IMG/VR virus record: IMGVR_UViG_3300046010_008210
Location: 1-38,912 of that record
Strand: one strand, 5' to 3'
From: a virus
Length of the DNA: 38,912 nucleotides
Shown here: positions 1-38,912 of the stretch, in pieces
How positions within the stretch are numbered: the first letter of the stretch is position 1
Layout: each line of letters starts with the position of its first letter
Notes under the pieces: model-generated
What the model was told of the DNA's origin: nothing
Seen by the model: the letters and a program-made list of their open reading frames with translations, nothing else
Databases searched by the model: none
Program-made: the position numbers and the translations under genes

Positions 1-711
1 CAGCGTCATCATCTCGCGTTCGGCGCTGTCGATGGCGTCGGCCCACTCGTAGGGCTTGCCGCCGATCGTCTTGCCTCCGAACCGCTGGTACTTCTCGTTT
101 GCGGCCTCATGCACGAACAGACGGGCCTCCACCTGGGCGGGCGTCAACTTGCCCGAGGCGTGGCTGCCGTAAATGTCGTGCTTGCCCTTGGCCGCCATCG
201 AATCGAACGCGGCGTGAACCATCTTGTTGTAGCTGTCGGCGCTCTGGGTCTGCTTCTCGGCCAGCAGGCTCTTGTTCTGGGTGTGCAGAGCCTTGAGCAC
301 CTTGGCTACAGCTGGGTCTACTTCTGTCTCGATTTCCGCGATGATGTTTTCAATCTCATCGGGTTCGGGGGTGGGTTCGGTGGTCTTGGCCTTGGGTGCC
401 GCGGCGGGTTTGGCTGCGGGCGTGACGCGTGCCTCTGCCAGCGTCTTGGCTACCTGCTCGTCATCGCCAGTGTCTTCGTCGGCCTCGTCCGCCGGCTCCG
501 CGTCGGGATCCTCTTCGGACTGGTCGACCACTTCTTCCGCGTCGTCCGCAACCTCATCGGCCTCGGGCTCATCGCCGGGCGTTTCGATCGCATCCGCTTC
601 CAGATCGTCACTCTTGGCGACAATCGGCGCGGTGCCGTCGGCATCGTTCACATCGGTTGATGCGTCAGGTGCGGGCGTTTCGGACTCTTCGGGAAGGGGT
701 TCTGATGCCAT
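1..711 (-). CDS. Head scaffolding-like protein, partial (C-terminus off window)
   Basis: The reading frame opens with ATG at 711 (MASEPLPEESETPAPD) and is still open at base 1, giving 237 residues of an incomplete protein. Residues 1 to about 130 are extremely acidic and rich in Asp, Glu, Ala and Pro, with no aromatic residues. Residues 130-237 become a mixed, helix-forming segment. Position and composition fit a scaffolding protein, which forms the temporary core of the procapsid and normally sits between the portal and major capsid genes. Here it follows the portal and a small zinc ribbon gene, and the capsid gene would be expected beyond the left edge. No clear Shine-Dalgarno sequence precedes the ATG. 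A CTAGCAC palindrome lies 33 bases upstream, inside the end of the previous gene. The role is inferred from context and composition, not from a conserved motif. Confidence 0.65.
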   Translation of the reverse strand, partial: MASEPLPEESETPAPDASTDVNDADGTAPIVAKSDDLEADAIETPGDEPEADEVADDAEEVVDQSEEDPDAEPADEADEDTGDDEQVAKTLAEARVTPAAKPAAAPKAKTTEPTPEPDEIENIIAEIETEVDPAVAKVLKALHTQNKSLLAEKQTQSADSYNKMVHAAFDSMAAKGKHDIYGSHASGKLTPAQVEARLFVHEAANEKYQRFGGKTIGGKPYEWADAIDSAEREMMTL

Positions 712-738
712 GCTGCAAGGCTAACAGAACGCGCCGGT

Positions 739-1119
739 TTACTCACCTAGCACTGGTGTTAGTTTCTTGACCTGTGCCCCGCGTGCAATCTCGTCACGCT
801 TCTTGGCGTACTCGCGCTGCTGCGAGCGGTCTTTGAACTTCACGGTGCCGTTGTCCTGGATGCACGCGCCCGCACGCTCGCCGAAGGTCTGCCGGGCCTC
901 TGCCACCTCGGCGGGGTGAAACCACTCGGTGATTGATTCCTGCGTCTTGCCGTGGAACTCGCGGTTCCCGCTGCCCACGGTCTTGCGGGTGTAGTCCTGC
1001 GGCGCACGCTCGCCGCACTCGGGGCAGAGCACGCGCCCATCGGGGTCAAGCTCTGCGACCTTCGCAAAGGTGTCGCCGTGGAAATGGCACTTGGGACAGC
1101 TGATCGGGTATACGGGCAT
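739..1119 (-). CDS. Small zinc ribbon protein (FmdB-like)
   Basis: A 126-residue protein starting at ATG 1119 (MPVYPISCPKCHFHG). Cys8/Cys11 (CPKC) and Cys32/Cys35 (CPEC) form a four-cysteine zinc ribbon of the type seen in the FmdB family and in many phage head-region proteins. The rest is polar, with a Lys/Arg-rich helix near the C-terminus. The frame stays open further upstream, but that part overlaps the portal gene and is not protein-like; the chosen ATG comes 10 bases after the portal stop. Its place between portal and scaffold suggests a head-morphogenesis or late regulatory role, but no function can be assigned. Confidence 0.75.
   Translation of the reverse strand: MPVYPISCPKCHFHGDTFAKVAELDPDGRVLCPECGERAPQDYTRKTVGSGNREFHGKTQESITEWFHPAEVAEARQTFGERAGACIQDNGTVKFKDRSQQREYAKKRDEIARGAQVKKLTPVLGE
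744..765 (+). promoter_or_regulatory. Copy 1 of a three-copy CTAGCAC palindrome
   Basis: The core CTAGCACTGGTGTTAG (747-762) is an imperfect palindrome. It begins CACCTAG, the reverse complement of the CTAGGTG that ends copies at 8463-8483 and 34042-34063. It overlaps the last codons of the zinc ribbon gene and lies 33 bases before the scaffold start. An operator or promoter role is inferred from the three-fold recurrence. Confidence 0.5.
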
Positions 1120-1129
1120 GGGTTGAATC

Positions 1130-2884
1130 TCAATAGGGGACAGTCGCGGCCATGTCGCTGCGGGTCTGGTCGATCGGTCGGTTGCCTGCGGATGGGCGGA
1201 CTGCCGGGGCTCCGCTCGGGCTCCCCTGCTGCTGGCCGGGTGCAGCCTGGCCGGGGTTGCCAAACCGCTGCTGCATCATCTGGCTCATCTGCTCGAGGCC
1301 CTGCGTCGGGAAAATGTCGGCAATCTCGGGGACTTGGTACTGGTCGGCCATCACCTCGACCGCCGCAACCATGTCGCCGCCGAACTGCATCACCATCGGG
1401 AGGAATGTGCCCGCCGCAGTCATGAACTCGCCGAACCGTCGCATCTTCAAGCTCGGGTCCATTGCCGTGTCCACGAACGGGGCCAGTTCCCACATGAAAT
1501 CGCCGAAGTCGCCTTCCTTGGCCTCGGCGTCATAGACCACATCGGTTTCGGCACCGTTGGGCAGCTTGTAACTGAACGTGCGGTTCAGCCGCGGGTCAGT
1601 GTCGTAGTACCACGCCAGCGTCCGCATGACGTTGGAGCAGGCTTCCGAGCACAGACCCCGCCAGTCGTTGAGCAGCACCGAGGCGTTCCCCTGCATGTAG
1701 CTGCCCACCGTCGCCGTCTTGCTGGTGTCCTCGCTGCCGTTGAGCAGGTGAATCGCCGTCGCCTTGTTCGCCTGGCCTTCGAGCCAATCGAACGCGGGCA
1801 GCATCTCAGGCAGCATCCCGCCCGACTTCAGCGCCGACACCTTGGACGGGTCGCCGTGGAAGATTTCCTGATCGTCGGCGTCCCGCATCTCCATTGCGGT
1901 GTCTTCGCCCTTGACGCCATCGACCACGTAATGGAGCTTGGTCTTGAGCAACTGCCGGGTCATCTTCGCCGCCGATGCCCCCATGGCCAAATGCAGGTCA
2001 AGGATCGACGCGCACGGGCTCACGGGCATGGCGTTGTTGGGCATGTCGATGAGGCTGAGTAGCTCGAGCGGGGCACCTTCACGGCCCTCGTACTCGTGCG
2101 GCTCCATCAGCCAGGCGTTCATGTTGCCCGCCAGCGTGCCCTCCAGCACCTTGTCACCGTGGTAGTACAGCACATCCCACAACTCCACCTTCTCGTCGAT
2201 GGGGTCAATGTCCTGCCGGTTGCCCATGATTTCGTCCGACTCGCCGCGGGTCATGGCGCCCGCGTACCCGATCATCGGGATGCTGTTGACCAGATCGGGG
2301 TCGTAGATGCCCAGATCCAGCAGTTCACGGCGGCTCACGCGGTATCGGAACGCCCGCCAACAGTCTTCCAATGGGTCGCGGCTCTGCGGATCCCGCACGA
2401 AGTCATCCAGATCGACGCGGACGGCGTAGGGCTGGCCCATGTCGTACACCTCGCCGTTGACCTTGTAGGAACTGCCACCAGCCCGCAGGCCCACACGGCA
2501 GATCCCAAGCCCGCCCGTCAGTGCGTCCTGAACCACTGCCCGCCAAGTGCGGGTAAACTTCATTTCCTCGATCATCCGGTTAATCATCAACTCCCGCACC
2601 GTGGCCTGTGCCCGCATGTGCATCCCCTTGGCGGTGACCTTCACTTTGATCTTGGGGCCAACCAGATTGGGGAGGTAGGTGCGGACGAACTGGTACAGCA
2701 GGTTCACCGGGCGCTTGTCGCTCTCGGCCCTACCTCCAATGTCCGTGTACTGGCCGTACCAGGCCCCGCCGAACTCACGGTTCACAAGGTTCCGCATCTG
2801 TCGGAACGGCTGCATTCGGAGCGTGGCCGGTCCCTCGATCGCTCGCGTGATCTTTGAAGCGTCGTAGATGTTGGCGGTGGACAT
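1130..2884 (-). CDS. Portal protein (podovirus-type head-tail connector)
   Basis: A 584-residue protein immediately downstream of the large terminase. Twelve-subunit portal rings form the DNA entry and exit channel of the capsid and dock the terminase. Length and gene order (terminase, portal, small protein, scaffold) match podoviral portals. The N-terminus has the usual helical pattern (YQFVRTYLPNLVG, then long helices through residues 85-120). The C-terminal 60 residues are rich in Gln, Gly, Pro and Met (MSQMMQQRFGNPGQAAPGQQ), typical of a disordered portal tail. The ATG at 2884 has no Shine-Dalgarno sequence but is directly preceded by a small hairpin and the promoter-like element at 2901-2926. 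Identification rests on overall sequence character and synteny. Confidence 0.85.
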   Translation of the reverse strand: MSTANIYDASKITRAIEGPATLRMQPFRQMRNLVNREFGGAWYGQYTDIGGRAESDKRPVNLLYQFVRTYLPNLVGPKIKVKVTAKGMHMRAQATVRELMINRMIEEMKFTRTWRAVVQDALTGGLGICRVGLRAGGSSYKVNGEVYDMGQPYAVRVDLDDFVRDPQSRDPLEDCWRAFRYRVSRRELLDLGIYDPDLVNSIPMIGYAGAMTRGESDEIMGNRQDIDPIDEKVELWDVLYYHGDKVLEGTLAGNMNAWLMEPHEYEGREGAPLELLSLIDMPNNAMPVSPCASILDLHLAMGASAAKMTRQLLKTKLHYVVDGVKGEDTAMEMRDADDQEIFHGDPSKVSALKSGGMLPEMLPAFDWLEGQANKATAIHLLNGSEDTSKTATVGSYMQGNASVLLNDWRGLCSEACSNVMRTLAWYYDTDPRLNRTFSYKLPNGAETDVVYDAEAKEGDFGDFMWELAPFVDTAMDPSLKMRRFGEFMTAAGTFLPMVMQFGGDMVAAVEVMADQYQVPEIADIFPTQGLEQMSQMMQQRFGNPGQAAPGQQQGSPSGAPAVRPSAGNRPIDQTRSDMAATVPY

Positions 2885-2888
2885 GCGC

Positions 2889-2930
2889 GGCTCGCTCAGA
2901 GCCCGCCGTCAGACACAGCATGATACGCCA
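2889..2930 (-). promoter_or_regulatory. Late promoter-like element P1 plus leader hairpin, upstream of portal
   Basis: On the minus strand a 26-base block (2926-2901) starts GTATCATGCTG and ends CGGCGGGC. It matches the block at 7389-7364 at 22 of 26 positions. A hairpin follows (stem GGCTC/GAGCC, 2889-2903), then the portal ATG. TATCAT could act as a -10 box. The block could equally be a promoter for a phage RNA polymerase encoded off window. A terminator is unlikely because no T run follows. Confidence 0.55.
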
Positions 2931-2934
2931 GCAC

Positions 2935-4524
2935 TCACCACGCAAACCGCCCCTTGGCCTTCTCGCGGTCCTTGAGCTTCTGCAATCGACCGCCTGGCGA
3001 AGCCTCTGGCGCCTTGGGCGGGATCGCCACCACCATCGGCGTGCGGGTCATCACATCCCACAGCAGGGCATCGGCGATAGTCCGGTCACCGTGCGGCACC
3101 CGCGCCACCTCGTCCGCCGGGTCAATCGTCGTCTTGACGGACTCGAGCTTTCCCGCCTTGGTGTACCGAAACGTCAGGCACTCGGCCAGCGCCGCGGCTG
3201 AAGGGTTCCAGAACCGGGCCGACACCAGAGCACCCCGGTACGCCGCCAGCAGCGTTTCCTTGGCCTGCGGGCTGGATCGCCACCCGTACAGGCTTGGGTC
3301 TTTGGTCGTCATCGCCCCCAGTTCGTCCGTTTGGTGACGGACGGCGGGGTACTGGAGCCGTTGCAGTTCAAGGCTGAACACCTCGCCGGGCCCGTTGATT
3401 TCAAAATGCACCTCGGCGCCGGGGAATAGGCTCTCATCCCTGCGAAGCCCGCCGCCGAACCAGAGCCCGCCGATAGCTGCCTGCCATGCCGCCCGCTCGG
3501 GAGTCACGCCGGGGGCCGCGTACTCGGCCACCTTCCGCCGCGTCTCAGCATCGCCCACCGCAAACGCCGTGTTCGCGGCACCCACACCGGCGCCCAGATC
3601 GCACCCCATGCACATCCGCCGGCAGCGGTCGGTTTCATCGTCCCACACCTTCCACTCCCCATCGGGACGCTCAATCCACTCGATGGCGTCAATCTCCCGC
3701 CGCCGGATGACCTGCTCCACCTCGCGGGGGGCACACTCGTTGAGCGGGACGCCGCGGATGGTGAGGCTCCCCACATGCAAGGGCTGCTGCTCGCTGGCCA
3801 CCGCGATGAGCTTCTGAATCAACGCCCTGGGGAAAAATCCGCCGCCGCTAGGGGCCGGAATCGCAAAGTATTCCTGCTGGGCCAACCACTCGGGCAGCGT
3901 CTTGATGATTTCGCGGATCTTGTCAAGCTCTTCCGCTGGCAGGTGCGGGTTGTCGAACGTCGTGGCCGTGAACGCCCGCCAATCCTTGTCCGCACCGCTG
4001 GCCGCTCGCTCAAACATCTCATCGAAGTCGGGGCCAATGGTGTTGGGCGTCGAGATGAACAGGGCACGCCCGCGCCGGTCGATCAGGGTCGGCTGTGCCA
4101 CCAGATCAAACCACCGCCTGAGCCCCGGAACCAGTCCGGCCTCGTCGACCACGATCAGGTCGTAGAACCTGCCGCGGCCCGCGTCCATGTTGTTCTCGAG
4201 GGTCCAAACGTCGATCGCTGAGCGGTTCTTTAGTTCGATGCGGTGTTCGGAGGCGTTGCTTTTGGCGATCGCCGGGCCGAGCCGCTGGTTGAGTTCCCGC
4301 CACGTTTCGGTCGTGTACTTGTACTCGGGGATGAACCACGCGATTCGCCGGTCGTCGCCCGCTGCGACCTGGAGCGTGGAGATGATCCCGAGCTTGGTTT
4401 TACCGTAACGCCGCCCGCATCGGATGATCTTGTGACGGGATTGGTCGGCAAGGATTCTGGCCTGCCCATCGTGGGGGAATGGGCTGCGGATAGGTAGCTG
4501 GATGGCGGGACGGTTGACGGGCAA
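2935..4524 (-). CDS. terL: Terminase large subunit
   Basis: The packaging motor ATPase and headful nuclease, 529 residues if begun at TTG 4524. The ATPase domain shows a deviant Walker A (GRRYGKT, residues 37-43) and Walker B (LIVVDEAG, with Asp127 and Glu128). The C-terminal RNase H-like nuclease shows MGCDLGAG, FEINGPGE and HGDRTIADALLW, which carry the expected acidic metal ligands. There is no ATG or GTG close to the N-terminus. The only alternatives are this TTG, a GTG at 4689 that adds 55 unconvincing residues, or a frameshift from the upstream gene. The N-terminus, about 36 residues before Walker A, has the usual length for the family. It ends just before the promoter-like element ahead of the portal. 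Confidence 0.93.
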   Translation of the reverse strand: MPVNRPAIQLPIRSPFPHDGQARILADQSRHKIIRCGRRYGKTKLGIISTLQVAAGDDRRIAWFIPEYKYTTETWRELNQRLGPAIAKSNASEHRIELKNRSAIDVWTLENNMDAGRGRFYDLIVVDEAGLVPGLRRWFDLVAQPTLIDRRGRALFISTPNTIGPDFDEMFERAASGADKDWRAFTATTFDNPHLPAEELDKIREIIKTLPEWLAQQEYFAIPAPSGGGFFPRALIQKLIAVASEQQPLHVGSLTIRGVPLNECAPREVEQVIRRREIDAIEWIERPDGEWKVWDDETDRCRRMCMGCDLGAGVGAANTAFAVGDAETRRKVAEYAAPGVTPERAAWQAAIGGLWFGGGLRRDESLFPGAEVHFEINGPGEVFSLELQRLQYPAVRHQTDELGAMTTKDPSLYGWRSSPQAKETLLAAYRGALVSARFWNPSAAALAECLTFRYTKAGKLESVKTTIDPADEVARVPHGDRTIADALLWDVMTRTPMVVAIPPKAPEASPGGRLQKLKDREKAKGRFAW

Positions 4525-4814
4525 GCCGGGGGATCGTATTGCAGTTGGACGTTGACCTGCATCAGATTCATCTGCGTCTTGGCCACAAGCTCCGGCGAGC
4601 CGTCGGTGTACTCGAGCACCCGCCCGGTCGCCCAGACCGCGTTTTGGGTCAACTGCCCAACGTGGTTCCGCTCCTTCAGCGCATGGCACAGGTTCTCAAA
4701 TGCCACCTGCCGCGGAGTCTTGTCCCCCAGCTGCTCGCATGGATCATGCAGCATCGAGAGCAGATCGCGGTCGAGGTTCTGAATGTGCTGGTCTGGGTTT
4801 GCTCGCTTGGTCAC
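4230..4814 (-). CDS. Probable small terminase subunit or packaging accessory; end uncertain
   Basis: Starts at GTG 4814, sharing one base with the TAG stop of the preceding gene (TAGTG). Residues 1 to about 97 look genuine (MTKRANPDQHIQNLDRDLLS, then helical text up to NVQLQYDPPACP). Position directly before terL suggests a small terminase subunit, although no HTH is obvious. The frame then continues about 290 bases inside terL to a stop at 4230, where the residues become Ser/Pro/Arg-rich and look like an out-of-frame reading of terL. Either the true product carries a meaningless tail, or a -1 shift at the C5 run near 4532 joins it to terL, or there is a sequencing indel there. The coordinates give the uninterrupted frame. 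Confidence 0.55.
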   Translation of the reverse strand: MTKRANPDQHIQNLDRDLLSMLHDPCEQLGDKTPRQVAFENLCHALKERNHVGQLTQNAVWATGRVLEYTDGSPELVAKTQMNLMQVNVQLQYDPPACPSTVPPSSYLSAAHSPTMGRPESLPTNPVTRSSDAGGVTVKPSSGSSPRSRSQRATTGESRGSSPSTSTRPKRGGNSTSGSARRSPKATPPNTASN

Positions 4815-6490
4815 TACCTGAGTTCCCGGACGTACCGCCCGCCGCCTGCGTTGTACTGGCCGAGGGTGGTGTATTGCCCGTTCGTCGCCCGGTCCATGCC
4901 GTCACGCAGAGCATTGGCGAGCATGGTGCCGTTCGCTGGCTGCCAGGCGTGCAACGCCCAGAAGGGTGCCACGCCGCCGAAGTAGTCGTAGAAGCTGAAC
5001 CAGCTTGATCCGGTTTCCTCGGCGATCTGCTTGATGACGGTGTTGATGTTTGCTGCCGTCGTCGCGTCGGTCATGGCGCTGGTCTGCACCGAACGCCATG
5101 GAACGATGAGTTCAAAGCAGACCTTGCCGCTGGGGAACGCCGCGAGATAGGCCGCCCGCAGTCGCTCAATCAGGGCCTTGTACCGCTTCTTCCAATAGCT
5201 GGTCGTGACTGCCGGGCTGCCTGTCTGCTCCACCTGCGACCCGTCGCCGTCGCCAACGTCGATGCCGCCCTGGTCCAAGTTGTGGCCGAGCATGATGCGG
5301 ATCTTGCACACCGCATCGGGCACCTGCACCGTCGCCGTGAAGTACGCCTGCCAATGGGCCTGCGTCATCTGGTTGAGCCAGGTACTCACGCCACCGCCTG
5401 CGCGGCCGACCGAATCGAACCCGCACCCAGAATTGTCGGAGTTCCATGGGATCGTTCCGCCGCTGTCGCATCGTGCAAAGATGCCCGCTAGAGGAATGAG
5501 AGTCTTGCCAGCCTCGTTGTACACGGCGTTGGCCGAATAGAGCCGAAGAGCACATTCATGGTCGTTGAGGATGCCAGAGGTGCCGGTGTCGTAGGTGCCG
5601 GCGTCAGCAAGTGCCGCCGTCCATGCCGTCGCGTTCGGCCCGGTGCTCCCCGAGGAAACATCGGCCTGATTCCTGATGGATCCGGTGGGGTTGCTGTTCC
5701 CGCTTGTGCCCTGCCGCATGATGAACATGCCAAACTTGTCGAGGGTCGTGGTGTCTTTCCAGACGACCATCCGCGCCTTCATGTGCGTGCCGTGGAACCA
5801 CGGCTGGGACGAGTTGGCTGGGAACGTGGGCCAAGGAGCACCACGGCTGCTGTTGGCGTGTGAAGCAGGCGAGAGTTGGCGGGTGAGCACCATGCCGTTG
5901 GTGTTGGTGCCGGTGGTTCCGTCGGCGGCCAGATCGGAGACGTACCGATTGATGCGGGCCGCGCCCATCCCGTAGCTGGTGATCGTGATGGCCACGGTGC
6001 CACTGGTGCCGCCGCCTGCTGTGCAATCGACTGGCACACTGAACGTGGTCGCGCTGATGACCGTCACAACCCGCGAGCCGTTGATGCTCACTGTTCCGGT
6101 CTGGTTGGCGATGGTTACGGTGTCGCCGGTTACAAGGCCGTGGTTGGCGCTCGTCGTCACCACGGTTGGGCTCGCCGCGCTGTTGCTTGTGATGCCCACC
6201 GAATGGACATAGCCCGGAGCCGTCGTCGAAGCCGTCAGTGCCGCGTCAACCGTCGAATGTGCCTGACCCGCCGCGGCGAAGCCGAAGTTGTTGCCCGCGA
6301 CCTGCCCGGTGTTGGCACCAGAGATGCAGAAGTAGTGATACCGCAGGGGCAGCGCCCGCAGCCAAGCATCTTGCCAGAGATAATCCAGCGTCGGCGTGCT
6401 CTGGCTGTCGCCCAGGTTGAGCGTGTGACACTTGCCGCTCATTTCGAGCGCCGCAGTTGCCGCGAAGTTGTTGCCGTATGGGGTGGGCAT
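4814..6490 (-). CDS. SGNH/GDSL hydrolase-like virion protein with inserted beta domain
   Basis: A 558-residue protein. Three blocks of the SGNH hydrolase family can be seen: block I LNLGDSQS (Ser29 as nucleophile), a block II-like Gly-rich stretch GRAGGGVSTWL (about 362-372), and block III LGHN (Asn404). A block V-like segment HAWQPANG (His514) follows, although the usual Asp three residues before the His is replaced by Trp. Residues about 93-170 form a beta-rich module (ANHGLVTGDTVTI) like the FCCH/E1-type repeats common in phage tail proteins. Such enzymes deacetylate or hydrolyse surface polysaccharides. It sits in the packaging region, not with the tail genes. GGACACC seven bases before the ATG is a weak ribosome site. 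The fold call is moderately firm; activity is unproven. Confidence 0.6.
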   Translation of the reverse strand: MPTPYGNNFAATAALEMSGKCHTLNLGDSQSTPTLDYLWQDAWLRALPLRYHYFCISGANTGQVAGNNFGFAAAGQAHSTVDAALTASTTAPGYVHSVGITSNSAASPTVVTTSANHGLVTGDTVTIANQTGTVSINGSRVVTVISATTFSVPVDCTAGGGTSGTVAITITSYGMGAARINRYVSDLAADGTTGTNTNGMVLTRQLSPASHANSSRGAPWPTFPANSSQPWFHGTHMKARMVVWKDTTTLDKFGMFIMRQGTSGNSNPTGSIRNQADVSSGSTGPNATAWTAALADAGTYDTGTSGILNDHECALRLYSANAVYNEAGKTLIPLAGIFARCDSGGTIPWNSDNSGCGFDSVGRAGGGVSTWLNQMTQAHWQAYFTATVQVPDAVCKIRIMLGHNLDQGGIDVGDGDGSQVEQTGSPAVTTSYWKKRYKALIERLRAAYLAAFPSGKVCFELIVPWRSVQTSAMTDATTAANINTVIKQIAEETGSSWFSFYDYFGGVAPFWALHAWQPANGTMLANALRDGMDRATNGQYTTLGQYNAGGGRYVRELR

Positions 6491-6497
6491 GGTGTCC

Positions 6498-6665
6498 TCA
6501 GACTGTCAATTGCGTTGCTGCGAACCACTCGCGGATCACGTTGCCGTCGGGTTGGGTGTACCGGACCCGGTACGCATACGAGTCGTCGTCGCCAATCTCG
6601 ATGCCGACGATGGTTCCTACGGCTCCGGTGGCCACGATCTGGACGCCTGTTCCTATCGAATACAT
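6498..6665 (-). CDS. 55-residue SH3/KOW-like mini-protein
   Basis: Begins at ATG 6665 after a good ribosome site (GAGGAG, 8 bases upstream) and ends seven bases before the next gene. The sequence (MYSIGTGVQIVATGAVGTIV ... YRVRY ... EWFAATQL) has the pattern of a single SH3- or KOW-like barrel: GxxVxI, GxxGxIxG, YxVxY, then a C-terminal EWF-xx-L strand. Small stand-alone barrels of this type are frequent in phage head regions. No specific role can be named. Confidence 0.75.
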   Translation of the reverse strand: MYSIGTGVQIVATGAVGTIVGIEIGDDDSYAYRVRYTQPDGNVIREWFAATQLTV

Positions 6666-6696
6666 GGGTATTGCTCCTCGGGCATCTCGCCCCCAC

Positions 6697-7344
6697 TCAG
6701 CACTCGGTGTACCAGAACGTCACGGCGGTTGCGGGACTTCCGCCCGCACCAGACGGGACCGCGCACACCGGGTAAATCTCGATCCACGGGTGGGACCACG
6801 CATCGAACGCAAACGAGCCCCAGCCGTCGGTCACCTCGCCAAGCTCCATGATCGCGGGGCTAGGTAGGTACGGCGTCGTGTCCAGCACGTCGCACCCGGC
6901 CCACACGGCTTGCGTCGGAGCCTCGCCCAGGCCAGGCCAGTACGTGCCCGCCGCTGGGGTGAACGTCGTTGCCGACCCCTGGAACTTGAGGATGCCAAGC
7001 TGCTCACGAATGTACAGCACCGTCCCCTCGGGGCCTGCCAGCTCTCGCACGCCGACGATGTACGCCTGCCCCCACAGATCAGCCGGGGCGGTCGCGTGGC
7101 CCACGATGGGCTTGATGATGAGGTTGTACGCGGGGTCACGCTTGACCACGAAACAGCAGTTCGCCGCCGTCAGGTCCGACGACTGTGCAGGCTTGGTCCG
7201 CTTGGCCTGCACCGTGGCGATGGTGGGCAGCGTGGTATTGGTGGCCACCTGGACCCCTGCGGCGACAGGCAGCAAAGGGCGCTGGGATGACCCTACACCC
7301 TCGTGTCCGATGTTGATTGAGTCGCTGGGCGTGCGTGGGGGCAT
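6697..7344 (-). CDS. Minor structural (head) protein, beta-rich, unknown
   Basis: A 215-residue protein starting at ATG 7344, the first gene after the promoter-like element at 7364-7389. After a flexible N-terminus (MPPRTPSDSINIGHEGVGSS) it is rich in Val, Thr, Ala, Gly and aromatics, with no charged helices, and closes with a strand-like segment (ATAVTFWYTEC). It resembles the 172-residue protein at 31693-32211 in size, composition and closing pattern (ASAAVRVGYVVIGG), although no long identical stretch is seen. As the first product of the packaging and head cluster it could be a decoration or head-completion protein. The assignment is inferred. Confidence 0.6.
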   Translation of the reverse strand: MPPRTPSDSINIGHEGVGSSQRPLLPVAAGVQVATNTTLPTIATVQAKRTKPAQSSDLTAANCCFVVKRDPAYNLIIKPIVGHATAPADLWGQAYIVGVRELAGPEGTVLYIREQLGILKFQGSATTFTPAAGTYWPGLGEAPTQAVWAGCDVLDTTPYLPSPAIMELGEVTDGWGSFAFDAWSHPWIEIYPVCAVPSGAGGSPATAVTFWYTEC

Positions 7345-7351
7345 GGCTGAA

Positions 7352-7395
7352 CCTCGAAGCGAGGCCCGCCGCCAGACGCAGTATCATACCCCACC
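7352..7395 (-). promoter_or_regulatory. Late promoter-like element P2 plus leader hairpin
   Basis: On the minus strand the 26-base block (7389-7364) starts GTATGATACTG and ends CGGCGGGC, 22 of 26 identical to the block before the portal. TATGAT is close to a consensus -10 box. It is followed by a hairpin (CCTCG/CGAGG, 7352-7364) and then the ATG at 7344. The same order of block, hairpin and ATG at two sites argues for a functional unit driving the packaging and head genes. Confidence 0.6.
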
Positions 7396-7396
7396 A

Positions 7397-7831
7397 ATGA
7401 CGCGAAACGTACTGGACCTGCCACTGACCCGCCGCGGCACCGATGCGATGCGGCTTCTTCAGGCATCCACCCGCGCGGAAGCCGTCGCCGTCATGGCCGA
7501 CCGGCCCGATTGCTCGTGGCTCCGGTTGGCGATGGCCGCACCGGGGACTGTCATCCAGTCTTTGGGGTCTTTCTGGCTGTTCGCTTCGGGCGAGCGGTGG
7601 CCTTGCGTGGCGTTTTGGGTGACGCACCGGACCCGGCGGACCGTGATGGTGTACCCGTCGCGGCACGGCTCGGGCTGGTCTTGCCAGACGCGCGAATCGG
7701 ACGCGGTGCATTGGGGCCAGTTCGCGGGGAACGCTGCGAACCGCGGGTTTCACTGGTTGGATGGTGAAGCTGTCACAACTCCACCAGTTTCGCCCGAACC
7801 GCAAACCGCACCAGCACCTCACGGCGGCTGA
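7397..7831 (+). CDS. Plus-strand hypothetical protein
   Basis: The only good candidate between 7345 and 7772, where the minus strand has no convincing gene. From ATG 7397 it encodes 144 residues (MTRNVLDLPLTRRGTDAMRL) with balanced composition, several Trp residues and a Pro-rich C-terminus. Third codon positions are mostly G or C, as expected for coding sequence here. It has no ribosome site, begins next to promoter-like element P2 (which points the other way), and its last 59 bases overlap the end of the LuxR-type gene on the opposite strand. No family is recognised. It may be a lysogeny-associated extra gene, or a chance frame. Confidence 0.5.
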   Translation: MTRNVLDLPLTRRGTDAMRLLQASTRAEAVAVMADRPDCSWLRLAMAAPGTVIQSLGSFWLFASGERWPCVAFWVTHRTRRTVMVYPSRHGSGWSCQTRESDAVHWGQFAGNAANRGFHWLDGEAVTTPPVSPEPQTAPAPHGG

Positions 7832-8009
7832 TGCCCAGGAATCGCTTCAGATCGTTGATGTGATACCGCACCGTCGCCCGGCTCCTGCTCAGGATCATGG
7901 CGATTTGCTCATCCGTGAAGCCGTCCGCCACCCGTTGCAGCACAAGCCGCTCGGTGGGGGTCAGCTTCCGCGCCATCTCGGGCGGTGGGATGTACGGGGG
8001 TTTCATCAT
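7773..8009 (-). CDS. Stand-alone LuxR-type (GerE) helix-turn-helix protein
   Basis: A 78-residue protein that is little more than one LuxR/GerE DNA-binding domain: LTPTERLVLQRVADGFTDEQ starts the domain, followed by IAMILSRSRATVRYHIND as the HTH and a dimerisation-type final helix. There is no receiver or ligand-binding domain, as in GerE itself. The ATG at 8009 overlaps the TGA of the previous gene (ATGA), so the two are probably translationally coupled; a second ATG follows at 8006. It is the last gene before the switch to packaging genes and overlaps the end of the plus-strand gene at 7397-7831. A role as late-gene activator is inferred from position. Confidence 0.8.
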   Translation of the reverse strand: MMKPPYIPPPEMARKLTPTERLVLQRVADGFTDEQIAMILSRSRATVRYHINDLKRFLGISRREVLVRFAVRAKLVEL

Positions 8010-8431
8010 TCAGTCGCGTCGGCAGTCCGTGCCCGCTTCTTGCCGTACTTCTCACGCTGGGGGGCATCGCTCGATGCCGGGGCCTCATTGTCGCCGGCGT
8101 CGTCCGTCGCATCCTTCGCCGCGGCAGCTTCCGCACGGCTCGCCTTCTTGGTCGCCTTGGGAACGCCCTGGATCTGACGGGCCAGCGTATCGCCGTCCAC
8201 GCTCAGGCCCCACTGACGACCGGCACGCGGGTTTCTTTCGATCAAAGCCAGATTGCTCAGCTTCTCGAGCGTTTCCATGGGCGGGCGGTTGGTCGCGTCG
8301 AACATGCCCCCGCAGCTTTGGGTCAGGTGGTCCGCGATCTGTTCCTGGCCGACCCATTCCTTGGGCAGCAGGAACGTGAGGATGGCTTTGTCCGACTGGT
8401 TGAGGGCGCCGACTTGGATGCGTGTGCTCAT
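8006..8431 (-). CDS. Winged-helix-like DNA-binding protein with charged tail
   Basis: A 141-residue protein from ATG 8431. Residues about 10-75 (LNQSDKAILTFLLPKEWVGQ ... ADHLTQSCGG ... LEKLSNLALIERNPR) read as a winged helix: recognition helix, then a short beta wing (RQWGLSVDG). The tail from about residue 90 is Ala-rich and mixed-charge, ending in a basic stretch (REKYGKKRAR). It is coupled by a 4-base overlap to the LuxR-type gene. A perfect palindrome (8465-8480) lies 34 bases upstream, in the usual place for an autoregulatory operator. No family name can be given. Confidence 0.6.
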   Translation of the reverse strand: MSTRIQVGALNQSDKAILTFLLPKEWVGQEQIADHLTQSCGGMFDATNRPPMETLEKLSNLALIERNPRAGRQWGLSVDGDTLARQIQGVPKATKKASRAEAAAAKDATDDAGDNEAPASSDAPQREKYGKKRARTADATE

Positions 8432-8462
8432 TCCTGCATGTTATCCAGCGGGTTTTTTGAAT

Positions 8463-8483
8463 GACTAGCACTTGTGCTAGGTG
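8463..8483 (-). promoter_or_regulatory. Copy 2 of the CTAGCAC palindrome (perfect dyad)
   Basis: CTAGCACTTGTGCTAG at 8465-8480 is two 7-base arms (CTAGCAC/GTGCTAG) around TT, followed by GTG on the plus strand. It lies in the 56-base gap between genes, 34 bases upstream of the winged-helix gene. With arms this symmetrical it probably binds a dimer. It is not followed by a T run, which argues against a terminator. Confidence 0.6.
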
Positions 8484-8487
8484 ATTT

Positions 8488-8712
8488 TCATGTGGTCGGG
8501 TGTTCGCCACGCCCCTCGGCTTCGCCTTCGGCGTCCGCCGCTGCCGGACCCGCCGCCACCTCTTCCGGTCGCAGGTGGGTCATGTGGTACATGCCGCACT
8601 CGGGGCACTCATAGACCCGCAGGTAGCCCGCCCCGGCCTGTACCCGGCCCCTGGCTGCGCGTGCCGCGGCCTCAGGCGTCTTGTATGGGCGCTTGCGGTC
8701 ACAGTGCATCAT
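8488..8712 (-). CDS. Small zinc-binding phage protein
   Basis: A 74-residue protein starting MMHCDRKRPYKTPEAAARAA. Cys4, the CPEC pair near residue 36 and the MYHMTH segment form the Cys/His pattern of a widespread phage and bacterial mini-protein (C-x-K-x-x-Y-x-(S/T)-x-x-x-A ... Y-x-C-P-x-C-x-x-(W/Y)-H-(L/M)-T). The final 25 residues are an acidic Ala/Glu/Gly tail. The start at 8712 (or the next ATG at 8709) overlaps the end of the previous gene by 14 bases; longer forms would read through non-coding-like sequence. Function unknown; small zinc fingers of this sort often bind nucleic acid. Confidence 0.65.
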   Translation of the reverse strand: MMHCDRKRPYKTPEAAARAARGRVQAGAGYLRVYECPECGMYHMTHLRPEEVAAGPAAADAEGEAEGRGEHPTT

Positions 8713-8950
8713 CCGCAATTCTCCAGTTCTTCCGCAGACCGTTGGCCCAGCTTGCCGCGTAGAGCAGCGACATTGCGGCGATGCCCCACTGTTCATGGGA
8801 GATGGTGGTGTAGAGCCAGAACGGTTGGGAGCAGATCCCGCACACAAATCCCCAGCGACGCACCTTGGGATTGGTCTGGCCGACGAGCCAGATCGCGGAC
8901 ACTCCGAACGCCATGATGCCGGCCTGCGCGATGATGCTTCCGGTGCTCAT
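8699..8950 (-). CDS. Small integral membrane protein
   Basis: 83 residues from ATG 8950, which overlaps the TGA of the preceding gene (ATGA). Three hydrophobic segments can be seen: about 4-23 (IIAQAGIMAFGVSAIWLV), 33-48 (GFVCGICSQPFWLYTT) and 54-70, with Lys/Arg in the connecting loops and at the C-terminus (GLRKNWRIADDAL). Small membrane proteins with a QPFW-like motif in the second helix are common in phage early regions and resemble a fragment of PnuC-like carriers, but the likeness is too weak to assign transport. Inner-membrane location is inferred. Confidence 0.6.
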   Translation of the reverse strand: MSTGSIIAQAGIMAFGVSAIWLVGQTNPKVRRWGFVCGICSQPFWLYTTISHEQWGIAAMSLLYAASWANGLRKNWRIADDAL

Positions 8951-9330
8951 CCCCGCCCCTCCATCCCGTCCAGCCTCGCCGCGACAGCAGCCCGGTAGCG
9001 GGCCGTCAGTTCGTCGGGGCCTTCGATGTTGTTCCACTTGCACTCTGCGCCGTTGTAGATTGTCGCCATCGTCCTGCCGTCGTGGTTCAAATCCACGCGA
9101 ACAAGACGCCACGGCCGCTTCAACGCACCCGCCGCCGCGTCGAGCGTGAGCGGGTAGGGCGGCGAATACGCATACGTCCGTCCGCCGTGTGCCGAACTGA
9201 TTGTCCACTGCCACCAGTATTCCCGCTGGTCGCCCATGCCGTCAACTTGTGGCGGCTCCTGGTTCCACCCGTCCTGTTCAGCCAGCCAATCCGCACACTC
9301 CTGCGCCGTCGCGGTGTTGATGTCAATCAC
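8947..9330 (-). CDS. Hypothetical protein
   Basis: 127 residues from ATG 9330. The N-terminal 35 residues are acidic with a helix (CADWLAEQDGWNQEPP). The middle contains Trp- and Tyr-rich strands (YWWQWTISSAHGG, YAYSPPYPLTL), and the C-terminus is helical (RYRAAVAARLDGMEGRG). No family is recognised. The start overlaps the end of the upstream gene by 8 bases and the stop overlaps the following ATG (ATGA), so it belongs to the coupled early operon. Confidence 0.6.
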   Translation of the reverse strand: MIDINTATAQECADWLAEQDGWNQEPPQVDGMGDQREYWWQWTISSAHGGRTYAYSPPYPLTLDAAAGALKRPWRLVRVDLNHDGRTMATIYNGAECKWNNIEGPDELTARYRAAVAARLDGMEGRG

Positions 9331-9949
9331 GGGTGACTCCTTCCATCGCGGCTTTCGCGGCGGCCTTTTCGTCGCGGCACTTGCACTCGGGCCGCTGGCA
9401 CGTTTCGGCTGAGAACGGGTAGCAATGCTTTGCTTCCGATGCGGCTTTCGCGGCCTCGGGTGTGCTGTAGCATCGGTTTGGCTCTACACCAAAGCACGAT
9501 CCGTCATTCACCGACTCGACGTACCAACAGCCCGCGTCGTACCCCAGCGAACCCGCGTCAAACGCAATGACCTTCACGGGCCACACTTCGGGAACGCCGC
9601 GCAATCCTTCAAACACGTAGTACACTTCAGCGTTTGGCAACACACCGACGCCATCAGCGGTGATCGGGAATGTGCCCTTGACCTTGCGAACGCACGGCAC
9701 CTCGCCCGTGCAGTCGATGATGCCGCCGCCCGTCCTCGCTTCATTGACCATGTTGGCAAACTCGTACACGCGAGCTCTGTTGTTGTCGTCGTGGGCTCCC
9801 GTCACACCTTCCCGCCTCGCCGCCTCCACCGCTTCCTCAAGCTCGGCGATGCGTGCGGCCTGCTGCCGGATCGTCTGGTTAATGTTGATCGGCTTGCCGT
9901 CCAACACAAGGTCTGCCCACCGTTGCAAGTCCTCTTTGTCACTGCCCAT
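9323..9949 (-). CDS. Hypothetical protein with Cys-rich C-terminus
   Basis: 208 residues from ATG 9949. Residues 26-45 form a short coiled coil (AARIAELEEAVEAARREG). The central part is beta-like and aromatic (AEVYYVFEGLRG, YDAGCWYVESVN). The C-terminus has several cysteines (CYSTPEAAKAASEAK, then CQRPECKC). The S/T-P-E-A-A pattern also occurs in the zinc protein at 8488-8712, hinting at a shared module. Start overlaps the previous gene by 11 bases. No function can be named. Confidence 0.6.
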   Translation of the reverse strand: MGSDKEDLQRWADLVLDGKPININQTIRQQAARIAELEEAVEAARREGVTGAHDDNNRARVYEFANMVNEARTGGGIIDCTGEVPCVRKVKGTFPITADGVGVLPNAEVYYVFEGLRGVPEVWPVKVIAFDAGSLGYDAGCWYVESVNDGSCFGVEPNRCYSTPEAAKAASEAKHCYPFSAETCQRPECKCRDEKAAAKAAMEGVTRD

Positions 9950-10154
9950 CGCTCTTGCTCCCTTCGCGTTCGAGTTCCAAAATCACCGCGTCCGCTTCAG
10001 CCCGCATCTGGCCGCCGGGCCGCATCACCTCGTACTTACGCCGCAGCCACTTGGCGACACGGTCGCACGTTTCACGCAGCCTCAACACCTCGGCCTTCAA
10101 CTCGCACACCTCGCACTTGCGTGCCTGGTGCCCGTGTTCGCACACTTCATTCAT
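9939..10154 (-). CDS. Small Cys/His protein with coiled coil
   Basis: 71 residues from ATG 10154 (MNEVCEHGHQARKCEVCELK). The N-terminal C-x-H-x-H ... C-x-x-C arrangement is a likely zinc site. It is followed by a Leu-heptad helix (ELKAEVLRLRETCDRVAKWL) and a charged C-terminus. The start was chosen because it overlaps the TGA of the upstream gene as ATGA; the open frame further upstream is out of phase with the coding genes there. Function unknown; nucleic-acid or protein binding is a guess from the zinc site. Confidence 0.6.
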   Translation of the reverse strand: MNEVCEHGHQARKCEVCELKAEVLRLRETCDRVAKWLRRKYEVMRPGGQMRAEADAVILELEREGSKSDGQ

Positions 10155-10348
10155 CGTGCCACCCGTTCCTTTCGTCGCTGCTCGGCCGCCCTCAGATACG
10201 CGGACGCTACCGGGTCCGCCTCGGTCGCTTTGTGCTGCTCCGTCGTCTGTGCGTACACCGCGTTGCGGAGCATCGCGACCTCGTCGGCCAAGATCGCCAA
10301 CGCGCGGCGGCAGTGTTGCAGGTCGGATTTCTGGCGGTCGTCGCTCAT
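10151..10348 (-). CDS. Hypothetical small helical protein
   Basis: 65 residues from ATG 10348 (MSDDRQKSDLQHCRRALAIL), charged and helical throughout, with a basic C-terminus (RRKERVAR). It overlaps both neighbours by ATGA (10345-10348 and 10151-10154), which supports it being translated. No family recognised. Confidence 0.55.
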   Translation of the reverse strand: MSDDRQKSDLQHCRRALAILADEVAMLRNAVYAQTTEQHKATEADPVASAYLRAAEQRRKERVAR

Positions 10349-10746
10349 CGCATCGCCTCCTGAATGGTCGCCTCGTCAACGCCAAATGCGAGCAGTACCG
10401 CATAGCAGATTGCGAGCGAAGGTGACTCGTCAAACCCTGACCAACACTGACCACTCCCATTGTCCTCGATGAGACATTCCCACAGTTCGCCGTCGTCGAT
10501 CAGTGACACTTGGTACTTGCTCGACAATCCATCGGCAAGAGTCTGCTTCCGCAGATGCTCGACCACCTCCCACGCTGCCGCAATCTCGGTGGATGGTTGC
10601 CAGTGCCCGCAACGGTCTGTCGGATGGTCTGCTCCGCGATACGCACACTCCGAACGGATGTAGCCACCATTGCACGCCTTCGCTGCAAAGTCGATGGTCG
10701 GCCACCCCATCACTCGTTCCGCCACCAGCCTATCGAGCTTGCTCAT
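10345..10746 (-). CDS. Phage ABA-sandwich-like protein
   Basis: 133 residues from ATG 10746, which overlaps the TGA of the upstream mini-gene. The pattern LDRLVAERVMGW near the N-terminus, PSTEIAAAWEVVEHLR in the middle and SLAICYAVLLAFGV near the C-terminus matches the layout of phage ABA sandwich domain proteins, small accessory proteins found in many phage early regions with no known activity. A Cys-containing loop (CNGGYIRSECAYRG, CGHW) separates the first helix from the core. Family assignment is from pattern memory. Confidence 0.65.
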   Translation of the reverse strand: MSKLDRLVAERVMGWPTIDFAAKACNGGYIRSECAYRGADHPTDRCGHWQPSTEIAAAWEVVEHLRKQTLADGLSSKYQVSLIDDGELWECLIEDNGSGQCWSGFDESPSLAICYAVLLAFGVDEATIQEAMR

Positions 10747-10910
10747 CGTCGCCCCTTTCGCTTGTTGCCCTTGATGCATCGCACGCACCTGAACACCGTG
10801 TCGCAGTCGCGGCACCACCACCAGACGACGCGAGTCGTCCACGACCGAACCTCTTGGTGAGGCGTGCAGTGCGTTCCGCCGCACTTGTGCTTGACTGGTT
10901 TCGTTTCCAT
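10743..10910 (-). CDS. 55-residue zinc ribbon mini-protein
   Basis: ATG 10910 to TGA 10743, overlapping the next ATG by four bases. The protein (METKPVKHKCGGTHCTPHQE ...) has Cys10 and Cys15 in the first half and CRDC (33-36) and CVRC (42-45) in the second, giving six cysteines plus histidines. It ends in a strongly basic tail (KGNKRKGRR). This looks like a zinc ribbon with nucleic-acid affinity. GTGGGG just before the ATG may serve as a ribosome site. Confidence 0.6.
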   Translation of the reverse strand: METKPVKHKCGGTHCTPHQEVRSWTTRVVWWWCRDCDTVFRCVRCIKGNKRKGRR

Positions 10911-10954
10911 AATCCCCACCACACCCGGCAGGATGGGATGGGTTCTCTGGTCCC

Positions 10955-11194
10955 TTATGCCCTGCCGGGCACGTTACCAGACTGCGCCGTGTGATAGTTC
11001 AACTCGGACAGCACCGTGTCTGCCCAATACTGAACCATCTGCTTGCGTGACTCTTCGTTCAACGCGAGCCATTCTGTCTTTGATGCAGCGAATCGGCTGA
11101 TCCAAACTTCGCCGCCCTTGCCAAACTGGTACACCGGACTGATGCGTTCCAGTCGCCGTTCAAGTTCCGCAATCTTCGCTGCTGCGTCTTTCAT
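10955..11194 (-). CDS. Hypothetical small protein
   Basis: 79 residues from ATG 11194, overlapping the upstream TGA (ATGA). Residues 1-20 are a short helix (KDAAAKIAELERRLERI). The middle contains a strand (GKGGEVWISRF), and a second helix follows (EESRKQMVQYWADTVLSEL). No family recognised. The 44-base gap before the next gene (10911-10954) shows nothing beyond a possible ribosome site. Confidence 0.55.
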   Translation of the reverse strand: MKDAAAKIAELERRLERISPVYQFGKGGEVWISRFAASKTEWLALNEESRKQMVQYWADTVLSELNYHTAQSGNVPGRA

Positions 11195-11601
11195 GGCTGC
11201 TCCTCAAACTTCGCCGGGTCCAGGGCGTGCGTGCGGTCGGTTGCCTTCGCCGCAACATGAACGGCGTATGCCCCGTCATTGTGTCCGTGTGAACGCCGCT
11301 CGTGGTCGTGTCGCCACGCCTTGACCTCCGCCGCCAGAACCTCCGCGCGTGAATGCTCGCGGTCCCATGCACGCTTCGTCTCGTCGATGGTTTCCTTGCG
11401 GGCGTTGGCAAGCAACGCCTGATACTCCAACTGCTCCGTCAAGCGCACCACATCAGACCGTGCCGCGTCGAGTGCCGCCCGCATCTCGCCAGCCTCGTTG
11501 TTCAATCGCACGTTCTCGGCCAGCAGGCGCTCGGCGTACTCGCTCGCCTCAAGCAACGCCGCCTGTAGTTTGCCCATGTGCTCGCGTTCGTCGTCGGTCA
11601 C
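11191..11601 (-). CDS. Coiled-coil hypothetical protein
   Basis: 136 residues beginning at GTG 11601. Residues 10-95 form a long heptad-like helix (LQAALLEASEYAERLLAENV ... VVRLTEQLEYQALLANARKE), followed by a His-rich stretch (HDHERRSHGHNDG). It overlaps the upstream gene by 53 bases and the downstream ATG by four. The long overlap with the upstream gene leaves some doubt about one of the two ends. No function can be assigned. Confidence 0.55.
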   Translation of the reverse strand: MTDDEREHMGKLQAALLEASEYAERLLAENVRLNNEAGEMRAALDAARSDVVRLTEQLEYQALLANARKETIDETKRAWDREHSRAEVLAAEVKAWRHDHERRSHGHNDGAYAVHVAAKATDRTHALDPAKFEEQP

Positions 11602-11851
11602 TGCGCACGCTCCCTTCGCATCGCCTCACCGCCATCTCAGCCGCCCGCCATGGGCACTCGGCTGTACATTCACACCCGTCGTCGTATTGAGCCTTCCACC
11701 ACACGCCGTACTGCCGCAGTTCGTTCTGGCCTTTGCCAGCCGTCTCCGGTTCCTCGTACCGCCGCCACCGCATCCGAGCCTCCGACCACACTTTCAGGCC
11801 GGGGCCGGTGTGGCGTGGGACGATGGGCGGCGGCTGCTCAAACAGGCTCAC
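11549..11851 (-). CDS. Hypothetical protein
   Basis: 100 residues beginning at GTG 11851, which overlaps the TGA of the RusA-like gene (GTGA). The first 70 residues look genuine (MSLFEQPPPIVPRHTGPGLK; WRRYEEPETAGKGQNELRQY; CECTAECPWRAAEMAVRRCE) and include four cysteines. The last 20 are Arg/Thr-rich and overlap the next gene. No family recognised. Confidence 0.5.
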   Translation of the reverse strand: MSLFEQPPPIVPRHTGPGLKVWSEARMRWRRYEEPETAGKGQNELRQYGVWWKAQYDDGCECTAECPWRAAEMAVRRCEGSVRSDRRRTRAHGQTTGGVA

Positions 11852-12264
11852 TCGTCCTCCATGCGGTCGATTGTCACCAACGCACCAACCCTGTCGGTGG
11901 CGTAGAACTTGTCGGCAATCTGTGTGACGATCTGGGTGTCGTCCTTCCAGCAGATTCCCGTCAAAGCGTCCTCGAGTGAACGAATGAGCTTCGTGGTATC
12001 TGGCTTCACCGTTGGATACGCCGGCGCCGACGGCTTGAGTGTCCCATCCTTGCGGCGGTGCCCCTTGGGTCGCGGCATGTAGAACGTCAGCGTCAGGACC
12101 AGCGGCCCTTCAAGCGGAACGCACCCCGCCTGTGATGCCGTGAGAGCAACCAGCGACTTCCACGCCGGGTTTCGCTTGCAGGCGTCAACAATCCGCCCAC
12201 GCCCGTATGAGGTCTTGCTTCCGCCTGGTGCGGGAACGCCAGCAACGAAGAACTTGTACGTCAT
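11848..12264 (-). CDS. rusA: RusA-like Holliday junction resolvase
   Basis: 138 residues, close to the usual RusA length. RusA dimers cut four-way DNA junctions. The family core is clear: a beta-rich first half (FFVAGVPAPGGSKTSYGRGR; LVLTLTFYMPRPKGHRRKDG), then KPDTTKLIRSLEDALTG (87-103) and WKDDTQIV (106-113). Asp89 and Asp108/109 match catalytic acids of E. coli RusA. The position matching the second acid (Asp72 there) is Thr91 here, and the usual following Asn is Lys92, so activity could be altered. ATG 12264 overlaps the upstream TGA. In phages RusA clears recombination intermediates before packaging, which fits the nearby RecE/RecT-like genes. Confidence 0.85.
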   Translation of the reverse strand: MTYKFFVAGVPAPGGSKTSYGRGRIVDACKRNPAWKSLVALTASQAGCVPLEGPLVLTLTFYMPRPKGHRRKDGTLKPSAPAYPTVKPDTTKLIRSLEDALTGICWKDDTQIVTQIADKFYATDRVGALVTIDRMEDE

Positions 12265-12497
12265 GCCGCCAGCCCAGCTTTGATCTTCGCGCCCCGCCGC
12301 TTCAACTCGGCCCGATTCTCCTTGCCCGCTCGATGCACCAACACCGCCGCAGCTTCAGGCCATGCCGTCAAGCAGTCCATCGCCGCCATCTCCGTGTGGT
12401 GGACGAGCTTCCCGTCGCCTCGAATCTCGCCGATCGTTCGGTGCAACGCCGCCACGAGTATCGAGAGTTTCACAATGTCGCTTGCGTTCTGATCCAT
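12261..12497 (-). CDS. Hypothetical small protein
   Basis: 78 residues from ATG 12497, preceded by a good ribosome site (GGAG, 8 bases before). The protein (MDQNASDIVKLSILVAALHR ...) is mainly helical and ends basic (ELKRRGAKIKAGLAA). It overlaps the rusA ATG by four bases. The frame of the preceding gene runs 143 bases into this one; the ribosome site and more natural composition favour this frame in the shared part. Confidence 0.6.
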   Translation of the reverse strand: MDQNASDIVKLSILVAALHRTIGEIRGDGKLVHHTEMAAMDCLTAWPEAAAVLVHRAGKENRAELKRRGAKIKAGLAA

Positions 12498-12690
12498 AGT
12501 TGAGTCTCCAAGGAATCACCGGGTCAAACAGTCGTTCCGGGGTGCGCATCCCCGCCATCACTTTCCGCATCGCTTCGGCCTGGTACGTCGGCCCCATGCT
12601 CACCAGCCATCGCCGCGCGTCGGGCTCGCCTTTGCTCAGGTGCTGGCGGATGCACCGGATCAGGATCGCGTCGGCTTCGGTTGGGGTCAT
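12355..12690 (-). CDS. Hypothetical protein; C-terminal third doubtful
   Basis: 111 residues from ATG 12690, overlapping the upstream TGA (ATGA). Residues 1 to about 65 look genuine (MTPTEADAILIRCIRQHLSK ... RWLVSMGPTYQAEAMRKVMA, then MRTPERLFDPVIPWRL). From about residue 66 on, where it overlaps the gene at 12261-12497 in another frame, it turns Arg/Gly/Asp-rich and looks like an out-of-frame reading. Either the true product carries a non-functional tail or a frameshift near 12497 ends it sooner. Family not recognised. Confidence 0.5.
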   Translation of the reverse strand: MTPTEADAILIRCIRQHLSKGEPDARRWLVSMGPTYQAEAMRKVMAGMRTPERLFDPVIPWRLNYGSERKRHCETLDTRGGVAPNDRRDSRRREARPPHGDGGDGLLDGMA

Positions 12691-12911
12691 CTGACCGCCC
12701 GCCAGTAGTTCATCCGGTGGCCCGTGATGTGGCAGTCCCGCTTGCCAGCCGTGACAGCCTTGCCCGTCGCCACAAGTTCCGCCACGCGCTTCGCGGTCTG
12801 GTTGACCGTCATGCCGCACGCCCGCGCCAGTTCCTGCGTCGTGCTCGCCGGGTTGTCGATGAGTGCCGCCCTCACCCGCTCCATCAGGCTTGGTTTGATT
12901 TGGTCGGTCAT
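12687..12911 (-). CDS. Winged-helix DNA-binding protein
   Basis: 74 residues from ATG 12911 (MTDQIKPSLMERVRAALIDN). The segment ALIDNPASTTQELARACGMT followed by VNQTAKRVAELVATGKAVTA is a winged HTH: the second helix (TQELARACG), the recognition helix (VNQTAKRVAELVATG) and a short wing (KAVTAGKRDCHITG). The ATG overlaps the TGA of the next winged-helix gene upstream; a longer form from 12926 adds five residues and is less likely. Probably a phage repressor or accessory regulator; targets unknown. Confidence 0.65.
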   Translation of the reverse strand: MTDQIKPSLMERVRAALIDNPASTTQELARACGMTVNQTAKRVAELVATGKAVTAGKRDCHITGHRMNYWRAVR

Positions 12912-13195
12912 GGCGACACCTCCCACACCGCGGCACTCTTCCCGCTCCTGGTCGCCCGCCTCTTGCCCGTGTCCCGCACCCTGCCGCCTCGGGCCAGCTC
13001 GTAGATTCGCGGGTTGACGCTCTGGATGGGCCAGCCAAGCAACTCGCCGACCTGCTCCTGCGTCATGGGTCCATGCTTGCGGAGGGCTTCAAGAACCACC
13101 AGCCGCCTGCCGGTGACGGCATCGCGGACGGATTCAGCCGCGGCAATGCTGGTATCGGTGCCGTTGTTGGGGGGAAGATCCCAGAGGGTCGTCAT
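12908..13195 (-). CDS. Conserved phage winged-helix protein
   Basis: 95 residues from ATG 13195. The layout is that of a widespread phage wHTH family: a TSIAAA segment (DTSIAAAESVRDAVTGRR), a helix pair (VVLEALRKHGPMTQEQVGEL), a recognition helix (SVNPRIYELARGG), then a wing that ends in a short strand with Trp (SGKSAAVWEVSP). Such proteins usually lie among the replication genes, as here. Both ends overlap neighbours by four bases. No target is known. Confidence 0.7.
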   Translation of the reverse strand: MTTLWDLPPNNGTDTSIAAAESVRDAVTGRRLVVLEALRKHGPMTQEQVGELLGWPIQSVNPRIYELARGGRVRDTGKRRATRSGKSAAVWEVSP

Positions 13196-13623
13196 GCGGT
13201 CCTCCGCTTCTTGCTCTCGCCGTCAACAATGCCGAACAGAACTCGCAGGCCCCGGCGCTTGCTGCCCGGAAGTGCTGCCCATTCTGTCTTTCCAGCCGGA
13301 TCGCTGGCGTACCACGCCTTCCACTCGCTCAGCGTTCGGTTACCGGCCACATCGACCACCTTCTCCGCCTTCTCCGCCGCCTGCTTTGCTGCCAGCCGCT
13401 TTCGGTTCTCCGCGGCAATCGCCTTGTGGAAGTCCGCAGGGGTCGGGCGTGCGAAGTGGCTTTCCAGCCGAACCTCCGCGACGATCTTGCGGGCGCGCTC
13501 GACCGTCAGCCAATCGAGTGCAAACACATCGGCCACGAGCTGGGCCAGTTCGACGGGTGGCGTCCAGCCGTCCCACATCGCACTGATGTACTCCACGATT
13601 TCGTCCGCCTGGCGTCGGTTCAT
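13192..13623 (-). CDS. Possible helicase loader-like protein
   Basis: 143 residues from ATG 13623. The N-terminal 75 residues (ADEIVEYISAMWDGWTPPVE; WLTVERARKIVAEVRLESHF; ARPTPADFHKAI) resemble the helical pattern of G39P-type helicase loader/inhibitor proteins, in which a W-containing helix is followed by a P-P-T/A-D-F/I motif. The C-terminal half is Lys/Arg/Ala-rich and flexible, then has a compact end (LSEWKAWYASDPAGKTEWAA). It directly follows the replication initiator-like gene (overlap of four bases), which supports a replication role. Moderate-to-low certainty. Confidence 0.5.
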   Translation of the reverse strand: MNRRQADEIVEYISAMWDGWTPPVELAQLVADVFALDWLTVERARKIVAEVRLESHFARPTPADFHKAIAAENRKRLAAKQAAEKAEKVVDVAGNRTLSEWKAWYASDPAGKTEWAALPGSKRRGLRVLFGIVDGESKKRRTA

Positions 13624-14465
13624 GCTGACCTCCGTTCGTCCTGCTCACGCCGCCGCTGCATCTCGGCAATCACATCGCCGATCGAGCCCTTGCCCGCCTT
13701 GGCCTCGCGCTGGTACTTCTCGGGGAAGACGCCCTGCCACCCGTTGGCGGTCGAGTCAATCAACGCCCGAATCGCCGGTTCCACCCCGCCGTTGCTCTCG
13801 AACTTCGCCGCCATCGCCGCCGCGCTGCTCGTCGTCAGCGGCTTCCCGCTTGCCCGCCGATGGTCGTAGAACCCGCGTAACGCATTCTGGAACTTGACCC
13901 CTCCGAATCCCCGCCCCTCGAACACGGACGCCACAGCGTCGAAGGAATCGCCAGCCGTGTCGATTCTGGCGCGGCCGTCTGCCGGTGCGCCGAACTCATG
14001 CACCACCGGCTCCGGTTCTTCCGCCTCCGCCTTTTTCGCTTTGGGGGGTAGGGGGGTCTTTTCTTCCTCTCTTCTCTTCTCTTCTCTTCTCTTCTCTGGT
14101 AACGCTTCTGTAACGCTGGCTGCGTTACGCATTTTTGCTACCCGATTCTTCGTATTTGCCCTGTTTTTCGCACCTTTTGACAGATGCGACTCCCAGTTGG
14201 GGAAGGTGATTCCAGACTTTTCGACCACCAGCCAACCAACTTCCTGCATGTGTTGCGCAAAACCCGTAACGCTGATGTAACGGTCAATCCACAAATCTGT
14301 AACGCCGACAGCGTTACCATCTCGCAGTTGCGTGGTCGCCCACGACCACAGCCGGTGGAGCTTGCCGACGATCAAATCCGGGTCCAGGTTGAGGGCGTCC
14401 GCCATCGCAATGACCGCCGGGTCATCACGCAGGTCGGTCCTCATCTTGATCCAATCGCCAGCCAT
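13620..14465 (-). CDS. Replication initiator / primosome-like protein
   Basis: 281 residues from ATG 14465, chosen because AAGGAG stands 8 bases upstream; an earlier TTG (14501) lacks one. The N-terminal domain (GDWIKMRTDLRDDPAVIAMA; LHRLWSWATTQLRDGNAVGV; FAQHMQEVGWLVVEKSG) is the winged-helix module seen at the head of many phage replication proteins. A Lys/Arg/Glu-rich linker with a microsatellite-encoded KRREEKRREEE stretch follows. The C-terminal part (about 165-281) is helical with GWQGVFPEKYQR, like DnaD/DnaT-type regions. It is followed by the loader-like gene and preceded by a leader with a hairpin. Origin binding and helicase recruitment are inferred. Confidence 0.7.
   Translation of the reverse strand: MAGDWIKMRTDLRDDPAVIAMADALNLDPDLIVGKLHRLWSWATTQLRDGNAVGVTDLWIDRYISVTGFAQHMQEVGWLVVEKSGITFPNWESHLSKGAKNRANTKNRVAKMRNAASVTEALPEKRREEKRREEEKTPLPPKAKKAEAEEPEPVVHEFGAPADGRARIDTAGDSFDAVASVFEGRGFGGVKFQNALRGFYDHRRASGKPLTTSSAAAMAAKFESNGGVEPAIRALIDSTANGWQGVFPEKYQREAKAGKGSIGDVIAEMQRRREQDERRSA
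14071..14097. repeat. Pentanucleotide tandem repeat inside the replication gene
   Basis: Five perfect CTTCT units (14071-14095) with a partial sixth, plus a degenerate lead-in from 14061. Because the unit is 5 bases, gain or loss of one unit shifts the reading frame of the surrounding replication gene. It encodes the linker RREEKRREEE. Confidence 0.8.
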
Positions 14466-14604
14466 TGCGTTCGCTCCTTGAACTATGTGTAACTTTCTCA
14501 AACCCGTGCCGGGAGCTTTCGCCCACGGACGGATCCACCACCTGCGTTGTCAGGAACCCCCGCCCGTCATTCGCATCGGGAGGGGGGTGCGGCACACGCC
14601 GCGG
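14466..14604 (-). promoter_or_regulatory. Leader of the replication gene with hairpin
   Basis: A 139-base gap without a gene. It holds a hairpin (GCGGC/GCCGC, loop ACAC, 14589-14602) right after the preceding gene and, near 14480-14500, an A/T-richer stretch (AGTTACACATAG) that could hold a -10 box. The hairpin has no T run on the minus strand. Promoter call is tentative. Confidence 0.3.
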
Positions 14605-14883
14605 TTACTGCTCGGTGCCCTGCCGCTCGGAGTAGGGCGGGCGGGCGGGAACGGCCCGACACGCCAGGTATTCGGCGTAGGCCCAGCGGATCAGGCCGAG
14701 CTTTTCCTCGTCGTCAATCTCGCCGCGGTCCCTCATCTCGCTGATGATGCGGCACATCCGCTCGAACATGCTGCGGCACGCGTTTTCGGTGCGGAGCGGC
14801 ACCGTGCGGGTCGGCGGTCCAATGGGTGGAACGGCGACGGCGGAAGCTGCGAGGCACGCGGACAGGAGGAGCGTCTTGAGCAT
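14605..14883 (-). CDS. Small exported protein
   Basis: 92 residues from ATG 14883. The first 18 residues are a Sec signal peptide (MLKTLLLSACLAASAVAVPP) with a likely AVA cleavage site; the early LSAC could be a lipobox but is unusually close to the start. The mature part is helical and charged (FERMCRIISEMRDRGEIDDE; LIRWAYAEYLACRAVPAR), with three cysteines. It lies between recT and the replication initiator, an odd place for an envelope protein. It may be a lysogenic accessory gene such as an exclusion or surface factor; this is a guess. Confidence 0.6.
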   Translation of the reverse strand: MLKTLLLSACLAASAVAVPPIGPPTRTVPLRTENACRSMFERMCRIISEMRDRGEIDDEEKLGLIRWAYAEYLACRAVPARPPYSERQGTEQ

Positions 14884-15076
14884 GGTGGGCCTTTCGTTGC
14901 GAATGAAACCCCGGCGCCGGGTGTGTGTCCGCGCGCCGGAGAGAGGAGAGAGACAATGCTGGGGCGGGGCTTTCGCCTCTCACCCCAGCCGGAGGGGGAT
15001 GCGCTGGAGCGTGGCCTGGGTGCGAGCCCAAGCGCCGCGTGCCGTGAACAACGCGGCGGACCTACCCACGCATGAT
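14884..15076 (-). promoter_or_regulatory. 193-base intergenic leader with strong hairpin
   Basis: No gene is supported here. A 7-base perfect stem GCTGGGG/CCCCAGC (14958-14989) encloses a smaller GGCG/CGCC stem. A purine-rich tract (GAGAGGAGAGAGA, 14940-14953 on the plus strand) follows on the minus-strand path to the exported-protein gene. It looks like a leader for the gene at 14883. No promoter boxes stand out. Confidence 0.4.
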
Positions 15077-16039
15077 TCAGGTGCCGCTGTCGGGCTCGAA
15101 CGGCGGCGGATCGCTCAGGAAGTCCAGATCGTCGTTGATGGGCTTGGCTGCGGGCTTGGTCGTCTTGGCAGGCTCGGCCTTTGCCGCGGCAACCGTCGCG
15201 GCTCGAATCTGCTCCACCTTGGCGGCAACGCTGGGAGCGGTGGCGGGCTCGGGCTCCTGCCCAACCTGCTCGCCGGTCCCCATCTCGCCGAAGTCCAGAG
15301 CAACTTCCGCCCGGTCCACGTTCGATATTGCCACCTCAACATCCACGGTCAGGGGCAGGTACTTGCACAGACGGCGCAGGGCGGTCTTCTTGGCCATCTC
15401 GCCGTAGTGGTCGGCCCACGGCCCGAACTTGCCCGCCCGGCTCATGCCGCGGATGCGATCGACTTCCGCCCGCGTCATCACCACCAACTGATGCGCCCCG
15501 TCCTTGAACGTGGCCATTGCCCAAGCGTGGGTGATCTTGCTGTCGCTCATGTCCGAGGCACATGGCTTGTGCCTGAACTTGGGGTGAATCCCGTGTTCAA
15601 ACTCGAACTCATCACCATCTCTTACAACTTCAGCCTGAATGGTGCTGATGAACCCGGAACGCCTGGCCAGCTCGACCAGCCCGCGATAGCCGACGATCAA
15701 CTGGCATTCGCAGGTGTTGGCCTTGCGATTCTCGTAGGGGATCAGGTAGACGCTGCCCAAGGTGCTAGGCATGAGCTTCAACTCTGCACACTTCACCATG
15801 CAGTCCAGAACACTCAATGGCGTGCACGCCATGAGCTTGGGGGTGCGGCTCGCGGCAATGGCAAAGAGCTTCACCAACGCCTCCGCACTCATCGCGGCCC
15901 CGGCCACCTTCTGCAACTCGTCCTTCTTCGATCCGCCCAACAGGGCCCGCACACTCAGCCGACTGTCCGCCGGCGGCTCCTGCTTGACCACCGAACCGTT
16001 CGTATCAATCACGCTCATCTGTCCGTTTGCCTGCGTCAC
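15077..16039 (-). CDS. recT: RecT-type single-strand annealing protein
   Basis: 320 residues from GTG 16039, which overlaps the upstream TGA and has GGAGG 8 bases before it. The family core is clear: ALVKLFAIAASRTPKLMACT, then CTPLSVLDCMVKCAELKLMP, IVGYRGLVELARRSGFISTI and WADHYGEMAKKTALRRLCKY. RecT binds single strands and pairs complementary DNA, working with a RecE-type exonuclease, here at 17132-18025. The last 70 residues are an Ala/Pro/Lys linker ending in an acidic tip (NDDLDFLSDPPPFEPDSGT), a pattern typical of single-strand-binding-type tails that recruit partners. Confidence 0.92.
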   Translation of the reverse strand: MTQANGQMSVIDTNGSVVKQEPPADSRLSVRALLGGSKKDELQKVAGAAMSAEALVKLFAIAASRTPKLMACTPLSVLDCMVKCAELKLMPSTLGSVYLIPYENRKANTCECQLIVGYRGLVELARRSGFISTIQAEVVRDGDEFEFEHGIHPKFRHKPCASDMSDSKITHAWAMATFKDGAHQLVVMTRAEVDRIRGMSRAGKFGPWADHYGEMAKKTALRRLCKYLPLTVDVEVAISNVDRAEVALDFGEMGTGEQVGQEPEPATAPSVAAKVEQIRAATVAAAKAEPAKTTKPAAKPINDDLDFLSDPPPFEPDSGT

Positions 16040-17061
16040 TTCGCACCTCCCTCAAGAACTGCCGCCATCTGATCCACCCACGCCGCCGCCTTCACGTTCG
16101 CCTCGCGGATACGGGCCACCACTGAAACCGCACGCGGGCCGACTGCCGGGAACTCAAACGCCCGCAGCCGTTCAGCCACATCACGCAGCTTGGCCGCGTC
16201 GGGGGCGTCCTCGAGTGCCCGCGCCGCCCGTTCTTCTGCTTCCTGCTTGGCCTGCTCTGCCGCAGCCTGGGCACGCTCCGCGGCTTCGGTCGCCGCCTGT
16301 GCTTCTTTGGCCTCTTGCATGATGCGGTCGGCCTCGGCTCGCTCAGCGTCGATCTTGGCCCGTTCCTCCCGCATCTCGGCCTCGTGCGCCTCACGTTCGG
16401 CCCGAGCCTTCAACTCGCGTTCCGCCGCCTCGGCCTTGAGCTTGGCGTTTTCCTTCACCAGCCGCAACTCGTTGGCCCGGCGCTCAGCCTCTGCCGCCGC
16501 CGCTGCCTCTGCGTCCGCCTTGGCCTTCGCCTGGCGACCCTCAAACGCCTCCCGCTCGCGGGTGTACAGGTTGTTCCAAGCGTCGTCGCTCATGCCGCCA
16601 AGGTCGTGGTAACGGGTGTCTGTGCCGAACGGCATCAGTGCCGTGGCACGGTCGATGCGGCGCACTTCTGACCGCTTGATTTCCGCACGCTCGGCGTAGG
16701 TTTCGCACTCTTCCAGCCGCGTCTCGACCTTCTCGCACTCGACACGGATCATGCCCGCGACAGCATCAACGGCCTTGCCGAACCGCAGGGCGTCTTCCTT
16801 GACCATCTTGCGGGTGGCCTCGGTCGCCGTCCTGACCTTCTTGATTTCGAGCCTTGCCACCTTCGCGGCCTTCATCGCCGCCGTCTGGTTCTCGTCCGTC
16901 ACCACGATGTTCGCTGCCTTGCTCGTCGCCTCCTGCATGTCGCAGAAGTGGCCGCCAAACGACACCAGCAGCGTCTCTGATGTGCTTGCGGACACCCCCG
17001 CCGCCTCGATGGCCTTGACCAACTCACTGTTTTCTTTCACGGTACTGCTCACGGAACCCAT
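16036..17061 (-). CDS. Coiled-coil protein of the recombination cluster
   Basis: 341 residues from ATG 17061 (GGAG 7 bases upstream). Residues 1-125 are a helical domain (ELVKAIEAAGVSASTSETLL; KAAKVARLEIKKVRTATEAT; MIRVECEKVETRLEECETYA). Residues 165-290 form a very long Ala/Glu/Arg coiled coil. The C-terminal 50 residues are compact (AFEFPAVGPRAVSVVARIRE). Proteins of this build are often encoded between RecT-type annealing proteins and YqaJ/RecE-type nucleases in phages, as here. They may be partners of the nuclease, but their activity is not known. GTGA overlap with recT. Confidence 0.65.
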   Translation of the reverse strand: MGSVSSTVKENSELVKAIEAAGVSASTSETLLVSFGGHFCDMQEATSKAANIVVTDENQTAAMKAAKVARLEIKKVRTATEATRKMVKEDALRFGKAVDAVAGMIRVECEKVETRLEECETYAERAEIKRSEVRRIDRATALMPFGTDTRYHDLGGMSDDAWNNLYTREREAFEGRQAKAKADAEAAAAAEAERRANELRLVKENAKLKAEAAERELKARAEREAHEAEMREERAKIDAERAEADRIMQEAKEAQAATEAAERAQAAAEQAKQEAEERAARALEDAPDAAKLRDVAERLRAFEFPAVGPRAVSVVARIREANVKAAAWVDQMAAVLEGGAK

Positions 17062-17131
17062 CCATTTCTCCAGCGAATGCGCTGGCCCTTTCCCCGCTCT
17101 CTATGACGGGGATCGGGCGAGGGCACGCGCC
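17062..17131 (-). other. Short intergenic leader with two hairpins
   Basis: Two stems lie before the coiled-coil gene: CCAGCG/CGCTGG (17070-17085, loop AATG) and TCCCCG/CGGGGA (17091-17112). The next gene's ribosome site overlaps the first hairpin's edge. They lack T runs, so a leader or RNA-processing role is more likely than termination. Confidence 0.4.
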
Positions 17132-18025
17132 TCAGACGTTGCCGTCGGTCCACTTGGCGATGTACCAGGTGGGGGGCTGAATCTCGACCAGTTCGGCGGC
17201 GTATCCAGGCCATGCGTTGGCCTGCTGACACTTGCGGACCTGATCCAACCAGCGGTCCACGCGGATGCGTCCGATGGTCAGGAACTCGGCGCCGAGGCTG
17301 TACCCTGCCGCCTCAAACGGTGCTTCGTTCTCGACGCAGCCGAACACGAAATCCAGACCGGACAGGCCCAGAGCGTGACAGCCGCGGAGGTAGAACGCGG
17401 CTTGGGTGTCGTACCCATAATCCACGATGCTGGCCGCAAACGCCCGTTCGGAAGCGTCGGCAGTCGTCTTAAGGTCGCCGATCATCATGGTGCCGATGAT
17501 CGAATCGAGCTTGGCTTTGCAGGTCACGCCGCCATCGTCCCACACAATGACCACTTCGGATTCGGTCGATGCGTTGAAGATCGTTCCAAGCTGCGGGTGC
17601 TCAAGGATCGCCGCGACCATGCGTGTTGCCCGCTCCATTTCCTCGTCGGACACGATGAGTTTGCCCGGATTCGCCTCGGCGTACTCGGTCCACGCCTTGG
17701 TGTCCATGCCGAACGCGCGGCCGGTCTTGGGGTTGATCGGGGCGGGGATGGTGTTGCCCTTCACGCGGCTGGGCTCGAACAACATCAGGTGTGCCAGGGA
17801 GCCGAGACGCTTGGCGTCCGATTCCTTGTGGCTGCCGCTGGCGTAGTTCACCTTGAAGTGAGCCGGCGAACGGTCCATGAGCTTGAGCGTGCTGTGGTTC
17901 ACCGCGCGGGCGGAAAAGTACACATCGCTCGGAACGTCGCGGTAGATGCCCGGCTTGGGATCCTTGGGATTGAACGCCTTGGCGTCCTGAATGGTGAGGG
18001 GGAACGTTGCGGTTGCTGTCGTCAC
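17132..18025 (-). CDS. RecE/YqaJ-like PD-(D/E)XK exonuclease
   Basis: 297 residues from GTG 18025. Motifs: RLGSLAHLMLFEP (His79), KAKLDSI (Asp174), IGDLKTT (Asp184, Lys186) and VDYGYDTQAAFYLRG (Tyr205, Gln208), the order found in RecE, lambda exonuclease-like and DUF3799 nucleases. It would resect DNA ends to expose single strands for RecT. Start choice: the GTG has AGGAG 8 bases upstream in a 15-base context identical to that of the next gene upstream. An earlier GTG (18133) overlaps the upstream stop but adds 36 residues that run through a hairpin region and are not protein-like. Confidence 0.88.
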   Translation of the reverse strand: MTTATATFPLTIQDAKAFNPKDPKPGIYRDVPSDVYFSARAVNHSTLKLMDRSPAHFKVNYASGSHKESDAKRLGSLAHLMLFEPSRVKGNTIPAPINPKTGRAFGMDTKAWTEYAEANPGKLIVSDEEMERATRMVAAILEHPQLGTIFNASTESEVVIVWDDGGVTCKAKLDSIIGTMMIGDLKTTADASERAFAASIVDYGYDTQAAFYLRGCHALGLSGLDFVFGCVENEAPFEAAGYSLGAEFLTIGRIRVDRWLDQVRKCQQANAWPGYAAELVEIQPPTWYIAKWTDGNV

Positions 18026-18129
18026 GGTCAGACTCCTGAATGTGATTGGCCAACACGGCGAATCCCCTTGGGCCCCTGCGCTGGCGACAAGCAGGGGTGT
18101 GCGGCACAGGCCCTCGGGGTTTCGTCGTG
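18026..18129 (-). other. Intergenic leader with hairpin before the exonuclease gene
   Basis: A 104-base stretch between genes with a 7-base perfect stem CCCCTGC/GCAGGGG (18073-18097, 11-base loop). An open frame crosses it but looks non-coding. The block ends in the ribosome-site context shared with the start at 18567. Confidence 0.45.
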
Positions 18130-18567
18130 TCACTCGAGCATCATCAGGGCAAGTTCAAGGTCGTCCGCGATCTTGCGGGTGTCGGTCACATCGCCGCAGT
18201 TAACGCGACGATGCAGCCGCTTGAGCAGATTGATGCCCGCGCGCCGCTTGTTCTCAGCGTCAGACAGCGGGGGCAGCTTGGAGAGGGGCGGCAGGCTCGC
18301 CGCGGCGTGGCCCATCGTGCCGCCACGCCCGCCGTGTGCAGGGTCGCTGCAAACGTCCGCGGGGCATCCACCATCGAAGGCGTCTGCGAACAGTTCGCCA
18401 TCGGAGAGCCGCCCGAACTTCTCGGGGGGTGCGTTCAGAATGTCGTTGATGAGTGCGGCCTCGGCAGCGAGCGGCGAGGGGGCCCGACCATCCGCCCGAC
18501 GGGTGGGGTGGTCAAGGTCGAGGGCGGGGGCAACGGACGCGATGATGTTGCGGAAAACCTGATTCAC
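18130..18567 (-). CDS. Hypothetical protein downstream of integrase
   Basis: 145 residues from GTG 18567, three bases after the integrase stop, with GGAG 8 bases upstream. Residues 1-60 are mixed (MNQVFRNIIASVAPALDLDH; LAAEAALINDILNAPPEKFG). The middle is Gly/Ala/Pro-rich, and the C-terminus is a helical pair (DAENKRRAGINLLKRLHRRV; DTRKIADDLELALMMLE). No family is recognised. Position between integrase and exonuclease places it in the recombination block. Confidence 0.55.
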   Translation of the reverse strand: MNQVFRNIIASVAPALDLDHPTRRADGRAPSPLAAEAALINDILNAPPEKFGRLSDGELFADAFDGGCPADVCSDPAHGGRGGTMGHAAASLPPLSKLPPLSDAENKRRAGINLLKRLHRRVNCGDVTDTRKIADDLELALMMLE

Positions 18568-18569
18568 GG

Positions 18570-20018
18570 TCAGACTCCATCAAGGAGTCGGGCGACCGAT
18601 CTGAGCAGATCAGCGATTGCTGATCTTTGCTCCGTTCCAAGTTTTTGCTCCGACAATGCCGATTGTCGGAGTGCAAACTCGGCGGATTTCAGACCGTCGA
18701 ACGACTCGACCCACGCAGATGCAGCGGCCCGCACGCCCGACGATTGGTCAGGTTGCGAAGCATGAACAGGCCGTTGTGTGCGGGCCGCTGTGTCTGCGTG
18801 ATGATTTGGGGGTGCCTGTTCATGGACTTGCTTCGCACCCTTATCATCGGCGATTGGTGGGGGTGGAGTCAAGTCTTTTGTGTTCGATCCATCACTTTTT
18901 TCTTCAGGCCACAGTTCGGGCAATCGCTCCAGCGCAGCAGAAAACAGGCCCAAGTCAGCATCTAAGTATCTGTCCCCTACGTCGTTGGCGTGCCGGATCA
19001 GTTGGTCGATTACGTTCGCCTGGACGCCAACCGCGACCAGCGTAGTTTTGAACCATTTTCTTGCGGAATGTGGGGAGAATCCCCTACCTCGAGCATCTTT
19101 CTCGAGTATTCCAGCCCGTTCGCGGTCTGCTCGCCATGCGGTTCGGGCGGGCTGGATTGGGAATACCGGGTCCTCGAGGGAATGCGGCACCGTCGCCCGA
19201 TGCTCGGTCAGCAGGGACGCCAGCCGCCGCGGCAGCGGGAGCGTGATGTGACGGGCTCCCTTGTGCATGTCGGGCTTCCACCGGATCACCGGCGGGTCCG
19301 CGTCCAGGCTCAGATCCCCCCACTTCCACCCGCGAGGCGTCGCCCCGTTCTCGTCGCCCCCCAGCTCGCCGTACCGCAGGCCACACATGAACAGGGCGTA
19401 CCAGTACAGTGCCCGGTTGCCCGTCGCCCGTCGGTCCCGGCGCTGTGCCGCCAACGCGAACCGGATCAGCAGGCGGGCTTCTTCGGTCTTCGCCGCCCGT
19501 GCCCCCGGTGCGTCGTCGCTGCCTGATTGGTGTGCCAGTACCAGCGGGTCACGCGGGAGCCGTTGCGCCGCGGCGAGCCATCGGGTGAAGCTCTTGAACG
19601 CAGACAGTGCCGCGTCCCCGGTGTTGAGTGCCCACCGCCCGGACGACACGCGGGCGCCGATCCACCCGGTGACGGCTTCAAACGTGATCCCCTCGGGGTG
19701 ACGCCAACCAAGCTCCGCAGCAGCGGCCTCGATGGTTTCGCGGAACTGGCGGATTGATTTCGGCTTTCGGCCTCGACCGAGCATGTACGCGGCCCAAGCG
19801 TCCAGAGCGGAATCCAGCGCCGAAGCGTCGGTTTCAAGCCTGGCCAACACTGGTCCCGCTTCACGCTCCGCCGGCGTCGCAACTCGCGCGGTGGTGCTCA
19901 TTCCCTCATTGTGTGGCATCACCCCCTCAATGTGCAAGGTAAATTTACCCCTATCCGTGTGAGAAAGTGTGATTTCACAGGCCGAACCGTCCGATACCAC
20001 GATTCGCACCGTCCCCAT
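18570..20018 (-). CDS. int: Tyrosine recombinase (integrase)
   Basis: 482 residues from ATG 20018, which has GGGAG 8 bases upstream; ATG 19901 is a possible shorter start. Residues about 65-150 form the SAM-like core-binding domain. The catalytic domain has the full set of active residues: Arg215 (GLRYGEL), Lys253, His317 and Arg320 (FSPHSARKW), His343 (LIRHANDVG) and the nucleophile Tyr351 (DRYLD). It marks the phage as temperate. An unusual 131-residue tail follows Tyr351: Pro/His/Gln-rich, then helical (SALSEQKLGTEQRSAIADLL). The DNA coding this tail is packed with inverted repeats, so attP could lie there. The first 40 residues are beta-like, similar to arm-type DNA-binding domains. Confidence 0.93.
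   Translation of the reverse strand: MGTVRIVVSDGSACEITLSHTDRGKFTLHIEGVMPHNEGMSTTARVATPAEREAGPVLARLETDASALDSALDAWAAYMLGRGRKPKSIRQFRETIEAAAAELGWRHPEGITFEAVTGWIGARVSSGRWALNTGDAALSAFKSFTRWLAAAQRLPRDPLVLAHQSGSDDAPGARAAKTEEARLLIRFALAAQRRDRRATGNRALYWYALFMCGLRYGELGGDENGATPRGWKWGDLSLDADPPVIRWKPDMHKGARHITLPLPRRLASLLTEHRATVPHSLEDPVFPIQPARTAWRADRERAGILEKDARGRGFSPHSARKWFKTTLVAVGVQANVIDQLIRHANDVGDRYLDADLGLFSAALERLPELWPEEKSDGSNTKDLTPPPPIADDKGAKQVHEQAPPNHHADTAARTQRPVHASQPDQSSGVRAAASAWVESFDGLKSAEFALRQSALSEQKLGTEQRSAIADLLRSVARLLDGV
18608..18837. repeat. Cluster of inverted repeats in the 3' end of int
   Basis: Four dyads: GATCAGC/GCTGATC (18608-18625, loop GATT); TCCGACAAT/ATTGTCGGA (18649-18670, loop GCCG); AGCGGCCCGCAC at 18723-18734 with its complement at 18778-18789; and TGCGAAGC+ATGAACAGGC at 18754-18771 with its complement at 18814-18837 (6-base bulge). 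The last two interlock in the order A, B, A', B'. Their density exceeds that of the surrounding coding sequence. They may be an attP site, recombinase binding sites or an RNA structure. Confidence 0.6.
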
Positions 20019-20225
20019 AACCAATTCTCCCGCATAGCTTTGTGTAGTGGGGGCCAGCGTACCGGGGAATCCGCTGGCTGGCAAGAGTTTGACGCAGGAT
20101 TTGTCAACGTGCCGTTTCTGGAGAAGTCGCCAGAGTCGTAACGCATAACCGCCACGCTGGTGATGCGATAGGTTCGGGCGATTTTCGCCATTGTGCCGGG
20201 TGGGGGCGTGCGTTACCCTTGGGGG
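20019..20225. promoter_or_regulatory. Divergent control region between int and a membrane gene
   Basis: No convincing gene. Two dyads: GCCAGCG/CGCTGGC (20053-20078, 12-base spacer) and TTGAC/GTCAA (20089-20107, 9-base spacer). On the minus strand a TTGACA box (20107-20102) faces int, but no good -10 lies 17 bases on. The region probably holds the promoters and operators for int and the plus-strand gene. Confidence 0.45.
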
Positions 20226-20435
20226 ATGAGCACCACACGCAAGCCGTTCACGTTCCGCGACTTGCTTGCAATCGTGTTCACGCTTCTGCTGGTCGTTGGG
20301 TCCGTTGGCGGCGCGATCTACTCCATCGCCAGCCGCCCACGCGAACCTGACGCCATGACTGCGGGGCAGGCGGTGCTCTGCGCCGGGTTGTTTCTGGCCT
20401 TTCTTTTCGGCGTGTCTCTCGGACGCTCCAAGTAG
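20226..20435 (+). CDS. Small two-helix membrane protein
   Basis: 69 residues from ATG 20226 (GGGGG just before). Two membrane helices: about 13-33 (LLAIVFTLLLVVGSVGGAIY) and 46-64 (GQAVLCAGLFLAFLFGVSL), joined by a short charged loop (SRPREPDAM). It is one of only two plus-strand genes, divergent from int and ending one base before the end of the giant gene on the other strand. That isolated, int-adjacent position suits a gene expressed in the lysogen, such as a superinfection-exclusion protein. A holin is also possible from topology. Function not established. Confidence 0.6.
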   Translation: MSTTRKPFTFRDLLAIVFTLLLVVGSVGGAIYSIASRPREPDAMTAGQAVLCAGLFLAFLFGVSLGRSK

Positions 20436-20436
20436 C

Positions 20437-23400
20437 CTACTTGCTCCAGTTGTCGATCGCCGTTTTGGTGTCGAAGATGTACTGAGATGGGATCCCTGCC
20501 GCGTCCAGCAGCTTCGAGGATTGCAGCAGTGCCCGCATGTACCGGTCGTTGGCGGTTACCGTGTCCTTGCGAACCTTTCGCGTTGGGGCTTCTGTGGCCT
20601 TGTACAACTCGTGCAACGCTCGGCCGCCATAGTTCACCAGATCCACCATCGGAACGTCCAGCAGGCTATCGGTGCTCTCGGTTGCCAGGTACTTCTGAAT
20701 CGCATTGACCCCCAAACCGCCGCCGGGGACCAGCGACACCGCCTCCTGAATGAACCGGTTCTGTGCCGACGCCTTGGCCTTGTCGTACCCCTTGCCAAGC
20801 AACGCCGCCCAAGCCGCAGATACCAGCCCCGACATGGCGGAGCCAAACAACAGCACCAGCGCCGTCCGCGCGGCTTTCCCCCATGAGATTTCGCCCGCCG
20901 CCGCCCGCGCGTACGCCTGATAGATCATGTTCATGGCTTTGGCCGTGTCGCCGGTAAACGCCGTCATCATGCCGATCAGCGTGTTCTCTCGGGCGTCCAG
21001 TTGAATGTCGTTGGCGTACTCGATGGTCGCCGTGTTGGCTGTCCGCTCGAACGCTCGCATCGCCCGGCGCGCCGCCCACTTCTTTCGCTTCAGTTCCGGC
21101 CAGTCCTTCGGGGCCTTCTCCAAAAGCACCCGGTACGCCACCACCGCGCCGTGAGCGTCAAAGTAGTTGCTCACCGTGATTGCATCGAGCGTCTTCCGCC
21201 ACGAACGCCACGCGCCCGCCGCGGATGCCGTCGCCGCGTCCTTGTCCAGCGTTGCCACCGCCTTGGCAATCCCCGCGAGGTTGCGAATCGTCGCCGTGCC
21301 AGCGTCCTTAAAAGCCGCGTCGGCGAAGTCATTGTTCAGGGTGTCGTAGAAGTTGCCCGCAGACCCGCCCGCCCACCGCTCACGCGCGGCCGGGGAATAC
21401 TGCATCAGTTCCCGGTACGCCGCCACGCTCGGACGGAACGCCGTCGATGCAACGTCCTTCACGCCCAGTTCGTTGAGCATGCGCGACGCCGAGCCCACCG
21501 CGTTGCGGATCCAGGTGGGGAACCGCAGCTGAGTCTTTGCCCGTGCCCACATCGAGAGCATTTCACGCCACACCCGCCCGATGGGGCTGTAGGTCGTGCC
21601 GCCGCTCCACTCCGCGATTCGGCGCTTCAGCCGTTCGATCGTCTCGGCGCCGTACTTGGCCGTGATCCGCTGTACCGTCTCGGGGTGCAGCAGCGTCTGC
21701 ATGAGCAGTTTGACCCGCTCCGCCTTGCCGATCGTCGTGGATGCCGACTTGCTCCGGGTCAGAATGTCCATGCCAAAGTCGCCAATCAGGATCGGCGTCT
21801 TGCTCGGGCCAAGCCGCTCCTGCATGTACCCGGCCTCTTCCATCGCCGCGATGTAGTTGCCACGCCACGATGTGGGCGTGCCACGCATCTCCGAAAACTC
21901 ACGGTTGAGCTTGATACCCCAGTATCCGGGCACCTTCTCAAGAAACACACCCTTCAACCGCTTGTTCACGCTGCTCAACTTCTCGAAATAGTGCCGGTCG
22001 TATGCCGCCTTGAGTTCGTCCACCATGGCCCGCTGCGCCGGAGTCAACGCCTTGGCCACCGATGCCAGATCGTCCTCGGTGATGCTGATCGGGTCGCTGG
22101 TCCGCTGCGTGCCGAACTGGATCTTCTGGCCCTTCTGGATGCGGGCAATGAACCCCGTGTCTTCCGACGAGGCGTACAGGTACATCGCCTGCCCCAGCGT
22201 CATCGTCCGCACCTTGCCGCCGCTCTTCGCCTGGACGGTCTTTTGCAGGTTCTCGCCCAGCGAGCCCGACACCTCGGCCAGCATCCGCGACGAGCTTTCG
22301 TACCCGTGCTTCTGAACGATTTCGCCCATCAGGTCGCGGAACTGGTGATCGAGCTCCAAAGCGTCGTTCCGCCCCTTCTCCACCTCGCCGAACAACCGAC
22401 GGAACGGGCCCGCCCGCACGCCGCCGTCCAGCATCTGCATCATCGAATCCCAGTTCGTCCGCCGGCGGAGTTGGCGGAGCAACCAACCGGTTTCGACGGT
22501 CTTCGTGCCGCTTCTGGGCAAGTCGGGCTGTGACTCCAGCGAGGTAATCATGCCTTCGCGGATTTCCTTCGCCGCGACCAGTTCGCCCTTGATCCGCACC
22601 ATGTCCAAGTTCTTCTGCTGGAACCGTGCCGACAGGATCGCCCGCGCCGCGTTCTCAATGTCATCGAGCAACACCCGCAGATCCGCCGCCGTGACGCGCT
22701 CGGTGCTCGCGTTCGCCGTACCGCCCGCCGCAGTCGTGAGACTCCCGCCGCTGCCGAGGGTCCGCAGCCGCCGCTTGAGGGTCTGCAACTGCCCCACCGC
22801 CGCGTTCAGCTGCTCCCGAAGTTCCGGCTCCAGTTCCATCCGCGTGGATGCCGTGCCCGCCGCCTTCTCGGCCTGGCGGATCTGCTGCTTGGCCATGTGT
22901 TCGAGCAAGTCACGCTCGAGCTTGCCCGCTTCGATGCCCAAGCGTGCCAGCGTCTTCACATCCCGAACGGCCGTCAGGTACTTGCCCCGAAGCTCGCGCG
23001 GCATGTTCTCACGGATCAGCCGCACCAGTTCATCCCGGAGCCCCTGCTGCAATGCCGCCCGGTCCCGCTCGGCATCCCGAGCCGCGTCCACCTTGCCGCG
23101 CGTCTCGATCCGCCGCATGTCGGTCTGCCGCTTGCGCTCGGCCCTGATCTTCTCCCGCAGGGTGGCAATCTTCGCCGCGGCCTCCGCCCGGCCCGCCTGC
23201 TTGGTCTGCCGGATCGCCGCGGCGACCGCCTTGGCCCCCTGCGTCTGCATCTTCGTCATCAACTTGCCGGTGGCCCGCAGCCGTTCCTTCATGGCCGCGC
23301 GGCCTGAAATCTGTGCGTCTGGTCCGTCTTTGGTCATCTCGGCTACGAGCTTCGCGCGAGCCTGCTTTGCCTCCCGGAACGCCGCTACCCGCTCACTCAG

Positions 23401-26400
23401 TTCCTTCATCGCCGCGGCATGGGCATCGGTCACCTTGGCCGGGTCGTTGCCTGCGTCCTTCAGGAGTGCCCGAGCGGCGCGCATGATTCCCGCTCGCTCA
23501 CCCTTCATCCACGGTTGGCGGGCGATTACCTCATCGACCATCTTCCCGAGCCGCACCTTGCCGACCTTGCCGCCGCTCTGGATCTGCTTGGCCGCCTTGT
23601 ACGCTGCCGCGACCGCCGCCGTGAGAATCACCCGCTGGCGTGATGCCTTGACCGACGCGGGCCGCTGGTCGGCCTTGGCGGGCTTGGGTGCCTTCTCGGG
23701 CTTCGGGGTGGCTCGCACCTTGTCCGCCTGTGCCCGCAGTTCTGCCGCCTGCTGGCGTGCCGCCTCCGCCGCCTTGTACCGGCCTTCGGGGTCCGTGCCC
23801 GCCGCCGCGGTCGATTCCTCGCCCTTGGCAAGCCGCTCCAGCCGGGCCGCTTGTGCGTCCAGGTGTTCGGCTTCCACATCGCGGGCCGCGCGGGTCAGGG
23901 CTTCTTCCGTCGGTTCCTTGCCCGCCGCCTCGATGATCTGGTTGGTGATTGCTTCCGCCGCCTTACGAGCACGGAGGGGCACCGGGCCGACCTTGCCCGC
24001 GATCTGGAGCACCGCCTGCGCGACCTTCACGCCGCTACGGACGACGAGAGCCGCCGCCCAGCGTCCGATCTGGTACGCATTCTCGGCTTGGTCGATGGGG
24101 TCGATGCCGCTGCTCATCTTGCCCTTGTTCATTGCGGCCTTGGTGCGGAGTTTGGCGCGGGCGTCCTTTTCGGTGGCGTCGGCCCATGCGGCGATCTTCT
24201 CCGTCACGGTTCCGCTCACGCCCTCGACCTTGGCGGATTCCATCGGGGCCACGCGGCGTCGAATCGCCTCTTCGATCATGGGCATGAGCTTGGCAAACTC
24301 CGCCTTGCTCCACCACGCGGGCGCGGATTCGTAGTACGCCGCCGTTTCGTGCGACGCGCCCGACTTCCCCCGCTTGGTCGCCACATACTGCTCGAACAGA
24401 CGCGCCCAGATTTCGCGGGGCTCTCGCCAGTACGAAGTCAGCTTGAACTGCTGCGCCTTCAACTGGTTCTTTTCGTCCGCGTCCTCGATCTTGGAAGCGT
24501 TCTTCTTGGCAATCTTCGAGGCCATCCACGGATCGCTCATTGTTTGAGCGGCCTTTGCCATCAGTTCCTTGTCGGGCTTCAACTCTTCTGCGATGCTGTA
24601 GTTGCGGGAGTTCTCCGACAGCGAGCTGATCTTGCCGCCGCCCAGTACCTTGCCCTGACGATTGCGGGCGGTTGCCTCCACACCGAGAGCCTTGCCGCCC
24701 TCGTAGTCCATCCAGTGGCCCATCTCGTGAGCCAACGCCTTGGTTTCAAACGGGCCGATGACGGTGCCGTATGACACGGACCTGTCCGTGGGGTGGTACA
24801 GGCCGGACGCATTGCCCTCCATGAATGGGTACTTGCCGCGCGTGTGAACGATGGTCAGGCCAGTGTGCCGCATCACGTCCGCGAGCGGCCCAACTGCCTC
24901 TTCGATTTCCGCAACGGCGGCACCCATCGCCTTCACTTCTTCCGGGGTGATCGTTGTGCCATCCTGCCGCTTGACCTTCACGCCACGCTCTTTCAGCATG
25001 GTGGTATCGACCGCAGCGGTGATGTTGCCGAAGCTGGTGTTGCGCCCCTTGTCGTACCTGGCCCGTGCTGTAACCGCCTTCTTGAACTCGGGGTTTGCGT
25101 CCACGATTGCAGCCGGAACCTTCTCGCCAGTGCTGATTGCCTTCTTGACGGTGGCGACGTACTGCTGCCGAATGTCGTCCCACTGCGACGAATCCAGATC
25201 GCTCTCGTGCTTCTTCATCGACTCGTAGCGGGCTTCCCACACGGGGATAGACACCTCCAACTGCCGACGACGCTTCGAGGGAATCCGGGTCTTCAGTTCT
25301 TCCTTGCCGCGTTCGATGGCCTTGTAATACTGAAGCAGCAAGCTCTTGATGCCGCTCCGCATGAACTCGGGCTGCGTCTTCTCCCAAGCCTTCTTCGGTG
25401 CTGGCGGAGTGTCGGACGGTGCCGCCGCTTCCACCTTCGCCGCCTCCGCGCCGGTCGCGGGTGCGGCCTCATCCGCACGGCTCAGCATCGCGTCATCCGC
25501 CGAATACAGCCCCTTGGTGTTGTCGCGGCTCTTTGGTCCGCTCAAGGTGTAGTTTCGCAGGTACGGCGGTTCTGTTTCCGTCGAACCAGAATCGACGCCT
25601 TCAAACGCCGCGTTCAACTTCGCCGACCGAATCCGCTCCGCCTCCACCTCGTTCCGCGTTGCCCGAGTCTGCACCTCGGTGACAGTGAACACCTCCGCAC
25701 CGTTCCGAATGCGAACCTTGTCGCCGACCTTGAACCGCTCGATGGGGTTGCGCTGTGTGTCTCCGGGTGTGGCCTCTGCCTTCTTCGGCTTGGCTGATTC
25801 GATTCGCTGCTTGCCCGCCTTCGTCTTGGTGTACGCCCCGGTTCGACCGCTCGCGGGTTCAAGCCAGCCGCGCTTGATCGCCGCCGCCCGGATCGCGTCG
25901 AGTGCCGACTGGGCCGTGCCGTCGTTGGATTTACCGCCGTCCTTTGAGTTGGTGTCCCAACCCTTGGGGTCGGTGATCTTCCACACGACGTATTTGTTGG
26001 CGTACATGCCCATCTCGTATCGCTCGACCGTCAGGCCCCATTCCGCAGCCGCCGCGGTCACGGTCGCCGGCACCGGCTTGGCCATCTCGGCATCGACGGC
26101 CTTGCGTGCCGCTTCGCTCTCGGCCTCCTGCTTGGCCGCGCGTACACGCTCCGCTTCGGCACGTTCGCGGGCCTTGCCGCCTTTGAGCAGCCGGTGGGGT
26201 GTGGCTGTCACCGCATTCTTTGCTCCATCGGGGATGATGTAGACGTAGCCGCCCGGCAGGCCCGTCTTGGTCACTTCGCCCGAGAACATGCCGCCGCCTG
26301 GCGTCAATGCCTCGATGTGATCGCCCTCGTACATCTCGCCATCGTCGGGTGTGGCCGTACTCTTGGGGGATGGAGCCGGTGTCTCTGGCCCCATGTCGAT

Positions 26401-29400
26401 CGCACTGGCCAGAATGCCCTTAGCCCCGGCGTAGAAGTTGCCCTTTGCGGCAGTCTGTCCGCCCTTGCTTGGCTTTGACAACTTCGGGTAATCCTTGAGT
26501 ACCCGCTCGTCCACCTCTTCGCCGCGAGCAATCGCACCGCGCACCGCGTCCTCGTGGAAGTTCTCGTAATCCGCGTTTGGGCTTGCCGCAGTGCCTGAGT
26601 TTTCATTCTGGCCGAGATACCGCCGATTGGCCCGCTGCATGGCCACCCATTCGGCCCGCGTCACTTCGTCCGGCGCGTACCCCTTGGCCTCAAACTCATC
26701 GAGGTTCATGCTTCCGGCAATAGTGTCGGTCTGTTCGTTCTTGCGTGCGCCGGACTTCACAGCCTCCGCGTTCTTTGTGGCGGAATCCTTCGCCCTCTTC
26801 GCCGCCACCATCTCACGCAGCTTCTTGACCGTCCCAACGATTCCGCCCACCCGCTTTACCATCTTCTCGTTGGTAGTGTGGTAATCTGCTGTTCTCGGGT
26901 CCGCGTTCGCCTCGCGCACCACCAACACCGGGCTGGTAGTCTGCACTTCCCATTCCTTGGTTCCGAACTCGCCGTCGCTGGCAAACTTGACCAGAACACG
27001 GTCGCCCTTTGCAAGCGGCTTGTTCTTCTTCTCGCCCAACTCGGCCAGCAACGCGGCCCGGTCCATGCTGGCCACGGGGGTCAGTTCACTCTTGGGTGTG
27101 CGCACCCGTTCAAGTGTGTTTCTTTCACCAACCCGGTATCCTGGCCAAATGTGAACCGCGCCGCCCAGCAGTCGATCCCACGCAAAGACCTGCGGATTGG
27201 TCAGCGATTCATTCTCGCCGTCAATCTGCGGAGCCTCAATTACTGCCTGTCCCAGCACCTTGTCCGCGTCATCGACAATCTGCACAACGCTATGAACCCG
27301 CCCTGTTTCATTGGCCAGTTTCGCAGCCAGTTCCAATGGCTGGCGTGTCTGCTGTGCCGAAAACGGAACTCCGGTTTTTGTTCCGGCTGTCCTCGGTGGC
27401 GCCTTCCCGCCATTCACCCATTGAATCATCAAGCCGCGCAACTGCTGCTTCATGTCGCCAGCGTTCTCGAACATCTGCAAATGCGGGCGCACTCGCTCCG
27501 AAATGATTGCCATTCCCTTCCGGGAATCGGTGGCAGCAGATCCTTCGAGGGCCGGTTCACTCTTAGGTGAACTATCCGGTTTTGCCGGAGGGTTCGCAAG
27601 GTCGGGGTAGTCGGCGAGGACGGACGCGGGGACGGGCTTGCCTTCGGAGAGGGCACGGCCAACCGATACGCTGTGTGCGTACGCGCTGTAGTTCCGCGAC
27701 AACTCCCGAGCCTTGGCGTCCGCATCCACCGCCGCAGAGGCGCGACGATCTTGCAGCGTTGGCACCGTCAGCACCACGCCGTTCGGCGTCGATCGCACCA
27801 AGTTCCCAGCGGCTTTCATTGCCGCGTCACGGGCCTTGTTTGCAGCGGCCACCTGCTTGGCACCGTCCGCACTGAACTCCGCCCGCGTCATCTCCCAAGG
27901 CTCTCTCGTGCCGCCCCCACTCTCCCGCTCGGACGACTGAGCCCCAATCACGGGGGCCGATGTGCTGGTCTGTGCAGCTACGGGGGTGGGGGTGGGGGTC
28001 TTTGTGGCCGGGGCGTCAGTGATGAACACCTCCGACAGTGATCCGCCGCGAACCACCGTTCGGACTCGCACGCCGTTGCGAACGCTGACGGCCTTGTAGT
28101 CGTTGGGGGTCTTGGCCCATTCCGCTTTCGTCATCCGCACCGCGCCCGTCGCGTCGATGTTCACCAGCGGCGCAGCCTTGCGTTCGTCGCTCTCCCGCTT
28201 CCTGCTCGCCTCGATGGCCTTCTCGCGGGTGTCCTTGCGTGCCTGCTCCTTGGCAATCTGAACGGGGTCGTTCCGGTCGGCCTTGGCTCGCAGGTCCGAT
28301 GCACGGGCCTTGAGTTCCTTGGCCTTGCGAATGTCGTTCAGTGAACCTTCGATGGCTTGATTGGTCTTCTTTTGCAGCCCAGAACGAACGCGACCACTCC
28401 CGCCAGTGACCGCAGCACCGGGGGCATTGTCAAACCGTCGGCTCGCCTTGTTGGAAAGTGCGTCGGCCCGTGCGTCCAGTTCCGCCGCCTGTGCCCGCAG
28501 GCTTTCGGCGTAGGTCGCTGGCTTCGCCACCTTCTTCCCGGCGTCGGGAACTTCGGGGGTGACTTCGGGGGTGACTTCGGGGGCATACGCCTCCCCAATC
28601 GCATCCGCCGCGGCACGATCCAACGGGGCCACCTGCCGCCCAATCGTCGCGTCCTGCTCGGCCTGCATCTGCCGCGCCTGCGAGGATGCACGCGAAGCCT
28701 GACGCCGCGCGAGCATCTTCCGGCGAAGGTTGGACATGCCGTCGGGGGACAATTGGCGACCACGGCTCACCGCTTCCGGTTCTTCCATCGTGGCAAGATC
28801 GGGGGCCGCTTCTTCAACTCCGGGCACTGGTGGGGCTACCTGTCCCGTCGCACCAGGCATAACCGCCGCGTCCGCCTTCTCCGCCGCAACCTGCTCCGGG
28901 CCGCTCAGTTCGTCCCAAAGACGCTCGATGTACGCATTGGCCGCGTCATCGTCCCGCGTGGCCTGCTGATTCCAGTCGGCCCGCAGATCGTCCAGCAAAG
29001 GCGCGGACGGGTCGGGACCATCGGGCACCGTTGGCGCCTGCGCTGGCGGCGTGGGCCGCTGCTGTACCTTCCGCCTCTGGCCGTAGGCATCCGTCGCCAC
29101 CGCAACGCCACCGCCTGCTCCACCCATCAGACCGCCGACGACAGCCTCCGCAGCCTTGCCGGTTGCGTACTGGCCCACCGCATCATCGGGCAACTGGCCG
29201 CGAATCGGCTGGGCCGCGAGTCCGCCAACGTCCTGAATCACGCTCTGGCTCGGTTCGGTCAAGCCCTCTTCCAGCATCGACCGCCCGACCGTTCCGACGC
29301 CGCGGCGAATCGTGCCGCCCAGCGTGTTGGTGCCCACCTTGGCAACCGCACCTTCGGCACCCGTCAGCGAATCGAGCAACGCCGCCGGCACTGCTGCCGT

Positions 29401-30234
29401 GCCCGAGACACCGAACGCACGGGCCAACGCTTCCCGCTGATCCATCGCCGGGTTCGCTTCCATGATTCGGTTGGCCGTTTCCGCCATGCCGCTGGCCCAT
29501 TGGCTGAGCATGTTCGGAGCAAACGCACCCGCCGCGGCACCTGCAGGTCCACCGATTGCACCGCCGACCAATCCGCCGCCCATGCTCGCGCCCATGTCGA
29601 TCATCGTGCCGCCTGCCGCTCGGGCGATGCCTGCCCCGGAGAATGGGGACGGAGTGCCGCCCATCGCTGCGTCATACGCCGCCACTGGTGCGTTGCCGAT
29701 GGTCCGCAGAACGTCCGCCCGCTCGCCGAGAGCACCGGACACCGCGTTGAGCATGGGGGAACGCGGGGGTGCCGCCAACGAGTCCACCGCTTGGTTCGCC
29801 AGATTGCCGCCCGCACCCTGCAGGCCCGGCGACACCATGTCGAGCGTGTTGCCGACTGCAGGCAGCACCGCAGCTGCAGGATCGTTCGACGCCTCGAAGC
29901 CGCCGCGTACCAGGGTGAGCACATCCGCCGCCGCAATCGGGATCCGCTGGGCGAGGCCAATGCCGAAGTTCTCGAGCATCCCCTGCCGCGGGCCCGGAGC
30001 CTGCACGGCGGGACGATCAAACGCGCCGGCCCCTGTCGGCTGCTGGTATCCACTCACGGATCCGGCGAGCATTCCGGGCGATTGGGCGGTCTGGGCGGTC
30101 GATGCAGCCATCGCCGCACGCCGCGCCTCGATCCGTGAACGCAGCGACGGCGCTGGGGCCGCAGTCTGTGCCATCGCCGCGCGGCGTGCTTCGATGCGGT
30201 CACGCAGGGTCTGGGTCGTTCCTACTTGGCTCAT
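20437..30234 (-). CDS. Giant polyvalent virion protein with zincin domain
   Basis: 3265 residues from ATG 30234, with a strong ribosome site (AGAGGTG) overlapping the upstream stop. Layout: a Gly/Ala-rich membrane-active segment near 210-360 (MGGGLVGGAIGGPAGAAAGA); disordered Lys/Ala/Arg linkers; three degenerate modules ending in ADYPDL-type motifs (about 875, 1248, 1710); several SH3-like patches (KGDRVLVKF, VGDKVRIRN); a zinc peptidase-like domain with HEMGH (His1836, Glu1837, His1840) and a likely third ligand Glu1941 (REIWARLFEQY); a long basic coiled-coil stretch (about 2050-2500); and a large C-terminal helical region with hydrophobic segments near 3090-3130. This matches phage large polyvalent proteins injected with the DNA. 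Roles could include ejection, wall opening or host-protein cleavage. Confidence 0.8.
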   Translation of the reverse strand: MSQVGTTQTLRDRIEARRAAMAQTAAPAPSLRSRIEARRAAMAASTAQTAQSPGMLAGSVSGYQQPTGAGAFDRPAVQAPGPRQGMLENFGIGLAQRIPIAAADVLTLVRGGFEASNDPAAAVLPAVGNTLDMVSPGLQGAGGNLANQAVDSLAAPPRSPMLNAVSGALGERADVLRTIGNAPVAAYDAAMGGTPSPFSGAGIARAAGGTMIDMGASMGGGLVGGAIGGPAGAAAGAFAPNMLSQWASGMAETANRIMEANPAMDQREALARAFGVSGTAAVPAALLDSLTGAEGAVAKVGTNTLGGTIRRGVGTVGRSMLEEGLTEPSQSVIQDVGGLAAQPIRGQLPDDAVGQYATGKAAEAVVGGLMGGAGGGVAVATDAYGQRRKVQQRPTPPAQAPTVPDGPDPSAPLLDDLRADWNQQATRDDDAANAYIERLWDELSGPEQVAAEKADAAVMPGATGQVAPPVPGVEEAAPDLATMEEPEAVSRGRQLSPDGMSNLRRKMLARRQASRASSQARQMQAEQDATIGRQVAPLDRAAADAIGEAYAPEVTPEVTPEVPDAGKKVAKPATYAESLRAQAAELDARADALSNKASRRFDNAPGAAVTGGSGRVRSGLQKKTNQAIEGSLNDIRKAKELKARASDLRAKADRNDPVQIAKEQARKDTREKAIEASRKRESDERKAAPLVNIDATGAVRMTKAEWAKTPNDYKAVSVRNGVRVRTVVRGGSLSEVFITDAPATKTPTPTPVAAQTSTSAPVIGAQSSERESGGGTREPWEMTRAEFSADGAKQVAAANKARDAAMKAAGNLVRSTPNGVVLTVPTLQDRRASAAVDADAKARELSRNYSAYAHSVSVGRALSEGKPVPASVLADYPDLANPPAKPDSSPKSEPALEGSAATDSRKGMAIISERVRPHLQMFENAGDMKQQLRGLMIQWVNGGKAPPRTAGTKTGVPFSAQQTRQPLELAAKLANETGRVHSVVQIVDDADKVLGQAVIEAPQIDGENESLTNPQVFAWDRLLGGAVHIWPGYRVGERNTLERVRTPKSELTPVASMDRAALLAELGEKKNKPLAKGDRVLVKFASDGEFGTKEWEVQTTSPVLVVREANADPRTADYHTTNEKMVKRVGGIVGTVKKLREMVAAKRAKDSATKNAEAVKSGARKNEQTDTIAGSMNLDEFEAKGYAPDEVTRAEWVAMQRANRRYLGQNENSGTAASPNADYENFHEDAVRGAIARGEEVDERVLKDYPKLSKPSKGGQTAAKGNFYAGAKGILASAIDMGPETPAPSPKSTATPDDGEMYEGDHIEALTPGGGMFSGEVTKTGLPGGYVYIIPDGAKNAVTATPHRLLKGGKARERAEAERVRAAKQEAESEAARKAVDAEMAKPVPATVTAAAAEWGLTVERYEMGMYANKYVVWKITDPKGWDTNSKDGGKSNDGTAQSALDAIRAAAIKRGWLEPASGRTGAYTKTKAGKQRIESAKPKKAEATPGDTQRNPIERFKVGDKVRIRNGAEVFTVTEVQTRATRNEVEAERIRSAKLNAAFEGVDSGSTETEPPYLRNYTLSGPKSRDNTKGLYSADDAMLSRADEAAPATGAEAAKVEAAAPSDTPPAPKKAWEKTQPEFMRSGIKSLLLQYYKAIERGKEELKTRIPSKRRRQLEVSIPVWEARYESMKKHESDLDSSQWDDIRQQYVATVKKAISTGEKVPAAIVDANPEFKKAVTARARYDKGRNTSFGNITAAVDTTMLKERGVKVKRQDGTTITPEEVKAMGAAVAEIEEAVGPLADVMRHTGLTIVHTRGKYPFMEGNASGLYHPTDRSVSYGTVIGPFETKALAHEMGHWMDYEGGKALGVEATARNRQGKVLGGGKISSLSENSRNYSIAEELKPDKELMAKAAQTMSDPWMASKIAKKNASKIEDADEKNQLKAQQFKLTSYWREPREIWARLFEQYVATKRGKSGASHETAAYYESAPAWWSKAEFAKLMPMIEEAIRRRVAPMESAKVEGVSGTVTEKIAAWADATEKDARAKLRTKAAMNKGKMSSGIDPIDQAENAYQIGRWAAALVVRSGVKVAQAVLQIAGKVGPVPLRARKAAEAITNQIIEAAGKEPTEEALTRAARDVEAEHLDAQAARLERLAKGEESTAAAGTDPEGRYKAAEAARQQAAELRAQADKVRATPKPEKAPKPAKADQRPASVKASRQRVILTAAVAAAYKAAKQIQSGGKVGKVRLGKMVDEVIARQPWMKGERAGIMRAARALLKDAGNDPAKVTDAHAAAMKELSERVAAFREAKQARAKLVAEMTKDGPDAQISGRAAMKERLRATGKLMTKMQTQGAKAVAAAIRQTKQAGRAEAAAKIATLREKIRAERKRQTDMRRIETRGKVDAARDAERDRAALQQGLRDELVRLIRENMPRELRGKYLTAVRDVKTLARLGIEAGKLERDLLEHMAKQQIRQAEKAAGTASTRMELEPELREQLNAAVGQLQTLKRRLRTLGSGGSLTTAAGGTANASTERVTAADLRVLLDDIENAARAILSARFQQKNLDMVRIKGELVAAKEIREGMITSLESQPDLPRSGTKTVETGWLLRQLRRRTNWDSMMQMLDGGVRAGPFRRLFGEVEKGRNDALELDHQFRDLMGEIVQKHGYESSSRMLAEVSGSLGENLQKTVQAKSGGKVRTMTLGQAMYLYASSEDTGFIARIQKGQKIQFGTQRTSDPISITEDDLASVAKALTPAQRAMVDELKAAYDRHYFEKLSSVNKRLKGVFLEKVPGYWGIKLNREFSEMRGTPTSWRGNYIAAMEEAGYMQERLGPSKTPILIGDFGMDILTRSKSASTTIGKAERVKLLMQTLLHPETVQRITAKYGAETIERLKRRIAEWSGGTTYSPIGRVWREMLSMWARAKTQLRFPTWIRNAVGSASRMLNELGVKDVASTAFRPSVAAYRELMQYSPAARERWAGGSAGNFYDTLNNDFADAAFKDAGTATIRNLAGIAKAVATLDKDAATASAAGAWRSWRKTLDAITVSNYFDAHGAVVAYRVLLEKAPKDWPELKRKKWAARRAMRAFERTANTATIEYANDIQLDARENTLIGMMTAFTGDTAKAMNMIYQAYARAAAGEISWGKAARTALVLLFGSAMSGLVSAAWAALLGKGYDKAKASAQNRFIQEAVSLVPGGGLGVNAIQKYLATESTDSLLDVPMVDLVNYGGRALHELYKATEAPTRKVRKDTVTANDRYMRALLQSSKLLDAAGIPSQYIFDTKTAIDNWSK

Positions 30235-30237
30235 GTA

Positions 30238-31689
30238 TCACCTCTGGGCGTCGATCGCTTCAATCTGTTCGGTCGTCATGCCGCGGGCCAGCATCTCGTC
30301 AATCTCGGCGTCGGTCAGCTTGCCGGGGCCTGTAGCCTCCGCGGGGGCCTGCTGCTCGGGTGCCTGCTCTTCCGGCTCTTCCACTTGCCACCCAGCCAGA
30401 GACGCCGCACGCCGTGCCCTGCTGTCCAGTCGCCGGGCGTAATCCTCTGGCGGTTCGTCGGCACCAAACCATGACGTTTTCCGCGCCGCCTCCATGTCCT
30501 TCGCCACATCTCGGAACTGGTCGGCAATTGGATTGCCCTTGGCCCACGGCAGTTTGCGGCCTTCGCCCTTGGGAACTTCGATTTCCATTGCGGACCCGTC
30601 CGAGCCCTTCATGGTCACTTTCGTTGAGGTTCCACCAAACGCCTTGTCTTCCCCGCTGCCGGTGGCTCGCCGCTCGTTCACGATGCGACCGCTCTGCACG
30701 CGGTCCCTTGCCATTGCGTCCACTTCTTTGTCGGTGACGTTCTTCCCATACTTGGGCCGCATGATTGTGAACTGCTGCTGCACCAGCGATTCAAACGCCG
30801 GGTCGGACGGATCGACGCCGCCCATTAGCCCCGTCTTCTTTCCCGGCGCGTACTTGCCCAATCCCTCCGCCTGCTCGTACTTCTTCTGGCCAAGGTCGTT
30901 GATCGTCGCGCGGTCGAACCCTTCCACCAGTTGGCCAAGCTGCGCCTCTTCCGGGCTCGCGGGTCCATCGACCGCGCCCGTTACCGTCGCCGGCGTCAGC
31001 GCCGCACGCAGTTGTCCCTCTCGCTGCAAGTCCATCAGTTTGCCAATCAAGCGGCTCGGGTCGTTGGAACTCTCCGCCTCCATGACCAGTGCCTGCATCT
31101 CGGGATCGGCAAGCTGCTTTGCGCTGAGCTTCTTTCCGAGGACCATCTGCAAGATGCCTTCAAACTGCCGCCGCCGCGTAGTGCTCCGCAGCACATCGAA
31201 GAGTTTGGATTGCTGGCTGTAGTGCCCGTTTTCGACTGTGTTGGCCATCGGGTCCGCAAATGACGGCGAGCCCTCGGGAACCAGCATGGAATCCGGCTGC
31301 TTCGACCTAAGCAGTTGCCGGTTCAGGTTGCGGTACATCTCGCCCTCGGCCTGTGCCTGCGCTTCCGCCTCCGCCTGCCGCTTCTGGGCAAGCGCTAGGT
31401 GTTCATCCCTCAGACCAAGATCCCGCATCTGGGCCATCTGGTTCCACATGTCGTTGTCGGTGGACCGCTGGAAGTCCTGCTGCCACCGATCGGCCTGGGC
31501 CGTCTGCTGGGCCTGCCGATTGGCGAACTCCTGCTGCTGGAACTCGAAGTTCCGCGCGTCCCGCCGTGCCGCCTCATCCTGCATGGCGTAACGGTTCTGG
31601 AAGTCCGCCCGGCGTTCGGCAATGCCGGTGCCGAGTTGCATCCCTTGGAGCCAGTTCTGTGCAAAAGAGTTGGGGTCGATCCGTGTCAT
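30238..31689 (-). CDS. Internal virion protein, coiled-coil
   Basis: 483 residues from ATG 31689. The N-terminal 120 residues are a Gln/Arg/Ala-rich helix (FQQQEFANRQAQQTAQADRW; LALAQKRQAEAEAQAQAEGE). The middle is mixed (FEGILQMVLGKKLSAKQLAD; SLVQQQFTIMRPKYGKNVTD). The C-terminus is Glu/Gln/Pro-rich, then a helical cap (LTDAEIDEMLARGMTTEQIE). It lies directly upstream of the giant gene, 3 bases apart, and downstream of another ejection-type gene. Such Gln-rich helical proteins beside a giant protein are typical of the set ejected with the DNA in podoviruses. Role inferred. Confidence 0.65.
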   Translation of the reverse strand: MTRIDPNSFAQNWLQGMQLGTGIAERRADFQNRYAMQDEAARRDARNFEFQQQEFANRQAQQTAQADRWQQDFQRSTDNDMWNQMAQMRDLGLRDEHLALAQKRQAEAEAQAQAEGEMYRNLNRQLLRSKQPDSMLVPEGSPSFADPMANTVENGHYSQQSKLFDVLRSTTRRRQFEGILQMVLGKKLSAKQLADPEMQALVMEAESSNDPSRLIGKLMDLQREGQLRAALTPATVTGAVDGPASPEEAQLGQLVEGFDRATINDLGQKKYEQAEGLGKYAPGKKTGLMGGVDPSDPAFESLVQQQFTIMRPKYGKNVTDKEVDAMARDRVQSGRIVNERRATGSGEDKAFGGTSTKVTMKGSDGSAMEIEVPKGEGRKLPWAKGNPIADQFRDVAKDMEAARKTSWFGADEPPEDYARRLDSRARRAASLAGWQVEEPEEQAPEQQAPAEATGPGKLTDAEIDEMLARGMTTEQIEAIDAQR

Positions 31690-31692
31690 GTG

Positions 31693-32211
31693 TTAGGCTC
31701 CGCCGATCACCACGTACCCAACCCGCACCGCCGCCGATGCCGTCGCCGGGTTCATCACGGCCACCTTGACGATCTTGCCCGCGACCGTGCCCGCATCGCT
31801 CCAAAGCGTCGGATACCCGGCGTTGTCGGTGTACTCGTCCGCCACCGTGGCATTGACCAACAGCGCGTCCTCGCTCAAAGAGAACACATCGTGGCATCCG
31901 GCCTTGAGCGTCCGCCACCGCGGGGTATCGCTCAGGCTCGACGCCGGGGCGGTCCCGATACCAATGTCGATGTTGCCGCTCTGGTCAGGGAGCCAGATCC
32001 GCACATTCGAGAAGTCGGGCCTGTCGGCGTCGTAGGCCCAGATCGTGAACATCTCGCCGACCGCCAATGTGACCAGTGTTGGCCGCACGAGCAGCTTGGG
32101 CGTCACCGTCACCGCCTTGACCGGCGTGATGAGTGAGCCCCATGTGACGGGCGACTGTCCGGTTTCCTCGAAGGATCCGGCGCTGAAGATGCGAAGTGTG
32201 CCTGCTGCCAT
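31693..32211 (-). CDS. Beta-rich minor structural protein
   Basis: 172 residues from ATG 32211 (MAAGTLRIFSAGSFEETGQS). Almost entirely strand-forming, with many Val, Thr, Ala and aromatic residues (VTPKLLVRPTLVTLAVGEMF; VRIWLPDQSGNIDIGIG; AVRVGYVVIGGA), no coiled coil and few charges. It sits between two ejection-type genes. Its style resembles the 215-residue protein at 6697-7344. It could be a tail or head decoration protein; no specific role can be assigned. Confidence 0.6.
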   Translation of the reverse strand: MAAGTLRIFSAGSFEETGQSPVTWGSLITPVKAVTVTPKLLVRPTLVTLAVGEMFTIWAYDADRPDFSNVRIWLPDQSGNIDIGIGTAPASSLSDTPRWRTLKAGCHDVFSLSEDALLVNATVADEYTDNAGYPTLWSDAGTVAGKIVKVAVMNPATASAAVRVGYVVIGGA

Positions 32212-32223
32212 GTCTGTGACTCC

Positions 32224-33498
32224 TTATCGGTCGCCGTAGCCGCTGGGTGATGTGGGCCAACCGCCCGCGGGCCTCTGGTTTGGGTCGTATGCCGGCGGGT
32301 TGTTCGTGGTCGTCGCCGCTGGCCGCGAGAAGTTCGCAGATTGGCCCATCATGTTTCCGCCAAACGCGCCAAGAGCGTTGCCCCATGTGGCACCCGCCGC
32401 GGCGCTCGGGCTCGCCCCACTGAAATACTGCTGCGTGCTTCGAGCCAGCCACGGGTTCATCTGTGCCGAGCTTGCAACCTGTGCCCTGAAGTCCGCTTCG
32501 CCCCGCTGGTTCATCGCTACCCGGTCCTGAGACGCGAGGTTGAGCCCCATCCGCCCGCTGCTGCGTGCCTGGTCGAGATTGAGCGTGTTCCCCGCAAGGC
32601 TGGTCATCAGGCCAATCTGCCGATCGCCAAGGCTCCCAAGTGCCCCCTGCCGCCCCTGCTCCAGCTGCCGAGCGTTGCCGCCCAACTGCTGGCCGAGCAC
32701 CGACGATGCCCCGAGGCCGCGCGACATGAGCCGAGCCTCAGTGAGCCGGTTCGTGCTCTGGAGCGTGTTGGCAAAGTCGGCGTTGATCCGGTCGCGTTCG
32801 CCCTTGCCGAAGTTGCGGGCCTGCCCCTCGATGGCGCGGGCCGACTGCATGAGCCGCCCCGAATCCGCATCGAAGCGGTTCAGGTTGGCCGCACCTTCAG
32901 CCTTCGCCTGCTCGGTCAACGCGGCGTACCGCGATGCCGCACCCGGCCCAAGGTTGCGGAACTCGCCAAGGTCCAGAGCGTCGGCGGGGATTGATGCCGC
33001 TTCGTTCTGAAGCTGTGCCGTCAGTTCCTTCTGCTGCTTCAGCAATGCGCCAATGTCCACCCCGTCCGCTGCGGCCCGCTTCTTGTCCCAGTCCGCCGGA
33101 ACAAGCCGGAGTTTGTCGGACGGGTAGTAGCCGGCCGCCTTGCTTGGATCTTTCCCGCCCTTCACCACTCGCTCAGGCTTCCCGTACTTGTCAAGATTCG
33201 CCTGAATCTGCTTCAGCTGCTCGTTGAGCGCGGTTGTTCGCTTGGTCGCGTCCGGGTCGCGGAACAGCTGGCGGTACTGGTCCTGCCCCAGCGTGGCACG
33301 CAGGTACTTCTCGGCCTCGTCTGGACCAAGCATCTGGGCAAGGTATCGCGCCTGCCCTTGATTGAGGTTCTTCTGGTCGAAAAGGCGGTTTTCCTTTTCC
33401 GCCCGCAACGCAGCTGCTGCCGAAGCCTTGGAGGCATTCGACGACACACCAGCGCCAACCAGTGACGCGCCCGCTCCGATTACTGATGCCCACGCCAT
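32224..33498 (-). CDS. DNA ejection-type internal virion protein
   Basis: 424 residues from ATG 33498. It starts with an Ala/Gly/Ser/Val hydrophobic stretch (MAWASVIGAGASLVGAGVSS), a hallmark of phage ejection proteins that insert in the host membrane. Residues 40-330 are Gln/Asn/Arg-rich helices (RLFDQKNLNQGQARYLAQML; LTEARLMSRGLGASSVLGQQ; ARQLEQGRQGALGSL). The C-terminal 80 residues are low-complexity (AAGATWGNALGAFGGNMMGQ), ending in an Asn/Pro/Gly tail. The build is like T7 gp14 or P22-type injection proteins. It is followed by a structural gene and the second internal virion gene. Confidence 0.7.
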   Translation of the reverse strand: MAWASVIGAGASLVGAGVSSNASKASAAAALRAEKENRLFDQKNLNQGQARYLAQMLGPDEAEKYLRATLGQDQYRQLFRDPDATKRTTALNEQLKQIQANLDKYGKPERVVKGGKDPSKAAGYYPSDKLRLVPADWDKKRAAADGVDIGALLKQQKELTAQLQNEAASIPADALDLGEFRNLGPGAASRYAALTEQAKAEGAANLNRFDADSGRLMQSARAIEGQARNFGKGERDRINADFANTLQSTNRLTEARLMSRGLGASSVLGQQLGGNARQLEQGRQGALGSLGDRQIGLMTSLAGNTLNLDQARSSGRMGLNLASQDRVAMNQRGEADFRAQVASSAQMNPWLARSTQQYFSGASPSAAAGATWGNALGAFGGNMMGQSANFSRPAATTTNNPPAYDPNQRPAGGWPTSPSGYGDR

Positions 33499-33501
33499 CG
33501 T

Positions 33502-33984
33502 TTATGCTCCTTCCAACGCCGCCGTCGCGGGGAGCATCGACGCTGCCCACGGGTCGTTCGGCTGAATGATGAGTGCTTCAATCTTTGCCAAATCTGTTTC
33601 TTCGGTCGCGTGGAAGGTCAGCCAAACAATGTCCTCTTCCACGACAAGCACCCGCTGCGTTCCCGGCCTAGTCACGCCAAAGTACGGAGCCTCGATCCTG
33701 CGCCACTCCCCTTGGTCATCTCGCACATTGGCCACGCCTTCCAGTATCACAAACGGGTGTTCTGTTTTGTGAATCTTGGATACCACGACCTCCCCAGCGA
33801 ATGCCCGGCCGGTTCGGGTATACAAGCCCGGCGTGAACGTGTGCGTGACATTCTCCTGCTGGAACGGCGTTGGCGACAACGCCCGGCACAGCTCATTCAG
33901 CCTTTCGTTCGCGGGGAAGACCGGCTGCGCCGCCGCATGGGCCGCGAGCGTGTTGGGCGGGGATTGTGTCGCCAGTTCGGGCAT
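33502..33984 (-). CDS. Cupin-fold phage protein
   Basis: 160 residues from ATG 33984 (MPELATQSPPNTLAAHAAAQ); a TTG 57 bases further upstream is possible but its extra residues look non-coding. Residues about 50-145 follow a cupin: THTFTPGLYTRTGRAFAGEV, SKIHKTEHPFVILEGVANVR, YFGVTRPGTQRVLVVEEDIV, then WLTFHATEETDLAKIE. His residues near 72, 75 and 127 could bind a metal. Cupins of this type recur in podoviral structural regions. A sugar-related role (as for RmlC) or a structural one is possible. A CTAGCAC palindrome (34042-34063) lies upstream. Confidence 0.65.
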   Translation of the reverse strand: MPELATQSPPNTLAAHAAAQPVFPANERLNELCRALSPTPFQQENVTHTFTPGLYTRTGRAFAGEVVVSKIHKTEHPFVILEGVANVRDDQGEWRRIEAPYFGVTRPGTQRVLVVEEDIVWLTFHATEETDLAKIEALIIQPNDPWAASMLPATAALEGA

Positions 33985-34041
33985 GGTGGATTCTCTGGAC
34001 GCTTCCCGCACTTTGCCCGCAAAACATGGACGCCCATGCAA

Positions 34042-34063
34042 AAACTACCACTAGTGCTAGGTG
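34042..34063 (-). promoter_or_regulatory. Copy 3 of the CTAGCAC palindrome
   Basis: CTACCACTAGTGCTAG at 34045-34060 on the plus strand, followed by GTG. It matches the other two copies in arms and flanks and shares the A/T-rich edge (AAACTA). It stands just after the stop of the preceding gene and 58 bases before the cupin start. Confidence 0.55.
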
Positions 34064-34064
34064 T

Positions 34065-34520
34065 TCAGGTCCATGTGACCGGCTCATCAGTGGGTGAATG
34101 GGCTTGGCCAACGATCGACGCGCGGATGTACCGGCTCTGGGCACCGGCGCCCGCGTCAATGTCGAGCACCACGGAACCTGCCGCCCCGGTAATGTACCGA
34201 TACGCCATGTTGGCTGTGATTTCCTGCAACTGGGCACCTGTCACCAGCGTGATGGTCTGCGAGCCTGCCGGCGCTCCCGTCGCCGTCGATGACACCCACA
34301 CCTCAAGCACATAGAGCCCCGAACACTCGGCCCCGTCTCGGTTGATGACTTGGAAGGTTGCCCGCCGCACATTCGACGCCTCGGCGCCCACCGACACCCG
34401 CACCTCCAGCGGTGGCATCCCGATCAGCCGCGCGGCATCGCGGACCCACCGGAACAGATCCTGCATCGTCCGCGTCACTTCGGCCCGGATGACCTTGGGG
34501 ATAATGTTGGTGTACGGCAT
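34065..34520 (-). CDS. Beta-rich structural protein
   Basis: 151 residues from ATG 34520. A helical N-terminus (IIPKVIRAEVTRTMQDLFRW; VRDAARLIGMP) is followed by strand-rich text (ATFQVINRDG, LYVLEVWVSSTATGAP, SVVLDIDAGAGAQSRYIRAS). This mix resembles small tail or adaptor proteins with an Ig-like fold. It sits between the glycosyltransferase and the cupin gene. No family is recognised. Confidence 0.55.
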   Translation of the reverse strand: MPYTNIIPKVIRAEVTRTMQDLFRWVRDAARLIGMPPLEVRVSVGAEASNVRRATFQVINRDGAECSGLYVLEVWVSSTATGAPAGSQTITLVTGAQLQEITANMAYRYITGAAGSVVLDIDAGAGAQSRYIRASIVGQAHSPTDEPVTWT

Positions 34521-34524
34521 TGGG

Positions 34525-35340
34525 TCAGTCCTCCATCAGCGCGGCAAGGGGCGTCTGCTTCTCCCGGTCGTACCAGGTGCCCGCATAGTGGTGGTTCCCC
34601 ATCGCGTGATCCGGCCAGTTCGTGACCTTCTTGTGGTCGAATGGGGCGGGGAGCGGGTTGAAGAGCTGCCACGGAAACACCACGCAATCCGGGTGGCCGT
34701 GGATCTGGGAGGCGAGGTAGTACGGCCCGGTCGTCTCCAGAATGCCCTTCCATTCCTTCTTCGGGGGCCTCTGCTCGTACCGGGACCGCGGCACGAGCTT
34801 CTTGCCCACGAGGCGGTATCGCAGCCGGTTCCATGCCCCTCGCCACCCGTGAATCGGGATCAGCCGCGGAGCCACGCCCCGCCACATGTTCCGCACCGCT
34901 GACCACATCGCCGGGTGATTGGTCTCGGCGCCGAACAGGTAGTTCCCGCAGCACGGCCCCCACTCGTCGGCGTTGAACAGTTGCACGCCTTGCAACAGTT
35001 GGTCGATGTTCTCAAACGGCTCAAAGTCCAGATCGGAGTAGACCCCGCCCAGCTGCGCCACCAGTTCATACCGCAGAATGTCAGATCGTGCCGCCCACGC
35101 TGCACGCTCGCCAAACCACCGATCCGCGTAGTGGTAGACGTACCGATTGATGATCGGGGGGTGTGGCCGCACATCGTCCCACGGATGCCCCACCGCTTCC
35201 ATGTGGGCCTCGGGCCGATCGGTCCAGAGGATCATCCGCCAATCAGGATGCAGACGCCGCCATGCCGCGGCATAACCGCACAGGTGAGGCGGGATTGCTC
35301 GCGGCCCGAGCCAAATCTGGTGGAGTACCTTGGGGATCAT
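34525..35340 (-). CDS. Glycosyltransferase, GT32 / OCH1-like
   Basis: 271 residues from ATG 35340, which overlaps the stop of the tail gene (ATGA). The family signature is plain: MIPKVLHQIWLGP at the N-terminus, then AARSDILRYELVAQLGGVYS and a DXD metal site (Asp103-Leu-Asp105) that binds the nucleotide sugar. PF04488-type enzymes add sugars, often mannose, to glycans or proteins. After about residue 170 it is basic and Trp-rich (WRGAWNRLRYRLVGKKLVPR). The position inside a virion-gene operon is unusual: it could glycosylate a virion protein or alter the host surface in lysogens. No signal peptide or membrane helix. Confidence 0.85.
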   Translation of the reverse strand: MIPKVLHQIWLGPRAIPPHLCGYAAAWRRLHPDWRMILWTDRPEAHMEAVGHPWDDVRPHPPIINRYVYHYADRWFGERAAWAARSDILRYELVAQLGGVYSDLDFEPFENIDQLLQGVQLFNADEWGPCCGNYLFGAETNHPAMWSAVRNMWRGVAPRLIPIHGWRGAWNRLRYRLVGKKLVPRSRYEQRPPKKEWKGILETTGPYYLASQIHGHPDCVVFPWQLFNPLPAPFDHKKVTNWPDHAMGNHHYAGTWYDREKQTPLAALMED

Positions 35341-37334
35341 TGTTCCGCACCGCCGCCCCATTCCTCGTTGCCGCTGATGACGCTGCCGCCAAGCACGCCG
35401 GAGCCAGGCGAACCGCCCGTAGGCAACGACCCGAGGCCGGGGCCGCTGATGGCCGAACCGCTTCCGGCGCCGCCCGACGATGACCCGGCCGGGACTCCGC
35501 ACGGTGTGCCAACCGCCAACGCCGCCCTCCATCCCGCGCGGCTAATGCTCCTGCCCGTGTAGGTGATGGCGTCCAGACCCTCGAATACAAATGATTCGCC
35601 CGCCGTGGCATTGCGAAGCTGCACCGCCAGAGCGGGGCCGCGCTGCCGCACCAGTGTCCGGTTCGGCGTGCTGGTGAGTGTGTAGGCACCAAGGCTCCAC
35701 CGCTCGGACGTTGAGTACGCCGCCTCGGGCGTCTTGCCGCCGTAGATGGTCATGGTCGCGTTGCCGCTACTGCTGCCCAGCAGGGGGATCACCGAATCCA
35801 GAATCGTGTCGTTGTGAAACGGCTCCTCATCGACAAGGCTCAGGGTCAGATAGGCGTCGATGGCGGTCGTCCCGTAGTCGCTGGGCGTGTCCGAGTCGTT
35901 GAACTGAACAATGTACCCGTTGTCGGTTCCGAACACCGGGCGGCCCCTCCAGACCGTTCCACAGGTCGGGGCAAAGTTGTACCGCTCGGGGAAGAACCCA
36001 CCGTTCCCACCCTGGTACTGCCCAATCCTCTCGTCGTAGTAGAGGTGGGTCGCCGTGCCTGTGTCTGGCGTGATGCACACATGCAGGCCATGCCGGGCCG
36101 GATCCCGCACCAGCGTGACGGTGTAATCCTCGCGGCTCTGGCGTGCGAACTGGATCAGGCCCGCCAGAGTCTCCCGGCTCACCGACACAGGAGACGCCGC
36201 GGCGTTGATAATGAACAGTCCTTCGGGGGCATGTACCGCCGTGACACCCTCGGCAATCGTCGTGATCGCATTGGGGCCGCTGCACCCAACGCTCGTCGTC
36301 AGGGGCGACACTTCAGCGCCGCCGTCGGCAGGATCGCCGAGCAGTGCGTACAGGCTGTTCCGACACCCGATGATGAGCGTGTTGTTGACCGCGACAGAAA
36401 GAGCAATGATCGCGTCCCCAACCTGCTGGTTGCGTCCCACGCCGATCGCCACCGCCCGGCCCTCGGCCAGCTCGCCGGTGTCCCATGCCATCGCATCGCT
36501 CAACGCGGACCCGTACAACACGTTCGATTGGTCTTGGATGCCAGCGAGCCAGATGCGACCACGGTACTGGCAGGCAATCGTCGCCGTGGTGGTTCCAGTT
36601 CCAGTGCTGCCCGGCAGCGACCCCGACGTAGGAGCCCACGCTACCACGGTCTTCGCCGAGGCGTTGATGACCACCGCCTTACCGCCGCCGACGCCGTAAA
36701 CGAGGCCATCGAGAACCGCCAGCGACACCGGCGCCGTCGATGGGAACGCCCTAGACCCGATCAACTGCGTCCGCTCACCGTCCGCGCCGCTCGCCCACAC
36801 ATCGCCGCCGGCTACTTGAATCAGCACGTCTTCGACCGTGACGGACGCCAGACCCACCTCGGCCACGGTCGCCGCGAGCACCACCGCACCGTCGATGCTG
36901 GAGACAAAGCCCCAATGCTTGTACCTGTTCAGATCAGTCGTTGCATAAGACACTTCCACCTCGGCCCCGCTGGTCTTGACCACGCTGCAAGTGATGGTTT
37001 CGGCGGTCAGCCGCACCTTGAGCGTGAACGTCTCGCCCGAAGCTATCCCGTGCGCTTCGGTGTCCAGTGCCGCGGCGACCACCCCGAAAGTGATCTTGCG
37101 GATGATGACATTGGAACCCTCGATGCCGCATTCGTACCCGGTGCGACCGTCAAACGATCCACGCACGAACACCTTCACGTTGTGCGTGTAGTTCGCGCAC
37201 TGTGCCTGCACCTCTGCCGACGAGGGAAGCGGGATGGATGGCCCGGTGAAAATGTCCAGGTTGGGGTTCCACAGATCGCGCGTGGTGCCGCTGTGCGTCA
37301 GAACGCCCGAAGTCGTGTCCCGTGCCCATGCCAT
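35337..37334 (-). CDS. Large beta-rich tail protein (nozzle/tubular type)
   Basis: 665 residues from ATG 37334 (MAWARDTTSGVLTHSGTTRD). Almost all strand-forming, with repeated propeller-like blade patterns (LAVLDGLVYGVGGGKAVVIN; IACQYRGRIWLAGIQDQSNV; ATHLYYDERIGQYQGG; VWRGRPVFGTDNGYIVQF). The last 60 residues are a Gly/Ser/Pro linker (AGSSSGGAGSGSAISGPGLG). Size, strand content and place at the head of the late structural run match tail-nozzle or tubular proteins such as T7 gp12 or P22 gp10, which close the tail and carry receptor-binding parts. The call is structural inference. Confidence 0.65.
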   Translation of the reverse strand: MAWARDTTSGVLTHSGTTRDLWNPNLDIFTGPSIPLPSSAEVQAQCANYTHNVKVFVRGSFDGRTGYECGIEGSNVIIRKITFGVVAAALDTEAHGIASGETFTLKVRLTAETITCSVVKTSGAEVEVSYATTDLNRYKHWGFVSSIDGAVVLAATVAEVGLASVTVEDVLIQVAGGDVWASGADGERTQLIGSRAFPSTAPVSLAVLDGLVYGVGGGKAVVINASAKTVVAWAPTSGSLPGSTGTGTTTATIACQYRGRIWLAGIQDQSNVLYGSALSDAMAWDTGELAEGRAVAIGVGRNQQVGDAIIALSVAVNNTLIIGCRNSLYALLGDPADGGAEVSPLTTSVGCSGPNAITTIAEGVTAVHAPEGLFIINAAASPVSVSRETLAGLIQFARQSREDYTVTLVRDPARHGLHVCITPDTGTATHLYYDERIGQYQGGNGGFFPERYNFAPTCGTVWRGRPVFGTDNGYIVQFNDSDTPSDYGTTAIDAYLTLSLVDEEPFHNDTILDSVIPLLGSSSGNATMTIYGGKTPEAAYSTSERWSLGAYTLTSTPNRTLVRQRGPALAVQLRNATAGESFVFEGLDAITYTGRSISRAGWRAALAVGTPCGVPAGSSSGGAGSGSAISGPGLGSLPTGGSPGSGVLGGSVISGNEEWGGGAEQ

Positions 37335-37337
37335 TCG

Positions 37338-37550
37338 CTACCACCCTTCCATGCAAGCCGTGTACCGCCCCCGCGCGTCCGCCTCGCACACCTCCCGCTG
37401 AAGTGAAGCGGCGTCCGGATACCTGACGGCACACCGCGTTAGATCGTGCTGGTAGTCGTTGAAGCACACGGATGGCGTGACAATCGGCTTTTGCCAAATG
37501 CTCCAGCGTTCCGGCACCAGAATCAGCATCATGAGTAGGAATCCGATCAT
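37338..37550 (-). CDS. Small Cys-rich membrane-anchored protein
   Basis: 70 residues from ATG 37550 (overlaps upstream TGA). A short hydrophobic N-terminus (MIGFLLMMLILVPERW) is followed by a charged region with four Cys (CFNDYQHDLTRC, REVCEADARGRYTAC). The spacing suggests two disulphides outside the cytoplasm. It may be a spanin-like or other lysis accessory; no lipobox is seen. Confidence 0.55.
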   Translation of the reverse strand: MIGFLLMMLILVPERWSIWQKPIVTPSVCFNDYQHDLTRCAVRYPDAASLQREVCEADARGRYTACMEGW

Positions 37551-37864
37551 GGGTGTGACGGCCTCCCTGATTGCTCCAGCAGGCCGCGGATGTATCCAAG
37601 CTGGCCCGCAATCTCGCCAAGGGCCTTGTTCAGATCGGTCTTGAGTTCTGCCGCCTGGGTGAGTGCCGAGCGTGCGTCCGCCGCGGCAGCCTTGGCCTCG
37701 CGTGCAGCGTCAGCCACCGCGCCCTGAATGGACTGAACGTAGAGGGCCCCACTCACCACGCAGGAGATAATGAGAGCGAGAACCTTGCCCCACTCACCGG
37801 CGCTCATGCGGGCCGTGATGGGAGTATCGGGGCCGATGCTGGTGTTGCTCTGTAGGGTGGTCAT
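37547..37864 (-). CDS. Single-helix membrane protein with coiled coil (holin/lysis candidate)
   Basis: 105 residues from ATG 37864 (overlaps upstream TGA). A polar N-terminus, one membrane helix at about 27-44 (KVLALIISCVVSGALYVQ), then a long Ala/Lys/Glu helix (DAAREAKAAAADARSALTQA; ELKTDLNKALGEIAGQLG). Topology is compatible with a type III-like holin or a spanin subunit. The three adjacent membrane genes 37338-38661 probably work as a unit. Confidence 0.55.
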   Translation of the reverse strand: MTTLQSNTSIGPDTPITARMSAGEWGKVLALIISCVVSGALYVQSIQGAVADAAREAKAAAADARSALTQAAELKTDLNKALGEIAGQLGYIRGLLEQSGRPSHP

Positions 37865-38661
37865 GCCTTCGCTTTCTTCTGGAACGTGGCCTTGATCTTG
37901 TCAACATGCTTGCGAACCCAGAGCTTGGTCTGCTCGGCGTTCGCCTTGTCCTTGAAATCTGGAACGAATGGCTTAATCGCCTCCACCGTCCGCACCACAT
38001 CCGTGGCCACCTTGCGTTCAGCAATGATGCACCACGCCGCGTACCCAGCCGCGATGATGGCGCCGCCAATGGCAATCCACGCTCGGTATTGGAGGATCCA
38101 CATGCCCGCCGCACATACCGCGACGATTGCAAGCCCGGTCAGCACGCCCTGCCACGAACGCAGCCACACCCCGCACACCACAGCCAGGCCGAGCCCGGCC
38201 ACGCTTGCGCCGATCAAAAGAGTGTTCAGTGTGCCGTTCGCCTTGTCCTCAAGCCGTGCAATCTCCCGGTTGGCGTTGGCCAGTTCCGTGTTGATCTTGG
38301 CCGACGATTTCTCTTCCTTGGCCAGCTTGTCGATCAGGCTCAGCACCGTGGCATGTACCTGGCGGAGTTCTTCGACCGCCGCGGCAATCTCTCCGGTCTG
38401 CTTTGCCACCTCGGGCACCGCCGCGGCAATCTCCGTGTTGGCCTCTTCGATCTGATTCGTGGACCCACGCAAACGGGCTTCTGCCTGCTTCGCGTCAATC
38501 GTGGCTCCGGCAAGCGACGACGCAGAGGCACCTACCGCCCGCCGGGGCACGCCGCACCCGCCGATGATGCTCAATGCCGCAAGCACAAAGACAGCGAAAG
38601 CTACCCAGAAGATTGTCCCATAGCCGAGGTTTGCAAGAGTGTGTTTGGTTGCCTTGCTCAT
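37861..38661 (-). CDS. Multi-helix membrane protein, possible lipoprotein
   Basis: 266 residues from ATG 38661 (overlaps upstream TGA). An N-terminal hydrophobic segment ends in IIGGC (Cys36), a plausible lipobox. Residues 58-140 form a coiled coil (TEIAAAVPEVAKQTGEIAAA; INTELANANREIARLEDKAN). Three membrane helices follow at about 145-166, 171-190 and 195-213. The C-terminus is basic and charged. The mixture of lipobox and later helices is unusual. It may be a lysis or host-envelope protein; no family recognised. Confidence 0.55.
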   Translation of the reverse strand: MSKATKHTLANLGYGTIFWVAFAVFVLAALSIIGGCGVPRRAVGASASSLAGATIDAKQAEARLRGSTNQIEEANTEIAAAVPEVAKQTGEIAAAVEELRQVHATVLSLIDKLAKEEKSSAKINTELANANREIARLEDKANGTLNTLLIGASVAGLGLAVVCGVWLRSWQGVLTGLAIVAVCAAGMWILQYRAWIAIGGAIIAAGYAAWCIIAERKVATDVVRTVEAIKPFVPDFKDKANAEQTKLWVRKHVDKIKATFQKKAKA

Positions 38662-38912
38662 GTGTCACACCTGTAAGGGGCCAATGCCATCAGAACCTGC
38701 CCGCGTGCATTGATTGCCACCGCGTAGCAGCCAAATCCGCTATCCGTCGTCGCGTAGGTGTTCAGGTTCACATCGTCCGTCAGATCGAACGACCGCACCA
38801 CGAGCCCGGTGTTCATGTCGAGTTCGATCATCTCGGCCTTGGTTGCGCTGGGCGTGCCGTTGTTGTCCCACCCGTTGCACCGATTGAAGCCAAACACGGG
38901 GTTCCCGCTGGT
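38658..38912 (-). CDS. C-terminal part of a beta-rich tail or adsorption protein (N-terminus off window)
   Basis: The frame is open at the right edge and ends at TGA 38658, overlapping the ATG of the next gene. The visible residues (SGNPVFGFNRCNGWDNNG; EMIELDMNTGLVVRSFDLTD; YAVAINARGQVLMALAPYRC) read like the last strands of a propeller or WD40-like protein, as in podoviral tail proteins. A GTG within the frame at 38897 is unlikely to be the true start. Function beyond a tail association is not assignable. Confidence 0.5.
   Translation of the reverse strand, partial: TSGNPVFGFNRCNGWDNNGTPSATKAEMIELDMNTGLVVRSFDLTDDVNLNTYATTDSGFGCYAVAINARGQVLMALAPYRCDT

Follow-up and report, generated by a model that had tools for sequence, protein, structure and literature searches.

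What does a phage protein of more than three thousand residues do once its gene is read, and what would the peptidase at its centre cut? This question is raised by a 38,912-nt stretch of viral DNA (IMG/VR record IMGVR_UViG_3300046010_008210, positions 1 to 38,912; here called the window), for which a 3265-residue polyvalent virion protein with an HEMGH zincin domain had been predicted. Giant injected proteins with zincins are already known, as is the clade with HExxHxxD and an upstream His in phage polyvalent proteins (Iyer et al. 2017, PMC5512222). New in the present analysis are the N4-type N-terminus of a protein that lies outside the N4 family, the ejection-cluster slot of the gene, the occurrence of the zincin on MuF and free-standing proteins, a re-reading of the LPD1 domain and the unusually large parts of the giant that have no relatives. 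We consider it likely that the giant is an ejection protein with the layout of N4 gp50 and a working zincin that is delivered into the cell.

The giant gene and its neighbourhood

The giant ORF lies on the minus strand and runs uninterrupted from the ATG at 30234 to the TAG at 20437 (20437..30234); the coordinates of the original prediction were exact, and only the strand had been left unsaid. The ATG is preceded by CAGAGGTGATACATG; its purine-rich part resembles a ribosome site and shares bases with the TGA that ends the gene before. The ORF recurs with 100% identity in a second IMG/VR contig. At 64% GC a long ORF alone is weak evidence of a gene; here homology backs residues 119–377 and 1689–2005.

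Read toward the giant, the genes are arranged as portal, scaffold, coat, adaptor (SU10_adaptor, E 1e-6), tail proteins and short tail fibre (E 1e-22), followed by those for 424-, 172- and 483-aa proteins, with the giant as the final gene of the virion block. The portal, coat, adaptor, tail fibre and ejection-like genes are all upstream of it on the same strand, and these neighbours support the proposed location in a virion protein gene block. The 424-aa product (32224..33498, minus strand) matches phrog_21132 'DNA ejection' over residues 1–47 (E 2.8e-4) and is a candidate ejection protein. The 483-aa product (30238..31689, minus strand), encoded directly upstream, is a further candidate by position and composition, being rich in Gln and Ala and coiled-coil-like by eye. 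The same slot is occupied by the giants of N4 (gp52, gp51, gp50), of Pelagibacter phage EXVC032P Baldr and of another viral contig (IMG/VR 3300046003_002654; hereafter L017). The giant gene closes a gene cluster of the ejection type, at the N4/pelagiphage position.

The second contig also bridges the window ends: it leads from window positions 34468–38912 through 5073 new bases (L041:4446-9518) to positions 1–3219, so that the genome is circularly permuted or circular, with a length of about 43,985 bp. The bridging bases hold coat, scaffold, adaptor and further tail genes, of which mainly the coat, scaffold and adaptor genes are missing from the window. Within the tail cluster, a DXD glycosyltransferase is encoded at 34525-35532 on the minus strand (Gly_transf_sug, E 8e-11), and the start of its longest ORF overlaps the end of the preceding tail gene. 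A 558-aa protein encoded next to the terminase gene (4814-6490, minus strand) has a weak GDSL/SGNH hydrolase match (E 8e-4) and is possibly a tail hydrolase.

An integrase gene follows the giant directly downstream, after about 350 bp, and genes for a RecE-type exonuclease, RecT and RusA are also found there, which makes the phage probably temperate. Between giant and integrase, a 69-aa ORF with two hydrophobic stretches (20226-20435, plus strand) is convergent with the giant. The closeness of the integrase would fit an alternative in which the giant is an early or lysogenic gene, placed beside it by chance, and no virion protein. This alternative is very improbable in our judgement, as the start of the giant is coupled with the 483-aa gene, its N-terminus is of the N4 type and three other giants occupy the same late slot.

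An N-terminal domain with an N4-type signature

The Gly/Ala-rich N-terminal part of the giant (residues 80–400; 29035..29997, minus strand) contains hydrophobic stretches and is a putative ejection/membrane domain. Its residues 119–377 are similar to the 3355-aa giant of L017 (24–25% identity, E 7e-9). A signature, M-L-E-E-G-L-T-E-x-x-Q ... G-A..G...GG.V, was located at residues 300–378 (29101..29337, minus strand) and aligned by hhalign with residues 384–438 of the N4 virion RNA polymerase, gp50. When the N-termini of the window giant, L017 and MW202426 were combined in a profile, the score against N4 gp50 384–438 was 36.6, compared with 22.2 for the best of 100 shuffles and 19.8 for the reversed control.

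In leave-one-out comparisons with locally shuffled controls, the scores were 31.3 for the window N-terminus (maximum of the controls 20.7, 0/60), 35.5 for N4 (maximum 25.3, 0/60) and 23.9 for L017 (maximum 21.5), and with MW202426 the profile was not recovered. Among 29 control proteins or segments, the score next to the 31.3 of the window N-terminus was 20.9. The link to N4 spans only about 55–75 columns with an hhalign probability of 10–23%, its support coming from the shuffles and controls, and the common part reads, loosely, M-x-E-E-G-x-x-x-x-x-x-Q followed by a Gly-rich helix. Baldr was tested as a further sharer of the signature and none was seen.

The isolated N-terminal domain of N4 gp50 inserts into nanodiscs and has been proposed to provide the ejection channel with its inner-membrane part (PMC12633501). 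For a membrane-seated ejection role of the giant, the signature in common with this domain is the chief argument, and it lends support to the membrane-active N-terminus of the original prediction. A signature of about 75 residues appears to be common to the membrane-inserting domain of the N4 virion RNA polymerase and to the window giant, a protein outside the N4 family, and it ties a giant without assigned function to the best-studied injected giant.

The central zincin domain

HEMGH at residues 1836–1840 is the sole HExxH in the giant, where 0.012 would be expected from composition. Relatives of this region were gathered from viral contigs and genomes, and 19 divergent sequences were aligned. 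Eight positions, H1836, E1837, H1840, D1843, Y1935, E1941, A1944 and R1945, were invariant in 19/19. They include the zinc-binding/catalytic motif H1836-E1837-M-G-H1840 with D1843 after it (motif at 24715..24729, minus strand) and E1941 on the third-ligand helix (residues 1935–1955; 24370..24432, minus strand). Upstream of the motif, H1797 was invariant in an alignment of eight sequences, but not in the Bacteroidota members. A conserved His before the motif and an Asp three residues after it mark a widespread phage MPTase clade (Iyer et al. 2017, PMC5512222), and both marks are present in the giant as H1797 and D1843.

An earlier AlphaFold model that included the preceding long helices gave no usable PDB match, and the trimmed domain was folded instead. 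For this domain (residues 1735–1995; 24250..25032, minus strand) AlphaFold2 gave a pTM of 0.76 and the order helix, strands, HExxH helix, ligand helix, with a pLDDT of about 85–90 at the early strands and the HExxH helix and about 50–65 in the insert that separates the two zinc helices. The PDB fold search with the trimmed model had no match at E 0.001, and the best eight (E 0.013–0.34) were all zincin peptidases. Best placed were M34-type lethal-factor catalytic domains (probability 0.95–1.00), collagenase G and PPEP-1 (TM by target 0.50), and lower-ranked matches were IrrE, deuterolysin and ArdC. The Pfam family ATLF (lethal-factor-like M34) did not match the giant itself and matched 7/19 alignment members (best 1.2e-4); the likeness to M34 is one of fold only.

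Among viral models (BFVD), the top fold matches were a 684-residue protein, which judged by its length is very probably the Leptospira phage relative described below, a 'capsid maturation protease', a 'Large polyvalent protein-associated domain' protein and a minor capsid protein. These matches, together with the published clade definition (Iyer et al. 2017, PMC5512222), speak for the phage polyvalent-protein class to which the giant had been assigned. The proposed HEMGH zincin with H1836, E1837, H1840 and E1941 is supported by invariance, AlphaFold2 topology and PDB matches; structure prediction around HEMGH, named in advance as a refuting test, returned a zincin topology. The domain has a zincin fold and an intact active site, and we predict that it is catalytically competent.

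Alternatively, the fold might be retained, in the manner of a C1-like domain, for a structural or packaging role, with no catalysis. The region of N4 gp50 that includes its HExxH domain is needed for encapsidation (PMC5512222), and those parts of the sources on N4 gp50 that were available report no proteolysis; yet every catalytic and zinc-ligand residue is invariant across carriers that diverge strongly, and we consider a purely structural zincin unlikely.

LPD1 as the probable glutamate-ligand helix of the zincin

A Pfam search with the whole giant gave LPD1 (PF18796) only, at residues 1933–1955, with 21.4 bits against a curated cut-off of 27 (E 2.7e-4). The match covers precisely the E1941 helix, residues 1935–1955 of which correspond to LPD1 positions 7–29. 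All but one of the zincin-alignment members (18/19) match LPD1 at E up to 0.1. Conversely, HExxHxxD was present upstream in 13/13 LPD1 matches from the genomes examined (at a distance of 72–88 residues in 11, read by eye in 2), a sample that is biased since these genomes were reached via the zincin. A search for LPD1 in 201 Chloroflexi-phylum genomes gave no match at E 1e-5 and was uninformative. Aureispira sp. CCB-QB1 (G009; L034, L047, L050, L052-L056) has seven LPD1 matches, all of them in short zincin proteins, and two of the contigs look near-identical there.

On the simplest reading of these sequences, LPD1, in Pfam a 'domain of unknown function', would be a part of this zincin. In every example examined LPD1 is the zinc-ligand helix of a peptidase, and LPD1-labelled proteins could be annotated as candidate peptidases.

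Other carriers of the zincin and its likely mode of action

The same zincin family was found on proteins of very different build. In two MuF minor-head proteins (L023 and L025) the zincin is C-terminal to MuF (PF04233, E 1e-9 and 5e-15, respectively). Zincin proteins of about 560 aa are encoded upstream of terminase/portal genes, with a Mu-type portal in one case (L010), and in L030 the zincin stands at the end of a 1589-aa protein. Free-standing zincin proteins have about 300–430 aa, those of Bacteroidota 300 aa. A Chloroflexi MAG protein (L028, 434 aa, 9575-10876) is 39% identical to the giant over residues 1689–2005, including a repeat that precedes the zincin, but is free-standing, adjoins a ThiF-type gene and has the motif HELLGH. 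The latter is an HExxxH, one residue longer than HExxH, and such lengthening has been reported for some polyvalent zincins. The 684-aa protein of the Leptospira phage LE1 type (AGS80813) has a zincin with HExxHxxD and 31% identity over about 130 residues, on a far shorter carrier.

This range of carriers, from a giant ejection protein over MuF minor head proteins to free-standing ones, points to a peptidase that is delivered in several ways. One possibility, though a doubtful one, is that the zincin serves mainly for self-processing and cuts the giant, either inside the head or once delivered, so that membrane N-terminus, cargo and C-terminal region are separated. Self-processing has been proposed in general for the zincins of polyvalent proteins, and P1 DdrB is processed before packaging (PMC5512222). 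Such a role would fit a very long chain with unrelated regions on both sides of a central zincin. However, the characterised protein closest in architecture, N4 gp50, enters the virion without being processed (PMC5512222), and the short free-standing and MuF-fused proteins of the same clade have little to release, which favours action of the zincin on other proteins, at least in these carriers. The argument is one of analogy, as the mode of action of a domain, cis or trans, may differ between carriers, and by it we slightly favour trans cleavage of a host protein over self-processing.

The zincin might instead attack the cell envelope, either cross-link peptides or envelope proteins, and open a path for the DNA. 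In keeping with this, the Baldr giant in the same slot has a stretch at its N-terminus that looks lysozyme-like by eye, and searches with a subset of the window ORFs recognised no muralytic domain; the missing hydrolase matches may reflect mere divergence. Against it, the fold neighbours of the zincin are protein endopeptidases and no cell-wall-binding domain was found. We found no positive evidence for the envelope target that had been considered for this protein, and regard it as distinctly unlikely.

The remaining regions of the giant

Outside the zincin/LPD1 region and the N-terminal signature nothing was recognised in the giant. Residues of about 400–1690 and 2000–3265 had no Pfam family above cut-off and no convincing relative in the collections searched. 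The 'repeated linkers' of the original prediction correspond to a motif of about 29 residues (..V..AL..G.PVP..VLADYPDL) at residues 854–882 (27589..27675) and 1227–1255 (26470..26556), with a weaker third copy at 1691–1719 (25078..25164), all on the minus strand. Copies 1 and 2 are 41% identical (E ~1e-3), and copy 3 stands immediately before the zincin, likewise in the Chloroflexi protein. Of the other features proposed, the Gly/Ala-rich N-terminus and the basic segment at residues 2100–2500 are both real as far as composition goes; the part rich in Ala, Lys and Arg was set at residues 2000–2480 (22795..24237, minus strand). SH3-like patches gave zero profile matches, a result that neither supports nor excludes them.

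The C-terminal region (residues 2560–3265; 20440..22557, minus strand), with one hydrophobic stretch at 3121–3147, is an orphan that matched only itself. Residues 2000–3265 had no relative among 50,697 phage records, and in viral contigs residues 2500–3265 matched only the same phage. Nucleotide and protein searches of these phage records gave no close relatives of the giant except the zincin of Leptospira phages. No RNA polymerase profile matched the giant or its segments, and NCBIfam and PADLOC gave nothing useful. An assignment of the C-terminus to LPD38 was rejected, with no profile match and an hhalign probability of 0.1% against the C-termini of L017, Baldr and MW202426. It was not detectably similar to N4 C2 and this candidate was rejected on sequence. 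A match to PHROG 22978 at residues ~2666–2779 (E 0.002 in the segment, 3e-4 in its own record) was too weak and short, and Pfam matches to ARM_TT21, SNAP, FlgM and C19orf12 were under cut-off and were treated as chance.

Proposed role of the giant

We propose that, among the ejection (internal head) proteins of a short-tailed temperate phage, the giant is the largest one, similar to N4 gp50 but with the polymerase replaced by other cargo. It would be made alongside the virion proteins and packaged in a few copies. During infection it would follow the smaller ejection proteins through the tail and refold on the inner face of the membrane; its N-terminal domain may be seated in the inner membrane of the host and there form part of the DNA-ejection channel. 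The N-terminus would be followed by a long linker and cargo region, the zincin and a large C-terminal region, basic and probably helical. After delivery the zincin would be at work and most likely cut a cytosolic or membrane-proximal host protein, of defence or regulation, in trans; in addition, it may set free some parts of the giant.

Comparison with known systems

The giant resembles the phage-type large polyvalent proteins (Iyer et al. 2017, PMC5512222) in being a giant late-gene protein and in its MPTase with HExxHxxD and an upstream His. It differs from them in that beyond zincin and N-terminus it has no catalogued domain, LPD38 being absent. The Baldr giant (2330 aa) shares the slot after the tail tubular proteins, an HExxH site and a large C-terminal region, but is related to L017 and, outside the motif, not detectably to the window protein.

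L017 shares with the window giant the N-terminal domain, the slot and an HExxH site. In contrast, it has a sliding-clamp-like domain of its own and an LPD38-like C-terminus, and its HExxH region is not closely related. In the 3355-aa giant (L017:8247-18311) the part that resembles a DNA polymerase sliding clamp covers residues ~987–1195 (phrog_947, E 3e-21; DNA_pol3_beta_2, E 1e-9); the words clamp, DnaN and processivity are absent from the 2017 polyvalent-protein paper (PMC5512222).

N4 gp50 (3500 aa, Schitoviridae) differs from the giant in its RNA polymerase domain, which was not recognised here, in a C-terminal region that is not detectably related, and in a zincin of another clade (HELVHAS, without the Asp). 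Both proteins have an HExxH domain followed by a C-terminal part of about 1100–1260 residues, and they agree in the N-terminal signature, in size and in being the last ejection gene (PMC12633501). The comparison suggests an exchange of cargo among phages on a single ejection chassis. We tentatively extend this to the view that the N4-type N-terminus might be a common chassis of giant ejection proteins in unrelated short-tailed phages, with interchangeable cargo (RNA polymerase in N4, the sliding-clamp-like domain in L017, unrecognised modules here), and that the roughly 2500 residues without relatives may include new injected effector domains beside a host-targeting peptidase.
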